From Ezakiella coagulans (GTDB lineage Bacteria > Bacillota > Clostridia > Tissierellales > Peptoniphilaceae), in contig NZ_QEKV01000001.1 of the NCBI RefSeq assembly GCF_003096635.1, positions 133,534 to 197,533 on the forward strand: a DNA stretch of 64,000 nucleotides, written 5' to 3'. Each line of letters starts with the position of its first letter. Within the stretch, counting starts at the first letter, position 1. Positions 1 through 64,000 of this stretch are shown one piece after another. A program made the translations under genes and the position numbers. A model generated the notes under the pieces. It searched no databases, was not told the DNA's origin, and saw nothing but the letters and a program-made list of their open reading frames with translations.

Positions 1-1
1 T

Positions 2-18
2 AAGGAGCAAAGCCCCTT
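2..18 (-). terminator. Probable terminator stem of the dipeptidase gene, cut by the window edge
   Basis: Just downstream of the minus-strand dipeptidase stop, the minus strand reads AAGGGGC, a TTT loop, then GCTCCTT: a 7 bp stem with one G-T wobble. On the plus strand the same pairing would contain an A-C mismatch, so the structure fits a minus-strand transcript. The expected T tract would lie beyond base 1 and cannot be seen. Confidence 0.4.
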
Positions 19-28
19 ATCTTATAAA

Positions 29-1528
29 CTATGCGTCGCTTCTTGCAAAACCGTTTTTCATCTTGCAGCTTGCGGTGTATAAAACTTTTGCCAAAAGATC
101 GTCGGTTTCAACTTTAAGTTTGTCGGCGATTTTTTGATTTGCTTTTTCGAGGAATTCTTGAACATCAGCCGGCTTATTTTCGAGGAAAGCTTCGTCGGTT
201 TCAGTTAAAATTCTTGCAGTAACGCTGCCCGCTTTTTGTTGATAGCGTTCAATGTGTGAACTTGTGTCAGCGTAGTGTGCGTCGGCAAGTGCAGCAACGA
301 TACGATTTGTCCAATAGAAATCATCAGTTGTCGGTTCGCCTGTTGTGTTCTTCAAATATGCCGGTGTGTCGTTTACATTTGAATAGAACGGAACAACCGC
401 ATTAAACACATTACAGCCGAGGCTTAGCCATTCGACGGATTTGATTTCGTCAGGCATATAAGGTCTGATTTGAACAAGACCCATAACATTGTTTCTGTTA
501 ATGCCGATTGGTCTGAATTTATTTCTTTGACGTTCGTCGCCATGTTTTCCATAGCAATCGTAATCTGTTCCTTGATAGTGGTGTGAAAGTGCATACTTGA
601 TGTCTTCAACAGTGATCTTCTTTTCAGGGATAAGCATCCAAGGAATGTCATCGCTTTCAGGTCTGAAGTCCGCGTCAATTCCATCCCAATAATATGAGTT
701 AGGATTGAAATATCTCATAAGAATCCAAGCACGCGGAGTGTTGTATGTGTGGTCAGCATCTGAGTGTGAACCGTATGCGTCACGAGGATTGATATTGCCG
801 TCAAGACTCAAATCGAGGTGATACTTTTCGGTGAAATCCTTCAAATCTTTTGAGCACATAAATTCCTTTTGTTCGCCGTAAGCGTCTTCGAAATCAAAAT
901 GGTCAAGACCGAGTTGGTTCGGCATGATTACATAGTGATCGTCCGGCACTCTTCTTGCCATCCAATTGTGACCGCCGATAGTTTCGAGCCACCAAATTTC
1001 ATTTTCATCTTGAAATGCGATACCATTCATTTCATAAGTGCCGTACTTTTCAAGGAGTGCACCGAGTCTTTCAGCACCTTCTCTTGCGGAGTTGATGTAT
1101 GGAAGAGTGATTGTAACCATATCTTCTTCGCCGATTCCGCCGAAAGCTTCTTCGACATAACCGTCTTCGCCCGGTTTTCCAACAGCTTTTACATATTCTA
1201 CAAGTGGATCTGCTGCGAGCACTCTTTCATTTGTTGTAAGCGTTTCGGTTGCAGTCATCGAAACATTCTTTTCGTTAACTCCGAAAGCCCCCCAAACTCC
1301 TTCGTCTTTTACCGCATTCGGCATGCATGTATATCTCATCGGATTGTCCGGCAAATCGATTTCAACTTTTGAAATCACTGATTTATATTTTCTCGGTTGT
1401 TCGTCAGGTTTAACAACCACGAACTTCTTCGGCGTGAATTGACCGCTCGGTGAATCTTCATTTCTTGCTACGAGTGTTGAACCGTCGTAGCTTGCGTTTT
1501 TACCTACTAAAATTGTTGTACAAGCCAT
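29..1528 (-). CDS. pepD: C69-family dipeptidase (PepD-like N-terminal nucleophile hydrolase)
   Basis: The 499-residue protein begins MACTTILVGKNASYDG and continues with ARNEDS, the typical N-terminus of peptidase family C69. In this family the N-terminal Cys (Cys3 here) is the nucleophile exposed by removal of a very short leader. Members hydrolyse a broad range of dipeptides in the cytoplasm, which fits an organism living on amino acids. Other family-like stretches are the GIAFQDENEIWWLETIGGH segment and the LGCNVFNAVVPFYSN segment. The ATG at 1526-1528 has a GAAAGGAAG ribosome site a few bases upstream on the minus strand. No signal peptide is visible. The gene is monocistronic and divergent from the MATE gene. 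Substrate specificity cannot be told from sequence. Confidence 0.92.
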   Translation of the reverse strand: MACTTILVGKNASYDGSTLVARNEDSPSGQFTPKKFVVVKPDEQPRKYKSVISKVEIDLPDNPMRYTCMPNAVKDEGVWGAFGVNEKNVSMTATETLTTNERVLAADPLVEYVKAVGKPGEDGYVEEAFGGIGEEDMVTITLPYINSAREGAERLGALLEKYGTYEMNGIAFQDENEIWWLETIGGHNWMARRVPDDHYVIMPNQLGLDHFDFEDAYGEQKEFMCSKDLKDFTEKYHLDLSLDGNINPRDAYGSHSDADHTYNTPRAWILMRYFNPNSYYWDGIDADFRPESDDIPWMLIPEKKITVEDIKYALSHHYQGTDYDCYGKHGDERQRNKFRPIGINRNNVMGLVQIRPYMPDEIKSVEWLSLGCNVFNAVVPFYSNVNDTPAYLKNTTGEPTTDDFYWTNRIVAALADAHYADTSSHIERYQQKAGSVTARILTETDEAFLENKPADVQEFLEKANQKIADKLKVETDDLLAKVLYTASCKMKNGFARSDA

Positions 1529-1718
1529 AATAATCTTCCTTTCTTTTATTCATTCATAATTTATTATACCCAAATTGGAAAAATAATATTAAATAAATTG
1601 CATGATAAAAATAAAAAAATTAGGCATATTAATTACAAATTCCAAGGACTGTGTTAAATATTTATATGCCTTTTACATGGTTTGCGACAAGTTTAAGTAC
1701 GCATAGAATGAACTTTAT

Positions 1719-1747
1719 TTGCAATAGAATAAAAATTAATGTATAAT
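1719..1747 (+). promoter_or_regulatory. Predicted promoter of the MATE exporter
   Basis: TTGCAA (1719-1724) is followed after 17 bp by a perfect TATAAT (1742-1747), about 75 bp upstream of the MATE start. The rest of the 292 bp divergent intergenic region is AT rich. It also holds a minus-strand TATAAT (plus-strand ATTATA at 1563-1568) suitable for the dipeptidase gene, but no convincing -35 for it. Confidence 0.55.
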
Positions 1748-1820
1748 TTAAATGATAGCACTTATGTTTATTAATTGTTTTACTTTGCGGTGCTATTTAT
1801 TTTTATATGGAGATGATTAA

Positions 1821-3170
1821 TTGGAGAAGAAAAGTTTTTATTCTAAAGCTATGAAAGTGGCGTGGCCATCGGTTTTAGAAAGTTTTTTTATAACGCTTAC
1901 GGGACTTATAGATACATTTATGGTCTCGAGTTTAGGAAAAGAAGCGATTGCGGCGGTTGGACTTACAAACCAACCGAAATTTATAGGACTCTCATTCTTC
2001 TTTTCGATAAACGTTGCGGTGTCGGCACTTGTCGCGCGGCGGAAAGGTGAGGAGGACAAAAACTCGGCTAACACCGTTTTAGTTACCGCATTTGCAATTG
2101 CCGCAGTTTTAACTGCAATAATCTCATTTGTATTTGTAAAATATTCTGAAACTATTTTGAGATGGGCGGGAAGCAATTCCGACACGCACGAATTGGCGAA
2201 CGAATATTTCAGAATAATAATGGGATTTGTATTTTTTAATGTAATAAGCATGACTATAAATGCAGCGCAAAGAGGAAGTGGAAACACTCAAATTGCATTC
2301 ACGACAAACTTTGTCTCAAGCATTGTGAATATGACTTTCAACTATCTTTTGATAGGGGGCAACTTGGGATTTCCGGAACTCGGAGTCAGAGGAGCCGCGA
2401 TTGCAACAATAATCGGAACGGCGGTCGCAAGCATTATGAGTATAAGATCGCTCTTTAAACCGCATAGCTATGTCGATATAAGATATATTTTTGCAAGGAA
2501 AATAAAACCGAGAGTTGAAGAGGCGATAAGCATTGCGAAACTCGGACTCAACATGTTTGTTGAAAATATTGCGATGAGAATCGGATTTTTAGCGACTGCA
2601 CTTCTTGCGGCGGGACTTGGCACAGCACAATTTGCTGCGCACAATGTCGGAATGCAAGTACTGAGTCTCGGATTCGCATTTGCCGACGGAATGCAAGTTG
2701 CGGCGGTGAGCCTTGCGGGACAAAGCTTGGGCGCAGGGCAAAAAGACGATGCGCGAACATACGGACAAGTCTGCCAAAGAATCGGACTTGCGATTTCAAT
2801 CGGCCTATCGGTAATTCTGTTTGTGTTCGGAAAACACATTTTCAAACTCTTCTTCGACGCAAATGCTGAGCCGGAAATCATCGAATACGGTGTACTCATC
2901 ACAAGATTTATCACGGTCATTGTCATCCTTCAAATTTCTCAAATCATCTACGGCGGTTGTTTGAGAGCGGGTGGCGACGTAAAATACACATTGATGGCGT
3001 CGATTGTGAGCGTCTCTATTATAAGAACGGTCGTGACATATGTACTCGTAAACGGATTTAACCTCGGACTTACGGGAATCTGGATCGGAATACTTTCGGA
3101 TCAATTCTCGAGATTTATCATGATGAGCCTTCGATTTAAAACCGGAAAATGGGTCAATATTAAAATATAA
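1821..3170 (+). CDS. MATE-family multidrug/metabolite efflux transporter
   Basis: This 449-residue polytopic membrane protein has the MATE layout: two bundles of about six helices each, the N-terminal PSVLESFFITLTGLIDTFMVSSLG signature region, and a second-half repeat near residue 235 (AKLGLNMFVENIAMRIGFL). MATE proteins export cationic drugs or metabolites in exchange for Na+ or H+. The start is TTG at 1821, eight bases after GGAG (1809-1812); no better ATG exists near it. Its length is normal for the family. It stands alone, with its own promoter upstream and terminator downstream. The exported substrate is unknown. Confidence 0.9.
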   Translation: MEKKSFYSKAMKVAWPSVLESFFITLTGLIDTFMVSSLGKEAIAAVGLTNQPKFIGLSFFFSINVAVSALVARRKGEEDKNSANTVLVTAFAIAAVLTAIISFVFVKYSETILRWAGSNSDTHELANEYFRIIMGFVFFNVISMTINAAQRGSGNTQIAFTTNFVSSIVNMTFNYLLIGGNLGFPELGVRGAAIATIIGTAVASIMSIRSLFKPHSYVDIRYIFARKIKPRVEEAISIAKLGLNMFVENIAMRIGFLATALLAAGLGTAQFAAHNVGMQVLSLGFAFADGMQVAAVSLAGQSLGAGQKDDARTYGQVCQRIGLAISIGLSVILFVFGKHIFKLFFDANAEPEIIEYGVLITRFITVIVILQISQIIYGGCLRAGGDVKYTLMASIVSVSIIRTVVTYVLVNGFNLGLTGIWIGILSDQFSRFIMMSLRFKTGKWVNIKI

Positions 3171-3182
3171 TTTGGATTATGA

Positions 3183-3211
3183 AACACTCAAAAATTTTTG
3201 GGTGTTTTTTT
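3183..3211 (+). terminator. Rho-independent terminator of the MATE gene
   Basis: AACACTC, an A5/T5 inner stem, then GGGTGTT form a hairpin followed by an unbroken T run. It sits 12 bp after the MATE stop. A nearly identical terminator occurs at 5999-6026, on the other side of the next three genes. Confidence 0.85.
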
Positions 3212-3312
3212 GACAATTTTTAGTTGATTCTATATAATAAAGTATAATGTTAAGTAATATTTTAGTAGGGTATGATAGGAAATTTTGATTAAACAAAATA
3301 GGAATGGAAGAT

Positions 3313-4347
3313 ATGAAAATTTTAAACAAATACAAAAACCAAATGATATATACGGCGACAATTACTTTGATTGTCGTTTTTTCTTTAAATTATATTTTCG
3401 GGAGCTGTCAAAAACTAACTCCGGAAGATTTAAAGAGCATTTTTTTCAAAAATGAAAATGAAGATGCGGCGGATTTAAGTTTTTTAAACGAAAAACAAGA
3501 TATTCGCGTAAGGGCGACGTCAAAGGACGAAAATGTTGTTTATATTTATGACCCGGGCTTTTATTGGTATGTAAATTCATCCAAAATCATTTCAAACGGA
3601 AGCTATAGATATTTTTCAGAGGATGATTATAAGAATAAAAGGGACGTCTCGATATATATCTTTGAAATAGAAACGCTTTTAAATATTAGGGGAAGCGAAT
3701 CGTGGCGAAAAAGGATTTTGAACTTGGAAGAAAAGTACAACACGAAAATCATTCATGTTTTCGACCCGAATTCCAATGTTACCGAAGAAAATGAAAAGGT
3801 GAAAATTATTAAGAATCTGTTTTCTGAGAGCGAAAATTCTTTAGACATAGTTAAAATAACGCCAAAAGAAGAATTTTCTGCGTCAGAAAGAAGAGATTTG
3901 ATTGCGGAGATGAAAGAAAGAGGATTTGTTGAAACTGAAAAAAAGAACTCCGGAATTTTTGAAACTGTTAAAGCTTCTTTAAGCTCGAGAGTATATGATA
4001 AAATGTTTGGACTGATACTCATTTTGAGTTATTTGTCCTATGTGATATTTTTATTTATTATAAATAAAGAAATATTAAAAGAAACAAAGATTCTTTTTAT
4101 CTCGGGGGCAACAAAAAAAGAAATTATTTGGACAACTGTTAGAAATTACATCTTACCGAATTTGGCAGTTTGTGTTATAATGACTGTCTTATCTTATCTA
4201 TATTTGAAATATATCGGCGAATTGTCATTAATGAGAGAGAATTTTTTGAAAATAGTTCTGATATTATTTCTAACGAATCTTGTTATTTCCTTTTTAAGAA
4301 CAGCGGAAGGACTTTCGAAAATTAAAAGAGGTGATTTGTATGAATAA
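3313..4347 (+). CDS. ABC exporter membrane subunit 1, FtsX-like, with large extracellular domain
   Basis: The protein (344 residues from ATG 3313) has one N-terminal membrane helix (around residues 11-30, ending in FGSCQ), a roughly 200-residue hydrophilic part with many charged residues, and three C-terminal helices in the last 110 residues. This MacB/FtsX-like topology is typical of type VII ABC systems. An ATG at 3304 is also in frame, but AGGA at 3300-3303 is well spaced (9 bp) only for the ATG at 3313. The gene overlaps the next membrane gene by 8 nt and is two genes upstream of an ATPase, so the three probably form one transporter. The arrangement resembles bacteriocin-associated ABC systems, but no bacteriocin gene is visible and the substrate is unknown. 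Confidence 0.7.
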   Translation: MKILNKYKNQMIYTATITLIVVFSLNYIFGSCQKLTPEDLKSIFFKNENEDAADLSFLNEKQDIRVRATSKDENVVYIYDPGFYWYVNSSKIISNGSYRYFSEDDYKNKRDVSIYIFEIETLLNIRGSESWRKRILNLEEKYNTKIIHVFDPNSNVTEENEKVKIIKNLFSESENSLDIVKITPKEEFSASERRDLIAEMKERGFVETEKKNSGIFETVKASLSSRVYDKMFGLILILSYLSYVIFLFIINKEILKETKILFISGATKKEIIWTTVRNYILPNLAVCVIMTVLSYLYLKYIGELSLMRENFLKIVLILFLTNLVISFLRTAEGLSKIKRGDLYE

Positions 4348-5332
4348 ATCATTTTTTATTAGAATGACAAAACGCACATATGTCCTCGTTATCTTGGCAC
4401 TTTTAATATTTGCATCTTCAGCGACGATTTCTTTGGTTGTAAAATCTTTTATGTATTGGGGTGCTATGGAAAATGACGTTAATAGTCAAACAACATCTTT
4501 TGAAATCGTTCCGACTTTAAAAGAATCGGACTGTACCGATTTTGCGGAGGGACTTCAAAACATACTTGAAAAATATGGGCGAACATATTTTAGATCGGAG
4601 AAAATCGATGAGATTTTAAAAACTCACATATATATTTTTGTCGATAAAAGTCTGTCGGACAAATATATTTGGGCGATAGAGAAAAATGTAAATGTCAATT
4701 TTTCAAAACTGGATTTTTTAGATGAAGTTCATGACGAAAAAATCATAAATACTTTTTCGAGCATTTTAAATGATAAAAATTATGATTTTTACTATGTAGA
4801 CAAAGATGAATACAACACATTTAAGGGATATGATCTTTCACATTCGGAAGTGAGCTATCTTTTCGAAAGTCTTGATTTTAACAGAAGCGAGATTGGTAAA
4901 GGTGCGATTGACGAGGTTTTAAAACTCGACGACAACAATGACAGTGCAAAAATTGCGGTCACGGTGTCGAGAGAAAACGATGAGAAAACTTTTGTAAAAA
5001 GATATGTGATACCATATGTTATAATGCTTCTTCTTTTTATAGTTCAATCATTTATTATTTATTACAGCGATGTTTATGTTGTGAAAGAAAAAGATGACTA
5101 CATCAATATTATGAGCGGAAAAAAACTTAGAAAAATCTTTATAGAAAACACTCTTTTTAATATGCTTTCCATTGTTTTGGGAGTGGTTATCTTTGTGATT
5201 TTAAACGTATATATGATTGATTTACTATTTAAAATTTATTTGGTAACAGTTTCGGCGCTTTTTATTTTGCTCGAATTTGTGTTATATTTAAATATAAGAA
5301 TCAATAACAAAGGAGTAAAGTATTTTGATTAA
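4340..5332 (+). CDS. ABC exporter membrane subunit 2, FtsX-like
   Basis: This 330-residue protein has the same plan as its upstream neighbour: one N-terminal helix (roughly residues 11-32), a charged extracellular domain of about 190 residues, and three closely spaced helices at the C-terminus. The two probably arose by duplication or by splitting of a longer permease, and would form a heterodimer. The ATG at 4340 is preceded by GAGGTG at 4328-4333. A GTG at 4331 is in frame but overlaps that ribosome site, so it is not preferred. The gene overlaps the preceding stop by 8 nt and the following TTG start by 8 nt, which implies translational coupling across all three genes. No enzymatic motif is visible. 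Confidence 0.7.
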   Translation: MNKSFFIRMTKRTYVLVILALLIFASSATISLVVKSFMYWGAMENDVNSQTTSFEIVPTLKESDCTDFAEGLQNILEKYGRTYFRSEKIDEILKTHIYIFVDKSLSDKYIWAIEKNVNVNFSKLDFLDEVHDEKIINTFSSILNDKNYDFYYVDKDEYNTFKGYDLSHSEVSYLFESLDFNRSEIGKGAIDEVLKLDDNNDSAKIAVTVSRENDEKTFVKRYVIPYVIMLLLFIVQSFIIYYSDVYVVKEKDDYINIMSGKKLRKIFIENTLFNMLSIVLGVVIFVILNVYMIDLLFKIYLVTVSALFILLEFVLYLNIRINNKGVKYFD

Positions 5333-5981
5333 TATTAAAAATATTGAAAAGAGATATGACGACAATTTGATTTTAAACGGACTTTCGCTCGATATAGAAG
5401 AAGGCGAGAGTATTTTAATCACCGGAGAAAATGGAGTCGGAAAGACGACACTTCTTCGAATAATGGCGCTTTTGGATTTTAATTACAATGGAGAGTATTT
5501 TATTAAAGGGACTGACACAAAGAAAATGAAAGCGGACACGGTTTCTGAATACAGGAATAAATTTTTCGGTTTTTCGCACCAGCGCGAAATTTTTATGGAA
5601 GACGGAACTGTGCGCGACAATATAGAAATCCCTCTGAAAATTTCCGAATCAAATAGGGACGAAAAAACAAGAAAACTCGATTTTGCGGTTCAGTTTTTGG
5701 AACTCGAGGGCATTTTGGATAAACAAACTCGATTTCTTTCGGGAGGAGAGAGGAAAAAGATTTCGATTGCTCGCGCAATAATAAATGAGCCGGAAGTTTT
5801 GATTTTGGATGAACCTTTCAGCTTTCTTTCGGAAAAACTTGTGATAAAATTGTTGGGGTATGTCGAGGAGAGAATCGAAAATAACAAGTCAAATATAATC
5901 GTCACTCACGATTTCGGCGTGATTAAAAATCTCAATATGAAAAAGATGATTTTGGAGAATGGAAGATTGACGGATTGTTAG
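5325..5981 (+). CDS. ABC transporter ATP-binding protein (MacB/LolD type)
   Basis: The 218-residue ATPase has Walker A GENGVGKTT near residues 34-42, a Q-loop region around FGFSHQ, the signature LSGGERKK, Walker B VLILDEPFSF, and a switch histidine in IIVTHDF. It is a single-domain ATPase of the size that serves FtsX-like permeases. The start is TTG at 5325 with AGGAG at 5311-5315 (9 bp spacing), overlapping the upstream permease by 8 nt. It is the last gene of the three-gene exporter and is followed within 20 bp by a terminator. The family normally drives mechanotransmission or export of peptides, lipids or drugs; the cargo here is not deducible. Confidence 0.88.
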   Translation: MINIKNIEKRYDDNLILNGLSLDIEEGESILITGENGVGKTTLLRIMALLDFNYNGEYFIKGTDTKKMKADTVSEYRNKFFGFSHQREIFMEDGTVRDNIEIPLKISESNRDEKTRKLDFAVQFLELEGILDKQTRFLSGGERKKISIARAIINEPEVLILDEPFSFLSEKLVIKLLGYVEERIENNKSNIIVTHDFGVIKNLNMKKMILENGRLTDC

Positions 5982-5998
5982 TTGAAAAATAAAGTATG

Positions 5999-6026
5999 AA
6001 CACTCAAAAATTTTTGGGTGTTTTTT
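5999..6026 (+). terminator. Rho-independent terminator of the three-gene ABC exporter
   Basis: This is the same hairpin as at 3183: AACACTC, A5/T5 inner stem, GGGTGTT, then a T tract. It lies 18 bp after the ATPase stop. Confidence 0.85.
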
Positions 6027-6159
6027 GTTTGCGTAAAAAAATTTATTTTTTGCGTCCTCAAAAGTTTATAACCTCGATAATATCGTGTTTAAATAAATTA
6101 ATCTCATAAATATTTTGCACTTGTTAAGTAACTGTAATAGAATTTCGATTGGATTTATG

Positions 6160-6188
6160 TTGTTTTTTATAGTTGTATCTGATATGAT
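6160..6188 (+). promoter_or_regulatory. Predicted promoter of nrdJ
   Basis: TTGTTT (6160-6165), 17 bp, then TATGAT (6183-6188) with an extended -10 TG at 6180-6181. The leader between it and nrdJ is about 70 nt and contains a small ACCAC/GTGGT hairpin (6221-6234). No cobalamin riboswitch motif is seen here, so nrdJ is not obviously B12-controlled. Confidence 0.45.
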
Positions 6189-6265
6189 ATATAGTGTAAT
6201 TAAACGAAAAAACTATTTTCACCACTATATGTGGTTTTATATAACTATTAAATAAGGAGAAATAA

Positions 6266-8395
6266 ATGGTACAAGTAATTAAGCGCGACGGAAGAGAAGT
6301 CGATTTTGAAACGCAAAAAATTGTCATCGCGGTCGAGAAGGCGATGAAAGAAACTGAAAAGGGAATTGATGAAACTGCTGCGAAGGAAGTCGGAGAGGCG
6401 GTTCATGAAAAGTATAAGGACAGCGACAAGGTTTCGATTGAAGAAATTCAAGACTTAGTTGAGTTTGAACTCATGAAGAGAGCACCGGAAGCTGCAAAGA
6501 AATACATTTTGTACAGAGAAGAACGCACGAGACTGAGAGAAGAAGGCTGGGCGATGACGAATCTCCAAAGGGATATTTACGACAAGAAATATCGCTATGA
6601 CGGAGAAAATTTCGAAGGCTTTATTAAGAGAGTGAGCGGCGACAACGATGTAATCGGAAAGGCTATAAAGGACAAGAAGTTTATGCCGGCTGGAAGAATT
6701 TTGGCGGGTCGCGGCCTCGACAAAAAGGGCAAAAAAGTCACACTTTCGAATTGTTATGTTATGCCGAAAGTGGAAGACAATATCGAGTCGATTTTTGACA
6801 CCGCAAAGAGACTTGCAAGGACTTATTCATACGGCGGCGGCTGCGGAATCAATATTTCAAATTTGAGACCGAAGGGCGCAAGAGTAAACAATGCGGCTTC
6901 AACAACGACGGGTGCAGTTTCATTTATGGATTTATTTGCACTTACAACCGGACTTATCGGTATGCGCGGAAGACGTGGTGCACTTATGATCAATATGGAC
7001 GTGTCGCACCCTGACATTATGGAATTCATCGACGTAAAAAACGATTTGTCGAAAGTAAACTCGGCAAATATCAGCGTCAATGTAAATGATGAATTTTTAA
7101 AGGCTGTCAAGGAAGATACAAATTACACTCTTCGTTTCGACGTGGAATCGAGCGGAGAAGAAATAAGAAAAGAAGTTCGCGCAAGGGATTTGTGGAACAC
7201 TCTTGCAAAGAACAATTGGAATATGGCGGAACCGGGAATTCTTTATTGGGACAGAATAAATTCGTGGCACATAATGAGCGCCGATGAAAATTTCTCATAT
7301 GCGGGAGTTAATCCGTGCGCTGAAGAGCCGCTTCCTGCTTGGGGTTCATGCAACTTGAGCTCAATCAATCTCGGAGCATTTGTACGAGATCCGTTCACCG
7401 ATTACGGCAGATTCGATTTCGAAGCATTTGCAAACTTGGTTCGTGAAGGCGTATTTTATCTAAACGGCGTTTTGGACGAAAATGAAAATCTCCACCCAAT
7501 CAAGGAACAAAGAGAACTTGCACACAACTTGAGACAAATCGGTCTCGGAATAATGGGACTTGCGGACATGTTTATAAAGCTCAAGATTAAATACGGAAGT
7601 CCGGAATCCATTAAGCTCATTCATCAAATCGGAAGACTTATGGTCAATGAAGCTTTGAAAGCGTCAGCTGAGCTTGCAAAGAAAGACGGACCGTTCCCGT
7701 TCTTTAACAAAGAAGCAGTTCTAAAGAGCGAATTTATAAGATCGAACGCCGATGATGACACATTGGAAATGATTGAAAAACATGGCTTGAGAAACAGTCA
7801 ACTTCTCACAATTGCACCGACGGGTTCGATTTCAACTCTCATCGGATGCTCAAACGGAGTTGAACCGATTTTCCAAATTTCATACACGAGAAAAACTGAA
7901 TCAATTCACGGTATCGACACCTACTACAAGGTCTACACCGATATCGTAAAGCAATATATGGACAAAAATAATATCTTCGACGAAGCGGACTTGCCGGAAT
8001 TTATCGTCACAACTTCAAACTTGAACTACAGAGAAAGAATCGACGTTCAATCCGCATGGCAACAATATATCGACGCTTCAATCTCCTCAACCGTAAACGT
8101 TCCGAACGAATTTACCGTTGAAGAAGTTGAAGACCTCTATATCTACGCATGGGAAAAAGGCTTGAAAGGCATCACAATCTATCGCGACGGTTGCGCCAGA
8201 GGTGGAATCTTAATCACCGATAAAAAGAAATCGCCAACCGACCGCATCGAAGAACTCAAACGCGAAATCGATGAACTCGCCGACACCGCCCTCAAACAAG
8301 ACCCTGATAAATGCCCAATCTGCGGCGGCAAAATGAACCACAGCGGCGGCTGTGCGGAGTGTCAGGAGTGTGGGTTTTCGCCTTGCGCCGTGTAG
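6266..8395 (+). CDS. nrdJ: Adenosylcobalamin-dependent (class II) ribonucleoside reductase
   Basis: The 709-residue enzyme reduces ribonucleotides to deoxyribonucleotides using adenosylcobalamin as radical generator, so it works with or without oxygen. An ATP-cone (VQVIKRDGREVDFET) fills the first 90 residues. The catalytic NPCAEEPLP motif supplies the N349-x-C351-x-E353 set. Redox partners are the Cys in LSNCYVMP (about 163) and the Cys in GSCNLSS (about 362). The C-terminal tail has CPICGG and CAECQEC cysteines, as in other NrdJ proteins that pass electrons from thioredoxin and may bind zinc. The absence of a beta-subunit gene beside it fits class II. The ATG at 6266 has AAGGAGA upstream. 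The B12 operon 9 kb away can supply its cofactor. Confidence 0.95.
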   Translation: MVQVIKRDGREVDFETQKIVIAVEKAMKETEKGIDETAAKEVGEAVHEKYKDSDKVSIEEIQDLVEFELMKRAPEAAKKYILYREERTRLREEGWAMTNLQRDIYDKKYRYDGENFEGFIKRVSGDNDVIGKAIKDKKFMPAGRILAGRGLDKKGKKVTLSNCYVMPKVEDNIESIFDTAKRLARTYSYGGGCGINISNLRPKGARVNNAASTTTGAVSFMDLFALTTGLIGMRGRRGALMINMDVSHPDIMEFIDVKNDLSKVNSANISVNVNDEFLKAVKEDTNYTLRFDVESSGEEIRKEVRARDLWNTLAKNNWNMAEPGILYWDRINSWHIMSADENFSYAGVNPCAEEPLPAWGSCNLSSINLGAFVRDPFTDYGRFDFEAFANLVREGVFYLNGVLDENENLHPIKEQRELAHNLRQIGLGIMGLADMFIKLKIKYGSPESIKLIHQIGRLMVNEALKASAELAKKDGPFPFFNKEAVLKSEFIRSNADDDTLEMIEKHGLRNSQLLTIAPTGSISTLIGCSNGVEPIFQISYTRKTESIHGIDTYYKVYTDIVKQYMDKNNIFDEADLPEFIVTTSNLNYRERIDVQSAWQQYIDASISSTVNVPNEFTVEEVEDLYIYAWEKGLKGITIYRDGCARGGILITDKKKSPTDRIEELKREIDELADTALKQDPDKCPICGGKMNHSGGCAECQECGFSPCAV

Positions 8396-8415
8396 GACGC
8401 TGCAAACGATGGGGC

Positions 8416-8555
8416 TGCAATCCATTTTCGTCGTGGAAAGCTCGTCTTTTTGTCGTTCGAATTTTTTGAGCTCGACGTAGGTTTACTACGACTCGCTTCA
8501 AAAAATTCTCCACGGGACAAAAATACTTCGCTTTCCACTTAGAAAAACGGATTGC
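8416..8555. repeat. Long nested inverted repeat (about 140 nt hairpin) downstream of nrdJ
   Basis: Successive arms pair around a centre near 8483: GCAATCC (8417-8423) with GGATTGC (8549-8555), GTGGAAAGC (8433-8441) with GCTTTCCAC (8530-8538), a T5-containing arm with an A5-containing arm (8444-8454 and 8515-8526), GAATTTTTTGAGC (8459-8471) with GCTTCAAAAAATTC (8495-8508), and CGTAG with CTACG (8476-8480 and 8486-8490). No transposase or T tract follows. It resembles a non-autonomous palindromic repeat. The 200 bp that follow it (8556-8756) hold nothing recognisable. Confidence 0.7.
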
Positions 8556-8756
8556 GAGTTGAGTGTGGGGTGGAAGTTGGATAAGTATAATTAATTTGCG
8601 GAAAAAGCTTATAGGTTAATGTGAATTTATAAATTGCAAAGATTATAATTACTGTGAAACAATTTATATTTGAATTTGAAATTTACAATTACAATAATCA
8701 TATAAAAAACCCACACAAAAAATCCCAACAACAAAAACACAAATAAATAATCAAAC

Positions 8757-8806
8757 AAAAAGGAAATGCATCGATTTTTTCGACATGCGTTTCCTTTTCT
8801 TTTTGT
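8757..8806 (+). terminator. Strong hairpin with T-rich tail
   Basis: AAAAGGAAA (8757-8765) plus TGCA pairs with TGCG plus TTTCCTTTT (ending at 8798), with a T6 tract in the loop region and a T-rich tail after it. It lies about 360 bp after nrdJ and just before the next promoter, so it insulates nrdJ from the racemase operon. It could work in both directions. Confidence 0.6.
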
Positions 8807-8819
8807 AATTGCTTTTTAT

Positions 8820-8848
8820 TCGACAGGGTGGTTCTTTTGTGATATAAT
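8820..8848 (+). promoter_or_regulatory. Predicted promoter of the murI-ecf-truA operon
   Basis: TCGACA (8820-8825), 17 bp, then TATAAT (8843-8848) with an extended TG at 8840-8841. It lies 58 bp upstream of the ATG at 8907. This also argues against an in-frame upstream ATG at 8766, which would place the promoter inside the gene. Confidence 0.65.
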
Positions 8849-8906
8849 TATACGGATAGAGGGTAGATTTTTCTACTATTTTAATTTGGTTTCAAGAGAG
8901 GATTTT

Positions 8907-9554
8907 ATGAAGGTTTTGGTTTTGGATTCCGGCAAGGGCGGAAAGGTTGTATATAAGTATTTGGAGAGTATGTCTCCGGGTATTGATTTGATTTATACAT
9001 CCGACGAAAAGAATATGCCATACGGCGAGAGGTCGAAAGGCGAGATTGTGAAGCTCACAAAGAAGATGGTTCGTCCGTTCAAAGGCGAGTTCGCAGTTCT
9101 TGCACCGGCGTGCAACACCATAAGCACAGCTCTCATTGAGACGGGAAATTTAAGGCGAAATATTGTGGATATTATAACGCCGACCGTTCAAGTTTTGCGA
9201 AGACAAAATTTGCGACATTTGGGAGTTATTTCCACATCATTTACGCATAATTCAGGAATTTATTCGAGGATGCTCGGAGCGATTTCCTTGCCTTCAAGAA
9301 ATCTTGCAAGGCTTATAGAAGAAGATGATTTAGACGGTGTGAGAAAGGAACTTGAGGTCCTTATTCCGCCGCTTATAAAAAGAAGAGTCACAAGACTTAT
9401 TTTGGGATGTACCCACTATGAGCTTATAGACTATATTATCAGGGATATGTATCCGCATTTGGAGCTTTTGTATCCCGGAAAGTATCAAGCAGAGGCGGTT
9501 TTGAGACGCCTCGACAGATTAAAAGGAGCAGGACATGGATTTAAAAGAAAATGA
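8907..9554 (+). CDS. murI: Glutamate racemase-like protein (Asp/Glu racemase family)
   Basis: The 215-residue cytoplasmic protein interconverts L- and D-glutamate for peptidoglycan, if it is a true MurI. Both catalytic cysteine motifs are present: ACNTIS near residue 71 and LGCTHYEL near residue 172. The N-terminal DSGKGGKVV and YGERS motifs also match the family. At 215 residues it is shorter than the usual 260 or so, but no core motif is missing. The ATG at 8907 has an AGAGAGG ribosome site. The reading frame is open back to 8766, but that stretch contains the promoter and reads as an unrelated hydrophobic peptide. The 3' end overlaps the fused ECF ATPase gene by 20 nt. Confidence 0.82.
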
Positions 9555-11316
9555 TCCTATAATCGAGCTGAAAAATGTCAGTTTCAGTTATACTTCAAAT
9601 ATAACGGGCGAGTCTTTGCTTGCGATTGACGATGTTTCTATGAATGTAAAGAAGGGCGAGTTCGTTGCGGTTTTGGGTGCAAACGGCTCGGGGAAAAGCA
9701 CACTTTGCAAACTTATAAACGCTCAGCTTATGCCTAAGAAAGGTGATGTGACCGTTTACGGCATGAACACCAAGGAAGAGGAGAAGATTTGGGACATAAG
9801 AAAAAATTGCGGTATGGTTTTTCAAAATCCGGACAACCAAATTGTTGCGACTATTGTTGAAGAGGATGTCGCTTTCGGTCCGGAAAATTTGGGTGTGCCG
9901 CCGGCTGAAATAAGAAAGAGGGTTGACGAGAGTTTAAAGATTGTCGATATGCTCGACTACAAAGACCACAGCCCGAATCTTTTGAGCGGTGGACAAAAAC
10001 AGCGTGTCGCAATTGCGGGAATTTTGGCAATCAATCCGGACATTATTCTTTTTGACGAGCCGACGGCGATGCTCGACCCGTCCGGACGAAAAGATGTTTT
10101 GGACACAATTTTAAGGCTCAACAGAGAGCAAAACAAGACTATTCTTCTCATCACGCACTACATGGAAGAGGCGATAAACGCCGACCGTGTGGTTGTTTTT
10201 GAGCAAGGGAAAATCGTTCGGGACGAAACTCCGCAGGAGATTTTTAAGGACCCGAATGAAATAAGAAAATATGGACTGGACAGTCCGTTCGTTCCGGAGA
10301 TGGAATATCTTTTGGGAGACAAAAAGACGGGCTGCACGAGTTTTGAACTAAAAGATTATGCGGACTGTGTGCTTAAAAAAATAAAGGAAAACGGCAAAGC
10401 GAAGTTCGACGAAAATTCATACAACGAATTCAGGGATGAGGTTGTTTCTGAGAGCTCTGAATTTGACGCGAACGCGGAAATTGCTCTGAAAAATATGTCG
10501 CACGTCTACAGCCAAGGCACGCCTTTTGAAAAGACTGCTGTCGGCGATGTAACGCTAAGCATAAAGCAGGGCGAATTTGTCGGGGTAATCGGACACACGG
10601 GCTCCGGAAAGTCGACTCTAATTCAACACTTCAACGCACTTTTGTTTCCGACGTCGGGCGAGGTGCACGTTGAGGGCGAGAAGATTTCGAAGGATATGCG
10701 ACTCATCGGTTTGAGACAAAGGGTCGGAATGGTTTTTCAATATCCGGAGCATCAACTTTTTGAGGAGACTTGCGCAAAGGACATTGCGTACGGTCCGAAA
10801 AATTTGGGACTCGGCGAAGAGGAAATAGATAAGCGAGTGAAGGATGCGATTGAAGATGTCGGACTCGATTATGAGTGGGTGAAGGACCGCTCGCCGTTTG
10901 AACTTTCGGGCGGACAAAAAAGACGTGTTGCAATTGCGGGCGTGCTTGCGATGAAACCGAACACTCTTATTTTGGACGAACCGACTGCGGGACTCGACCC
11001 GAGAGGACGTGACGAGATTATTGAAGAGATTCGCTCGATTCAAAAGAAAAACAATCTTACAATTGTCTATGTAACGCACTCGATGGAAGACATCGCAAGA
11101 ATTGCGGACAGAATTCTCGTCATGGAAAAAGGCGAGCTCAAATATTTTGACAAACCGGAGAAAATTTTTAAACGCGAAGAAGAACTTGAACACATCGGGC
11201 TTGACGTTCCGTATGTTGTGGATTTTATGAACATGCTCAGAAAAAAAGGTGTGGTCCTTCAACAAGCACTCACGCCTGAAGATGCGGCAAAGGAAATAGG
11301 AGGGCTTTTAAAATGA
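9535..11316 (+). CDS. ecfA: Fused ECF transporter energy-coupling ATPase (EcfA1-EcfA2 in one chain)
   Basis: The protein (593 residues) contains two complete ABC ATPase domains. The first has Walker [10 protein letters not shown] at about 48-56, the QNPDNQIV stretch typical of EcfA1, LSGGQKQR and [10 protein letters not shown]. The second has Walker [10 protein letters not shown] at about 353-361, [10 protein letters not shown] typical of EcfA2, LSGGQKRR and [12 protein letters not shown] charged linker of roughly 60 residues joins them. ECF modules normally use two separate ATPase genes in this same order before ecfT. Here no stop or restart is visible, so the pair is a single polypeptide. 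It powers uptake of vitamins or metals via interchangeable S components encoded elsewhere. ATG 9535 has AAAGGAG at 9522-9528. Confidence 0.93.
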
Positions 11317-12122
11317 TGAAAGATATCACAATCGGCCAATATTTCCCGGGCGATTCATTTGTTCACAAGCTTGACCCGCGAACAAAAATAATTCTCACAT
11401 TCACATATATTTTTATACTGTTTTTTGTAAAGACATTCACGGCGTATGCATTTGCATTTTTATATCTTTATGCCGTGACGAAAATTGCAAAAATTCCGTT
11501 TAAAATGCTCTTTAAAGGGATAAAGAGTTTAATATTTATTTTATTTTTGACTGTCGGACTTAATATATTTATGGTTAAGGGCGAAACGCTTTTTCAAATC
11601 GGACCTCTCACAGCCACAAAAGAAGGTGTGAGATACGCATTTTTTATGGCGATAAGACTTGTTTTGATGGTTATGGGCTCGGGCATTATGACGCTCACAA
11701 CTTCGCCGATAAGACTCACAGACGGAATAGAAAAGATTTTGAATCCTTTGAGAAAAATCGGAGTGCCGAGCCACGAAATAGCGATGATGATGACGATTGC
11801 TTTGAGATTTATCCCGACGCTTATGGACGAAACGGACAAAATCATGAAAGCACAAAAGGCGAGAGGTGCAAATTTTGAAGAGGGAAATCTTTTCAAACGT
11901 GCGAAAGCACTTGTGCCGATTTTAATTCCGCTCTTTATCAACAGCTTCAGACGTGCAGACGAACTTGCAAATGCGATGGAAGCAAGACTTTATAGAGGCG
12001 GCGAAGGCAGAACGAAACTAAAAGAACTCAAATACGAGTCGAGAGACTTTGTTGCGTATGCGATTGTTTTGAGCTATTTCGCATTTATGATTCTTTTGAA
12101 TTTCATACCTTTTGTAAAATAA
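11313..12122 (+). CDS. ecfT: ECF transporter transmembrane coupling protein EcfT
   Basis: The 269-residue membrane protein begins with the [18 protein letters not shown] motif of EcfT and has four to six hydrophobic segments. The cytoplasmic coupling helices carry the two Ala-Arg-Gly-type motifs: [11 protein letters not shown] near residue 187 and [10 protein letters not shown] near residue 227. These grip the two ATPase domains and transmit ATP hydrolysis to the substrate-binding S component. The ATG overlaps the ecfA stop (ATGA at 11313-11316), so the two products are translationally coupled. A second ATG lies one codon later. Length is normal. No S component gene is in the window, so the transported substrate cannot be assigned. 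Confidence 0.93.
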
Positions 12123-12123
12123 G

Positions 12124-12879
12124 ATGAAAAATATTTGTTTGATTATAAGTTATGACGGTACGGATTACAGCGGATGGCAAAAACAGCAAAATGCACTTGC
12201 AATCCAGGAAGTGATTGAAAATGCACTCTCGGAGGTGACGGGCGAGGAAATTGTTTTGAAAGCGGCGGGAAGAACCGACGCAGGAGTTCACGCTCTTGCA
12301 CAGGTTGCGAATTTCAAAACAAATTCCACAATTCCGCCGGAAAAATTTTTATATCCGTTGAACAACATTTTGCCGGGGGACATAAGAATCGAAAAATCTT
12401 TTGAGGTGACGGACGATTTCAGTGCGAGATTTTCCGCACTGTTGAAACACTACAGATACTCGGTTTATGTGGGTGAAGTGCTTCCCGCAACGATGAAAAG
12501 ATTTTTCTCGCTCTACTCATACGACATCGACATGGATAAAATTTCCGATGCGGCGAAAGTTCTTGTGGGAACGCACGACTTCAAAGCGTTCGAAGGACCA
12601 TATGCGCAGATGCCGACGTCTGTGAGAAATGTGACGGATATAATTATAAAATACGAAAACAACATTCTCACATTCGACATCTACGGCGAGGCATTTTTGA
12701 AGAACATGGTTAGAATAATGGTCGGAACAATTTTGAAAGCGAACGAAGGGCGAATAACGCCGACGGAAATCGAAGAACTTTTTGAATCGAAAGACCGAAC
12801 GAAAGCGGGGGTCACAATGCCACCCGAAGGTCTCACCATGGTCGAGATAAAATACGATTGGGAAAAATTTAGAATTTAG
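12124..12879 (+). CDS. truA: tRNA pseudouridine(38-40) synthase TruA
   Basis: The 251-residue enzyme isomerises uridines 38-40 in the tRNA anticodon stem. The catalytic aspartate lies in AGRTDAGVHA (about residue 52). The N-terminal SYDGTDYSGWQKQ and the late FLKNMVRIMVG motifs are characteristic of TruA. It starts one base after the ecfT stop. The ecfA-ecfT-truA order is conserved in many Firmicutes. A terminator starts 5 bp after the stop codon. Length and motifs are normal. Confidence 0.95.
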   Translation: MKNICLIISYDGTDYSGWQKQQNALAIQEVIENALSEVTGEEIVLKAAGRTDAGVHALAQVANFKTNSTIPPEKFLYPLNNILPGDIRIEKSFEVTDDFSARFSALLKHYRYSVYVGEVLPATMKRFFSLYSYDIDMDKISDAAKVLVGTHDFKAFEGPYAQMPTSVRNVTDIIIKYENNILTFDIYGEAFLKNMVRIMVGTILKANEGRITPTEIEELFESKDRTKAGVTMPPEGLTMVEIKYDWEKFRI

Positions 12880-12949
12880 ATTGGACACTCTTGCTTTTGC
12901 AAGGGTGTTTTTGTTTCTGCTGATTGATAACGCTTCGATTTTTTGGTAT
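12874..12949 (+). repeat. Duplicated terminator-plus-promoter block, copy 1
   Basis: This 76 bp block is repeated at 14813-14888 with four base differences and no gaps. It contains a terminator hairpin and a sigma-A-type promoter. The two copies directly flank the ABC transporter gene at 13214-14773. Confidence 0.9.
12885..12916 (+). terminator. Rho-independent terminator after truA
   Basis: ACACTCTTGC (12885-12894), loop TTTT, GCAAGGGTGT (12899-12908): a 10 bp stem with one G-T pair, followed by a T-rich tail. Confidence 0.88.
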
Positions 12950-12952
12950 TAT
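12924..12952 (+). promoter_or_regulatory. Predicted promoter of the first ABC exporter
   Basis: TTGATA (12924-12929), 17 bp, TATTAT (12947-12952). It lies about 260 bp upstream of the ABC gene at 13214. The long leader contains an 18 bp perfect palindrome. The other half of the leader (13058-13203) is AT rich without a visible gene. Confidence 0.55.
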
Positions 12953-13039
12953 AAAAATAGTAATTAACAAAACTTTAGGAACTTGTAAATAATAAATGTT
13001 TATCATTCGATATGTTTAGAAATAAAACCGGAATTCAAA

Positions 13040-13057
13040 CCCATCGAATTCGATGGG
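13040..13057. promoter_or_regulatory. 18 bp perfect palindrome in the leader of the ABC gene
   Basis: CCCATCGAA directly abuts its exact reverse complement TTCGATGGG. A gapless perfect palindrome between a promoter and the gene it serves is a plausible operator for a dimeric repressor. It would form only a tight hairpin in RNA, without a T tract. No regulator gene is adjacent. Confidence 0.4.
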
Positions 13058-13213
13058 GAAAACTGACAAAAATAACAAAAAAATGTCATAGATTTATTTG
13101 TAAAGTTGGCAAGAAATATAGAAATTTTACAAATGATTTTTGAGACCAAGCGAGAATAATATCTATAGATTTGATAAGAATATTCTAAATGTCAATAAAT
13201 TCATGGGGGAATT

Positions 13214-14773
13214 ATGATAAGAGATAAATATAAGGAGAACTTTTCTAAAATTTTATTATTATTTTTAACAGGGATAATTGTAGGAAGTTTAAGTATAATT
13301 CCTATGCTATTTATTCAAAAGGTGATAGACTATTTAACCTTAGGGAATCGCATTGAATTTATAAAATATATAATATTTTATTCACTTGTATATATTTTGG
13401 TAAATATATTTAGGATAGCTCTCGTAAACTTCGGCTCAAAATTTGAACTGAATTTAAATCGAGACATAAGAAATGAGATTGTTGAAAGTATTCTTAATAC
13501 AAAGATGGAACAGCTGGAAAGAGCTGGACGAAGCAATGTTTTTAATGTTATAATTGACGACTTAAAATCGATTGATGATAAATTAATACCTTTGGTTTTT
13601 GATTTAGGTTTTTCTATCTCAAGTTTTGTGATTGGGTCAATAATTATAATAAAGTACGACTATATTATGTTATTTGCTATGATTGCCATATCTGTTGCGT
13701 CAACAATTGTAATTCAAAAGATTTTAAAAAGTTCAGAAATAGCATCTGCAAACAGTCAAATTCAAAGGCTGAATGTTATAAATAAATTTTTTGACATTAT
13801 TGTGGGCGCAAGGGATATTAAACTGTTTAATAAAGAAAAGATTTTTTTAAATGAATTTTACAAAGAGAATCAGACGCTGAATAAGCTCGATAAAAAAATA
13901 ATAAATATTAAAAATGTTTCTCAAGCACTTGTAAGTTTATTGTTTAATCTTATTATGGCTATTTTAATTTTTATTGGAGGAATGCGTGTTAGTCAAGGCA
14001 ACTTGTCAGTCGGAGCATTGATAGCAATCATATTGTATGCCTCAATGATTACCGATCCGATATTTAATATCATAGAAAATCAAAAAGAAATATCAGCTTT
14101 CAAAAATTCTGTTAAAAGGATAGATGATACTTTTAAAAGAATAGAGAAAGAATGTGTAAATTTAATCGAAAATTTTAACACTATTGAATTTAAAGATGTT
14201 TCGCTAAATTATGGAGATAACCACGTTTTAACAGATTTTAATTTAGCCATAAATAAAGGTGATAAATTAAAAATAAATGGAAGAACAGGTTCAGGCAAGT
14301 CAAGTATTGCAAAATTAATCACTAATATGTATAAGCCGACTTCGGGTAATATATATGTTGATGGAAAAGAAAATCAGACGGTTTCATTATCAGCGGTTTT
14401 TCAAGAAAATAAATTATTTAACATGTCAATAATCGAAAACATCACATTTAAATCTACGGTTAATGATAAGAAATTGAATGAAATCATTAAAATATGTAGG
14501 TTGGATGAAGTTCTTGAAAAGTATTCAATAAAGAATATCGGGTTCGACAGCAGCACCTTATCAGGTGGAGAGAAAACAAGAGTGTTGTTAGCGAGAGCAT
14601 TATACAAAGATTGCGAACTATACATTTTTGATGAAATTAGCACAGGGCTTGATGAAAAACTTTTTTATAAAATTTTTGATGACACTATGAAATATTTAGA
14701 AGCAAAAACAGTCATTACCATTGATCACAAATATATTGACGAAAAATATTTTTCGAAAAATATTTCTATATAA
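13214..14773 (+). CDS. ABC exporter, fused permease-ATPase (half transporter), probable insertion
   Basis: The 519-residue protein has about six membrane helices in the first 300 residues and a C-terminal ATPase with Walker A NGRTGSGKSS (near 356-365), signature LSGGEKTR and Walker B LYIFDEIS. The third residue after the Walker B Asp-Glu is Ser, and the switch His sits in VITIDHKYID. Half transporters of this type export peptides, lipids or drugs as dimers. The ATG at 13214 has GGGGGA upstream. The gene is clearly more AT rich than its neighbours and is flanked by 76 bp direct repeats, both signs of acquisition. It may pair with the next ABC gene as a heterodimer, but the two are only distantly similar and have separate promoters. 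The substrate is unknown. Confidence 0.85.
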   Translation: MIRDKYKENFSKILLLFLTGIIVGSLSIIPMLFIQKVIDYLTLGNRIEFIKYIIFYSLVYILVNIFRIALVNFGSKFELNLNRDIRNEIVESILNTKMEQLERAGRSNVFNVIIDDLKSIDDKLIPLVFDLGFSISSFVIGSIIIIKYDYIMLFAMIAISVASTIVIQKILKSSEIASANSQIQRLNVINKFFDIIVGARDIKLFNKEKIFLNEFYKENQTLNKLDKKIINIKNVSQALVSLLFNLIMAILIFIGGMRVSQGNLSVGALIAIILYASMITDPIFNIIENQKEISAFKNSVKRIDDTFKRIEKECVNLIENFNTIEFKDVSLNYGDNHVLTDFNLAINKGDKLKINGRTGSGKSSIAKLITNMYKPTSGNIYVDGKENQTVSLSAVFQENKLFNMSIIENITFKSTVNDKKLNEIIKICRLDEVLEKYSIKNIGFDSSTLSGGEKTRVLLARALYKDCELYIFDEISTGLDEKLFYKIFDDTMKYLEAKTVITIDHKYIDEKYFSKNISI

Positions 14774-14812
14774 ATCTAAAAATGTTTTGGTATTAAATCT
14801 ATAAGGTTATGT

Positions 14813-14888
14813 ATTTAGATTTGACACTCTTGCTTTTGCAAGGGTGTTTTTGTTTTCGGTGATTGATAACGCTTCGATTTTTTGGTAT
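14813..14888 (+). repeat. Duplicated terminator-plus-promoter block, copy 2
   Basis: Same block as 12874-12949. Its terminator is at 14824-14847, with ACACTCTTGC and GCAAGGGTGT arms and a T tail to about 14854. It serves the preceding ABC gene. Confidence 0.9.
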
Positions 14889-14891
14889 GAT
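14863..14891 (+). promoter_or_regulatory. Predicted promoter of the second ABC exporter
   Basis: TTGATA (14863-14868), 17 bp, TATGAT (14886-14891). It ends only 15 bp before the ATG at 14907, so the leader must be very short. Confidence 0.6.
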
Positions 14892-14906
14892 GATATAGAG
14901 GCGACT

Positions 14907-16481
14907 ATGGAAAATATTAGAAGATATCTTTATCAAAACAAAATAAAAACTCTGATTGTTTTTCTCTTGCAAATTTTGATGTGGGGAATGCAGGTCATTG
15001 TGCAATTTTTTGCTATAAAAACATTTGACGGTGCAATCAGACTCGACATTCATCACTTTTTGAAGTGGATTTCGATTTCGTTTGCAGGATGGCTCGCATA
15101 TTATTTAATTTGTATGCTTGAGTCTTATTTTCGTGCAATGGCGGTAAAGTCCATGAACAATGATCTTCGAAAGCATTTTTACGAGACAATTTACAACGGA
15201 GATATAAAAAATTTCGGCGGAGAAAAAAGAGCGGAATATATTTCTTACATAACAAAAAATGTCGATGAAATTTCAACTCTCGCATGGGAAAGCGTTTTTA
15301 ATCTGGTCGGAAGAGTTGCACAGATAGTTTGGAGCGTTGCGGCGCTTCTCTATCTCGACTTTTATCTGTTTTTATTCGCCGTTTTTTCAACTCTTATAAT
15401 GTGGTTTATGCCTAAAATTTTTGAAAAGCGTATCGAAAAAATCGGAGAGGACAATTTAAAAGCACAAGCGGAGGCGATGAAGAAATTTAAAGATTTGATT
15501 TACGGCGTGCACATTCTAAAAATTCTGTCCGCAAAAAATTGGTATTTAAAAAGAGGAATGGACGCGAGCGAAATAAGCGAAGAGGCGAAGTCGAGAAAAA
15601 ATTATATGACGGAGATTTTGGAATGCACGATGGGAATCGTGAGTGTTTTAATGCAAATTTTGGCGGAAGTCATCGTAGTTGTTCTTGCGTTTTACGGGCG
15701 AATCGGAGTTGCGGTGCTTGCAGGTGCGGCAAATCTCATAGGTGGAGTCACAAACGGACTTTCAAATCTCACAAATGCAAAAATGATGATAATGCAGTCG
15801 AAGCCGTATTTTGAAATTCTAAAATCAACCGATGTTGAAAAAGTGTGCGTTGGGTCGTTTAACGAAACGCTTACGCTCAAAAATATTTCGTACAGCTACG
15901 ACGACAAACAGATTCTCGAAAGTTTGAATATGAAATTTAAAAAGAACGGCAAATATGCAATTGTCGGAAAGTCGGGACGCGGAAAATCGACAATTTTAAA
16001 GATTATTATGGGAATTATAAAGGATTACAAGGGCGAGGTTCTCTACGACGGAAGAGTTCGCGAGAAAGCACTCGACACAAGTATGTCCTATATTTCGCAA
16101 GATGTGTATCTTTTTAATGCCTCGATAAAGGAGAATATTGTTTTGGGCGGGGAGTTTTCAGGTACGGATATAAGCGATGCACTTTTTAAAAGTTCGCTTC
16201 AAACGGACATCGAAAACTTTAAAGACGGAATCGACACGATTGTCGGAGAAAATGGTGCGAATATTTCCGGAGGGGAAAAACAAAGAATCGCAATTGCAAG
16301 AAGTCTGATAAACGGCAAAGACACGATTTTGATTGACGAGGGCACGAGTGCACTCGACCGGGAAAACAGAGCGGCGATTGAAGAGAATTTACTTAAAAGT
16401 GAGAATCTCACAATTATTATGGTGAGCCACAATTTGGATGAGAACACGAGAAAGCTTTTCGATGCCATTTATGAAATTTAG
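14907..16481 (+). CDS. ABC exporter, fused permease-ATPase (half transporter)
   Basis: The 524-residue protein has an N-terminal six-helix exporter domain (residues about 1-300) and a C-terminal ATPase with Walker A VGKSGRGKST, signature ISGGEKQR, Walker B TILIDEGTSAL and switch MVSHN. The open frame extends back to 14844, but that extension reads through the terminator tail and promoter. ATG 14907, preceded by AGAGG, is the real start. Base composition is like the surrounding chromosome, unlike the ABC gene before it. It is followed by no obvious terminator. Family members export peptides, drugs or lipids. The substrate cannot be told. Confidence 0.87.
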   Translation: MENIRRYLYQNKIKTLIVFLLQILMWGMQVIVQFFAIKTFDGAIRLDIHHFLKWISISFAGWLAYYLICMLESYFRAMAVKSMNNDLRKHFYETIYNGDIKNFGGEKRAEYISYITKNVDEISTLAWESVFNLVGRVAQIVWSVAALLYLDFYLFLFAVFSTLIMWFMPKIFEKRIEKIGEDNLKAQAEAMKKFKDLIYGVHILKILSAKNWYLKRGMDASEISEEAKSRKNYMTEILECTMGIVSVLMQILAEVIVVVLAFYGRIGVAVLAGAANLIGGVTNGLSNLTNAKMMIMQSKPYFEILKSTDVEKVCVGSFNETLTLKNISYSYDDKQILESLNMKFKKNGKYAIVGKSGRGKSTILKIIMGIIKDYKGEVLYDGRVREKALDTSMSYISQDVYLFNASIKENIVLGGEFSGTDISDALFKSSLQTDIENFKDGIDTIVGENGANISGGEKQRIAIARSLINGKDTILIDEGTSALDRENRAAIEENLLKSENLTIIMVSHNLDENTRKLFDAIYEI

Positions 16482-16586
16482 TGGAGAGGGAGACTTTAAT
16501 TATATAAATAACTTTTGAAAAGTCATAAAATGTGGTAGAATAAATATATTACGTTTTTAATCAATAAAAATGAAAGCGGAGGTTTT

Positions 16587-17171
16587 ATGAAAAAATATTC
16601 AAAGGGCAACTTTTTCGAATACAACACATTGAAGGGGCGACTTATTTTTGCTCTGGTTTTCGGTGCACTCATCGCAATCGACATCGCAATCATAGACACA
16701 AAAGCACTGCACAGCCTTCATCTTAACTACAGAACCGCACAGGTTGATAAATACATCGATTTAATGAGCATATTTGTGTTTGTAAACGGTGTACTTTTTA
16801 TGTTTTACAGCAGCATGGGTGTGTACGATGCGATTACATTTATGACCTCGGAGAAAGTTTACGCTCCTAGAATATTTTTCTTTATTATAGTGGTGCTTGG
16901 AATTTTTCAGGCATTTATGGGAATCGACACAGTGATGCGACTCTTTGAAATGAACGCACTCATTGTAAATAGAGACGCAAACACATACAAAGGCGTTTAT
17001 CTTTTCGGTGCGGCGGTAAAATGCTTAATCTGCAGTCTTTTTATGTATGCGATTCGAATGATTTCGGAATTCAGGATGCGAAAAAGTAATGAGAAAATGT
17101 TTCGGGAAAATCACGAGCTGAGACATAGAAAAAAACAACTCGAAGATTTTTTGAATGAGAGTGAGAAGTAG
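16587..17171 (+). CDS. Unrecognised four-helix membrane protein with C-terminal coiled coil
   Basis: I do not recognise this 194-residue protein. It has four hydrophobic segments (about residues 17-37, 57-80, 92-112 and 137-157) and a strongly charged C-terminal tail (from about 160, rich in R, K and E) that looks like a short helix or coiled coil. There is no signal peptide and no catalytic motif. The ATG at 16587 has GGAGG upstream. A weak promoter candidate (TTGAAA 16515-16520 and TAGAAT 16536-16541, spacing 15) precedes it. The gene stands alone between an ABC exporter and the cobalamin riboswitch. The 135 bp after it are AT rich with no clear terminator. Confidence 0.75.
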   Translation: MKKYSKGNFFEYNTLKGRLIFALVFGALIAIDIAIIDTKALHSLHLNYRTAQVDKYIDLMSIFVFVNGVLFMFYSSMGVYDAITFMTSEKVYAPRIFFFIIVVLGIFQAFMGIDTVMRLFEMNALIVNRDANTYKGVYLFGAAVKCLICSLFMYAIRMISEFRMRKSNEKMFRENHELRHRKKQLEDFLNESEK

Positions 17172-17268
17172 TTTTTATTTTGTTTTAAAATACAATTTTT
17201 CGTTCTCAATTTTAAAATAATAAAATTTAATAATTACCGGAAATTTATGTTTTTGAGCGACTATAAAT

Positions 17269-17297
17269 TTGAAAAATTATATGATTAATGATATAAT
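17269..17297 (+). promoter_or_regulatory. Predicted promoter of the cobalamin operon
   Basis: TTGAAA (17269-17274), 17 bp, TATAAT (17292-17297) with an extended TG at 17289-17290. Transcription would start near 17304, immediately before the riboswitch. Confidence 0.75.
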
Positions 17298-17309
17298 TTT
17301 ATGTAGATA

Positions 17310-17435
17310 GATTAAGGGAATACGGTTAAAAACCGAACAGCAACCTCTACTGTATGCCGGAGTATATGCCATTTGCCACTTAACGGGAAGGCGGTATATA
17401 TTTTGATGGCGAGTCAGGATACCTTCAGTTGTACT
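17310..17435 (+). ncRNA. Cobalamin riboswitch (AdoCbl family aptamer)
   Basis: The conserved landmarks occur in order: AGGGAA, an ACGGTT...AACCGA paired element, CAGCAACCTCTACTGTA in place of the usual GC-rich core, GCCACT, GGGAAGGC, GATGGCGAG, and the B12 box GAGTCAGGATACC (about 17420-17432). Riboswitches of this family bind cobalamins and turn off B12 synthesis or uptake genes. It directly precedes the cbi operon, so the operon is almost certainly repressed by its end product. Confidence 0.93.
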
Positions 17436-17496
17436 TTTGGGATTGGGAAGTATGCTGTTTTATGTTGTTCCTTTAAAATAAATTTTTGGAGGATGT

Positions 17497-17550
17497 ATGG
17501 GTAAGTTTTTAAGATTTTAATTCGAATCTTGATTAACTTGCCCATTTTTA
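17497..17550 (+). terminator. Riboswitch expression-platform terminator
   Basis: ATGGGTAAGTT (17497-17507) pairs with AACTTGCCCAT (17535-17545) with one wobble. An inner AAGATT/AATCTT stem lies inside, and TTTT follows. The left arm also reads as a 7-codon reading frame (17497-17520) behind GGAGG (17488-17492), but the pairing explains the sequence better. Cobalamin binding upstream would be expected to favour this hairpin and stop transcription before cbiP. Confidence 0.75.
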
Positions 17551-17565
17551 AATTGGAGGTTTATT

Positions 17566-18405
17566 TTGGCGAAGATTATGGTTCAAGGTGCAACTTCTTC
17601 GGCAGGCAAGTCGTTGTTGTGTACCGGTTTATGCAGATATTTTTATAAAAAAGGTTTGAAAGTTTTTCCTTTCAAGTCGCAAAATATGAGTAGAAACGCA
17701 TTTGTCGATGAAGACGGCAACAAAATTGCAACCGCACAGGTCCAACAAGCTTTTGCTTGCAACAGAAAGCCCGATGTCAAGATGAATCCTGTTTTACTGA
17801 TTCCAAAGACCGACGTCGGAAGCACTGTTGTACTTTTCGGAAAAGAGTTCAAGGATATGAAAGCTAGAGAGTATTTCGAGTACAAGAAGGAGCTCCTTCC
17901 GGTAATTGAGAAAACTTTTTCGGAGATTGAATCTGAAAACGACATCATTGTGGTCGAAGGTGCGGGAAGTCCTGCTGAAATAAATTTGAGAGAGAATGAC
18001 ATTGTGAATATGGGCTTGGCGGAACTAGTAGATTTGCCCGTGATTCTTGTTGCGGATATCGACCGCGGCGGAGTTTTTGCATCTCTTTATGGAACGGTCA
18101 TGCTTTTAAGCGAGAACGAAAGAAAGAGAATCAAGGGACTTGTCATAAATAAATTCAGAGGCGACAAAACTCTTCTCGATTCGGGCATAGAGCAAATTGA
18201 AAAGCTTACGGGAATTCCGGTCATAGGAACGATTCCGTATGTGAAGCTCAATATCCCTGACGAAGATTCGCTCGTTGACTACGACAAACCTGCAAATCAT
18301 GGCGGAGTTACCAGGGAAGAATTGGAAATTGAATTTGATAAGCTTATGAATGCGATTGCCGACAATATGGATATGAAATTGGTTGAGGAGATTGCCGGGC
18401 TATGA
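17566..18405 (+). CDS. cbiP: Cobyric acid synthase CbiP lacking the glutamine amidotransferase domain
   Basis: CbiP amidates four side chains of adenosyl-cobyrinate a,c-diamide, using ATP and normally glutamine. This 279-residue protein contains the complete N-terminal synthetase domain: P-loop QGATSSAGKS, KSQNMSRNAF, VVEGAGSPAEINLRENDIVN, ADIDRGGVFASLYGT, INKFRG, and IPYVKLNIPDEDSL. Normal CbiP has about 500 residues, with a class I glutaminase domain following. Here, right after IPDEDSL, the chain jumps to a tail (FDKLMNAIADNMDMKLVEEI) that resembles the normal extreme C-terminus. The whole glutaminase domain is therefore missing by a clean internal deletion, with no frameshift or stop involved. 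It probably uses free ammonia or a separate glutaminase. TTG start at 17566 with GGAGG at 17555-17559. First gene of the operon. Confidence 0.9.
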   Translation: MAKIMVQGATSSAGKSLLCTGLCRYFYKKGLKVFPFKSQNMSRNAFVDEDGNKIATAQVQQAFACNRKPDVKMNPVLLIPKTDVGSTVVLFGKEFKDMKAREYFEYKKELLPVIEKTFSEIESENDIIVVEGAGSPAEINLRENDIVNMGLAELVDLPVILVADIDRGGVFASLYGTVMLLSENERKRIKGLVINKFRGDKTLLDSGIEQIEKLTGIPVIGTIPYVKLNIPDEDSLVDYDKPANHGGVTREELEIEFDKLMNAIADNMDMKLVEEIAGL

Positions 18406-19352
18406 TTAAAATAGTTTTGGCAGCACTCTTAATCGACCTCTTGATCGGCGATCCGGTTTATCCGTTTCACCCGATAAGGCTTATGGGAAAGCTCATTTCC
18501 TTTGAAGAGAAAAAGTTTTTAAAGGAAGATATGAGCGACTATGAAAAATTCGTCGCAGGTAGTGCAGTTGTTGTTTTCAATCTAATATTTTCGTATCTCA
18601 TCACGTATTTTATTATAAAAATTATTCCGGCGGGAATTTTTAGAACGCTTTTTAAAATTTATGTGGTTTATTCGTGCATTTCGCTCAAAGAACTTTCGAA
18701 ATGTGCAAGAAAGGTACGAGAAAAGCTTGAGGTTTCAATTGTCGATGCAAGGCACGAACTCTCTATGATAGTCGGTCGTGATACGGAAAACTTAACGGAA
18801 AAGCAAATTGTGATGGCGACTGTGGAAACTGTTGCGGAAAATGCGAGCGACGGTGTTTTCAGTCCGCTTATATTTGCGTTTTTGTTCGGACCTGCCGGGG
18901 CAATCATGATGAAGATGGCAAATACGATGGATTCAATGATTGGATACGACGACAGCAAGTATTTATATTTTGGTAAAACAGCGGCTCTCACAGACGATGT
19001 TATAAACTTTATCCCGGCAAGACTCACGGCGATTTTCTTTATTTTGGCGGGAGCAGTTTTAGATTTGAACACTCAAAATGGAGTTGAGGTAACTATTAGG
19101 GATTCAAAAAAACACGCAAGTCTTAATGCGGGTTTTCCGGAGTCTGCAATGGCGGGACTTTTGGGAGTTAAACTTTTGGGACCTTCGACATACCATGGAG
19201 TTTTGTCGGACAAGCCGTTTATTGGAAATGACTTGAGAGAAATTAACAGAGACGACATTTTTTTGGCAAACAGAGTTATGTATGTTGCGACAGCTCTTTT
19301 GACAGCCGCTATGTCTATTTTATTATATTCACCGCTCTATGTAGCATTATAA
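18402..19352 (+). CDS. cbiB: Adenosylcobinamide-phosphate synthase CbiB
   Basis: The 316-residue membrane enzyme joins (R)-1-aminopropan-2-ol phosphate (made by CobD) to adenosylcobyric acid. The family motifs LLIGDPVYPFHPIRLMGKLI (N-terminus), ETVAENASDGVFSPL, MANTMDSMIGY, and AGFPESAMAGLLGV are all present, along with several hydrophobic segments. It overlaps the cbiP stop by 4 nt. The length is normal. Confidence 0.96.
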   Translation: MIKIVLAALLIDLLIGDPVYPFHPIRLMGKLISFEEKKFLKEDMSDYEKFVAGSAVVVFNLIFSYLITYFIIKIIPAGIFRTLFKIYVVYSCISLKELSKCARKVREKLEVSIVDARHELSMIVGRDTENLTEKQIVMATVETVAENASDGVFSPLIFAFLFGPAGAIMMKMANTMDSMIGYDDSKYLYFGKTAALTDDVINFIPARLTAIFFILAGAVLDLNTQNGVEVTIRDSKKHASLNAGFPESAMAGLLGVKLLGPSTYHGVLSDKPFIGNDLREINRDDIFLANRVMYVATALLTAAMSILLYSPLYVAL

Positions 19353-19362
19353 GGAGGAAAAT

Positions 19363-20109
19363 ATGAAAGGAATTACAGTTTGTTTTTTTGGAACAACTCA
19401 CATGGACACTTACAACGCATGTATAAAACCGATTTTTGATTATGTTAAGAATGAATATGGAAAAGAATATGAAGTGGAGATGGCATTCACGTCACGAATT
19501 ATAAAGAAAAGGCTGAAAGATAGAGGCGTGATGGACGTAAAAAATGAAAAAGAGGCACTTGATCATTTTAAAAGTCTCGGCATTGATGAGCCGATAGTTT
19601 TCAGCACTCATCTTTTGGAAGGAATCGAGTACGAAAAAATTCTTTCACTTAAGGAATTTTATCCCGGACTTCGAGTTTCAAAATCACTTTTTGCTGACAA
19701 AGATGCAATAAACGAGTTCACAAAGAAAGCAATATTTCCGGAAGATGAATGCACAGTATGGATGGGTCATGGCACAAGTCACGAAGTTGACGACGTTTAT
19801 GATTATTGCGACGAGTGTTTTAAGAAAAACGGCGGAGAAAATGTTTTCGTTGCGACGGTTGAAGGAAGAAGAAGTCTTGAGACAATTTTGCCGGAACTCG
19901 AAAAGTTTAAAGATAAAAAAATCACATTAAGACCGATGATGCTTGTGAGCGGTGACCATGCGAAAAATGATATGGCGGGCGATGAGCCTGATTCATGGAA
20001 AAGCATTCTCACACAAAAAGGTTTTAAAGTCGAAGCAGTTTTGAAGGGGCTTGGCGAGTTTGATTTTGCAAGAGAAATGTTTTACGACAGATTAAAAGAG
20101 GTGCTTTAG
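19363..20109 (+). CDS. cbiK: Anaerobic cobalt chelatase CbiK (sirohydrochlorin cobaltochelatase)
   Basis: The 248-residue enzyme inserts Co2+ into sirohydrochlorin, the committed first step of the oxygen-independent pathway. The metal-binding histidines appear in MGHGTSHEVDD (about residues 129-139) and SGDHAKNDMAGDE (about 197-209). It lacks the signal peptide seen in periplasmic CbiK of sulfate reducers, so it is cytoplasmic. AAGGAGG precedes the ATG at 19363. Its presence shows that cobalt enters early, in line with cbiD and cbiG further down. The sirohydrochlorin supply genes are not in the window. Confidence 0.93.
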   Translation: MKGITVCFFGTTHMDTYNACIKPIFDYVKNEYGKEYEVEMAFTSRIIKKRLKDRGVMDVKNEKEALDHFKSLGIDEPIVFSTHLLEGIEYEKILSLKEFYPGLRVSKSLFADKDAINEFTKKAIFPEDECTVWMGHGTSHEVDDVYDYCDECFKKNGGENVFVATVEGRRSLETILPELEKFKDKKITLRPMMLVSGDHAKNDMAGDEPDSWKSILTQKGFKVEAVLKGLGEFDFAREMFYDRLKEVL

Positions 20110-20111
20110 AG

Positions 20112-20762
20112 ATGAAAAAACTCTACGGCATCGGCACAGGTCCGGGGGCATCTGACTTAATAACAGTTAGAAGTGCAAGACTTATTGAAAATGCCGATGT
20201 AATTTTCGCACCGAACAACAAGGGCAAAAATATGGCACTTGACACGGTTCGCGAGTATATCAAAACTGAAAATATTATTTATCTCGATTTTCCTATGGGA
20301 AAAGTCGGACCGGAAATATACAAAAAGAATCTCGAAATTATCCACGAGAATTTGTCGGACAACAAGTCCGGAGTTTTTATTACGATTGGCGACGCTGCAA
20401 TTTACAGCACATTTATAAATACTCTTTATTTCGATGAGGAAATCTCTTTTGAAATGTCGCCGGGCATTCCATCATTTTTGGCGGCAGCGGACTTCGCAGG
20501 AGTGCCACTTGCAACAAAGGGCAAGAATTTTCTCTTGACCGATGATATCGAAAACGCAAATCTCGATTTTGTCGACAGAATTGCAATTTTAAAAACTTAT
20601 AAAAATAAAAAAGAAGTGATAGAGAAGCTCGAAGCACACAATTTTTCTTATATTTATCTTGAAAATGTTTCGGCGGAAAACGAACTTATACTTCGAGAAA
20701 AAGAAGAAATTTTAGAAAGGGAGAATTATATGTCCCTCATGATTGGATGGAAAAATGAATAA
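20112..20762 (+). CDS. cbiL: Cobalt-factor II C20-methyltransferase CbiL
   Basis: The 216-residue enzyme transfers a methyl group from SAM to C20 of cobalt-factor II. The YGIGTGPGASDLITVRSARLIE N-terminus is characteristic of this corrinoid methyltransferase, as are TIGDAAIYSTFINTL and the MSPGIPSFLAAADFAGVPL stretch. It starts 2 bp after the cbiK stop. Length is slightly short of the usual 230, but all core motifs are present. Confidence 0.94.
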   Translation: MKKLYGIGTGPGASDLITVRSARLIENADVIFAPNNKGKNMALDTVREYIKTENIIYLDFPMGKVGPEIYKKNLEIIHENLSDNKSGVFITIGDAAIYSTFINTLYFDEEISFEMSPGIPSFLAAADFAGVPLATKGKNFLLTDDIENANLDFVDRIAILKTYKNKKEVIEKLEAHNFSYIYLENVSAENELILREKEEILERENYMSLMIGWKNE

Positions 20763-21789
20763 AGGGCATGGTGCAAATATTTTTAAATATTCAAAGAGCG
20801 GAGATCTTCTCGATTTTTCGAGCAATATAAATCCATACGGACCGACCGAGAGGGTCAAGAAAAATATAAGAGAACATCTCGATTTGATTGCAAGATATCC
20901 GGATGTGTCGTATGGAAAACTTTTTGACGTGCTCGAGAAATATCTCGGAGTGGACAAAACACACATTTCACTTGGAAACGGTGCGATGGAAGTGATTGAT
21001 GCGACAATCTCGCTCTATGAAAACATTGTAATATTTGAACCTGCATTTATGGAATACGAAATACGTGCACGAGTGCAAAAGAAAAATATAAAAAAAATAA
21101 ATTTGGATTCATCTTTTAAGCCGAATGTGCACGATTTGGATTTTGATTTAGAAAATACTCTCGTAATTATCACAAGCCCGCACAATCCGAGCGGAGTAAG
21201 TCTTTCAAAAAAAGAGTTCGACGAGATTTATGAAAAAGTTTCAAATAACGGCGGAGCGATTTTGATGGACGAGGCATTTCATGAATTTTCAAGCGTGGAT
21301 TATGACTTGGCAAAAGAAATATCGAAATACAAAAATTTGTTTGTGGTGAGAGCTGCGACAAAATTTTTCTCGCTTCCGGGTTTAAGACTCGGATATTTGG
21401 TTTCGAATTTCAAAAACGATATTGATAACCACATTCCTACGTGGTCTGTTTCATCGCTTGTTGAAAATTTGGGAGAGGATTTACTTTTGGATGAGGAGTT
21501 TATTATATCATCGAAAGCGAAACTAGCAAAATCCAGAGATAAGCTCTTTTTGGAGCTTAAAAAAATAGATGGAATTCATCCGCTTCCGTCGGACGCAAAC
21601 TATATATTGATTAAAACGGACTTTGACAACGAAATGTTATTTCAAAATCTCTTAAAAAAAGGGATTTTGGTCAGAAAGTGTGATAATTATGCAAATTTGG
21701 GGCATCAATATATAAGAGTTGCTGTAAAAAAAGACGAGGATAATGAAAAGCTTTTAAAAGCTTTAAAGGAGGAAAAAAATGGAAGATAA
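20755..21789 (+). CDS. cobD: L-threonine-O-3-phosphate decarboxylase CobD
   Basis: This PLP enzyme makes (R)-1-aminopropan-2-ol phosphate for CbiB. The 344-residue form starts at ATG 20755 with MNKGHGANIF, the usual family start. An ATG at 20743 is also in frame but lies deeper inside cbiL. The fold-type I motifs are DFSSNINPYGP, SPHNPSG, MDEAFHEF, and the PLP-lysine stretch RAATKFFSLPGLRLGY with Lys near 203. It overlaps cbiL by 8 nt and cbiA by 11 nt. Confidence 0.92.
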   Translation: MNKGHGANIFKYSKSGDLLDFSSNINPYGPTERVKKNIREHLDLIARYPDVSYGKLFDVLEKYLGVDKTHISLGNGAMEVIDATISLYENIVIFEPAFMEYEIRARVQKKNIKKINLDSSFKPNVHDLDFDLENTLVIITSPHNPSGVSLSKKEFDEIYEKVSNNGGAILMDEAFHEFSSVDYDLAKEISKYKNLFVVRAATKFFSLPGLRLGYLVSNFKNDIDNHIPTWSVSSLVENLGEDLLLDEEFIISSKAKLAKSRDKLFLELKKIDGIHPLPSDANYILIKTDFDNEMLFQNLLKKGILVRKCDNYANLGHQYIRVAVKKDEDNEKLLKALKEEKNGR

Positions 21790-23107
21790 TAAACGAAATA
21801 CATTAAGAAAACTTATGATAACGGCGCCGTCTTCCAACACAGGAAAGACGCTTATAAGCACCGCTTTAATAAAATTATTTAAGGAATTGGACCTTGAAGT
21901 TATGGGAGCAAAGACAGGTCCTGACTATATAGATGCTGAATATTTAACCTATGCTTCCGGCAAGAAGAGTGAAAACTTCGACCTATTTTTGATGGACGAA
22001 GATTTAATAAGAAGTAAAATTAATAAAATCGCTGTGAAAAATGATGTGCTTCTCGTCGAGGGAGTCATGGGATACTTTGACGGTTCAGGAAACACGTTTG
22101 AAGCAAGTAGCTTTGACCTTTCGAAGAAGCTTGATATAGGTGCAATTCTTCTTTACGAACCTAAGGGAGAAATGTTTACGATGGTTCCTAAGATTAAGGG
22201 AATGGTTGATTTCAGCGAAGGCCAAATTAAAGGTGTTATATTTAATAAAACAAGTAAAAAGATTTATGATATGATTGCACCGCAAATTGAAAAATACGTA
22301 GGCATTAGTGCACTCGGATATATTCCACGTGACAGAAGGCTTGAAATTCACGAAAGAAGTTTGGGACTTATAAGGCCGAAAGAAGTCGAAGATATCGATG
22401 AAAGGCTCAATATAATCACCAATCAAATGAAGCAGACTGTTGACATAAGGGGAGTGCTCATGGCTGCTACACAACAAACAAGTGAACAGGATAAAATTCA
22501 GGAAAATCCATTTAAGAAATACAAGATTTTAATGGCAAATGATGATGCGTTCTGTTTCCACTATGATTCTGAACTATATGATGCAGCGACATTCTTCTCA
22601 CCACTTGAAGACAAAGAAATTCCGGCTGATACTGATTTGGTTGTTATCGGCGGAGGATATCCTGAACTCTTCAGATACCAACTTTCAAAAAATGAATCAA
22701 TGATGAATTCACTTCGAGAATATCATAGAAAAGGTGGAAGAATTATAGCTTATGGTGGAGGACTTATCTATCTTTCAAAAAGAATTGGAGAAGTGCCTAT
22801 GGTAGGAATTTTCCCGGGACTTTCATCAATGACAAAGAACCTGATCCATTTCGGTTACCAAAAGGCGGTAATCGAAGATGAATGGCTTGGTACACAACGT
22901 GGTGAATTCAATGCACGTGAATATCACCGTGGGATTTATGAAACTTCAAGCAGATCGATGCTCACATTGAGTAAACCGAGCGACGAAACAGGCGAAACAA
23001 GACACAGCGACGGATACAAGGAAAGAAATGCTTACGGTTCATACAGCCACGCTCACCCGGATGCTGTAAGCAATATGATTTTACAATTTTTGGAAAGGAA
23101 AATTTAA
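21779..23107 (+). CDS. cbiA: Cobyrinate a,c-diamide synthase CbiA with catalytic Cys of the glutaminase domain replaced
   Basis: CbiA amidates the a and c side chains of cobyrinic acid. The 442-residue protein has both usual domains. The synthetase domain shows P-loop APSSNTGKT (about 16-24), GPDYIDAEY and VEGVMGYFDG. The C-terminal class I amidotransferase fold shows NDDAFCFHYD, VIGGGYPELF and SYSHAHPDA. The nucleophile motif, normally AECGGL, reads A324-Y-G-G-G-L329 (GCT TAT GGT GGA GGA CTT at 22748-22765). Cys is Gly326 and the preceding Glu is Tyr. A conventional glutaminase reaction is therefore impossible, so ammonia must come from solution. ATG 21779 follows AAAGGAGG. The frame is otherwise intact. 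Confidence 0.92.
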   Translation: MEDNKRNTLRKLMITAPSSNTGKTLISTALIKLFKELDLEVMGAKTGPDYIDAEYLTYASGKKSENFDLFLMDEDLIRSKINKIAVKNDVLLVEGVMGYFDGSGNTFEASSFDLSKKLDIGAILLYEPKGEMFTMVPKIKGMVDFSEGQIKGVIFNKTSKKIYDMIAPQIEKYVGISALGYIPRDRRLEIHERSLGLIRPKEVEDIDERLNIITNQMKQTVDIRGVLMAATQQTSEQDKIQENPFKKYKILMANDDAFCFHYDSELYDAATFFSPLEDKEIPADTDLVVIGGGYPELFRYQLSKNESMMNSLREYHRKGGRIIAYGGGLIYLSKRIGEVPMVGIFPGLSSMTKNLIHFGYQKAVIEDEWLGTQRGEFNAREYHRGIYETSSRSMLTLSKPSDETGETRHSDGYKERNAYGSYSHAHPDAVSNMILQFLERKI

Positions 23108-23733
23108 TGTATATAAAGAATCCGAAAAAAATTGAAAGCAATTCAATGGATATTATTGCCCCGTATTTAAGTGATGTGACGTTTACAGAAGGGGAACTCC
23201 CTATTGTTAAGCGTATGATTCATACGACGGGCGATGTTGACTACAGACATATTATCGAATTTCAAAATAATTTCGTTGAAAGAGCTATTGCGGCAATGAA
23301 AAAGGGCGGCAAGATTTACGCCGACACAAATATGATTACAGCAGGTGTGAACAAGCCGGCACTTGAAAAGGCGAATATTGAAGTTTTCACCTGTGTTTCC
23401 GATGAGGATGTTCGAAAAATAGCAAAGGAAAAAGAGATAACTCGTTCAATGGCAGCAATAGACAAAGCTATAAATGACGGCGTTACAATGTTTGCGTTCG
23501 GGAACGCGCCGACAGCACTCTTTAGACTTATCGAACATATAAAAGCAGGCGATATTTCTCCGGATTTCATCATCGGCGTACCGGTCGGATTTGTTGGAGC
23601 GGCTGAATCGAAAGAGGAACTTTCGACAGTTGAAGTGCCTTTTGTAAGGACGAATGGCTCAAAGGGTGGCTCAAATGTTGCGGTTTCAGTTATAAATGCA
23701 CTTTTATACAGTTTTATCGAGAGGGATTTTTAG
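23107..23733 (+). CDS. cbiC: Cobalt-precorrin-8 methylmutase CbiC
   Basis: The 208-residue enzyme moves a methyl group from C11 to C12, giving cobyrinic acid. The catalytic histidine lies in RMIHTTGDVDY (about residue 38). YADTNMITAGVNK, FAFGNAPTALFRL and IIGVPVGFVGAAESKE are the other family motifs. ATG 23107 overlaps the end of cbiA by 1 nt. Length is normal. Confidence 0.96.
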   Translation: MYIKNPKKIESNSMDIIAPYLSDVTFTEGELPIVKRMIHTTGDVDYRHIIEFQNNFVERAIAAMKKGGKIYADTNMITAGVNKPALEKANIEVFTCVSDEDVRKIAKEKEITRSMAAIDKAINDGVTMFAFGNAPTALFRLIEHIKAGDISPDFIIGVPVGFVGAAESKEELSTVEVPFVRTNGSKGGSNVAVSVINALLYSFIERDF

Positions 23734-24804
23734 TTGGAAGAAAAATTGCTTGGAAAAGGTCATGAGATTTATGAAAATGGGCTCCGCCTCGGCTACACAA
23801 CGGGAAGTTGTGCAACTGCGGCGGCTCTTTCTGCTGCAAAAATGCTTATGAACGATGAGAGCGATATACTTAAACTCGAAACGCCGTCGGGTATAACCTT
23901 GATTTTGGAAGTTTTGAATAAAAAAATCGAGGGAGAGTACGCTTATTCCGAGATAAGAAAAAGTTCGGGCGACGATCCGGACGTGACGGACGGAATTTTA
24001 ATCGGTGCAAAAGTCAGAAAGAGAAATGACGACAAGATTGTCATTACCGGCGGCGAGGGAGTAGGCACAATAAAACGCAAAGGGCTTTTTGGAAAAGTCG
24101 GCGAACATGCAATAAACCCGACACCGAGAAAAATGATTCAAGATGCACTGAAACCTTTTGGCGGTTTCGACGTCGAGATTTATGTTCCAAATGGTCGGGA
24201 AATCGCAAAGAAGACATACAATGAAAATATGGGGATTGAAGGCGGAATCTCAATTATAGGAACGACGGGCATCGTTCATCCGATGAGCGAAAAAGCACTT
24301 CTCGACACAATCAAACTCGAACTCAACATGAACAAAGAGGAGTATGGAACCGATGAAATTGTTTTGGTTCCGGGGAGTTACGGCAAGGATATGCTCAAAA
24401 AAATGAACGTTGAAAAACCCGCAGTTGAGATGAGTAACTATGTCGGAGATGCTCTAAAGATGGCACTCGAAGACGGTTTTAAGAAAATTATTTTAGTCGG
24501 GCATATCGGCAAGTTTTCAAAGCTTTCAATTGGAATTTTCAACACTCACTCAAACGTTTCGGACACGAGAATGGAGGCGTTCGTTTACTATTTATTTAAA
24601 ATGAATGCGAAGAGAGAGGACGTACTTAAAATTTGCAGCCAAAACACCGCCGAGATTGCGATGAATATGGCGATTGATATGGGATACAGTGAGGTAATAA
24701 AACTTATGGAAAAGGGCGCCGAGGAAAGAGTTCGAAGATATCTTAAAAAGAGCGACCTCGATGTGAAAGTTATTATCTATTCTATGGAAAGAGGAGTGAT
24801 TTAA
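23734..24804 (+). CDS. cbiD: Cobalt-precorrin-5B (C1)-methyltransferase CbiD
   Basis: The 356-residue enzyme methylates C1 after ring contraction and is found only in the anaerobic pathway. The RLGYTTGSCATAAALSAA N-terminus, GDDPDVTDG, GGEGVGTIKRKGL and the LVGHIGKFSKLSIGIFNTHS stretch identify it. TTG start at 23734 directly after the cbiC stop, with GAGGGA upstream. Length is normal. Confidence 0.96.
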   Translation: MEEKLLGKGHEIYENGLRLGYTTGSCATAAALSAAKMLMNDESDILKLETPSGITLILEVLNKKIEGEYAYSEIRKSSGDDPDVTDGILIGAKVRKRNDDKIVITGGEGVGTIKRKGLFGKVGEHAINPTPRKMIQDALKPFGGFDVEIYVPNGREIAKKTYNENMGIEGGISIIGTTGIVHPMSEKALLDTIKLELNMNKEEYGTDEIVLVPGSYGKDMLKKMNVEKPAVEMSNYVGDALKMALEDGFKKIILVGHIGKFSKLSIGIFNTHSNVSDTRMEAFVYYLFKMNAKREDVLKICSQNTAEIAMNMAIDMGYSEVIKLMEKGAEERVRRYLKKSDLDVKVIIYSMERGVI

Positions 24805-25406
24805 TGATTTATGTTGTTGGAATAGGACCGGGCAATCCGAAATATCTGACAAATATTGCAGAGGATATTATTTTTAAAAGTGACTATGTGCTTTCGTACA
24901 AGCGAGTAAAAGAAACTATAGAGCCAATGGCTAAGATTATTGAAATAGATAGCTTAAAAGAAATTACAGATTTCTTGAATGAACACATGAACGAAGACGT
25001 CGACATTTCGGTTTTGGCTTCGGGGGACCCGAGTTTTTTCGGAATCGGTGAATATCTTTCAAAAAGATATAAGATAAAAACAATTCCGGGTATTTCTTGC
25101 GTTTCGTACATGGCGGGATACGAAAACATTTCATTAAATGACGTCACTTCGATTTCTTTTCACGGTCGTGAGCTGAACAAAGATTTGATTTCAAATGACA
25201 AGCTTATGATTTATACGGATTCGAAAAATAATCCGGACAGTATTTCAAAATGGCTTTATGGCGAAGGATACAGAGGAAAGATTGTCGTTGGCTTTAATCT
25301 AAGCTACGATGACGAAGCTGTCGATAGATATGAAATCGGTGATGATATTGAAATTAAAAGCGATTTGAATCTTATGTATGTGGAGATTTTAAATGAGAGC
25401 AATTAA
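24804..25406 (+). CDS. cbiE: Cobalt-precorrin-7 C5-methyltransferase CbiE
   Basis: The 200-residue SAM-dependent enzyme methylates C5 and works with CbiT. VVGIGPGNPKYLTNIA, LASGDPSFFGIGEYL and the PGISCVSYMAGY stretch are typical. In many genomes cbiE and cbiT are one fused gene; here they are separate and overlap by 14 nt. The start overlaps the cbiD stop by 1 nt. Confidence 0.94.
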   Translation: MIYVVGIGPGNPKYLTNIAEDIIFKSDYVLSYKRVKETIEPMAKIIEIDSLKEITDFLNEHMNEDVDISVLASGDPSFFGIGEYLSKRYKIKTIPGISCVSYMAGYENISLNDVTSISFHGRELNKDLISNDKLMIYTDSKNNPDSISKWLYGEGYRGKIVVGFNLSYDDEAVDRYEIGDDIEIKSDLNLMYVEILNESN

Positions 25407-25932
25407 TGACGCTCTTTTTATCCGCGGCGACATACCGATGACGAAGCGTACAATTCGTGCTTATATAATGGATGCACTCGACATAGAAAGAGGCGACAAA
25501 GCTCTTGACGTCGGGGCAGGCACGGGAAGCGTTTCGGTTGAGATGGCACTTCGCGGAGCAGAAGTTAGAGCAATTGAAATAGAAGAAGAGGGCATAAGTT
25601 TAATAAACCAAAATGCTGAAAAGTTCGGCGTGAAAATTGAAACGAAAAATTTGATGGCTCCCGATGGAATCAGGGGCGAAATGTACGACAAAATTTTCAT
25701 CGGTGGAACAAAGGGGAGAATGAAGGAGATAATTGACGCGGCATACGACAGTTTAAAAGTCGGCGGCACAATTGTTCTAACATTTATTTTGCCAAAGAAC
25801 TATACAGAGGCAATGGCTCTTATGCACGAATTCAAAGAAGTTGAATCGACGCTCATTCAAACGTCGGAGATAAATAAAATCGGAATGATGATTGCGAACA
25901 ATCCTATTTTTTTGATTAGAGGTGTTAAATGA
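25393..25932 (+). CDS. cbiT: Cobalt-precorrin-6B (C15)-methyltransferase, decarboxylating, CbiT
   Basis: The 179-residue class I SAM methyltransferase methylates C15 and removes the acetate carboxyl on C12. The family start IRGDIPMTKRTIRAYIM is followed by the SAM-binding motif LDVGAGTGSVSVEMAL. IFIGGTKGRMKEII and the GGTIVLTFILPKN strand complete the fold. Overlaps cbiE by 14 nt and cbiF by 4 nt. Confidence 0.95.
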   Translation: MRAINDALFIRGDIPMTKRTIRAYIMDALDIERGDKALDVGAGTGSVSVEMALRGAEVRAIEIEEEGISLINQNAEKFGVKIETKNLMAPDGIRGEMYDKIFIGGTKGRMKEIIDAAYDSLKVGGTIVLTFILPKNYTEAMALMHEFKEVESTLIQTSEINKIGMMIANNPIFLIRGVK

Positions 25933-26699
25933 TATTTTTTGTTGGAGCAGGTCCGGGCGACCCGGATTTGATAACTATAAAGGGAAGAAAACTTTTGGAA
26001 GAAGCTGACGTCGTGATTTATGCGGGGAGTCTCGTTTCAAAAAGACAGCTTGATTATGTGAGAGAAGATGCGGAAGTATACAATTCCGCAACAATGAATC
26101 TCGATGAAGTCATGGAAGTATTTTTGAAAGCGGAGAAGGAAAAGAAGACCACTGTACGTCTTCACACGGGCGACCCGGGAATCTACGGTGCAATTGCGGA
26201 ACAGATGAGAGAACTCGACAAGCACGACATTTACTACGAAGTTGTGCCGGGCGTTTCAAGTTTCTCCGCTGCGAATGCAGAGCTTAAAAAGGAAATGACA
26301 CTTCCGGGCGTAACGCAAACTATAATCATTACGAGAATGGCGGGAAGAACGCCGGTTCCGGAAGGACAAAGTCTTGCTGAGCTTTCGAAGCACCATGCAA
26401 CGATGGCGATTTTCCTTTCGATTTCTATGATTGAAGACGTTTGCAAAGAACTTTTGGAGGGCTACACCGAAGAAACGCCGATTGCAGTTGTCTATCGTGC
26501 AACATGGGCGGACCAAAAAATTGTCACGGGAACAATTTCTGACATTGCGGAAAAAGTTCGTTTCGAAAATATTGGAAAGCAAGCGATGATTTTGGTCGGA
26601 GATTTTTTGGATACGGATTTTGAACTCTCAAAACTTTACGACAAGCATTTCGAAACGGAATACAGAAAAGCGGTTCCGAAGAAAGATAAAGATGAGTAA
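25929..26699 (+). CDS. cbiF: Cobalt-precorrin-4 C11-methyltransferase CbiF
   Basis: The 256-residue enzyme methylates C11. The FVGAGPGDPDLITIKGRKLL start, YAGSLVSK, HTGDPGIYGAIAEQM and the VVPGVSSFSAA stretch are diagnostic. ATRATWADQKIV-like sequence (YRATWADQKI) near residue 190 is also conserved. Overlaps cbiT by 4 nt and cbiG by 8 nt. Confidence 0.96.
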   Translation: MIFFVGAGPGDPDLITIKGRKLLEEADVVIYAGSLVSKRQLDYVREDAEVYNSATMNLDEVMEVFLKAEKEKKTTVRLHTGDPGIYGAIAEQMRELDKHDIYYEVVPGVSSFSAANAELKKEMTLPGVTQTIIITRMAGRTPVPEGQSLAELSKHHATMAIFLSISMIEDVCKELLEGYTEETPIAVVYRATWADQKIVTGTISDIAEKVRFENIGKQAMILVGDFLDTDFELSKLYDKHFETEYRKAVPKKDKDE

Positions 26700-27657
26700 A
26701 ACTGCGGTTGTCACATTCACCGACGGAGGGCTTGAGCTCTACAAAAGGCTCAGAATAAACGGCGATTTGTATTTCAACAAAAAATTGACCGGCGGCGTCA
26801 AAAAATATATGCCGAAAATCATGCGTGACTACGATGCGGTCATATTTATTTCGGCATGCGGAATCGCAGTCAGAATGATTAAGGACTACATCGTTTCAAA
26901 AGACACGGACCCTGCGGTCATCGTGATGGACGAATGCGGAAAATTTGTCATTCCGATTCTTTCGGGGCACCTCGGCGGTGCAAATGAACTTGCGACAAAG
27001 ATTGCAAATCGAATCGGTGCGACAGCTGTTGTGACGACGGCGTCGGATTCACATGGCGTGGAGTCAATCGATATGTTTGCAAAAAAACATTCGCTCGTAA
27101 TTGAGGATATAAAGAGTATCGCACCCGTTATGGCGAGAATTGTCGAAAAGCGTAAAGTCATAATCAAAAATGACACAGCTTTTAAATACGAATATCCGTT
27201 TGTTGCCGAAAACGAAGAGGAGGCCGAAGCGGCACTTGTTATTTCGTCGACGGTGTATAATTTTTCAGTTCCGACAACCTCTTTAAGACTGAGGGAACTT
27301 GTTGTCGGAATCGGAGCAAAGAGAGGAACACCAAAGGAAACGGTTTTGAAAGCACTCGAAAATGCTTTCGAAATGAAAAAACTTTCAATTCTTTCGATTG
27401 TAAAATTTGTTTCTATTGATTTGAAAAAAGATGAAGTTGGAATCGTTGAAGCGGCGAAAGAACTGAAGGTTCCTTTCGAAACATATTCCGATAAAGTCTT
27501 GAATGAAGTCGAAGGCGAGTTTGAGGAATCGGAATTTGTGAAAAAAACAACCGGATGCGGTGCTGTGTCTGCAAGGGCGGCGGCATTGTTCGGAGATTTG
27601 ATAATTGAAAAATATGTTTATAATGGAGTTACAATATCAATTGGAAAGGTGAGGTAA
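26692..27657 (+). CDS. cbiG: Cobalt-precorrin-5A hydrolase CbiG
   Basis: The 321-residue enzyme opens the delta-lactone and releases acetaldehyde, a step special to the anaerobic route. FISACGIAVRMIKDYI, SGHLGGANELA, ATVVTTASDSHG-like sequence (AVVTTASDSHGV), VVGIGAKRGTP and TTGCGAVSARAA are conserved. The frame is open back to 26620, but the natural start is ATG 26692, which overlaps the cbiF stop in the common ATGAGTAA pattern. Confidence 0.94.
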   Translation: MSKTAVVTFTDGGLELYKRLRINGDLYFNKKLTGGVKKYMPKIMRDYDAVIFISACGIAVRMIKDYIVSKDTDPAVIVMDECGKFVIPILSGHLGGANELATKIANRIGATAVVTTASDSHGVESIDMFAKKHSLVIEDIKSIAPVMARIVEKRKVIIKNDTAFKYEYPFVAENEEEAEAALVISSTVYNFSVPTTSLRLRELVVGIGAKRGTPKETVLKALENAFEMKKLSILSIVKFVSIDLKKDEVGIVEAAKELKVPFETYSDKVLNEVEGEFEESEFVKKTTGCGAVSARAAALFGDLIIEKYVYNGVTISIGKVR

Positions 27658-27658
27658 A

Positions 27659-28378
27659 ATGCTTTATATTATAGGAATTGGACCGGGCGGAAAAGAGAGA
27701 ATGACGCTCGAAGCGGTTCAAAAAATAAAAGAATCCGACGTTATCGTCGGCTATAAACCATATATCGAATATGTTTCGGAATTTTTAACGGATCAGGAGA
27801 CTTTTTCAACCGGCATGACGGGCGAAATTGAAAGATGTAAAAAAGCGATTGAGTTTGCAGAGGGAGGCAAAAACGTTACAATCATTTCAACGGGAGACGC
27901 CGGACTTTATGGAATGGCGGGACCGGTCATCGAACTTTTAAAAGACAGTGACGTCAAGTTTGAAGTGGTACCGGGAGTGAGTGCAGTCTTCAGTGCTGCG
28001 GCTGACCTTGGAGCACCGCTTATGATGGACACAGCAATCATAAGTCTTTCGGACCTTCTTGTGAGCTATGAAAAAATAAAAAAACGCGTTGAGCTCGCTG
28101 CGGAAGCTGATTTTGTAATTTCTCTTTATAATCCGAGAAGCAAGGGCAGACCGGATTATTTGAATGAAGCGATTCAAATTATTAAAAAATACCGTAAGGG
28201 CACAACACCTGTCGGCATCGTTAGAAATTCGGGCAGAGACGATTTTAGTAAAGAGATTGCAACGCTCGACACAATTGACTGCGAATCTGTCGACATGAAG
28301 ACAATTGTCATTATCGGAAACAGCACAAGCTACATTCACGGCGACACTATTATAACCAAAAGAGGCTATGATATATGA
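27659..28378 (+). CDS. cbiH: Cobalt-factor III (precorrin-3B) C17-methyltransferase CbiH
   Basis: The 239-residue SAM enzyme methylates C17 and drives ring contraction. Motifs: IIGIGPGGKERMTLEA, STGDAGLYGMAGPV, VVPGVSAVFSAAADLGAPL, SLYNPRSKGRPDYL. It begins 1 bp after the cbiG stop. Length is typical of the single-domain form. Confidence 0.96.
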   Translation: MLYIIGIGPGGKERMTLEAVQKIKESDVIVGYKPYIEYVSEFLTDQETFSTGMTGEIERCKKAIEFAEGGKNVTIISTGDAGLYGMAGPVIELLKDSDVKFEVVPGVSAVFSAAADLGAPLMMDTAIISLSDLLVSYEKIKKRVELAAEADFVISLYNPRSKGRPDYLNEAIQIIKKYRKGTTPVGIVRNSGRDDFSKEIATLDTIDCESVDMKTIVIIGNSTSYIHGDTIITKRGYDI

Positions 28379-29109
28379 TTTGGATTTTAGGCGGAACACA
28401 CGAGGTTCCGCTTTTACTTGATAAACTTTCAAATTATGACAATATAATTGTCACGGTTACGACCGATGAAGCACGTGAATTTCTGCCGAAAGATTTGAAA
28501 GTGCGAGTTGGGAGTATGACGGAAGAGGAGAAATTATCTTTTGTTAAAGAGAACGACATAAATCTCATCGTCGACATGACGCATCCGTTTGCAAGACATA
28601 TAAAAAAGTCAATCGCGGACTTTTCAAAAAAATACAATATAGATTTTGTACGATTCAACAGAAAGGTCACAAGTTTTTCTGAAGATTATATTATTTATGT
28701 GAAAAGTTACGATGAAGCGGAGAAATTTATCTCGTCGCACCCGGGCACATATTTTTTCACGACGGGTGTTAACGAATGCGAAAGATTTTTGAAAGTTAAA
28801 AACGATAGCAGAATGATTTTCAGAATTCTTCCGAGTGTTAAAAGCATTGAAAAAATTTCAGAGCTCGGAGTTCCGATGAAGGACATCTGTGCGATGCTTG
28901 GACCTTTTGATGAAGAATTAAACACAGCACTCATAAAAACTTATGATGCGGATTATCTCGTAACAAAAAACAGCGGCGAAGGTTCGGGAACGAAAGAAAA
29001 ACTTCTCGCTGCAAAAAATGTGGGCATCAAAGTGGTTATGATTGAAGCGGAAGAAGAAAACGGCATTCAGAGCATGGATGAATTAATAAAAATTTTGGGG
29101 GAATATTGA
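28375..29109 (+). CDS. cbiJ: Cobalt-precorrin-6A reductase CbiJ
   Basis: The 244-residue NAD(P)H-dependent reductase reduces cobalt-precorrin-6A. WILGGTHEVPLLLDKL replaces the usual GGTxE-type start, and VDMTHPFARHI, FTTGVNECERF and AMLGPFDEELN are family motifs. YLVTKNSGEGSGTKEKLLAA near the C-terminus is a strong match. Overlaps cbiH by 4 nt. Confidence 0.94.
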   Translation: MIWILGGTHEVPLLLDKLSNYDNIIVTVTTDEAREFLPKDLKVRVGSMTEEEKLSFVKENDINLIVDMTHPFARHIKKSIADFSKKYNIDFVRFNRKVTSFSEDYIIYVKSYDEAEKFISSHPGTYFFTTGVNECERFLKVKNDSRMIFRILPSVKSIEKISELGVPMKDICAMLGPFDEELNTALIKTYDADYLVTKNSGEGSGTKEKLLAAKNVGIKVVMIEAEEENGIQSMDELIKILGEY

Positions 29110-30188
29110 TGGGAATTTTAGAAGAAACAATTGAAAGTATAAAGGGAGTAGATAAAAAGGCGTTTGAACTTCCAAGAAAAGAATGGGACAGCATTGCACA
29201 CCCGACCGGCTCTTTGGGAGAACTCGAAGAACTTACAATAAAAATCGCGGGAATTCAAGGCAATATTTTTCCACTTGTTAAAAGTAGAGCGCTCATAGTT
29301 ATGGCATCGGACAATGGAATTATCGAGGAAAATGTTTCTAGCGGTTATCCGGATCTTACAAGTCAACTCGTTTATTCGATGGCACAAAGAAAAACCGGAG
29401 CTGCGAACATGTGTCTTGAAACAGATACTGAAATTTATGTTGTGGACATCGGAACAAGGCGTGAAATAAATCACGAAAATGTGCTCCACTTCAGGATAAA
29501 CAGCGAAACCAAAAACTTCAGAAAAGAACCGGCGATGACTGTTGAAGAAGCAACAAAAGCGATTGAAACCGGAATTTATATGGTCGACGAACTTGTAAAG
29601 AAGGGTATCGACATTTTCGGAACCGGCGAACTCGGAATCGGAAACACGACAACTTCGGCGGCAGTTCTTGCTGCCCTTCTAAAGACTGACGGTGAAACGA
29701 CTTGCGGACTCGGTGCAGGTGTCACAAATGAAGGACTAAAAAACAAAGTGAATGTCGTGAACGAAGCGATAAAAAAATATGACTTATACAATAAAACCCC
29801 TCTCGAAATTCTCGCATGCGTCGGCGGATATGATATATGCGGACTTGTCGGTGTATTTTTGGGTGCCGCAAAGCACAAAAAAGTTGCGGTCATAGACGGA
29901 TTTATTTCCGCAATTGCAGCACTTGTTGCGGTAAGAATGAACGAACACGTCATAGACTACATCATTCCGAGCCACAGAAGCAGAGAAAAGCAAGTGGAAC
30001 TTGTGTTCAACGAACTCGGACTTCACCCGACGCTCTACCTTTCAATGCGACTTGGCGAAGGAACCGGATGTATGCTCCTCTTTAAAATTTTAGACACGGC
30101 GGTCTATCTCATGAGAAATATGGGAAGATATGAAGAAATTGAAATTCTTCCTGACGTGCTTGTAAATATCAGGGATAAAAATGATTAG
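29109..30188 (+). CDS. cobT: Nicotinate-nucleotide:dimethylbenzimidazole phosphoribosyltransferase CobT
   Basis: The 359-residue enzyme activates the lower ligand base to an alpha-ribotide for the nucleotide loop. PTGSLGELEEL, ASDNGIIEENVS, GTGELGIGNTTTSAAVLAAL and VNEAIKKY are conserved. The catalytic glutamate lies in MRLGEGTGCML near residue 318. A TTG at 29106 is in frame just before, but ATG 29109, with GGGGGA at 29097-29102, is the better start. No lower-ligand synthesis genes are seen, so the base used may be scavenged or may not be dimethylbenzimidazole. Confidence 0.95.
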   Translation: MGILEETIESIKGVDKKAFELPRKEWDSIAHPTGSLGELEELTIKIAGIQGNIFPLVKSRALIVMASDNGIIEENVSSGYPDLTSQLVYSMAQRKTGAANMCLETDTEIYVVDIGTRREINHENVLHFRINSETKNFRKEPAMTVEEATKAIETGIYMVDELVKKGIDIFGTGELGIGNTTTSAAVLAALLKTDGETTCGLGAGVTNEGLKNKVNVVNEAIKKYDLYNKTPLEILACVGGYDICGLVGVFLGAAKHKKVAVIDGFISAIAALVAVRMNEHVIDYIIPSHRSREKQVELVFNELGLHPTLYLSMRLGEGTGCMLLFKILDTAVYLMRNMGRYEEIEILPDVLVNIRDKND

Positions 30189-30714
30189 CATTGTTACGGG
30201 AGGTGCAAGAAGCGGGAAGTCCGAATTTGCGGAGAGCCTAATAAAAGGCGATGCGATTTATATTGCGACCGCTGAAAACTACGACGACGAGATGGACCTC
30301 AGGATAAAAAAACATGTAAAGCGTCGTGATGAATCGGGAATAAAATGGCGAACTGTCGAATGTTTGAAGAATTTTGACGAACTTTCGGGTGAGGAAAAAT
30401 ATGTACTATTCGATTCGCTCGGAGTTTTCGTTTCCAATATTATGTTTTCAAAAACGGCGGACGACTTGAGCGATAAGTCGATTGAAGAAACGATTCTCGT
30501 AGTGCGAAAAGAACTCGAAAAATTGCTCGATTGGGCGAGAGAAAATGACAAGGAACTTGTGATCGTGACTGACGAAGTTGGAATGAGTATAATTCCGGAG
30601 TCGAAAGTTGCAAGAGTATATCGAGATTTAATCGGGACAATAAACAAAGAGGTCGCTGCAAAATGTGATAGAGCATATTTTGTTTGCATGGGACTTGAGG
30701 TGAGACTGAAATGA
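30181..30714 (+). CDS. cobU: Adenosylcobinamide kinase / cobinamide-phosphate guanylyltransferase CobU
   Basis: The 177-residue bifunctional enzyme phosphorylates adenosylcobinamide and adds GMP. The N-terminal P-loop TGGARSGKSEFAE is diagnostic. A histidine in the conserved helix (KKHVKRRDE, about residue 43) is the likely guanylylated residue by family precedent. VTDEVGMSIIPESKVARVYRD is also typical. Overlaps cobT by 8 nt and cobS by 4 nt. Confidence 0.95.
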   Translation: MISIVTGGARSGKSEFAESLIKGDAIYIATAENYDDEMDLRIKKHVKRRDESGIKWRTVECLKNFDELSGEEKYVLFDSLGVFVSNIMFSKTADDLSDKSIEETILVVRKELEKLLDWARENDKELVIVTDEVGMSIIPESKVARVYRDLIGTINKEVAAKCDRAYFVCMGLEVRLK

Positions 30715-31454
30715 AAATTTTAGAATCCATAGTTGTTGCATTTCAATTTTTAACGAGATTCTATCTCCCGATAAATGTCGAGTGGGACACAGGAAATTTG
30801 AGAAGGAGCCTCATGTGGTTCGGACTTGTGGGTGCATTTATCGGTGTAATTCTTGCAGGAGCAATGACACTTTTTAACCGGTTTGATTTGATTCCGGCAG
30901 TATCGGCAATAATAATTTTACTCATTTGGATATTCATAACCGGCGGAATGCACATCGACGGCATAAGCGATATGGCGGACGGATTCTTCTCGATGCGTAA
31001 CAAAGAAAAGACACTGGAAATAATGAAAGACAGTCACGTTGGTGCTTTCGGAGTCATTACAATTGTATTTTTGCTTTTAATCAAATTTGAAATGCTTAAA
31101 GAATTTATCATAATCGAAAAAAATGTGTGGCTTCTCATATTGCCGCCGACAATTGCAAGAATTGCCGCAGGGTTCGTGCTCTCGTTTTATGAAACAACGA
31201 AAAAAAGCGGACTCGGCTACACATTTCACAGCTCCGACCCACGTATATTTTGGGCAATCGGATTTATCGTAACGCTTATAATTTCCTCAATTCTAAATAT
31301 AAAATCGCTCATTTTCATCGGTATCGCAATTTTGGCTTCAAACCTTATGGCACTTTGGGCAAAGAAAAAAATCGGCGGACTGAACGGCGACATCTATGGA
31401 GCGATTGTTGAAACGGTTGAAGTTATAGGGATGGTGTTTATATGTGCCGTTTAA
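30711..31454 (+). CDS. cobS: Adenosylcobinamide-GDP ribazoletransferase CobS (cobalamin synthase)
   Basis: The 247-residue integral membrane enzyme joins adenosylcobinamide-GDP with alpha-ribazole. AFQFLTRF near the start, GGMHIDGISDMADGFFS (about 80-97) with the acidic metal-binding residues, and MKDSHVGAFGV are diagnostic. About six hydrophobic helices follow. Overlaps cobC by 13 nt. Confidence 0.95.
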   Translation: MKILESIVVAFQFLTRFYLPINVEWDTGNLRRSLMWFGLVGAFIGVILAGAMTLFNRFDLIPAVSAIIILLIWIFITGGMHIDGISDMADGFFSMRNKEKTLEIMKDSHVGAFGVITIVFLLLIKFEMLKEFIIIEKNVWLLILPPTIARIAAGFVLSFYETTKKSGLGYTFHSSDPRIFWAIGFIVTLIISSILNIKSLIFIGIAILASNLMALWAKKKIGGLNGDIYGAIVETVEVIGMVFICAV

Positions 31455-31987
31455 TTTTAATAAGGCATGAAATGTCGGTTGGAAATTTGACGCATACATT
31501 TGCCGGAAAAGAAGTAAAACTTGCGACAATTGGAAAACTTCGCACAAAAAATACGAGAAGAGAATTTAATAAGTTAAAACTGAAGAATCCGATTTTTATT
31601 GCAAGCGAATACAAAAGAGCACAGGAGACCGCGAAATACGTTCTACAAAAAAAATATTATGAAAAACTTCGCGTGACAAAATATGTAAATGAAATCGATT
31701 TCGGCGACCTCGTCGGAAGGACTTTCAAAGAAAATATCGAACATTACGGCGAGAGTTTGAACGAATGGATGTTGGGACCGGACAGAACTGCCCCGCCGAG
31801 CGGCGAAAGTTTTCAAAATGCATTTAAAAGAGTAAAAATATTTTTGGATAAAATAAAACTTTATGAAGGGGATATTGTGGTTTTCACGCACGAGGGATTT
31901 ATACAACTCGTGCTCGGATACGAGAACAAAAAAATAAAAACGCAAAAAATAAAAAATGGGAAAATAAAAATAGTGAATATAAGATAA
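31442..31987 (+). CDS. cobC: Histidine-phosphatase family protein, probable alpha-ribazole phosphatase CobC
   Basis: The 181-residue protein carries the phosphohistidine motif as LIRHEMS (RHE instead of the common RHG), with a second catalytic histidine in VVFTHEGFIQLVLG. ASEYKRAQETA supplies the expected acidic and basic pocket residues. CobC removes the phosphate from alpha-ribazole phosphate or cobalamin phosphate. The family has many members with other substrates, so the assignment relies on its place as last gene of the B12 operon, overlapping cobS by 13 nt. Confidence 0.85.
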   Translation: MCRLILIRHEMSVGNLTHTFAGKEVKLATIGKLRTKNTRREFNKLKLKNPIFIASEYKRAQETAKYVLQKKYYEKLRVTKYVNEIDFGDLVGRTFKENIEHYGESLNEWMLGPDRTAPPSGESFQNAFKRVKIFLDKIKLYEGDIVVFTHEGFIQLVLGYENKKIKTQKIKNGKIKIVNIR

Positions 31988-31992
31988 AATTC

Positions 31993-32020
31993 AAAGCAGG
32001 TTTTAACGCCTGCTTTTTTT
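31993..32020 (+). terminator. Terminator of the cobalamin operon
   Basis: AAGCAGG (31993-31999), an 8 nt loop, CCTGCTT (32008-32014), then a T run to 32020. It lies 6 bp after the cobC stop. Confidence 0.9.
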
Positions 32021-32025
32021 ATGCA

Positions 32026-32054
32026 CAAAAAATGGAGCCCGATTTGGACTCCAT
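32026..32054 (-). terminator. Terminator of the nagE-crr operon
   Basis: On the minus strand ATGGAGTCC, loop AAATC, GGGCTCCAT (plus positions 32032-32054, one wobble) is followed by a run of six T. It faces the cobalamin operon terminator back to back. Confidence 0.85.
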
Positions 32055-32057
32055 CTC

Positions 32058-32522
32058 TTATTTTACTTCCATGATAACGGTTTCGCCTGCAGTTGCAGCA
32101 CCCGTTATTTTCTTTATTTCTTTGTCTTCAGCGTCCATAACGACGATAGGGGTGTCAATTTTTTTGCCGAGTTCTTCGATTTTACGAAGGTCGACTTTTA
32201 AAATTACGTCGCCGTGTTTAACTGTGTCGCCAACTTTTTTAATCTTTGTAAATCCTTCGCCTTTCAGTTCGACTGTGTCCATTCCGACGTGAACGAGAAT
32301 TTCTATGTCGCCGTTTTTTATTGAAAAAGCGTGTCCCGTTTCGAAGAATTGTGTTATTTCTCCGTCCATCGGAGCGAGCACATCCATCGATTCAGGAATT
32401 ATAGCAACGCCGTCGCCGACCATTTTTTGTGAGAAAACCGGATCGTCGATTTCGGTTATATCAACTACATTTCCATTCATCGGGGCGTAGATTTTAATTG
32501 CTTTTTTAAATAGTCCAAGCAT
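32058..32522 (-). CDS. crr: PTS glucose/N-acetylglucosamine-family EIIA component
   Basis: The 154-residue cytoplasmic phosphocarrier takes phosphate from HPr and passes it to the IIB domain of the neighbouring IICB. The phosphorylated histidine is in ILVHVGMDTVELKGEGF, near residue 92; APMDGEI and the other beta-strand motifs also match EIIA-Glc. The ATG overlaps the stop of the upstream IICB gene by 1 nt (TAATG), so the two are coupled. Whether it also regulates other systems, as Crr does in enteric bacteria, is unknown. Confidence 0.92.
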   Translation of the reverse strand: MLGLFKKAIKIYAPMNGNVVDITEIDDPVFSQKMVGDGVAIIPESMDVLAPMDGEITQFFETGHAFSIKNGDIEILVHVGMDTVELKGEGFTKIKKVGDTVKHGDVILKVDLRKIEELGKKIDTPIVVMDAEDKEIKKITGAATAGETVIMEVK

Positions 32523-34009
32523 TATGCCATCTTCACCATTTCGTCATATACAAATTGCACTTGTGGACCAACTACAACTTGAATGGATTTTGCGTCCGGC
32601 TTTATAAGTCCTGATGCGCCTGATGATTTGATTTGTGCATCATTTACTTTTGTCGGATCATTTACAGTTGCTCTGATTCTTGTTGTGCAGTAGTCGAAAG
32701 ATGCAATATTTTCGATTCCGCCAAGACCTGCAATAATTATTTCAGCTTGTTTTCTGAATTTATCATTGCCTGATTTTGCAGTTGTTACTTTTTCAGCTGT
32801 ATCATCTTCTCTTCCAGGAGTCTTGAGATTCATGCCCTTGATAAAGAGTCTGAATACAACAAAGTAAATAACAAATGCAACTAAACCCATGAGCATCAAT
32901 AGCCACGGTTTGTTTGCAACCGGGTTTTTAAGTGAGAGTATAAAGTCAACTACACCTGCGGAGAATCCGAAGCCTGCTGTTGATTTCAAGAGTGTTGCGA
33001 CTGCAAGTGAGATACCTGTTAAGATTGAGTGAACAAGGTATAGAACAGGAGCGAGGAACATGAATGAGAATTCAAGAGGTTCTGTAACACCTGTTGCGAA
33101 TGATGCGATTGCACCTGCCAAAAGAACGCCCATTGCTTCTTTTTTCTTTTCAGGTTTTGCACATGTGTACATTGCGAGTGCTGCTGCAGGAAGTCCGAAC
33201 ATCATAATCGGGAAGAAACCTGCTTGATACATTCCTGTTACACCTTTTACAGCTGTTCCTGCTTCAAGAGCTTGTGCTCCTGAGAGGAAGTTTGTAATGT
33301 CGCCGATACCGATTGTGTCGAGCCAGAATACTGAGTTGAGTGCGTGGTGTAGACCGAACGGAATCAAAAGTCTGTTGAAGAATCCGAAAAGTCCTGCACC
33401 GAGTGCTCCGAGTCCAATCATCCAGTTACCGAATTTTACAAGTCCTGCGAAAACGACAGGCCATACGAAGTAAAGAATGATTGATACAAAGATCATAATG
33501 AATGATGCAATGATCGGGGTCATTCTTCTGCCGCTGAAGAATGCAAGTGCATCCGGTAATTTTTTGTCATAGAACTTGTTGTAGCTTAATGCACCGACAA
33601 GACCCGACAAAATTCCGGTCAAAGCATTTTCAATTTTTGCAAAACCGAGTTCATTTGAAATATATTTCATTTGGTCTGCATAGTCGGCAGCGTTTGCGTC
33701 AAGGCCTTTAAGCATTGCAACTGTTCCAGGATTTAAAATTTGTTTTAAAACGAGGAAAGAAACGAGTCCCGCAAGAGCAGCGGCTCCGTTGTTGTCTTTT
33801 GAAAGGCCGTATGCAACACCGGCTGCAAATATAATAGGAATATTGTCTAAGATTGCTGTGCCCGATTTAATAAGAATAGCTGCGAGCTTATTTGAGCCAC
33901 CCCAGCCTACCGGGTCGATCCAATAGCCGATGCCGACCAAAAGTGCAGCTATAGGAAGAACTGCTACAGGTTGCATCAAAGCTTTGCCTAATTTTTGTAG
34001 GTTTTTCAT
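32522..34009 (-). CDS. nagE: PTS IICB permease, N-acetylglucosamine type
   Basis: The 495-residue protein has an N-terminal IIC membrane domain (about residues 1-390, roughly ten helices) and a C-terminal IIB domain with the phosphorylated cysteine in FDYCTTRIRATVND (near 446). PIAALLVGIGYWIDP and the IPFGLHHALNSVFW and GVTEPLEFSFMFLAP stretches are typical of the GlcNAc/glucose family. The divergent nagA gene supports GlcNAc as substrate, which would be imported as GlcNAc-6-phosphate. AAAGGAGGG precedes the ATG. Glucose specificity cannot be fully excluded. Confidence 0.87.
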   Translation of the reverse strand: MKNLQKLGKALMQPVAVLPIAALLVGIGYWIDPVGWGGSNKLAAILIKSGTAILDNIPIIFAAGVAYGLSKDNNGAAALAGLVSFLVLKQILNPGTVAMLKGLDANAADYADQMKYISNELGFAKIENALTGILSGLVGALSYNKFYDKKLPDALAFFSGRRMTPIIASFIMIFVSIILYFVWPVVFAGLVKFGNWMIGLGALGAGLFGFFNRLLIPFGLHHALNSVFWLDTIGIGDITNFLSGAQALEAGTAVKGVTGMYQAGFFPIMMFGLPAAALAMYTCAKPEKKKEAMGVLLAGAIASFATGVTEPLEFSFMFLAPVLYLVHSILTGISLAVATLLKSTAGFGFSAGVVDFILSLKNPVANKPWLLMLMGLVAFVIYFVVFRLFIKGMNLKTPGREDDTAEKVTTAKSGNDKFRKQAEIIIAGLGGIENIASFDYCTTRIRATVNDPTKVNDAQIKSSGASGLIKPDAKSIQVVVGPQVQFVYDEMVKMA

Positions 34010-34169
34010 AGGAAACCCTCCTTTAAAAAATTTTCAAATGTGAATAGATTCTCTATACCACATCCTCACATATATTATACCAAAAAACGGCGTTATATAA
34101 ACACTTTATCATAAAAATGTAGGTGTATATCTAAAATTTATGGGTATAATTTAATTGGGAGTTGATTCT
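34010..34169. promoter_or_regulatory. Divergent promoter region between nagE and nagA
   Basis: A plus-strand TATAAT with extended TGGG (34145-34150) lies 20 bp before nagA. A minus-strand TATAAT (plus ATTATA 34074-34079) faces nagE. Neither has a clear -35 box. No obvious operator palindrome was recognised. Confidence 0.4.
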
Positions 34170-35288
34170 ATGTTATTAAAAAATGCCGCTGTTTTCATTG
34201 GCGGAAAATATAAAAGAAAAGATTTATGGATTGAAGATGGAAAAATAAAATTCATTATGGACGAAATTATGGCGGACGGACTTGACCTTTCGGGGAAAAG
34301 AATTATTCCGGGACTCACGGACATCCACACGCACGGAGCGATGGGAAAGGACAGTTCCGACGGGGAAGTGAGCTCGATTGAAACTATTGCAAAATATAAT
34401 TTGGAGCATGGCATCACACAATTTTGTCCGACGACTATGACTTTTAATGAAGAAATTCTTAACGGTATTTTTAAATCAATCGGCGAATACGACAACAAAT
34501 ACAGTGAAGTTGTCGGCATTCACATGGAGGGACCGTTTATAAGCAAAGACAAAATCGGCGCACAAAACCCGAAGTATTTGATGGAACCTGACGTGGGAAT
34601 GGTCGAAAGGCTCGACGATAAAAGCGGCGGGCTTTTAAAAATAATAAGCATTGCACCTGAAATAAAAGGAGCGATGGAGTTTGCAAAAAAACTCGGTGAC
34701 AAATATGTGCTTTCAGTTGCACACACAAATGCGACCTATGACGAAGCTGTCGACGCATACAGAAACGGTTTTTCACATTTGACGCACACATTTAACGCAA
34801 TGCCCGGTATTCACCACAGGAAACCGGGAGTGATTCCGGCTGCTCTCGAAAATGGCAGCACCGCTGAACTTATAACCGATGGCGTTCATATTCACGATGC
34901 GATTATTCGACTTATTTTTAAATTGTTCGGAAACACGAGAATGATTCTTGTTTCCGATTCGAACGAAGCGACGGGGCTTTCGGACGGAGAATATATGCTT
35001 GGCGGTCAAAAAATTGTCAAGGTGAAAAACAAGGCGACGATAAAGGGCACGGACACGATTGCCGGAAGCGCAACGAATCTTTTTGACTGTATGAAACATG
35101 CAATAAAGGCGGGTATAAAGGAGGAAGATGCAATAAGAGCGGCGACGATAAATCCTGCAAAACTCTTAGGTATCGATAGGAGTGTCGGAACTATCAGAGA
35201 AGGCAATATTGCAAATTTGCTCGTGCTTGACGACGAGCTCAATATAGAAAGAATATTTTTACGAGGAGAAGAAATATGCAAAAAATAA
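34170..35288 (+). CDS. nagA: N-acetylglucosamine-6-phosphate deacetylase NagA
   Basis: The 372-residue amidohydrolase converts GlcNAc-6-phosphate to glucosamine-6-phosphate and acetate. Metal-site motifs: PGLTDIHTHGAMGKDSSDG, GIHMEGPFI, VAHTNATYDEA, HLTHTFNAMPGIHHR, and the catalytic aspartate in LVSDSNEATG. The reading frame extends to TTG 34155, but ATG 34170 with GGGAG nine bases upstream is preferred. It overlaps ptsI by 13 nt. The deaminase nagB is not in the window. Confidence 0.94.
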   Translation: MLLKNAAVFIGGKYKRKDLWIEDGKIKFIMDEIMADGLDLSGKRIIPGLTDIHTHGAMGKDSSDGEVSSIETIAKYNLEHGITQFCPTTMTFNEEILNGIFKSIGEYDNKYSEVVGIHMEGPFISKDKIGAQNPKYLMEPDVGMVERLDDKSGGLLKIISIAPEIKGAMEFAKKLGDKYVLSVAHTNATYDEAVDAYRNGFSHLTHTFNAMPGIHHRKPGVIPAALENGSTAELITDGVHIHDAIIRLIFKLFGNTRMILVSDSNEATGLSDGEYMLGGQKIVKVKNKATIKGTDTIAGSATNLFDCMKHAIKAGIKEEDAIRAATINPAKLLGIDRSVGTIREGNIANLLVLDDELNIERIFLRGEEICKK

Positions 35289-36873
35289 AGGGGATTTCCG
35301 TTTCAAACGGAATCAGCATTTCTAAAATAAAAAAGTCCTTGAAAGGGAAGAGGAAATCGAGGAAAAGAAAGGTGCGGGAATCGAGGTCGAAAAGAAGAGA
35401 AGTCTCGATGCTTTTGAAAGTGCAAAAAATCAAATTGAAAATATCAAGAGCGGTGTCGACGGAGATGAAAAAGAAATTTTCGAGGCACATCTTGAAATGC
35501 TCTCGGATCCTGAAGTTATAGGAACTGTCGAAAGCTATATCGACATGGACTTCACTGCGGAATATTCCGTTTTTCGTGCAAAAGAAGATCTCAAAAAAAT
35601 CTTTATCGATATGGAAGACGAGTATTTTAGAGCACGTGCAAACGATGTTGAAGACATAATGACAAGAGTTATAAAGAATTTACTCGGAAAAAAAGCTGAA
35701 GACATGAATGAGGAATACATTCTCGTTTCGGATGAGCTATATCCATCGGAAACACTTGAGATGGATTTCAGGAAAATCAAGGGAATCGCAACTCTTCGTG
35801 GTTCGAAAACTTCACACACGACGATTTTGGCGAACAACTTTAACATACCGGCACTGATAAGTCTCGACTGTGGAAATATTTATAGCCTTGACGGCAAGGT
35901 CGCAATTATAGATGCAGAATCCCAAGAACTCATTGTCGAGCCGGACGAAGATGTGCTGTCGAGTTACGAAAAAAAGATTGAAAAAGAAATGGAAAAGGCA
36001 AGAGAGCTGAAAGAATATATCTCGAAAAATGCCGTGACAAAGTCCGGGAAAAAGCTCAATGTGTTCGCAAACATCGGCTCCGAAATTGAAGCTGATGAAG
36101 CGAATAAAAACGGAGCGGAAGGAATCGGACTTTTTAGAAGTGAATTTTTGTATCTCGGAAGAAAAAATCCGCCGGATGAAGAAGAACAATATAGAGCATA
36201 TAAACTCGCAGTCGTCTCTATGAAAGACAGACCGGTCATTGTTCGTACAATGGACATCGGCGCCGACAAACAAGTTGATTATCTCGACCTTAAAAAAGAG
36301 GACAATCCGCAAATGGGGCTAAGGGGTATAAGACTCTCGCTTTCAGAAAGAGAACTTTTTAAAACTCAACTCAGAGCACTTTTGAGAGCGTCTTACTACG
36401 GAGACTTGCGTGTCATGCTTCCAATGGTCATCTCGCCGAAAGAAATTCTTGAAACCAGAGAAATAATCGACGAATGTCTTGAAGAACTGAAAAATGAAAA
36501 GAGACACTTTAAAGAATTTAAACTGGGCATCATGATCGAAACCCCGGCTGCTGCAATCATCGCTGATGAACTGGGGAAATATGTAGACTTCTTCTCAATC
36601 GGCACAAACGACCTCGTGAGCTACACCCTCGCAATCGACCGTACAAATAACGAAATCGCACACATGCGTGACGACTACCACCCTGCAATCAAACGCCTCA
36701 TCGAACTCACCGTCGCAGGTGCAAAAAAGAACGACATCGAAGTCGGCATCTGTGGTGCAATGGGCGCCGACCCGAAAATGCTCGACTTTTATCTGGACAT
36801 AGGACTGGATGAGGTGAGTGTGTCGATGAACAAGATACTGGAAACGAAGAGAAACGTTATTAATGCAGATTAG
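35276..36873 (+). CDS. ptsI: PTS enzyme I (PtsI), reading frame split by a -1 shift at a slippery heptamer
   Basis: Enzyme I starts the PTS chain by taking phosphate from PEP and passing it to HPr. The N-terminus (MQKIKGISVSNGISISKIKK) is read from ATG 35276, with AGGAG upstream. From 35335 the coding frame is the -1 frame, giving VLEREEEIEEKKG and then all of the remaining enzyme: phosphohistidine in RGSKTSHTTI (His codon 35815-35817), GLFRSEFLYLG, MLPMVISPKEI, SIGTNDLVSYTLAIDR, and the ICGAMGADP cysteine loop. The shift falls at A AAA AAG (35329-35335). Joined length is about 532 residues, against a usual 570. It is either a true -1 frameshift site or a one-base loss from a 7-A run. The zero frame ends at 35521. 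Confidence 0.85.
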
Positions 36874-36880
36874 TTTTTTA

Positions 36881-37005
36881 TTTGCGTGCTATTTTGCGAT
36901 AAACGGTTGATTCCGTGTTTTCGTCGTTGCGACATATTTATCAATATGCCTCACTCCAAAAACACTCCATACAACCGTTTCTCATCAAAATATCATCGCA
37001 AATTG
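36881..37005. repeat. R1 imperfect palindromic repeat, copy a
   Basis: Family R1 is a roughly 120 bp imperfect inverted repeat with TTTGCG and CGCAAA ends. Inner arms here are AAACGGTTG with CAACCGTTT and GTGTTTT with AAAACAC, around a short central stem. Copies a, c, d and e share most of their length. No coding potential is apparent. Confidence 0.8.
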
Positions 37006-37015
37006 CTAGAGAGTA

Positions 37016-37108
37016 TTTGCGGGCCTTTTCGCGATAAACACACTAAAATAAGCGTCGGGATGTGACCCGACGCTACAAACGTTTCTCATCGAAAATTCCT
37101 CGCAAATT
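37016..37108. repeat. R1 repeat, copy b (variant with an inserted hairpin)
   Basis: The TTTGCG end and the CGTTTCTCATCGAAAATTCC right arm match family R1, but the centre is replaced by a perfect hairpin GCGTCGGG, ATGTGA loop, CCCGACGC (about 37052-37073). The same hairpin recurs at 37690 and, inverted, at 44086-44107. Confidence 0.75.
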
Positions 37109-37124
37109 GTGACGTTATACATTT

Positions 37125-37151
37125 GAACTGGCAACCGCCGGTTCTTTTTTT
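37125..37151 (+). terminator. Repeat-associated terminator (ACCGG type), copy 1
   Basis: GAACTGGC (37125-37132), loop AACC, GCCGGTTC (37137-37144), then seven T. It lies about 250 bp after ptsI, downstream of two R1 copies. The same hairpin type recurs at 42172, 42350, 44009 and 44216. Confidence 0.8.
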
Positions 37152-37180
37152 GCGTATTTGAAATTTTGTATATATTTTAG

Positions 37181-37257
37181 AATTGTATATGCCTGTGTTC
37201 GCATCTGTAACGGCGGGTTCTATGAATCCCGCCGCCATATATGTCGTTCGTACAATT
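37181..37257. repeat. R2 hairpin repeat, copy a
   Basis: R2 is about 75 bp with AATTGTA and TACAATT ends. A conserved left flank (GTATATGC..TGTG.CGCATC.GTAAC) and right flank (GCCATATATGTCGTTCGTAC) enclose a variable-stem hairpin, here GGCGGG (37212-37217) with CCCGCC (37228-37233). Further incomplete copies lie at 37352-37400 (GGCGGG/CCCGCC) and near 42700-42735. Confidence 0.75.
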
Positions 37258-37488
37258 TACAACCCCACCAACAACGTTGTGCCTATACAATATATATCCG
37301 AAACCAATACCCCTTTATCATATTCAACCCCACCCATCATTGTGTGTCTTCCAGAACGTAACGGCGGGTTACATCCCGCCGCCCATTTTTGTGTATGTGG
37401 AATATGTATCATTACCAACAACGGTGTGTTCATAAAATATCTTCACAAAAAAACCACATTCACATTCATAAAATTATATTGCTTTTAC

Positions 37489-37561
37489 AATTGTATATGT
37501 ATGTGTACGCATCCGTAACGGCGCATTACATTGCGCCGCCATATATGTCGTTTATGTAATT
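37489..37561. repeat. R2 hairpin repeat, copy c (stem GGCGCA/TGCGCC)
   Basis: Same flanks as copy a, but the stem is GGCGCA (37520-37525) with TGCGCC (37532-37537): both sides have changed so that pairing is kept. Confidence 0.75.
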
Positions 37562-37580
37562 TACACCCCCACAAACCCCG

Positions 37581-37684
37581 CTGTGTCTATAAAATATCTT
37601 TACCATTCCTCACACATATTTGCGGCGATACACCTTTTTATCTCATCTCACGACGAAATCAAAGATTTCTGTTCGATGGATAAA
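37581..37684. repeat. R3 repeat, copy a
   Basis: About 104 bp, nearly identical to 42521-42623. It contains the GGCGATACACC segment, a GAAATC/GATTTC mini hairpin, and ends GATGGATAAA. It is followed by the GCGTCGGG hairpin at 37690. Confidence 0.75.
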
Positions 37685-37780
37685 CTTATGCGTCGGGATG
37701 TGACCCGACGCTACTGACGGCGTATGCATGTTTATACATAAATTATCACCTTCACATTCATAAAATTATATTGCTTTTAG

Positions 37781-37857
37781 AATTGTATATGCATGTGTTC
37801 GCATCCGTAACGGCAGGCACTGTGTGTCCTGCCGCCATATATGTCGTTCGTACAATT
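37781..37857. repeat. R2 hairpin repeat, copy d (stem GGCAGG/CCTGCC)
   Basis: AATTGTA and TACAATT ends and conserved flanks. The stem is GGCAGG (37812-37817) with CCTGCC (37828-37833), a third compensated version. The 130 bp that follow (37858-37986) are AT and C rich with nothing recognised. Confidence 0.75.
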
Positions 37858-37986
37858 TACACCCCCACCAACAACTCTGCCCTAAAACAACATCTATTTC
37901 AAACCTAAACCGTCTATCAAAATCTTATCTCTTTTTCTCCCATTATTTTCACCTTTCCCATTTTCTAAAACTTATCTCCGCCGTCA

Positions 37987-38108
37987 TTTGCGATGATAAT
38001 TTGATGAGAAACGGTTGTATGACGTGTTTTTGGAGTGAGACGTACTGGCAAGTACGTCGCAGCGACGAAAACACAGAATAAACCGTTTATCGCAAATTAG
38101 CACGCAAA
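37987..38108. repeat. R1 repeat, copy c (inverted orientation)
   Basis: This is the reverse complement of copies a and e: GAGAAACGGTTG on the left, TAAACCGTTTATCGCAAATT on the right, centre GACGTAC..GTACGTC. It ends 22 bp before the gdpP promoter. Confidence 0.78.
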
Positions 38109-38129
38109 TAAAACCCCTTATCATTCAAG

Positions 38130-38158
38130 TTGAATAGATAAAGTATTTGTTGTATAAT
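38130..38158 (+). promoter_or_regulatory. Predicted promoter of gdpP-rplI-dnaB
   Basis: TTGAAT (38130-38135), 17 bp, TATAAT (38153-38158), 37 bp before gdpP. Confidence 0.7.
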
Positions 38159-38195
38159 AATCATATATGGATTTTATACTCTTTAAGGAGGCTAT

Positions 38196-40184
38196 ATGAA
38201 AGATTTTTTATTAGCTTTAAGAAATTGGATATTGAGATATTTTAAAACCACATATCCGTATGTGATTTTAATGATAATAGTTCTGATTCCGGCATTTATT
38301 TATCAGCCTATTTTCGGAGGACTCGCTCTTTTGGCTCTCGCTTATTTGATTTCACGTGATGTGAATTTGCACGAGGAGAGAGTTGAAGAAGAAACCACTT
38401 CGGAAAGACGTGAAGAAGAGGAACTCAAAAGTGTAACCGCTCATGCGATTTTTAATATGCCATATCCGATGGCTATGCTCAATTCAAACGGCGTGATTAC
38501 ATGGCAAAATGAACCATTTTCAAAAATTTTAGGCGAGATTCCGAGAAATGCAAAGATAAATGAAATGATTCCGGCAATAAATATTTCCGAATTTGAGAAG
38601 GAGCAGGACGATTTCACTTTCACATTCAAAGACAGGATGTACAAGGGCTACACCGACAAGATTTTAAGAAATGGTGAAGTCGAAAGATATGTCCTATATA
38701 TGTCGGATATAACTGAGTATAATAATCTAAAAAAACTGTACACAAAGGAAGGCCTTGTTGCTCTTTATCTTTTCGTGGATAATCTCGATGAAGTCAAAGG
38801 CCTGGGCGACGAGTCATATCGTGCGAAAATACAATCCGTAATAGACACCGGTATCACGAATTATTTCAGTGAACACAACGGCTTTGTGAGAAAGTATGAA
38901 CCGGATAAATTTTTAATCGGACTTGATCGTGAGAATTTCAATAAAATAAAAAATAAAAAGTTTGACATTCTAGATAAGGTAAGAGAGATTGAAGTCGGAA
39001 ATACTATTCCGGTTACCCTTTCAATTGGAGTGTCGGACATAGGAGAGACACCTCTTCAAAAATATGGCAAGGCCAGAAGTGCACTTGACATCGCTCTTGG
39101 ACGCGGTGGCGACCAAGCTGTTGTGGTTCTTGAAAACGGATATGATTACTTCGGTGGCAAGACAAAAGCGGTTCAAAAGCGAACAAAAGTCAAGGCAAGA
39201 GTTATCGGCTATGCTCTAAAGGAACTTATAAAAGAGGCAAATAATATCTATATTTCCGGCCATAAAAATCCGGACATGGATGCAATCGGAAGTGCTGTCG
39301 GAATGATGGCTGTCGTTCAACTTATGGGAAAAAGTGCTTCCCTCATACTTGGAAATGATACGGTTGCAATTTCAAATATACTCGATTTGATGAAAGAAGA
39401 GTCGCCGGATATTTATAAATCAATTGTGACACCCGAGGAAGCTCTGAAAAATTATAAAAAGGGCGATCTTCTTATCTTGACCGACCATCACAAGCCGAGT
39501 CTAAGCCCGAGCATGGAACTTTCTGAAACGGCTGATAATGTTGTTGTTATCGATCACCACAGAAGGGCTGATGAATTTATAAAAAATCCATCACTTACCT
39601 ATCTCGAACCGCACGCGTCCAGTGCGAGTGAACTCGTAAGTGAAATTCTTCAATATATAATAGAAGATAAAAAATTATCTCACTTCGAATCGAGTGCACT
39701 CATGGCGGGGATAATGCTCGACACGAAAAACTTCACCGTGCAAACCGGCATAAGAACATTTGAAGCGGCAGGACTTCTTGTTAGAATGGGTGCTGACCCT
39801 GAAGAAGTAAAATTGCTCTTTAGAGATGACTACAACACATTTATAAATAAAGCAAAAGCAATTGAAACAACGGAAATATACGATCAAAAATATGCGATTG
39901 CAACCGTAGGAAATTCACCTAGTGCAATCCTTACGGCGGCACAAGTTGCGGACGACCTATTGACAATTGACGGGGTCAAGGCAAGTTTTGTATTGGCCAA
40001 TATTGGAGAAAATGAAACACACTTGAGTGCAAGAAGCATCGGAGATATAAACGTACAACTCATTGCAGAATCACTTGGCGGCGGTGGTCACCTTGCACAA
40101 GCGGGGGCAAGACTCGCACTTGATTTGGAAAAGTCGAAGGAAAGCCTGAAAAATGCAATTGACAATTATGAAAAGGAGAATTAA
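38196..40184 (+). CDS. gdpP: Cyclic-di-AMP phosphodiesterase GdpP
   Basis: The 662-residue membrane-anchored enzyme hydrolyses c-di-AMP to pApA. It has two N-terminal helices (about 18-55), a PAS-like domain (about 85-170), a degenerate GGDEF domain (about 180-305, without the GGDEF motif), then the DHH domain with SGHKNPDMDAIGSAVG, LTDHHKP, VIDHHRR and MLDTKNF. The C-terminal DHHA1 domain has GGGGHLAQAGA. All metal-binding DHH motifs are intact. AAGGAGG precedes the ATG. The gene is directly followed by rplI and dnaB, an order found widely in Firmicutes. Confidence 0.95.
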   Translation: MKDFLLALRNWILRYFKTTYPYVILMIIVLIPAFIYQPIFGGLALLALAYLISRDVNLHEERVEEETTSERREEEELKSVTAHAIFNMPYPMAMLNSNGVITWQNEPFSKILGEIPRNAKINEMIPAINISEFEKEQDDFTFTFKDRMYKGYTDKILRNGEVERYVLYMSDITEYNNLKKLYTKEGLVALYLFVDNLDEVKGLGDESYRAKIQSVIDTGITNYFSEHNGFVRKYEPDKFLIGLDRENFNKIKNKKFDILDKVREIEVGNTIPVTLSIGVSDIGETPLQKYGKARSALDIALGRGGDQAVVVLENGYDYFGGKTKAVQKRTKVKARVIGYALKELIKEANNIYISGHKNPDMDAIGSAVGMMAVVQLMGKSASLILGNDTVAISNILDLMKEESPDIYKSIVTPEEALKNYKKGDLLILTDHHKPSLSPSMELSETADNVVVIDHHRRADEFIKNPSLTYLEPHASSASELVSEILQYIIEDKKLSHFESSALMAGIMLDTKNFTVQTGIRTFEAAGLLVRMGADPEEVKLLFRDDYNTFINKAKAIETTEIYDQKYAIATVGNSPSAILTAAQVADDLLTIDGVKASFVLANIGENETHLSARSIGDINVQLIAESLGGGGHLAQAGARLALDLEKSKESLKNAIDNYEKEN

Positions 40185-40628
40185 GTGAAAGTTATATTAT
40201 TAGAAGACGTTAAAAATGTTGGCAAAAAGGGAGAAATAAAAGAAGTAAAACCGGGTTTTGCAAGAAATTCACTTCTCCCGAAAAATTTAGCAATAGAAGC
40301 AAGCAAAGAAAATATGAAAGAATGGGAAGAAGAACAAAAACGTTTGAAAGAACTTGACGAACAAAACACATTGGAAGCGGAAGAAATGAAGAAAAATCTT
40401 GAAAAAGAAGTCATAAAACTCCACTTTAAAGGTGGTTCGACGGGCAAACTTTTCGGTTCTGTAACAAATATCGACATTGCAAACAAAATCAGTGAAGAAA
40501 AAGGCATTGAAATCGATAAAAGAAAAATTGACTTGAAAAAAGCAATCAAAGAAGCCGGAATATATGACGTAAAAATCAAACTATACGGCAGTGTTGAGGC
40601 AAATGTTAAAATAGAAGTGGTGGTCTAG
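40185..40628 (+). CDS. rplI: 50S ribosomal protein L9
   Basis: The 147-residue protein has the L9 start [18 protein letters not shown] with [15 protein letters not shown], a long central charged helix (about 42-78), and the C-terminal RNA-binding domain ([16 protein letters not shown]). It begins with GTG at 40185 immediately after the gdpP stop, with AAAGGAG upstream. It ends directly before dnaB. Confidence 0.97.
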
Positions 40629-42017
40629 ATGCAAACTGAGTTGACATTGCCGGCGTCACTTGACGCCGAAGTGACACTTCTCGGCAACATGATACAAGAT
40701 GCGAGAAGCGTCGACACAGCTCTTGAAATAGTTCGCTCATCCGATGAATTCTACTACAGTGCTCATCGGATTATTTTTGATGCAATGATTTCTCTAAACT
40801 CCAGAGGTCAGGGGATAAATCGTGTAAACCTTGTCGATTGCCTTATGACATCGGGCAATCTTGACAAAGCCGGTGGAGTTAATAACATTGTAAACATCGC
40901 AAACAACTATATTTCGGGTGATAACACAAAAGAAGTTGCAACACTGGTTCACAACAAATTTCTGTTCAGACGACTCTATGACGTTGCGACGGAAACACGT
41001 GCTGAAGCACTCAAAGCTGACACAGATATAAAATCCATCATAAGCGAAACAGAAGAAAGAATCCTAGACATCGGGCTTCACTCAATACAAAATGACCCGG
41101 AAAGAATAAACTTTATACTTAAAAACACAGCCGAAGAACTTGTGACACGCTCGAAACTAAAGGGGGGCATCTCCGGACTTTCAACCGGATTTGAAGACCT
41201 CGACGCAATGCTATCGGGCTTTCAAAAATCCGACCTCATACTTCTTGCAGCAAGACCTTCCATGGGTAAATCTGCAATCATGGTAAACTTTGCTGTTGCT
41301 GCGGCAAAAGAAGGAAAAACCGTTGTAATATTCTCACTCGAAATGAGCAAAGAGCAACTTGCAATGAGAATCTACTCACAACTAGCAAACATCGACCTCA
41401 CCAAACTCTTGAAAGGCGACCTCGACATGGACGACTGGAAAAGAATCAGCGTGAGTGCTAATGAATTCTCATCGAAAAATCTTTTCATCGACGACACATC
41501 CGGAGTCTCAATCACGGATATTCGTGCAAAACTAAGAAGACTTGCACTGCAACAGGATGGAATCGACCTCGTCTTAATCGACTACCTTCAACTCATGGAA
41601 GCCGGAGGAAAAATCGAGAATAGACAACAAGAAATTTCGAAAATATCAAGAGGATTAAAAGGACTTGCAAAAGAACTTAACATACCGCTCATCGCACTTT
41701 CACAGCTCTCCCGTGCACCGGAAATGAGAAGCGACCACCGACCGATCTTGTCGGACCTCAGAGAATCCGGAGCAATCGAACAGGACGCCGACGTTGTAAT
41801 GTTCCTCTATAGAGACGAATACTACAACAAAGACTCCGAAGATCGAGGCACCGGCGAAGTCATCATCGCAAAACATAGAAACGGACCGACAGGCAGCATC
41901 AAACTCGTCTACAAAGGCGAAAATACAAAATTCCTCGACATGAAAAACGTGCCGGGTGATGCACCGCCGGCGGAAGTGGAAGCGGAAGCTAAGGGAGAAA
42001 TCCCCGACTTCATCTAA
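40629..42017 (+). CDS. dnaB: Replicative DNA helicase DnaB
   Basis: The 462-residue hexameric helicase unwinds DNA at the replication fork. The N-terminal domain (PASLDAEVTLLGNMI) is followed by the RecA-like ATPase: Walker A AARPSMGKSA (near 209-218), VIFSLEMSKEQL, Walker B LVLIDYLQLM, the SQLSRAPE glutamine switch, and the arginine finger region KHRNGPTGSI. There is no intein. It begins immediately after the rplI stop. Confidence 0.97.
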   Translation: MQTELTLPASLDAEVTLLGNMIQDARSVDTALEIVRSSDEFYYSAHRIIFDAMISLNSRGQGINRVNLVDCLMTSGNLDKAGGVNNIVNIANNYISGDNTKEVATLVHNKFLFRRLYDVATETRAEALKADTDIKSIISETEERILDIGLHSIQNDPERINFILKNTAEELVTRSKLKGGISGLSTGFEDLDAMLSGFQKSDLILLAARPSMGKSAIMVNFAVAAAKEGKTVVIFSLEMSKEQLAMRIYSQLANIDLTKLLKGDLDMDDWKRISVSANEFSSKNLFIDDTSGVSITDIRAKLRRLALQQDGIDLVLIDYLQLMEAGGKIENRQQEISKISRGLKGLAKELNIPLIALSQLSRAPEMRSDHRPILSDLRESGAIEQDADVVMFLYRDEYYNKDSEDRGTGEVIIAKHRNGPTGSIKLVYKGENTKFLDMKNVPGDAPPAEVEAEAKGEIPDFI

Positions 42018-42018
42018 A

Positions 42019-42154
42019 TTTGCGGTCTAATTTGCGGTTATTTTCGCGATAAACGCTTGATTCAATATTTTCGTTGCTGCGACGTACTTTTCGGTACGTC
42101 TCACTCCTAAAATATTTCATCTAAGCGTTTCTCATCGAAAATTCCTCGCAAATT
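42019..42154. repeat. R1 repeat, copy d
   Basis: It starts 2 bp after the dnaB stop. TTTGCG and CGCAAATT ends; arms AAACGCTTG and AAGCGTTT; perfect central stem GACGTAC with GTACGTC. Confidence 0.8.
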
Positions 42155-42171
42155 ACGTTGTGTGTATGTGG

Positions 42172-42198
42172 GAACCGGTAAACACCGGTTCTTTTTTT
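42172..42198 (+). terminator. Repeat-associated terminator, copy 2 (serves dnaB)
   Basis: GAACCGGT (42172-42179), AAAC loop, ACCGGTTC (42184-42191), seven T. Confidence 0.85.
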
Positions 42199-42210
42199 GT
42201 TTGTGGTCTA

Positions 42211-42334
42211 TTTGCGGTCTATTTTGCGATAAACGGTTGATTCCGTGTTTTCGTCGTTGCGACATATTTATCAATATGCCTCACTCCAAAAACACTCTAT
42301 CTAACCGTTTCTCATCAAAATATCCTCGTAAATT
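42211..42334. repeat. R1 repeat, copy e
   Basis: This copy is nearly identical to copy a: arms AAACGGTTG and AACCGTTT, centre CATATTTATCAATATG. Its right end reads CGTAAATT instead of CGCAAATT. Confidence 0.8.
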
Positions 42335-42349
42335 GTGGTGCTTATGTGG

Positions 42350-42375
42350 GAGCCGGTAAATGCCGGTTCTTTTTT
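42350..42375 (+). terminator. Repeat-associated terminator, copy 3
   Basis: GAGCCGG (42350-42356) pairs with CCGGTTC (42363-42369) with one wobble, then six T. It lies only 150 bp after the previous terminator, with no gene between. Confidence 0.75.
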
Positions 42376-42403
42376 GGTATTTTAAATTATGGATATACTC
42401 TTT

Positions 42404-42490
42404 AATTGTATATGTATGTGTACGCATCTGTGGCGGGATGGCATACGTTGTGACGATAGGAACAACGATGTCCTCCCGCTATTATTATGC
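42404..42490. repeat. R2-like repeat, copy e, with a longer hairpin
   Basis: The left flank AATTGTATATGTATGTG.. matches R2. The hairpin is longer: GCGGGA with TCCCGC outside and CGTTGT with ACAACG inside. Copy f (44248) has CGTTAC with GTAACG at the inner position. Confidence 0.7.
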
Positions 42491-42520
42491 AAAAAAATAG
42501 TTATATCCACTAACAACGTT

Positions 42521-42623
42521 GTGCTTATAAAATATCTTCACCATTCCTCACACCTGTTGGCGGCGATACACCTTTTTATCTCATCTCACGACGAAATCAA
42601 AGATTTCTGTTCGATGGATAAAA
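42521..42623. repeat. R3 repeat, copy b
   Basis: Near-identical to 37581-37684, including the 3' end GATTTCTGTTCGATGGATAA. The 210 bp after it (to the ribosome site at 42839) hold a partial R2 flank and nothing else recognised. Confidence 0.75.
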
Positions 42624-42854
42624 AAACTGGTCGCCGCTACGTACGGCGTGTGCGTGTCTATACATAAATAATTATATTCCCATTCATAAAATTTTATTAC
42701 TTTTATAATTTTATATGCATTTGTACGCATCCATACCCTCCACCCCCTCTCTCAAAAAATTTTCAAATAAAATCCTAAAAAGACCTTTCTCAGGATATAT
42801 ATCTATGTAAGGGGTGAAAGCCAATTACAAATCCAAAAGAAAGGAGGGGATAAA

Positions 42855-43049
42855 ATGATTAAACTTACCATCGAACAAAAAGAAATGATTGACGGAAAGG
42901 AAAAGAAGAAATCTCGTACATTCCAAAACATTTCAAACGGTGCAACAAACGAAAACCTACTCAAAGCGGGACAAGCTGTTGCAAAACTCATGAAGGGTGA
43001 CAACTCCGACGTCATAAAAGTTGAATTCACAAGCCTTGTGAACGCTTAA
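42855..43049 (+). CDS. Small DUF1659-like protein
   Basis: The 64-residue protein (MIKLTIEQKEMIDGKEKKKS, ending VIKVEFTSLVNA) resembles the DUF1659 family of short proteins of unknown function. It has no signal peptide or membrane helix. A very strong ribosome site, AAAGGAGGGG (42839-42848), suggests high expression. The next gene is a DUF2922-like small protein, and these two families commonly sit together in Firmicutes (from memory, not checked). Function unknown. Confidence 0.75.
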   Translation: MIKLTIEQKEMIDGKEKKKSRTFQNISNGATNENLLKAGQAVAKLMKGDNSDVIKVEFTSLVNA

Positions 43050-43102
43050 TGACCGAAAGTGACAAACCCTAAAACAAAAATTACCGGAAAGGAGGTGATA
43101 AA

Positions 43103-43324
43103 ATGAAAAGACTTCAAATGACATTCAAAAATGCTGACAGCGACAGAAAATCTGTAAGCATCGCAAACATGAAAGAAGACATTTCCGCTGAAAATGTAAA
43201 AGAAGCATCAAAGGAAATCATTGAAACAGGCGTCTTCACAGTAAAAGACAAACCGTTCACAAAACTTTCAAAAGCAGAAGTAATCGAAACAACAAAAACT
43301 ATACTTGTTGAAGAACAAAACTAA
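43103..43324 (+). CDS. Small DUF2922-like protein
   Basis: The 73-residue protein (MKRLQMTFKNADSDRKSVSI, then SAENVKEASKEIIETGVF) fits the DUF2922 pattern: a beta strand, a short helix, then a conserved ending with a C-terminal strand. Unknown function, cytoplasmic by sequence. AAAGGAGGTG precedes the ATG. It forms a two-gene unit with the DUF1659-like gene and ends at a terminator. Confidence 0.72.
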   Translation: MKRLQMTFKNADSDRKSVSIANMKEDISAENVKEASKEIIETGVFTVKDKPFTKLSKAEVIETTKTILVEEQN

Positions 43325-43334
43325 AAATAAAAAC

Positions 43335-43373
43335 TCGCCGTGCCATCTGACCTTCGTGACACGGCGAATTTTT
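43335..43373 (+). terminator. Terminator of the DUF1659/DUF2922 pair
   Basis: TCGCCGTG (43335-43342) and CACGGCGA (43360-43367), then ATTTTTATT. It lies 10 bp after the stop. Confidence 0.88.
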
Positions 43374-43396
43374 ATTAAAAAATATTTAAAAAACTA

Positions 43397-43425
43397 TTGC
43401 GAAATCTAAATGCGTATGATATAAT
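43397..43425 (+). promoter_or_regulatory. Predicted promoter of the sigma-like gene
   Basis: TTGCGA (43397-43402), 17 bp, TATAAT (43420-43425) with extended TG at 43417-43418. Confidence 0.7.
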
Positions 43426-43503
43426 TATATTTGAAATAGAATAGCAAAACCGGAAAACCTTTGCCACATGCATAATTTCAAATAAAAAATAAGGAGAAGA
43501 CAA

Positions 43504-43980
43504 ATGATTTTTGAAACCGATGAACAAATAATCAACCAATTTATGCCGTTAATAATTTCAAATATCAAGCTTTATGCAAACTACCCTCATCTCTATGAGG
43601 ACTTGATTGAAGACGGCAAAGAAGAAATACTTCGTGCACTGAAAGAATTCGATGAAGAAGACGGAGCAAAACTCCCTTGGTTCTTGAAAGTGCGACTCAG
43701 AACATTTTTCAGAAACAAACAAAAATACGAAAAAAGAAGAATGCACGGCGACGTCGACATCGAACCGTGCGGCTACGACCCATATGTCGAGAAAGAACAA
43801 AAAATTCTCGTCGAACAACTCTTGAAAACTCTCGATAATGACGAGCGGGAAATAATCGAACTCTTTTATTTCTCCGAAAAAACCGCAAAACAAATCTCGG
43901 AAATTAAATCCATCTCGCAAACTCGTGTCTTTTACTTGAAAACAAGAGCAATCGACAAAATGCGTAACGGAATAATATGA
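43504..43980 (+). CDS. Small sigma-70-family-like transcription factor
   Basis: The 158-residue protein has a region-2-like N-terminal part (YANYPHLYEDLIEDGKEEIL, LPWFLKVRLRTFFRNKQKYEKRR) and a C-terminal helix-turn-helix like sigma region 4 (LDNDEREIIELFYFSEKTAK, then KSISQTRVFYLKTRAID). This is the layout of small alternative sigma factors. No anti-sigma gene is adjacent, and its neighbours are the two small DUF proteins. Its targets are unknown. AAGGAGA precedes the ATG. Confidence 0.78.
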   Translation: MIFETDEQIINQFMPLIISNIKLYANYPHLYEDLIEDGKEEILRALKEFDEEDGAKLPWFLKVRLRTFFRNKQKYEKRRMHGDVDIEPCGYDPYVEKEQKILVEQLLKTLDNDEREIIELFYFSEKTAKQISEIKSISQTRVFYLKTRAIDKMRNGII

Positions 43981-44008
43981 ACAATCACATTCTTTTTCCA
44001 TGATATCT

Positions 44009-44034
44009 GAACCGGTATTACCGGTTCTTTTTTT
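44009..44034 (+). terminator. Repeat-associated terminator, copy 4 (serves the sigma-like gene)
   Basis: GAACCGGT (44009-44016), ATT loop, ACCGGTTC (44020-44027), seven T, 29 bp after the stop. Confidence 0.88.
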
Positions 44035-44040
44035 GGTTCA

Positions 44041-44199
44041 TTTGCGGGCCCTTTCGCGATAAACACTTGATTCAATATTTAAGTAGCGTCGGGTCACATC
44101 CCGACGCATGGAGTATGGACAAATACACGATTGTGATGGATGCTATTTAGAAACAGATAAAAATTGTATTATTGATTCATCGAAAATTCCTCGCAAGTT
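44041..44199. repeat. R1 repeat, copy f (expanded)
   Basis: TTTGCG and CGCAAGTT ends with the CGATAAACACTTGATTCAATATTT left arm of R1. The centre is expanded and carries the GCGTCGGG/CCCGACGC hairpin at 44086-44107 in inverted orientation. Confidence 0.72.
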
Positions 44200-44215
44200 G
44201 TGGTGCTTGTGTGGT

Positions 44216-44239
44216 AACCGGTAAACGCCGGTTCTTTTT
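44216..44239 (+). terminator. Repeat-associated terminator, copy 5
   Basis: AACCGG (44216-44221) and CCGGTT (44228-44233) with a six-base loop, then CTTTTTG. No gene lies between it and the previous terminator. Confidence 0.7.
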
Positions 44240-44247
44240 GTTTTTAT

Positions 44248-44340
44248 AATTGTATATGCATGTGTACGCATCCGTAGCGGGATGGCATACGTTACGACGT
44301 AAGGAGTAACGATGTCCTCCCGCCCATTTTTGTGTAAAAG
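44248..44340. repeat. R2-like repeat, copy f
   Basis: R2 left flank, then a long hairpin with GCGGGA and TCCCGC outside and CGTTAC with GTAACG inside. The 290 bp that follow (44341-44630) are AT rich with nothing recognised. Confidence 0.7.
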
Positions 44341-44636
44341 AAATATGTATCTTCACCAACAACGTTGTGTCGATAAAATATAGAAACAATAGTATCATTA
44401 CATTTCATAAATTTATCCATCAATATATGATTACGCAATATTTTTTTCACACAGCTATAACTTTCCCGCCTATCTTCGCTCTGTTCATATAAAATCACCC
44501 TACAACTTTTCCTCATTTTCCACTCTCTCCATCTTTCGCTTTATCGCACGACCAAACTCCCTCTATACCCTGCATTCATCCAAATATTACACCCACATTA
44601 CATTTGTATAAAATTACACAAAAACATAAATTCGCC

Positions 44637-44665
44637 TTGACAATCATACCCGAAAATGGTATCAT
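44637..44665 (+). promoter_or_regulatory. Strong predicted promoter of the giant surface-protein operon
   Basis: A perfect TTGACA (44637-44642), 17 bp, then TATCAT (44660-44665). The transcript would start near 44671, giving a leader of about 350 nt. Confidence 0.75.
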
Positions 44666-44670
44666 AAACG

Positions 44671-45018
44671 TAACGGTAAATATGGATTATGTGTGCCACC
44701 CGCACGGGAGAATCTCGTGTTATAATCCTGAAAATTCCGGCTAATTTCATATGCTTCTTTTTTTGACCACATCAAAGTTAGACCGAAAACTATCAAAAAA
44801 CTGAAAGTGTGTGAAAAGCAAAATAGAGTAATAAGACGAAGGGATACTACGAAACCCGAAGTCAAGCAATTATTCAAACGAGTTGGTGGCACGACTCGTT
44901 TTTTTATTATTAAAATGGGTAAATAAGAATCAAGGGTGGCACTTTGGATTCTTAAATGTGTCGACTTAACACAAAAACTAAAGTCAAATATATATTTTAC
45001 TAACGAAAGGAGAAAAAT
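44671..45018 (+). ncRNA. Long structured 5' leader of the surface-protein operon, possible attenuator
   Basis: Visible elements: a stem GGATTAT (44684-44690) with ATAATCC (44722-44728) holding GTGCCACCC (44693-44701); a stem GAC-GAA-GGG pairing with CCC-GAA-GTC (about 44835-44862) with a symmetric GAA/GAA internal loop; a terminator-like hairpin AACGAGT (44877-44883) with ACTCGTT (44894-44900) and a T7 tail; and a hairpin AAGAATC (44925-44931) with GATTCTT (44947-44953). The loops of the last two contain GGTGGCAC and GGGTGGCAC, both complementary to the 5' GTGCCACCC. It matches no riboswitch class I know. Confidence 0.5.
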
Positions 45019-48000
45019 ATGCAAAATTATAAGAAAAATTTTGTAACGCGAACACTTGCATGGATATTAGCCATTGTTATGGTCGTATCTATGGTACCAA
45101 TGAACGTATTTGCAAGTGGATTTTCACGATGGGAGAAAGAGGCACTTGGACCAAATCCTGTAGCCCCTAAAGAGTCATCGGAAAGAGATCAAACATTTGA
45201 AAAAATGTTTTGGAACGAGGGTAGTGTTTCCAAAGCAAATTCCGGATTGGAAACTTCGGAAGATAATGTCTTACCTGCACTACAAGAACCAAACACACCA
45301 GCACCAGGTAAGACTAGCAATCGTTCAGTAGACGCGGAAGGAAAACCTCCGGTAGACTGGGATAAAAGTGCAGGAGAAGGTCGTGATGACGGTTCATCCT
45401 ACTGGTCACTACCATCAGGCGTGAACATTGTCAACGCCCACAACGGCTCCGACCCAATTAATACATTTGGATTTACCTACTTAGGTAAGTATTTAGATGA
45501 TCAAGGACGTATCGTACTTAAGTTCGACATCGGACATAGAGCCACAGCCAACTCCGGTGTGTGGGATAAATATGTCATGCGCTTCCCGAAAGAACTTTAC
45601 AATGCTATCGATACAGATGCGTCATTTATTCTATGGAAGCAAACCGAAGTATATCGAATCGACAACTTCGATAGATTCGAAGCCACTACCATAAGAGAGC
45701 AAACCGCCTACACCTATCAATTCCCATTTAGGAACTTTGGTGCCCAATACGGCCACAGGGAGATAAACGTAGTTCTTAAAAAGGATGTTAACTGGGAAAA
45801 GGACTTTGCAGGCAAATCACAAGTAGTACAACTTAGACTATATAATGGTAACAACAAAAACTTGAAGATGTTTTCTACATCAGCTAGAGGTGCTGGCAAA
45901 CAGTACACATCCTTTGGTTACAACACCCATACCAAGACAGCTGTTGTAGGTGACCTTTCCAAACGTCCCGGCGACCTTGTAGAGTCAACTATGATATCTA
46001 TGGTACAAGCCGATGCCTATAACGACATCTTCCATACGGCTGACTCTTCACTGCAATTGGATAGAGACAACAAAAAAGTAAGAATCATCTATTCAATTGC
46101 TAAGACAGCCACTACAAGAGGAGACTACAAGGCCTTTGGTGAAGACATTGGTCTACGTCAAACCCTAGACCCAGACTTTGTACGCTATCTTGATTTATCA
46201 AATCCGGATACAAAGATCGGTACCTACCAACTTTTTCATCCAAATGAAAAAAAATATGGTGAACCCATTGACATCTTTGCCAAAGACTTAAATGGTGTTA
46301 AAAAGACAGCAGACGGAAAAATTGAGCTAGACGAAAATAACAATCCAATCTATACGCGAGATGACAAATCCGTCTTTATCCAATTTGGTTCAAAAGAATT
46401 CGTAGACAAGGAAAACCCGGGTTCATCTGATCCCAACTATATATACACAAAGATTACAGATGCTTATAATATTTATTTCAGAGAAAACAATGGGGACGGT
46501 ATCCTAGGCGTATTCGAATACAATATCGACCCAAGCCTTATTAACGCATCTATGATCGAGAAGAAAGAGTTCTCCAAGAACTTTATGTTCGACACTCGCT
46601 ATATCACATCCAACAACGAAGGTATGCGCAAGTATACGGGCGTTGTAGAGGAAGATATAGTCTATCCGCCGGGAAAAAATGTCTTCTATAGATTAATTCC
46701 GGAGCCATATGAAAGCATTACTACCAACATAGGAGGCAGTGCTAAAGCAGCCGACTTTATTTTAAACATTGGTGGAGCGGACGGAATATGGAAGTCATGG
46801 AAGCGTGAAGGTACTGCCTGGTTTAATGACGGTACTGACGCATATGCAATTTCGCCTTATGGTAAAGAAATGCACTTAACTAAGCATACAATGACAATTG
46901 GTGGAACTATTAAAAAAGGCACACCAATTACTGTCTATCTTCCTAAAGACTACTCAACTAAAGCAGATAAAATTCACTTTGACTTAGCAACAGGTGACCA
47001 AATTGGACTTACCACATCCCAACTGAAAAATGCCAAGTCCTTAATGGGCGGTAAGAAGGTAACCCTTAAGAAGGTAAAGAAGGAAAACGGCTCTGATATT
47101 TTCTACAATCCTCTATATATCAAGAACACTGTTTCAACAATTGGTGGTTCAGCAATCAGAGAGCAATACACACCTATCGTTGATGAAATCTTCACAGATT
47201 CAAAAGACTTTACTGGTATCATGAGAACTGAAGGTGGTGTGCTAGCATCACTTTATAAGCCTAAAGATGATAGAACGACTACAGAACACTTCGGTGAAAA
47301 CTGGATCGACTCTGATTCCGATGATAAAGGAAATATCACAGGCTACGAAAGAACAGACGGTAGACTTAAAGACAAGGAAAGCCCTGAAGCTGTAGATCCT
47401 GACAAAATAAAGGAAAAGAGAACAGTTAAAGGCCTTGATACTAAGAACAATGTTGTAGACAAGGAATTTGAAGGTTTAAGATTTACCATCAAAAAGCTAT
47501 ACTTTGGTGGTGATCAATTTAAGGATTCCACTCAAGAAACGAAAGTTGAAGACATGGGTCTTATCAAGGACCAACCAGTTATGTTCAACTCATTTAGACA
47601 TACATCTTTAATGTCTGCACCAGTATACGAACAAGTTCAAGCAAAAGTTAAATTCATGCTATATCCAAAGCAAAATGTAGCCATGGATAAGATAGTACCA
47701 CTAAATACAGAGTACTCAATCGAACCGGAAAAATTAAATAAAAATGGACTTGAAGAAGCTCAAAGACTTCAAACCACCGGCAAGCCGAATCCAAACTATA
47801 AAGGAAACGGATTTAAGGCAAAAGATGGCGAAAACAACATTCGTGTAGATGAAAAGGAACCGACTATATCAGTTAAGAGAACGTCTCTAACATCAACAGA
47901 TGCTTTTAAAAAGGACAAGGATGTAACTTATCCAAACTTCCTTAACCACGACGGCTATGCTTACGGCGTCAACAGTTCGGATCCTGCTATAAAAGACAGA

Positions 48001-50886
48001 GCAGTTCAAGAATTCATCAAACGTCTATATCCGGATGCAGAATTCGATGAAGCTCTAGGTAATAAAGCAGACGGTTCAAAGAGAACAGACGGTAAGACTG
48101 TTATCGGTTGGACGACGAAAGAACTTAAGGATATTCCGACAAAGGATGCAGTAGACCAATTCTATGAACTTGAAAAAGAGAAAAAAGTCTTATCTGACCT
48201 TAGTCAATGGAAAGATGTGGATGAAGATAAACAAAACTACATCTTCAACGAATATTCACCGGTTGACAAGAACAGAACAGTATACGCAGTTTGGGGTACA
48301 CCGAGCTTAGTGCTTCACTCCAACAACACATATGATAAAGTTACTGGCAAATTTGATCCTAACAAAGAAACTATTGTTCGTATTCCTTTTACACCGGATG
48401 ATGCTACTAACACAAACAAGATTATCGATGCCATGACATCGCCAACCAAGGAAAACTTAAAGAACAATAACGTAATCAAACAACTTCCACTAGCACCTTA
48501 TAAATATAGATCCAAGGATATTGGAGAAGAATTTGATTCAAGACTTGAAAACTTTATTATGGAAAACTCAACTTTCGTTGGTTGGACTACTGAAAGATTC
48601 ACTAATGATAAAAAATCAGAATTCGTAGCAGGTAACAACAACGAACGTATAGGCGAGATTCAAAAGGGTGAAACTAAAGATGGCAAGAGCCTTCCAAAGA
48701 GAACCGAATCAACTCAATACCTAGGTAATTATAAAGATGCCTATGTTCCAAATGGTTACAACTTCGCCATATCCAAAGGCTATGAAGCCTTGATTAAAGA
48801 AGGTAAAGACATCCACCTATACGCAAACTATAGACCTTACTTCGAAGTAAACGTTCAACCACAATATATGAACATCGGCGAAGCTGATGCAAGACACCAA
48901 TACGGTAAGTATGTGGATAATGTAGAAGCAGCAAAGAAGAAAAACTTAGAAATAGCCCTCCTTTACAGAACAGCAGTAACAGACTATACAAAACCGACTG
49001 TTCTACAAGGGGCAACCTACAACCCGCTTACTGAAAAAGACCTGCTTCCAAACGACCTTGTAATCAAACCATGGGACGGCACAAATAAAGTCCTAACATG
49101 GAAGGTACCAGGCTTTGACCGTGAAGGTATGAGACAATCCTATGTAGCAACTGTTATACCGCAAGGCAAGACAGAAGCTTACAAGAATTTTAAGCAAAAA
49201 AATCCAAATGATCCAAAGGGTGGAATCTACGATTGGAACTCACTTGGAATTACAACTTATGTTAAGCTTTCAGGTTTATCAGCAGAGATAGATAGAGGTG
49301 CGCCTAGAAACTTACATGAATCAATTTCAAGAGGGGACCCATACGGAATCGGTCTTGCTAAGCAACAAAACTTTAGTGTAGATACTAAAGGTAAGGTAGA
49401 CGCCTTTACTTCAGCAACATCAAGACAAGCTACAGTAAGAACAGTTCGTGAAACTAAAGAAGAAGTTACAGGTTACAACATCTTCCTTACAAATACACCA
49501 CAATCTATGCCAACACCTGAATTTAACTCAGTGAAAGAAACAGATAAAACTATTGACATCAACTTTGGTCAAGGTCTTATCAATGAAAAGCTTGCAAAAC
49601 TTAAACTACAAGTTCCACATGCAGTTGAAGACGGAACAGATCCAAAAACTGGCAAGAAAAAATACAAATCAGAGTTTGAAGATGTAGAATTCACTATAGG
49701 AAAAGACGGCAAGACTTTCACAGCACCTAGTGGCATGACAGCTACTTTAGATGAAAACACAGGAAAACTTACAATTGGTAATTTTGACTTCAAAAACCTT
49801 CCGGCAGATGAACCAAGCAGAACCATCTACGGATCCTATGTAAAAGAAGTGGGCGCTGAAGGTGAAAAAACAGAAGTCGAAGGCGACAAGGGCAAGGTAG
49901 TAATTACAAGAGTCTTAACTTCACTTAAAGTCAAAGACATGGAACAAATCGAAAAGAAAGACGGCGAAAAGGCTAGAATCAAGTTCGTTATTCCAGATGA
50001 AGGTCCAACAGATCAAGTAGCGCCTGGTACAATTTACACAGCTCAAAAATTCGATGGACAAAAATGGGTTGATGTAGGAAGAACTGAAGTAAGTGGAACC
50101 AACCTAAGAGGTTCTACAACAACAATGAAAATCACCGGAGAAGTAGCTGATGGTGAGATTATCCGTATTAAGTCCGACGAACCAGGTAAGTTAGAATCTT
50201 ACTCAGTAGGAGACAAAGACAGTGGAGCATACACACCACTTGAAGTAGACCCTAAGACACCGGACCAAGCACCTGCAGATTACAAGCACTATATTAAGCT
50301 TGACCTGGCAGGACCTGAAGCTAAAGGTGAAGCGAAAGATGAACGCTTCAGACGCTATATCAACATCGACGCTAAGCTAAACGAAGTACCTGGAAAACAA
50401 GTTACTATCGAAGTGGGTACAGCTGGAGAACAAGGCCATAAGGATAACAAGAAATTTACAGGCGACAAGGACCAAGTTATTAAGTTCTACAATGAAATTG
50501 TCCACAATGAAGATATAACCCTACACGGAGTATGGATTACCGCTACTGACGAGTTTGGAAACACAAAGACAAGTGATTTGAATTATAAGCAAACTTACCA
50601 ATTAGAACTAACTCTAAGGAATCCAAGAGTTGGACGTAACTTCGTTAGATTAAAATCTGATAGAGCAAATACTACTGTAAAACTTACTTTCTTAAAAGAC
50701 GGAAAAGCAGTTCATAAAGAAACATTTTTGCTTACAGAAGCAGGTACTTTCCAAAAATTCACTCTAAGCAATAACTATAAGCTAGAAAAGAATACACAGA
50801 TCCTAATAGAAGGAAGATGTGAAGAAGGGCAAGGCGAAAACAAAAAGGTTTACACTAACAACCCATGGATTCATGAACTTAGGTAG
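45019..50886 (+). CDS. Giant secreted surface protein 1 (1955 residues, no anchor seen)
   Basis: I do not recognise the whole protein. It starts with a signal peptide (positive NYKKNFVTR, hydrophobic LAWILAIVMVVSMV, cleavage likely after NVFA near residue 32). Residues about 130-600 form a large unrecognised extracellular domain (FGFTYLGKYLDDQGRIVLKF onward). Around residues 1020-1290 lie segments ending in VYAVWG and containing GWTT, like Listeria-Bacteroides (Flg_new) repeats. The C-terminal third has strand-rich Ig-like repeats (GTIYTAQKFDGQKWVDVG; VTIEVGTAGEQG). No LPXTG, SLH or membrane segment is seen at the end (NPWIHELR), so it must be released or held by a partner. GAAAGGAG precedes the ATG. 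First gene of three. Confidence 0.85.
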   Translation: MQNYKKNFVTRTLAWILAIVMVVSMVPMNVFASGFSRWEKEALGPNPVAPKESSERDQTFEKMFWNEGSVSKANSGLETSEDNVLPALQEPNTPAPGKTSNRSVDAEGKPPVDWDKSAGEGRDDGSSYWSLPSGVNIVNAHNGSDPINTFGFTYLGKYLDDQGRIVLKFDIGHRATANSGVWDKYVMRFPKELYNAIDTDASFILWKQTEVYRIDNFDRFEATTIREQTAYTYQFPFRNFGAQYGHREINVVLKKDVNWEKDFAGKSQVVQLRLYNGNNKNLKMFSTSARGAGKQYTSFGYNTHTKTAVVGDLSKRPGDLVESTMISMVQADAYNDIFHTADSSLQLDRDNKKVRIIYSIAKTATTRGDYKAFGEDIGLRQTLDPDFVRYLDLSNPDTKIGTYQLFHPNEKKYGEPIDIFAKDLNGVKKTADGKIELDENNNPIYTRDDKSVFIQFGSKEFVDKENPGSSDPNYIYTKITDAYNIYFRENNGDGILGVFEYNIDPSLINASMIEKKEFSKNFMFDTRYITSNNEGMRKYTGVVEEDIVYPPGKNVFYRLIPEPYESITTNIGGSAKAADFILNIGGADGIWKSWKREGTAWFNDGTDAYAISPYGKEMHLTKHTMTIGGTIKKGTPITVYLPKDYSTKADKIHFDLATGDQIGLTTSQLKNAKSLMGGKKVTLKKVKKENGSDIFYNPLYIKNTVSTIGGSAIREQYTPIVDEIFTDSKDFTGIMRTEGGVLASLYKPKDDRTTTEHFGENWIDSDSDDKGNITGYERTDGRLKDKESPEAVDPDKIKEKRTVKGLDTKNNVVDKEFEGLRFTIKKLYFGGDQFKDSTQETKVEDMGLIKDQPVMFNSFRHTSLMSAPVYEQVQAKVKFMLYPKQNVAMDKIVPLNTEYSIEPEKLNKNGLEEAQRLQTTGKPNPNYKGNGFKAKDGENNIRVDEKEPTISVKRTSLTSTDAFKKDKDVTYPNFLNHDGYAYGVNSSDPAIKDRAVQEFIKRLYPDAEFDEALGNKADGSKRTDGKTVIGWTTKELKDIPTKDAVDQFYELEKEKKVLSDLSQWKDVDEDKQNYIFNEYSPVDKNRTVYAVWGTPSLVLHSNNTYDKVTGKFDPNKETIVRIPFTPDDATNTNKIIDAMTSPTKENLKNNNVIKQLPLAPYKYRSKDIGEEFDSRLENFIMENSTFVGWTTERFTNDKKSEFVAGNNNERIGEIQKGETKDGKSLPKRTESTQYLGNYKDAYVPNGYNFAISKGYEALIKEGKDIHLYANYRPYFEVNVQPQYMNIGEADARHQYGKYVDNVEAAKKKNLEIALLYRTAVTDYTKPTVLQGATYNPLTEKDLLPNDLVIKPWDGTNKVLTWKVPGFDREGMRQSYVATVIPQGKTEAYKNFKQKNPNDPKGGIYDWNSLGITTYVKLSGLSAEIDRGAPRNLHESISRGDPYGIGLAKQQNFSVDTKGKVDAFTSATSRQATVRTVRETKEEVTGYNIFLTNTPQSMPTPEFNSVKETDKTIDINFGQGLINEKLAKLKLQVPHAVEDGTDPKTGKKKYKSEFEDVEFTIGKDGKTFTAPSGMTATLDENTGKLTIGNFDFKNLPADEPSRTIYGSYVKEVGAEGEKTEVEGDKGKVVITRVLTSLKVKDMEQIEKKDGEKARIKFVIPDEGPTDQVAPGTIYTAQKFDGQKWVDVGRTEVSGTNLRGSTTTMKITGEVADGEIIRIKSDEPGKLESYSVGDKDSGAYTPLEVDPKTPDQAPADYKHYIKLDLAGPEAKGEAKDERFRRYINIDAKLNEVPGKQVTIEVGTAGEQGHKDNKKFTGDKDQVIKFYNEIVHNEDITLHGVWITATDEFGNTKTSDLNYKQTYQLELTLRNPRVGRNFVRLKSDRANTTVKLTFLKDGKAVHKETFLLTEAGTFQKFTLSNNYKLEKNTQILIEGRCEEGQGENKKVYTNNPWIHELR

Positions 50887-50911
50887 GATTTTATAAACAC
50901 AGAAAATTCTT

Positions 50912-50931
50912 AGGGGAGCACCTGCTCCCCT
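50912..50931 (+). other. Intergenic hairpin without T tract between surface genes 1 and 2
   Basis: AGGGGAGCA (50912-50920), CC loop, TGCTCCCCT (50923-50931): a very stable stem. The sequence after it is GGGAATGAATT, without a U run, so it is more likely an mRNA processing or stability element than a terminator. Confidence 0.6.
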
Positions 50932-50953
50932 GGGAATGAATTAAGGAGGAATA

Positions 50954-53900
50954 ATGAATAAGAAGAGAATAATGTCTCTGCTTCTGTCTATAATGATGGT
51001 ATTACAAATCATAGTACCACAAGTACAAGTTCAAGCCAAATCTGGCGGAACTAGTGTGCAAATGTCCGAGGGACAAAAGATAGGAGAGAGATCAGAGGTA
51101 TTTACATTCAAAAACACTAAGAAGCCAATAAAGTCTTGGTTTACTATGGGAACTATGTCCCTAAATAATGCAAGACAAGTTTCAACAACTAGAACAGAGA
51201 CTTTAAAAATCAAGACAACAGCAACAGGTCTTGACAATGGCAAAAAAACATTTGACTGGGCAGCCTTTGGACAAAATAAAAAGTTCACAGCTTGGATAGA
51301 AGTTGCTTATGTAGAAGATAAAAAATCAGGAGAAGAAGTTGCAACTGAAAGACACAAGGTATCTGAAGACTTTGAAATTTCAAGCGCTGGAGATATCAAC
51401 GCTACTGTAACTTTAGATTCTTCTAAGACAGTAGACTTCTACTATCTTAGAACAGAATATGATGAAGGTGACAAACTGATAAAGGTCAATGCAATTCTTG
51501 ATTACAAAAACTCACTTTCACCAAAAGACCAGGCTGACTTAACATTTAAAATAGGAATTCAACAAATTGTAAGTACAACAATCACTTACGAACTAATTGA
51601 TGAATATGGCAAGCTAATCAAGCTTGATGACCAAAAAGAAGAAAAACCAGAAGCTGCTGACCTTAAAAACCAAGCTAAGTTTGGAAATGGAACAGATGAA
51701 CCACTGTTAACTTTCAACCTAAAAAAAGATGGTACAGACATCTTAAGAGATGAACAAATTGAAGACGAAGATGAATTAATCGATAGTTCAATTAAACTTA
51801 TTTTAGAAAAAGATTCTATCAAGTCAAACAACATCGACTACAAACTTACATCAACTTACGATGTAATTAATGGTGGTAAAGTTACTATAAAGAGACAAAA
51901 GGATGTAGTAACACCAAAAGACCCACAGAACCCTGGCGATATTCCAGATGGATATGCAAGACTTAAACTTTCAGCAGACGCTACTGGAGCTGGACCAACA
52001 GGAACATTCACAAAAGACGATGACAAAGACAATCTTAGATATGTTGACGTAAAAGAAGGCAAAGCCTACACTACTGCTAAAGTAGAAATTGACAAACAAG
52101 GCAAGCCATTCCCACTCACATCTGCAAATAAAGTAGACACAGGTAAAAAATTTGACAAGTGGACACCAGAGTTAGGCACACTAGGAAATGCCGTTGCAAA
52201 AGAAACAAAAAATTTAAACGCAACTTATAAATCAAGTGATAAGGAGATCATTCCTTACCTACCTACAGAACCAGTTCCTAAAGAAGATGAGAATGGAGAT
52301 CCAATTCCGGAAAACTATGTAGTAGTAACTTTCAAATCAGAAAGTGCTACAAAAGGTAAAGTTAAAATTGGCAAAAAGGAAGGCGAAACAGTACTTGCAA
52401 AAGTAAAACCAGGTATCGACCTTTCTACTAAAGCTGAGATTACAACTATACCTGAAAAAGACTACGGCTTTACTGAGTGGAAACCAGCACTTACTAATGC
52501 GGCTGAAGGACAAACTTACACAGCTCATTTCATAAAATCAGGCGACGAAATTAATGAAGGCGACACAATACCAAAGGATTGGTTCAAGGTAAAAGTTAGC
52601 CAAGATGAATCTATTGTAGATAATACAGTAGTAACAAAATTTTATACAGTTAAACCTAACGGTACACTAGAATCAGATAAGTTTGCTAAATTAGATGGCA
52701 AAGCTAAAGAAGGCTACAAAGACCCAGCATGGTATGTTGGTTCAGAAAAACTTGAAAAACCATTTGAAAGACAGATTACAACATATACAGAATTTTTAGC
52801 AAGTGCAACAGAAGAAATAGCAAACAAGTTTAAAAACAACCCTTTAAAAGCAGTAGATATTACAGCTTACAAAGGCGATACAATCGGTGAAAAGTTCTGG
52901 AACAAGGGTGTTAAAACACAAAGAGAAGATGCAGTTCTAGGAAGACTTATACAGTCAGCAACAGTAACTGATATTACACCTGAAAAGAGAACAACTGATA
53001 AAGCAGGTACTTTCCCAGGTACGCTTAAAGTTACTTTCACAGATGGATCCTCATTAGAAGTAAATAATCAAAAACTTATAGTTATAGACACTAGTGTAGA
53101 CATCGACTACGACAAAGGATCTGACAAAGACGCCAACGCACCTCGCCACAAAGACGAAGTTGTAAAAGGTAAGATTGTTAGTAAAGAAACACTTGAAGGT
53201 GCAAAAGTTGAAATCCTAGATAAGGACGACAAAGTAATTGGTATCACACTTGCTAATACAGACGGTTCATTCGTCGCAGGTACAAGACCATTAGAAGCCG
53301 GCGAAACAATCAAGGTAAGAGTAACACTACCAAAAGCAGATAAAGCATCACCAGCAGTTGAAAAGATCGTTAAGCTCAACCCAGATAGATTAAATCAACT
53401 TCTACCAATTGCTAAGGCACAAAAAGATAGCTTTAGTAAAAAGCAAAATGCTATTATTAAAGAAAGATTAGATGCACTTAACAAAGCTATCACAGAAGCT
53501 GAAAAGCTTGTTGATGAGAATGGTAAAGCTAAGGGAACAGACACTGCAGAAAACCAAACAGCAATTGATAATGCGGTTACTGCATTAGAAGAAGCTCTTA
53601 AAAAATTAACAGCAAACATCCCACCAAGTATTTCAGGTCCAAAGACTCACGAAATATTTGTAGGTGAAGCATTAGATCTAAAGGCTTTAGTTGAAGTTAC
53701 AGACGGCGACGGAGCAGACGACCTAGTTGTTGAAAACGGATCAAATGTAAAAGTAGAAGTTAAAAAAGTTGAAGGACAAACTGAATCACCAGTTGCAGAT
53801 CTTTCTACTATTAAAGATACTGTTGGAACATACAAAGTAACTTACACTGCAAAAGACAACGCAGGAGCAGAAGTTACTCACGAAATGACTCTTACAGTTA

Positions 53901-56900
53901 AGCCAAGAACAAATTCAGCAATTGAAGTTACAAAAGATCCAAGTAAGATGTCTTACCTCATTACTGAAAAAGACGGCAAGGCTCAACTGAACCTTGAAGG
54001 TATGACACTAAACTTAGTTGATAATCTTGGTAAAAAGACTCCAGTTCAATTAACAGATAAGAATGTAACTTTCAAAGTTAATGGTAAGCCAATAAAAGAT
54101 GGTGGAGACCTTACACTTGCAGATGACGTTAAATTCATCGAAGTTGAGTACAAAGATGGAGAAAAAACACTAACAGCTAAGACAGACGGCGTTCTTCGTG
54201 TAGGACCGGACTATGATAAGGATGGAAAAGACGACAGAACACAAAACTTTGATCCAGAAAAGATTATAAAACTTGAAGTAATCAAACAACCTCAACTTGA
54301 CTATATTGCTAAAGACAAGTCAGAAGATAGCAAATTCAAGCTAAACCTTGAAGGCATGATTGTAAGAATGACTGACAAGGCAGGCAAGGAAAAACTTGCT
54401 TTAGTTAAGGAAGGTAAGTTCGTAGATTACGACGAACCAACAAAAGAAATCACAGTGCTTACTGCAACACCAGCTCATGGTGCAACATTAACACCACAAA
54501 CTAGTGATACTGATAAGGGTCATAATGAAAGTAAGGTTGTTATAACTGGACCAAATAACTCTAAAGCAGAAACAGATCCATTAAAAGTATTCTACGATGC
54601 TAACAAGGATAATAAACCAGACTACGGTCAAGAACAAAAAACCCCGGCACCATCAGCAATGGCTAGAAACATTGGAGAAAATCCAGACAAAACAACAGTA
54701 GAAGGTATGGCAACACCAGGTGCAGTAATCAAGATTACTGACAAGGAAGGAAAAGTTTTAACAACTGACCCTGAAAAAGTTGTAGCTGGACCAGACGGAA
54801 AATACAAAGCAACTATTCCACTACAAGCTGACGGAACAGACATCAAAGTAACAGCAAAACTTGGTGAAATGGGCGAATCAGACCCAACGCCAACAACTGT
54901 ATTTGATGACAAGAATAACAATAAGCAACCGGATAGGGACGAAGGTTTCAATATTGAAAAAGCAACAGACATTAAATTTGTTGACCAACCGGACCTAACT
55001 TACCTTGTTGCAACAAAAGATACAGAAGTTACTTTCAACGGAAAAGATGGAAAAGGCAAAGCAATTTACCTTGAACTATCTTACAAGAACGGCGACAAGA
55101 CAGAATCCAAGATCATGACTCTAGAAGAATTGATGAAGGATACTACTCACATCTCTGTAACACCGGCAAATGGTACAACAGATAAGAAAGAAAACCAAAC
55201 ACACAACCTAGTTGGTAAAAACCTTGAAGTTAAACTTAAAAAAGTTGATCCAGCAACAGCTACTTCAAAAGCAACATCAACAAGCACATTTGCTATCGAA
55301 ATCGATGCAGATGGAAATGGAAAAGCTGATAAAGACGAAAAAACTCCGGCACCAACAGCTAAGGCACTTAATGTTGGAAAAGATCCAAAATCGACAACTA
55401 TTACAGGTAAAGCTGAAAAAGGTGCAAAAGTTGTAGCAATGGTAGGCAACGTAAAAGTTGGCGAAACAACAGCAGATGCACAAACTGGAGAATACACTAT
55501 CAATGCAACAAAAGATGGTGCTGCACTTCCAAAAGATACAAAAGTAAATGTAACTGCACAAGTTGGAGTTAAAAAAGAATCTGATCCAACAGAAGCTATA
55601 GTTAAAGAAGATAAAGACGGCAATGGAACTGCAGATAACGAAGAAGAATTCGACATTACAAAGACTGCAAAGATTGAAATGGTTAGCGACCCTAACAAGA
55701 TGGACTATCTTGTGACAACACAAGAAGGAACAGTTAAGTTCGATGCAACAGGAATGCTTGTTAGATTAACTGACAAGGCAGGTAAAGAAAAACTTTACAC
55801 AGCAGCAGAACTAACAGCTGATAAAACAAACTTTAAAGTTGAACCGGCTCACGATAGTGACTTAACAATTAAAGCCAACCATGACAAGAAAGTTAAAGTA
55901 ACACTTCTTACAGCACCAGCTGATATGCAAACAAAAGAAGTAGAAACAACTGGTAATTTGTCAGTTAAACTTGATGCTAATAACAATGGTATTGCTGATG
56001 AAAAAGAAAAGTTTGACATAGCTAAAACAACTAAGGTAACTATCATCCAAGATCCATCAAAGATGAACTACCTAGTTACTACAAAAGATGGCAAAACACC
56101 ATTTAAAACAGCAGGTGTAGTTATCAAGTTAGAAGATGCTAGCGGAAAGACTGTAACTTACAATGCTGATGAATTAAAGAATCTTACAGACAAGATTAAA
56201 CTTTCACCAGCAGAAGGAGAACAACTTGGCCTAGACAACGGCAAGACTAAGACAATTCCATTCACAGTTACTATAACTGGAGCAGAAAGTCAAACTAAAC
56301 CAACAGCAACAGGCGGAAATGTAAAAGTTCAACTTGACGCTGATGACAATGGTACAGCTGATGAAGATGAAAAATCTGAACAAGCAAAAGACGTTAAGGC
56401 ACTTAACCAAAACAAGGTTGTAGAAGGCAAGGTTACAAACGAACCGAAAGACACTACAACAGTATCTGGTAAGGCTAAACCGGGCTCAACTGTTATCATT
56501 AAAAATGAAGCAGGAGAAGAAATCGGTAAGGTTGAACAAGTTGCTGACAATGGCGAATTCACTGCTGAAGTAAAAAAACAAGACGAAGGCAAAAAAGTCC
56601 AAGTCATTGTAACTGAACCAGGTAAGAAAGACTCTGATCCTGTTAAAACAACAGTAGTAAGAGACTCCGACAACGACGGAGAAGACGACAGCAAGGCAGG
56701 TCAAACAGAAAGACCGGCAGCTATTGCATCAAATATCGGCAAGAAACCAACATTTACAACAATTACTGGTGAAGCTGAAAAGGGTGCAACTGTTACTGCT
56801 TATGTAGGTAATCAAGTAGTTGGAACTGCAACAGCAGACAAAACAACTGGTAAGTACACTATCCAAGCTAAACAAAACGAAAAACCTATCAAAGAAGGCG

Positions 56901-59248
56901 TTAAAATTGATGTAACAGCAACTTTAGCACCAAAAACAGAATCATTAAAACAAACTGTAGTAGTATTTAAAGATACTGATGGAACTGGTCAACCAGACTC
57001 AGCAAAAGATTTTGATGTTAAGAAGGCAAAAGAAATGCAAGTAGTAGCATCTCCAGACAAGATGGTTTACACTGACGGAGACCAATTAAATCTTGATGGA
57101 CTGAAAGTTCTTCTTACAGATGTAAATGGAAATCAAAAGATTTTCACATACAAACATGATGCCAATACTGAATTCACAGAAGCTGGATTATCAGTAGACT
57201 ACAAACAAAATCAAAAATTATCAAATGCTGATAATGACAAGAAGCTAACAGTAACATTAGATACAACAGGTAACACACAAGTAACTGAAGCCATTACAGA
57301 TGAAACACCAACAGCACTTACTGTAAACAAAATGCAATCAGCAAAACCTACAGACTTGGCTGCTGCAAACCAAGGTGACGCAAAAGTTACAAAGGTAAAA
57401 GGTAAAGCAGTAAGTGGTGCTGAGATTAAAGTAACTGATAAAGCAGGTAATAACTTATTACCTGACAACACAACTGTTAAAGCAGATTCTAACGGAGACT
57501 TTACTGCAGATTTAAATAAATTATTAGATCCAGGAACAAAAGTTTACTTCACAGCTACTGAACCAGGAAAGACAGAATCTCCAAAAGAAGAAGAAACTGT
57601 TATAAGAGATAAAGATGGAAACTGGAAAGCAGACACAGGATCTAAACTTTCAACTCCAGTAATCGATCCAATAAGAGAAAAAGATGAAAAAGTTGTAGTA
57701 GAAGCTCCAAAAGCTGATGACAAGATTCAAAAAATCGAAGTTACAGACCAAAATGGAAATACTGTAACACTTACAAAAGATTCTACTGACAAGACAGGTA
57801 AGACTTGGATTGTTGATGGTTCGAAACCGGTAGAAAAAGTTGTAGAAAATAACGATGGTAAGCTAGAAATTCCAGTAAAGGATAAGCTTCCACTAAACGA
57901 CAGAGACCAAATTAAAGTAACATTTAAAGATGGCGAAAAGCCAGCTAATGAAGCTTTCGAGAAGGCACCTGTACAAAAAGCAAGTCAAACACCAAAAGTT
58001 GACCCTGTTTACACAGGCGAGAAAGAAGTTAAGATTGCAGACCCAACAGTGGCAGACCCAACAGCTAAGACTATTAAGGTTAAAGTTAACGATAACAATT
58101 CAATGATCGTTGAAAAACAACCAGACGGAAGCTGGAAAGTTAAAGACAATCCAAATGCTAAAGTTGAAGTAAAAGATGGTAAAGTTGTAGTGCCACTTGA
58201 CCCATCAGCTAAAAAAGACGATGTAATTAAAGTATCAACAATCAATGATTCAAAGAAAGAATCACCAGCAGCAGAAGTTACAGTTGTAGATAAAGAAAAA
58301 TCTAAAAAGCCAGAATTAAATCAAGTAACATCTAATGATAATAAGATTACGGGAAAAAATGCAGAACCTGGCGCTGATATTGTTATAACTATCACACCTA
58401 AAGATGGTGGAGAGCCAAAGGAAATCAATACAAAGGCTGACAAACAAGGAAACTTTGAAGTCGATGTAAATAATCTAAATGATGGAGATAAGATTGTAGC
58501 TACCGCAAAAGAAAAAGATAAAGATCCAACAGAATCTGATCCTGTTACGGTAGGAATTGATACTTCAGAACTTGATAAGGCAATCCAAGATGGTAAAGAC
58601 GCTTTAGATCCTAAAAAAGGCGGAAAGAATAACGGTACACCTGAAGATAAAGCTCTAGAAAAAGCAATCAAAGAGGGCGAAGAAGTCTCTAAGAATCCGG
58701 AATCTGCAGAAAAAGTTAAAGAGAAAAAAGAAGCTATCGAAAAAGCTATTAAGGACAAGAAAGATGCCGACGAAGCTAGAGATAAACTTCAAGAAAAGAT
58801 AAATGAAGCCAACGACAAGAAGAATGATCCTGAGTATCCAACTAAACCAGACGATGTAAGGAAAGAACTTGATAAGGCTGCAACAGATGGTCAGGTAACT
58901 CATGACGATAAAACTAAGACAAAAGAAGACATCGATAAGGAAATAGAAAAGATACAAGAAAAGATCGACCAATACAACAAGCAACAGTTAGCAGTAAGTA
59001 TCACTCCTCCAGTAGCGGGAACTTTAAAGATGGAGCTAACAACAATACCAGGTAACTCTAAGTTTAAAGTTTACAAAGGAATAGTATCTGAGAAGAATCT
59101 AATAGGAGAAGGAACTACAAACTCTAAAGGTATTGGAACAATAACATTTGACGAAAATACTGTTAAATTAAAAAGTGGAATGATTTTGAGAGTTGTTGTA
59201 GAACACGATGGTTATTTATCGAGGACAGAAAGAGTGAAAGTAATATAG
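50954..59248 (+). CDS. Giant secreted surface protein 2 (2764 residues) with Ig-like modules and calcium-loop-like linkers
   Basis: A signal peptide (MNKKRIMSLLLSIMMVLQII, cleavage near VQA-K) is followed by a unique N-terminal region. A FIVAR-like helical segment lies at about residues 812-895. Then come two alternating modules. One, with a D-P-x-K-M-x-Y motif, recurs six times (from about 53910, 54265, 54958, 55665, 56025 and 57020). The other is Ig-like, with G-x-A-x-x-G-A-x-V (54690, 55395, 56455, 56757, 57390, 58340). Linkers hold about nine Asp-rich loops such as DADGNGKADKDEK and DANNNGIADEKEK that look like TSP3/EF-hand calcium sites. A long charged helical region (about 2535-2680) precedes a final beta domain ending RTERVKVI. 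No LPXTG or SLH. TAAGGAGGA precedes the ATG. Confidence 0.87.
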   Translation: MNKKRIMSLLLSIMMVLQIIVPQVQVQAKSGGTSVQMSEGQKIGERSEVFTFKNTKKPIKSWFTMGTMSLNNARQVSTTRTETLKIKTTATGLDNGKKTFDWAAFGQNKKFTAWIEVAYVEDKKSGEEVATERHKVSEDFEISSAGDINATVTLDSSKTVDFYYLRTEYDEGDKLIKVNAILDYKNSLSPKDQADLTFKIGIQQIVSTTITYELIDEYGKLIKLDDQKEEKPEAADLKNQAKFGNGTDEPLLTFNLKKDGTDILRDEQIEDEDELIDSSIKLILEKDSIKSNNIDYKLTSTYDVINGGKVTIKRQKDVVTPKDPQNPGDIPDGYARLKLSADATGAGPTGTFTKDDDKDNLRYVDVKEGKAYTTAKVEIDKQGKPFPLTSANKVDTGKKFDKWTPELGTLGNAVAKETKNLNATYKSSDKEIIPYLPTEPVPKEDENGDPIPENYVVVTFKSESATKGKVKIGKKEGETVLAKVKPGIDLSTKAEITTIPEKDYGFTEWKPALTNAAEGQTYTAHFIKSGDEINEGDTIPKDWFKVKVSQDESIVDNTVVTKFYTVKPNGTLESDKFAKLDGKAKEGYKDPAWYVGSEKLEKPFERQITTYTEFLASATEEIANKFKNNPLKAVDITAYKGDTIGEKFWNKGVKTQREDAVLGRLIQSATVTDITPEKRTTDKAGTFPGTLKVTFTDGSSLEVNNQKLIVIDTSVDIDYDKGSDKDANAPRHKDEVVKGKIVSKETLEGAKVEILDKDDKVIGITLANTDGSFVAGTRPLEAGETIKVRVTLPKADKASPAVEKIVKLNPDRLNQLLPIAKAQKDSFSKKQNAIIKERLDALNKAITEAEKLVDENGKAKGTDTAENQTAIDNAVTALEEALKKLTANIPPSISGPKTHEIFVGEALDLKALVEVTDGDGADDLVVENGSNVKVEVKKVEGQTESPVADLSTIKDTVGTYKVTYTAKDNAGAEVTHEMTLTVKPRTNSAIEVTKDPSKMSYLITEKDGKAQLNLEGMTLNLVDNLGKKTPVQLTDKNVTFKVNGKPIKDGGDLTLADDVKFIEVEYKDGEKTLTAKTDGVLRVGPDYDKDGKDDRTQNFDPEKIIKLEVIKQPQLDYIAKDKSEDSKFKLNLEGMIVRMTDKAGKEKLALVKEGKFVDYDEPTKEITVLTATPAHGATLTPQTSDTDKGHNESKVVITGPNNSKAETDPLKVFYDANKDNKPDYGQEQKTPAPSAMARNIGENPDKTTVEGMATPGAVIKITDKEGKVLTTDPEKVVAGPDGKYKATIPLQADGTDIKVTAKLGEMGESDPTPTTVFDDKNNNKQPDRDEGFNIEKATDIKFVDQPDLTYLVATKDTEVTFNGKDGKGKAIYLELSYKNGDKTESKIMTLEELMKDTTHISVTPANGTTDKKENQTHNLVGKNLEVKLKKVDPATATSKATSTSTFAIEIDADGNGKADKDEKTPAPTAKALNVGKDPKSTTITGKAEKGAKVVAMVGNVKVGETTADAQTGEYTINATKDGAALPKDTKVNVTAQVGVKKESDPTEAIVKEDKDGNGTADNEEEFDITKTAKIEMVSDPNKMDYLVTTQEGTVKFDATGMLVRLTDKAGKEKLYTAAELTADKTNFKVEPAHDSDLTIKANHDKKVKVTLLTAPADMQTKEVETTGNLSVKLDANNNGIADEKEKFDIAKTTKVTIIQDPSKMNYLVTTKDGKTPFKTAGVVIKLEDASGKTVTYNADELKNLTDKIKLSPAEGEQLGLDNGKTKTIPFTVTITGAESQTKPTATGGNVKVQLDADDNGTADEDEKSEQAKDVKALNQNKVVEGKVTNEPKDTTTVSGKAKPGSTVIIKNEAGEEIGKVEQVADNGEFTAEVKKQDEGKKVQVIVTEPGKKDSDPVKTTVVRDSDNDGEDDSKAGQTERPAAIASNIGKKPTFTTITGEAEKGATVTAYVGNQVVGTATADKTTGKYTIQAKQNEKPIKEGVKIDVTATLAPKTESLKQTVVVFKDTDGTGQPDSAKDFDVKKAKEMQVVASPDKMVYTDGDQLNLDGLKVLLTDVNGNQKIFTYKHDANTEFTEAGLSVDYKQNQKLSNADNDKKLTVTLDTTGNTQVTEAITDETPTALTVNKMQSAKPTDLAAANQGDAKVTKVKGKAVSGAEIKVTDKAGNNLLPDNTTVKADSNGDFTADLNKLLDPGTKVYFTATEPGKTESPKEEETVIRDKDGNWKADTGSKLSTPVIDPIREKDEKVVVEAPKADDKIQKIEVTDQNGNTVTLTKDSTDKTGKTWIVDGSKPVEKVVENNDGKLEIPVKDKLPLNDRDQIKVTFKDGEKPANEAFEKAPVQKASQTPKVDPVYTGEKEVKIADPTVADPTAKTIKVKVNDNNSMIVEKQPDGSWKVKDNPNAKVEVKDGKVVVPLDPSAKKDDVIKVSTINDSKKESPAAEVTVVDKEKSKKPELNQVTSNDNKITGKNAEPGADIVITITPKDGGEPKEINTKADKQGNFEVDVNNLNDGDKIVATAKEKDKDPTESDPVTVGIDTSELDKAIQDGKDALDPKKGGKNNGTPEDKALEKAIKEGEEVSKNPESAEKVKEKKEAIEKAIKDKKDADEARDKLQEKINEANDKKNDPEYPTKPDDVRKELDKAATDGQVTHDDKTKTKEDIDKEIEKIQEKIDQYNKQQLAVSITPPVAGTLKMELTTIPGNSKFKVYKGIVSEKNLIGEGTTNSKGIGTITFDENTVKLKSGMILRVVVEHDGYLSRTERVKVI

Positions 59249-59273
59249 TTAAAAGGGGATAACCCTTTTAACT
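59247..59273 (+). other. Intergenic hairpin between surface genes 2 and 3
   Basis: AGTTAAAAGGG, loop GATAA, CCCTTTTAACT form a perfect 11 bp stem that overlaps the end of the stop codon, then ATATATTT. The weak T tail could give partial termination and so reduce expression of the third gene. Confidence 0.6.
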
Positions 59274-59294
59274 ATATATTTCAAAGGAGGAAAT

Positions 59295-62200
59295 ATGAAG
59301 AAAAGAATAATTTCATTTATGTTAATACTTTTGATGATTTTAACTTCAGTACCAGTAGAAGCATTTGGACATCAAAGTAGAAATGTCAATCCAAACAAAG
59401 AGGCTGAAGCAAAATACAATGTAGTTAACATTAACGGTCAAAAATATAAGGCATATAAAATTTCTGATATTATGCCAGATAATTTAGTGAAAAAGCAAAG
59501 TCAGAAAAGAGCCTTCAACTCAGGCCTGATGAGGACTTCAGGATATGTTGATCAAACAGAAACGGATCCAAATAAGTTGTGGACATTAAAAATAAACTGG
59601 GAAACAAGAGATATTGACTTTCCGAATGAAACAATTATATTTCCAGTAATCTATAATCCGGACGGAGAGGAAAATACTGGAGATGAAATCGAATTAGGTA
59701 TATTTGAAGTAGACGCAGCTCATGCCCAAAAGGGCAATTCAAATGAACGTATTAAGATGAAGGTAAAGGAGGGTATTAATCCCAACGATTATATTGAAGG
59801 AGCAGAAATACTTTGCCCTCATTTTATAAAGTACGATTTGCGTATTGTGAAAAATAACGAATGGAATGGACATGAGTATCAAGAGTACCAATTTTTAGCA
59901 AATGTCAGCCAAAATGTAATGTCAGTTTATAAAATAAGCTGGTTTGACAATGATTCATCCAAAAGACAAGAATTCGAAGGAAAATGGAAGGGTAGTAAAA
60001 GTATAGAAACTGATCTTGTAGGTTCAACAGAAGATGGATATTACACAGTTATTAAAGAGCTTATCGGAAGAAAAGATCTTTATACTGGAAATAATAAACC
60101 ATACACACCTTCTGAAGGACACATGGCAGGAGAATTAAAGAAAGGCTATAAAGAAGAACCAATTCAATTTGTTAGTTTAAACATAGATGACGTTACTCCG
60201 GTGGATACTGCCGGTTCTTATATCATAAAAGATGGAGTCGAAACACAAAAGGGCTTCCTTCAACTAGGCACAAAATATTATTACAATATTACTGGAGATT
60301 ACAGGACCCTACACGAAATAGAACTTCGTGAAGAACTAAAAGTTAAATTTGATCCAAATGGAGCTACATTTGCACCAGCTGTTAAAACTGAACAAGCAAT
60401 TGGACACTCTATGAAAATTGGAGAAGCTTTTGGAGACTTAGAAGCTGTTACAGTTCCAACTAAAAATCAAATCTCAAACATTCCACAAAAAGACAACAAA
60501 GACCAAGAATTTGTTGGTTGGGTTGTTGATGAAACTAACAAATCATTAGACTTTAGCGATGGAAAGAACGCAGATAAACTTGTAAATCCACAAGGATATG
60601 AAGTTAAGAAAAATGTAACTTTCTATGCAGTTTACGCACCTAAGGCTCAAGGTAAGGTTGCTATTCAATATGTTGATACAGACGGTAATGCTATTCAAGA
60701 TACCTATAAGATTGCAACTGAACAATATCCGGATAAAGCTGAAGGCAATGTAGGTGAAGATGTTGATATTAATAAGATTCCTGAGCCAGTATTCTATGGT
60801 TATGAAAGAACTGATAAAGCTATAGATGTATCAGGAAAGAAATATCAAAATGAACATATTCAAACTGTAGAAGTTGAATACAAAAAACTTGCTGACATCA
60901 TACCTGAAAAAGGTGATGATGGAAAAGATAACCCAGATGCAAATAAACCTGAAGTAAAGAATTATTACAAGAAGGTTGTTTACAAGGCAGAAAAGGTTAA
61001 GGGTTATTTAGGCGAAGAAACTAAAAAAGCTGAGCAAGTTGTTTACTATGTAAACCCAGTTGCAGGAAAGAAAGTAAGTGACGCAACTGTACCAAATGTT
61101 GGGGCAGAGACAGGTTACATTGTAGATGACACTAATAAGTGGACATACCCACAAGGAATAACGGCCGACACTGCTATTACTAAAGATACAGCAAATCCAC
61201 TTGTTATAAACGCAAACTTCAAGAAAGAAACAACTACTAAGAAATTTACTAAGACATGGGCGGCTGCAGACGGTGCAAAATTACCTGATACAAAACCAAC
61301 GGTTACATTTGAACTTTATGCTGATGATGCTAAGGTTGAAACAAATGGAGAACGAATTTTATCAAATGGAGCCTTAACTGCTGAATATAAGGATCTTGTA
61401 AGATACAATTATGATAATACAGGAAAAGCAACAACTGAAATCAAATACACTGTTAAAGAAAAAGGCGAAGCTAATAATTCTATAACTCTTGGCGACAAGA
61501 CATATGCGGTAACTTATACAGATATAGGTGTTACTAACACACTTGGCAAAGAGGTAATAAATTTAACAGTTAATAAAGTTTGGGCTAGAGAAGATGGAGC
61601 TGCAAAGCTACCTGAAACAAAACCGACATTAACATTTGACTTATACAAAGACGGTACTAAAGTTGATGGACAATCAAAGACATTAGCAGCGGGTCAAACA
61701 AGTGTAAAATGGACAGGACTCGACAAGTACCAAGCAAATGGAACTGATTTAGCTGTATATACAGTTAGTGAAGGACAAACAGCCAACAATACAATAGAAC
61801 TTGACGGTAAGAAGTATGAAGTTAAGATGACAGATATGAATAATGGCGTAATCACAGTAACTAATACACTCAAGAAAGAAACTACTGATGTTGAATTTAC
61901 AAAAGTTTGGGCAGCTGCTGATGGCACAACTCTTCCTACAACATTACCGGAAGTAACATTTGTTCTAGTAAAAGACGGAACAGTAACTACAACAACTGCA
62001 AAAGTTGATTCAACAACTAATAAAGCCAAATTCTCAGGTCTTGACAAGTATACAAAAGACGGAGACGAAATTGTATATACTGTTAAAGAACAAGGCGAAG
62101 ATAAGGGAGCTATTAAGCTAAATAACCAAGATTATACGGTAGAATATAGCGAAGAAGATAAAACAGTAACAAATACTCTTCAAAAAGAACTTAAAGAAGT

Positions 62201-64000
62201 AAAAGCTACTAAGACTTGGACAGTTGCAAACGGCGTTACAGCTTTAACAAAAAATCCTGCAGTAAAATTACAATTAATTGCTGACGGAGCAGATGTTGCT
62301 GGTAAAGAAGTAGCAGTAGATGCTAATGGCGAAGCAAACTTTGGTAAGCTTGCTAAGTACCAAGCAAACGGAACTACAGAAATTAAATATACTGTAAAAG
62401 AAGTTGGAGAAGCTGAAGGTAAAATTAAGCTTGACGGAAGAGACTATAAGGTAACTTATGATGGTCTAAAAGTAACAAACGAACTTCAAGCTAAAGAAGT
62501 AAAAGTTTCTTACGAATTTGTTACTGATAAGGGCGCAAAGATTACTGAAGAAAAAGTCAACCACTATCTAAATCCGGATGGTAATTGGAAATCAACAGCT
62601 AAAGAAGGAGAAAATGTTGTGGCTCCTACAACTCCGGCTAAAGATACAAAGGTTGAAATTAAAAAAGGTACTCCGGAAAAACTTATAGGAACATACACAT
62701 TTAAAGAATGGAAACCTGTTAATGTTAAAGCAGGCACAGAAGACATTAAATTTATCGGTGTATGGGAATATGTTGGAGAATTCTATCCAATAGGTAAAGA
62801 TATCACGGTACAAGTCGGTGAAACACCTGATCCAAAAGACGGAATTGAAAATCATAAGGATGCACCGAAAGATACGGACTATAAGTTCAAAGAACCTATC
62901 GATACAAAAACTCCAGGAGATAAGAAAGCAACAATTGTTGTTACAATTCCAAATCCGGAAGAACCTACTAAACCGAGAATTGAAGAAGTAGAAATTACTG
63001 TTCACGTAACAGATTTAAGATGTATGACTCCGGCACCTGAAATGAATCCTGTTTATGATTCAGATGAATACATCACAGGACATGGAATTCCGGGAGCTGT
63101 TATCGAAGTAAGATACAGAGATTATCCTATTTTAAGAACAAAAGTTGATACTTTCGGTGAATGGGAAGTTTACACACCATATCCACTCGAAGATGAACAA
63201 TTTGTTTATGCAAGACAAATTAAAGAACCTTGCGATCCATCAGTTTGGGTATCTGAAGAAATAAGATATGACTATGAATATTGGAGAAAAGACGACAAGA
63301 AGGAAGAACCAAAGAAACCTGTAGAAATCAAAAAGGTTTGGACTCCTGCAGAACTCAACGCTCGCGATCACTTCTCATATATCAAAGGATACGGCGACAA
63401 TACTTTCGGACCGAACAGAACAATTACAAGAGCTGAAGTTGCAATGATTTTCGCAAGACTTTCAATCAATCAATCAGTATCAGGTGCTCCACAATTTAAG
63501 GACGTTAAGGCTGGAGATTGGTACAAGACGGCAGTTGATATCGTTGCAAGACAAGGCGTTGTTAAAGGTTACGAAGATGGAACATTTAGACCAAATCAAC
63601 CGATAACAAGACGTGAATTTGCAGCAATTGCAGCAAGATATGCAGGAAATATCGACACATGGAGAACATTCAGAGATGTTCCATCAACAGACTGGGCATA
63701 CACTCTAATCAACAGAGTTGGTGGTGCAGGATGGATCACAGGATACGAAGACAACACATTCAGACCTAACAACAACATCACAAGAGCAGAAGTTGTTGCA
63801 ATCGTAAACAGAATGCTCAACAGAAAAGCTGACAAGGCTTATGTTGATAACAACTTAATGAAATCTAAACATTCATTCATTGACAATCTAAGAAGTGCAT
63901 GGTACTTCTATGACATTCATGAAGCAGCAGTTGGCCACTCATTTGAAAGACAACCGAATGGTGTTGATGAAAAATGGAATAGAGTTAACGGACAAGCTTT
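59295..64000 (+). CDS. Giant SLH-anchored surface protein 3 with Cna_B and Rib-like domains (3' end outside window)
   Basis: The frame is open from ATG 59295 to the window end (1568 residues so far). A signal peptide (MKKRIISFMLILLMILTSVP, cleavage near VEAFG) comes first. A beta-rich N-terminal region (about 30-450), including an LKVKFDPNGATF and FYAVYAP segment like a Flg_new repeat, is followed by a MucBP-like module (AIQYVDTDGNAIQDTY, about 455-540). Four Cna_B modules start at about 648, 755, 865 and 967 (KTWAAADG, KVWAREDG, KVWAAADG, KTWTVANG). A Rib-like domain (DYKFKEPIDTKTPGDKKATI) lies near 1195-1220. Three SLH domains (about 1353-1400, 1402-1452, 1458-1514; each with ITRAE or ITRRE) bind secondary cell-wall polymer, anchoring the protein. 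AAAGGAGGA precedes the ATG. Confidence 0.9.
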   Translation, partial: MKKRIISFMLILLMILTSVPVEAFGHQSRNVNPNKEAEAKYNVVNINGQKYKAYKISDIMPDNLVKKQSQKRAFNSGLMRTSGYVDQTETDPNKLWTLKINWETRDIDFPNETIIFPVIYNPDGEENTGDEIELGIFEVDAAHAQKGNSNERIKMKVKEGINPNDYIEGAEILCPHFIKYDLRIVKNNEWNGHEYQEYQFLANVSQNVMSVYKISWFDNDSSKRQEFEGKWKGSKSIETDLVGSTEDGYYTVIKELIGRKDLYTGNNKPYTPSEGHMAGELKKGYKEEPIQFVSLNIDDVTPVDTAGSYIIKDGVETQKGFLQLGTKYYYNITGDYRTLHEIELREELKVKFDPNGATFAPAVKTEQAIGHSMKIGEAFGDLEAVTVPTKNQISNIPQKDNKDQEFVGWVVDETNKSLDFSDGKNADKLVNPQGYEVKKNVTFYAVYAPKAQGKVAIQYVDTDGNAIQDTYKIATEQYPDKAEGNVGEDVDINKIPEPVFYGYERTDKAIDVSGKKYQNEHIQTVEVEYKKLADIIPEKGDDGKDNPDANKPEVKNYYKKVVYKAEKVKGYLGEETKKAEQVVYYVNPVAGKKVSDATVPNVGAETGYIVDDTNKWTYPQGITADTAITKDTANPLVINANFKKETTTKKFTKTWAAADGAKLPDTKPTVTFELYADDAKVETNGERILSNGALTAEYKDLVRYNYDNTGKATTEIKYTVKEKGEANNSITLGDKTYAVTYTDIGVTNTLGKEVINLTVNKVWAREDGAAKLPETKPTLTFDLYKDGTKVDGQSKTLAAGQTSVKWTGLDKYQANGTDLAVYTVSEGQTANNTIELDGKKYEVKMTDMNNGVITVTNTLKKETTDVEFTKVWAAADGTTLPTTLPEVTFVLVKDGTVTTTTAKVDSTTNKAKFSGLDKYTKDGDEIVYTVKEQGEDKGAIKLNNQDYTVEYSEEDKTVTNTLQKELKEVKATKTWTVANGVTALTKNPAVKLQLIADGADVAGKEVAVDANGEANFGKLAKYQANGTTEIKYTVKEVGEAEGKIKLDGRDYKVTYDGLKVTNELQAKEVKVSYEFVTDKGAKITEEKVNHYLNPDGNWKSTAKEGENVVAPTTPAKDTKVEIKKGTPEKLIGTYTFKEWKPVNVKAGTEDIKFIGVWEYVGEFYPIGKDITVQVGETPDPKDGIENHKDAPKDTDYKFKEPIDTKTPGDKKATIVVTIPNPEEPTKPRIEEVEITVHVTDLRCMTPAPEMNPVYDSDEYITGHGIPGAVIEVRYRDYPILRTKVDTFGEWEVYTPYPLEDEQFVYARQIKEPCDPSVWVSEEIRYDYEYWRKDDKKEEPKKPVEIKKVWTPAELNARDHFSYIKGYGDNTFGPNRTITRAEVAMIFARLSINQSVSGAPQFKDVKAGDWYKTAVDIVARQGVVKGYEDGTFRPNQPITRREFAAIAARYAGNIDTWRTFRDVPSTDWAYTLINRVGGAGWITGYEDNTFRPNNNITRAEVVAIVNRMLNRKADKAYVDNNLMKSKHSFIDNLRSAWYFYDIHEAAVGHSFERQPNGVDEKWNRVNGQA

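Follow-up and report, generated by a model that had tools for sequence, protein, structure and literature searches.

The window, that is, the whole stretch of 64,000 nucleotides of Ezakiella coagulans DNA that was analysed, carries in one gene run the anaerobic set of cobalamin genes cbiP, B, K, L, (cobD/C), A, C, D, E, T, F, G, H, J, cobT, U, S, and cobC (Table 1), cbiP being the first gene after a cobalamin riboswitch. Every gene of the run is open and its product is above a Pfam or an NCBIfam cut-off, with the CbiK, CbiL, CobD/CobC-like, and CobC-like proteins falling below the NCBIfam equivalog cut-offs and above those of Pfam. The first 80 bases of the cbiG open reading frame (ORF), 26620-26699, lie within the end of cbiF, and Pfam homology in cbiG begins at residue 64, and because of this the true start of cbiG is probably downstream of the ORF start. 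Further along the window are two giant ORFs, 45019-50886 (1955 aa) with no Pfam match at E 0.001 and 50954-59248 (2764 aa) with Big_6 Ig-like repeats, both of which probably code for large surface proteins.

Table 1. Features of the cobalamin gene run; positions are those of the window.
Feature	Position	Strand	Evidence
Cobalamin riboswitch ahead of the cluster	17271..17444	+	Rfam RF00174, 54.7 bits (gathering 31.5)
cbiP/cobQ, putative cobyric acid synthase without glutaminase domain (279 aa)	17566..18405	+	NF001989 372.8 bits, profile 2-264 of 480
CbiP junction and retained C-terminal helix, ~230 profile positions excised	18283..18402	+	Profile blocks and model helices
cbiB	18402..19352	+	PF03186
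cbiK, cobaltochelatase	19363..20109	+	PF06180; NF047852 below cut-off
cbiL-like C20-methyltransferase	20112..20762	+	PF00590; NF004058 below cut-off
CobD/CobC-like threonine-phosphate decarboxylase or aminotransferase	20743..21789	+	PF00155; TIGR01140 below cut-off
cbiA, putative cobyrinate a,c-diamide synthase (442 aa), predicted dead glutaminase domain	21779..23107	+	NF002204, TIGR00379
GATase_3 domain kept in CbiA (aa 249-427)	22523..23059	+	PF07685 82.4 bits
AYGGGL, nucleophile-elbow position, Gly326 for Cys	22748..22765	+	Codon reading and alignment
cbiC	23107..23733	+	PF02570
cbiD	23734..24804	+	PF01888
cbiE	24804..25406	+	TIGR02467
cbiT	25393..25932	+	TIGR02469
cbiF	25929..26699	+	TIGR01465
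cbiG	26620..27657	+	PF11760, PF11761, PF01890
cbiH	27659..28378	+	TIGR01466
cbiJ	28375..29109	+	PF02571
cobT	29106..30188	+	PF02277
cobU	30181..30714	+	PF02283
cobS	30711..31454	+	PF02654
cobC-like alpha-ribazole phosphatase	31442..31987	+	PF00300; TIGR03162 below cut-off

The CbiA protein matches its curated families over the full length and above their cut-offs (NF002204, 332.1 bits against 254; TIGR00379, 266.1 bits against 261.4), and from the operon and the conserved synthetase residues it would be expected to have cobyrinate a,c-diamide synthase activity. The original prediction was that AECGGL, the motif with the glutaminase nucleophile, has become AYGGGL, and the codons bear this out: gct tat ggt gga gga ctt reads A324 Y325 G326 G327 G328 L329, which places Gly326 in the column where the CbiA/CobB family has its catalytic Cys. 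The remainder of the domain was said to be preserved and it is, because PF07685 matches the whole of the GATase_3 domain listed in Table 1, and VIGGGYPELF, SYSHAHPDA, and His424 are all present. In the AlphaFold2 model of CbiA (mean pLDDT 93.9) residue 326 lies at the turn that joins strand 322-325 to helix 327-332, i.e., the usual nucleophile elbow. Since the nucleophile is lost though the fold is kept, hydrolysis of glutamine by the normal mechanism would not be expected, as had been claimed, and the C94G mutant of GatD, discussed below, supports this by analogy. A search of solved-structure sequences at E 0.001 gave no relative of CbiA or CbiP. Fold searches matched CbiA to CTP synthase, dethiobiotin synthetase, HisH, and GatD and ranked dethiobiotin synthetase first for CbiP; they confirm the folds of the two proteins and add nothing on mechanism.

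It was also claimed that CbiA is the second amidating enzyme of this pathway with the same loss. This is true in that the glutaminase of CbiP is gone as well, but in CbiP the whole domain is missing and not the nucleophile alone. The window CbiP has 279 aa compared to about 500 in the full-length form; its synthetase domain is above the curated cut-offs (NF001989, 372.8 bits against 273; TIGR00313, 328.1 bits against 309.9) and a Pfam scan of the protein gave no GATase_3 match. On a profile of 497 positions that was built in this analysis from full-length CbiPs, it aligns as an N block at 3-240 and a C-tail block at 471-495, and positions 240-471 are absent. The C-tail match is weak on its own, here (E=0.4) and in many other short CbiPs (E up to 1), yet the pattern is uniform in all 51 short CbiPs examined, with the N block ending at about 231-251 and the C-tail block beginning at about 441-472. 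Because the tail block is present in 51/51, the alignments indicate that short CbiP arose when the glutaminase domain was excised from within the protein and the C-terminal helix was kept, and on this evidence truncation is ruled out. In the AlphaFold2 model of short CbiP (mean pLDDT 92.8) the linker is loose at 235-238 and the last two helices, 250-267 and 270-277, are folded.

Homologues were surveyed in 149 genomes, namely, that of E. coagulans and 148 relatives. Alignment with relatives, which the original prediction had put forward as a check, showed that AYGGG is genus-wide and that loss of the Cys is widespread in the class and recurrent. All five CbiAs of the genus (G000, G001, G002, G004, G005) have AYGGG, none has the Cys, and all have Tyr325 in place of the usual Glu next to it; the sixth genus genome, G003, which is 71% complete, had no CbiA match. 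CbiA was matched in 66/149 genomes and the Cys column could be read in 65, of which 31 had lost the Cys and 34 had kept it, a CbiA fragment at a contig edge in G116 being unreadable and left out of the counts. Among 139 aligned CbiA proteins this column has Cys in 101, Gly in 26, Ala in 10, and Ser in 2, and the partner His is also missing in eight rows. CbiP length is bimodal across the survey. Two full-length CbiPs show point decay (the Cys is lost in G006, and the 444-aa protein of G007 is degenerate), while in G044, G064, and G085 CbiP keeps its Cys and CbiA has lost it. Six genomes (G092, G104, G117, G129, G133, and G137; loci L117-L122) have a short CbiP and no CbiA match, i.e., a cobyric acid synthase whose partner one stage earlier in the pathway was not matched. 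GATase_3-like stretches with internal stops were seen in G120 (contig C50, bases 198-731; L090) and in G113 (contig C28, which also holds a split CbiP; L123), and these look like remnants of a second B12 locus that has decayed. Eight more short-CbiP genomes, with different junctions, came from outside the relatives in a sample of 391 genomes across the class, the fragmentary matches in G445, G456, and G496 being unclassified. Judged by their sequences, the two B12 amidases of many relatives of this gut-type anaerobe have also lost their glutamine-handling parts.

Trees were made by a quick method and both skip named loci identical to a genome row. The tree of the CbiP synthetase domain (115 rows, 50 of them short) needs at least seven changes between full and short forms, with the interrupted CbiPs of G227 and G261 (391 and 399 aa) counted as full and with the 185-aa second copy of G113, L191, L201, L220, and L236 left out, and the CbiA tree (139 rows) needs at least nine changes between Cys and no Cys. 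These counts carry no direction; we infer that the direction is loss because short CbiPs still have the C-terminal helix and the normal form is the more common of the two. When the two proteins were cross-tabulated (n=100, after dropping L220, which ends at a locus edge), short CbiP occurred with a lost CbiA Cys in 30 rows and with a kept Cys in 10, and full CbiP with a kept Cys in 55 and with a lost Cys in five (Fisher p 4e-12, uncorrected for kinship). Kinship-free pairs gave, on average, 1.5 concordant and 0.0 discordant of five starred pairs with a median p of 1, and the independent events in this test are too few to establish a link between the two losses.

If the two enzymes do not hydrolyse glutamine themselves, a separate glutaminase subunit could feed ammonia to CbiA and CbiP in trans, like GatD does for MurT, a pair which shows that a GATase_3 subunit may exist as a protein of its own (PMC3266927, PMC5871853). 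In the E. coagulans genome nothing except CbiA is above the PF07685 cut-off, and thus no stand-alone GATase_3 was found; three weaker PF07685 matches are DJ-1-like, PurL, and GuaA, and the only proteins above the PF00117 cut-off are GuaA and a PuuD-like hydrolase (labels assigned by hand). This search covered the PF07685 and PF00117 families. There is also no extra GATase gene inside the B12 cluster. Of 42 genomes searched, 39 of which have a short CbiP, 36 have no PF07685 match above cut-off outside CbiA and CbiP. The other six have nine such matches: in G113 and G120 these contain internal stops, and the remaining four genomes (G104, G117, G129, and G137) belong to family f16 and have a short CbiP and no CbiA match. 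Because of these extra matches a trans partner is possible in f16, but the f16 matches of 202-219 aa may be HisH. On the PF07685 and PF00117 searches a separate subunit is not supported for the window's genome, and as an explanation it is unlikely.

A cell-wide loss of glutaminases was considered and rejected: in the E. coagulans genome both GuaA and PurL keep the Cys, in GICYGAQ and GICNGFQ, respectively, and because they do, the cell presumably contains glutamine. CTP synthase was full length with GICLG in all eight loci read, four of which belong to genomes that have a short CbiP and lack glutamine synthetase (G094, G115, G136, and G147), and no CTP synthase (PF06418) was matched in the six genus genomes, G003 being 71% complete. 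The E. coagulans genome gave no match to the Amt ammonium transporter. The type of NadE was discarded as a marker: the best match in this genome is of the 264-aa short type, and among the matches listed many full-CbiP relatives share it. The PurL-type glutaminase with GICNGFQ lies at the end of a 1652-codon frame in locus L150 of this genome (C7:40000-50000) with a PurD-like start, MKVLIVGGGAREYAIG, which is an apparent PurD-PurL fusion by labels assigned by hand, and weak PF07685 matches occur in frames of 1641-1656 aa in seven relatives, G001, G004, G005, G007, G020, G051, and G064.

Short and mutated proteins can also mark a decaying pathway whose enzymes no longer work; decayed copies do exist in G120 and G113, and four proteins of the run miss their equivalog cut-offs. 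We consider decay quite improbable here because the genes of the run are all open and pass a cut-off, the riboswitch is in place, the form is common to many families, and the synthetase residues are invariant. Thus, S19, G22, K23, T24, K45, G47, P48, D49, I51, D52, E94, M97, G98, D101, and G102 do not vary in 53 CbiAs, nor does H424 of the dead glutaminase, and S19, G22, K23, T24, G47, P48, D49, I51, D52, E94, D101, and others were invariant in a comparison of 20 CbiAs too. Between the window CbiA and that of G004 identity is 70% in the GATase half and 69% in the N half; for the GATase half dN is 0.22 and, because dS is saturated (about 3.2), no dN/dS figure is given. Set against the N half, the GATase half changes a little faster in comparisons of Cys-less proteins (ratio 0.92-0.97) than in those of Cys-bearing proteins (0.98-1.04). 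With the two halves conserved to the same degree against G004, the domain is presumably held by selection for something besides glutaminase chemistry, either structure or substrate binding. On the gene set and these signs of conservation, function is probably kept.

That CbiA hydrolyses glutamine with another nucleophile is more doubtful still. Tyr325, which is constant in the genus, could be one and the Ser found in G142 and G120 another, but the replacements are mostly Gly and Ala (26 and 10 of 38), the partner His is lost in some rows, and CbiP lacks a glutaminase domain altogether. A sequencing or assembly error is refuted because the CbiAs of relatives share the Cys loss, which recurs in unrelated assemblies with differing residues.

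Glutamine synthetase was scored as PF00120, which is present in 89/149 genomes and was matched in none of the six genus genomes (G003 being 71% complete). In a table of 83 genomes, comprising relatives and 11 genomes of the class sample in which CbiP and PF00120 were scored, at least one B12 glutaminase is lost in 30/30 genomes without PF00120 and in 22/53 with it, some of these PF00120 matches being atypical 630-655-aa proteins of unsure function, the dropping of which would shift intact genomes such as G148, G289, G311, and G331 to the PF00120-negative side. Of the other 31 of the 53, which have no loss, five lack a CbiA that could be scored, and 35 more full-CbiP genomes outside this table, with CbiA unread, are all PF00120-positive. 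Where both proteins were scored, loss against no loss is 29 to 0 without PF00120 and 13 to 26 with it (Fisher p 3e-9, uncorrected for kinship). Outside the relatives PF00120 is absent in 2/8 short-CbiP genomes compared to 0/38 full-CbiP genomes. The kinship-free pair test of PF00120 against glutaminase loss was not significant (median p of 1), independent-pair tests overall giving averages of 1.1-1.5 concordant and 0.0 discordant of five pairs. Loss of glutamine synthetase as the sole driver is not upheld, given this pair test and the 2/8 outside the relatives, and the atypical PF00120 proteins and the missing Amt match also speak against a simple causal role, but it is a plausible contributor to glutaminase loss.

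Because both enzymes have lost their glutamine-handling parts, they most likely use ammonia directly, and we propose with good confidence that the CbiA and CbiP of the window are ammonia-dependent amidases. Neither appears to have a functional glutaminase in cis, and the genome has no stand-alone partner of the same family. In the proposed mechanism the N-terminal synthetase domain would activate the acetate or propionate side chains of the corrin with ATP, as usual, and the nitrogen would come from free NH3/NH4+ instead of from glutamine hydrolysed in cis. The GATase_3 domain of CbiA would stay as a structural, catalytically dead partner, and in CbiP the domain is gone as a whole, the C-terminal helix alone having been kept. 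The sequences, the domain architecture, the conservation, the recurrence, and the absence from the genome of any other GATase_3 above cut-off are direct observations; from them we infer ammonia to be the substrate in vivo, and the best reading is that free ammonia serves all six ring amidations. The lack of a glutamine synthetase match in the genus is in favour of this. Against the use of ammonia are the intact GuaA and PurL, by which glutamine is presumably available, the missing Amt match, the pH dependence of GatD/MurT described below, the 10/40 short-CbiP rows that keep the CbiA Cys, the 5/60 full-CbiP rows that have lost it, and the extra GATase_3-like proteins in the four f16 short-CbiP genomes. 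We lean, with some caution, towards a broader proposal, that many anaerobic Clostridia have a glutamine-free B12 route that arose repeatedly by excision in CbiP and point inactivation in CbiA, accompanied in the main lineage by loss of glutamine synthetase, so that nitrogen economy would have reshaped two enzymes and left GuaA, PurL, and PyrG intact where these were looked at. No new enzyme chemistry would be involved; what is new would be the repeated loss of glutaminases from the B12 pathway. If this is the case, a group of likely B12 makers that does without both glutaminases would change the annotation of these genes, as short CobQs can look truncated, the enzymes would be natural, compact, and ammonia-driven ones for B12 production, and the pathway would be a clean case of a fused glutaminase lost repeatedly.

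No prior description of these losses was found in searches of the open-access literature. Papers on the Salmonella CbiA and CbiP may describe the use of ammonia by the normal enzymes. A 2020 review names glutamine as the source of nitrogen for both CobB and CobQ/CbiP (PMC7242693); a cell-free B12 system was likewise supplied with glutamine for the six amide groups (PMC10449867). Compared to glutamine-hydrolysing CbiA/CobB, the window CbiA has the same two-domain architecture, synthetase residues, gene context, and above-cut-off scores but Gly in place of the nucleophile, and compared to glutamine-hydrolysing CbiP/CobQ, the window CbiP has the N-terminal synthetase and the C-terminal helix but no GATase_3. 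The direct precedent for the change in CbiA is GatD of S. aureus, also a GATase_3-family glutaminase, in which the same Cys-to-Gly change, C94G, tested in vitro at pH 8.5, abolished glutamine use and did not affect the amidation that MurT carries out with NH3 (PMC3266927); GatD/MurT differs in having separate subunits and a cell-wall substrate. Free ammonia may be a poor substrate because GatD/MurT used it in vitro only at pH 8.5 and not at neutral pH (PMC3266927). Human CPS1 takes external ammonia and keeps an inactive glutaminase-like domain with Ser294 for the catalytic Cys (PMC4655335), which makes it a parallel for CbiA only, and it is another synthetase with another substrate. The counterpart of short CbiP is the single-domain, type N NadE, a synthetase which has no glutaminase domain and is ammonia-only; its use of ammonia has been proposed to be ancestral (PMC3376133), whereas in CbiP the loss would be secondary, since the C-terminal helix of full-length CbiP is still there in the short form, and would have occurred several times by internal excision.
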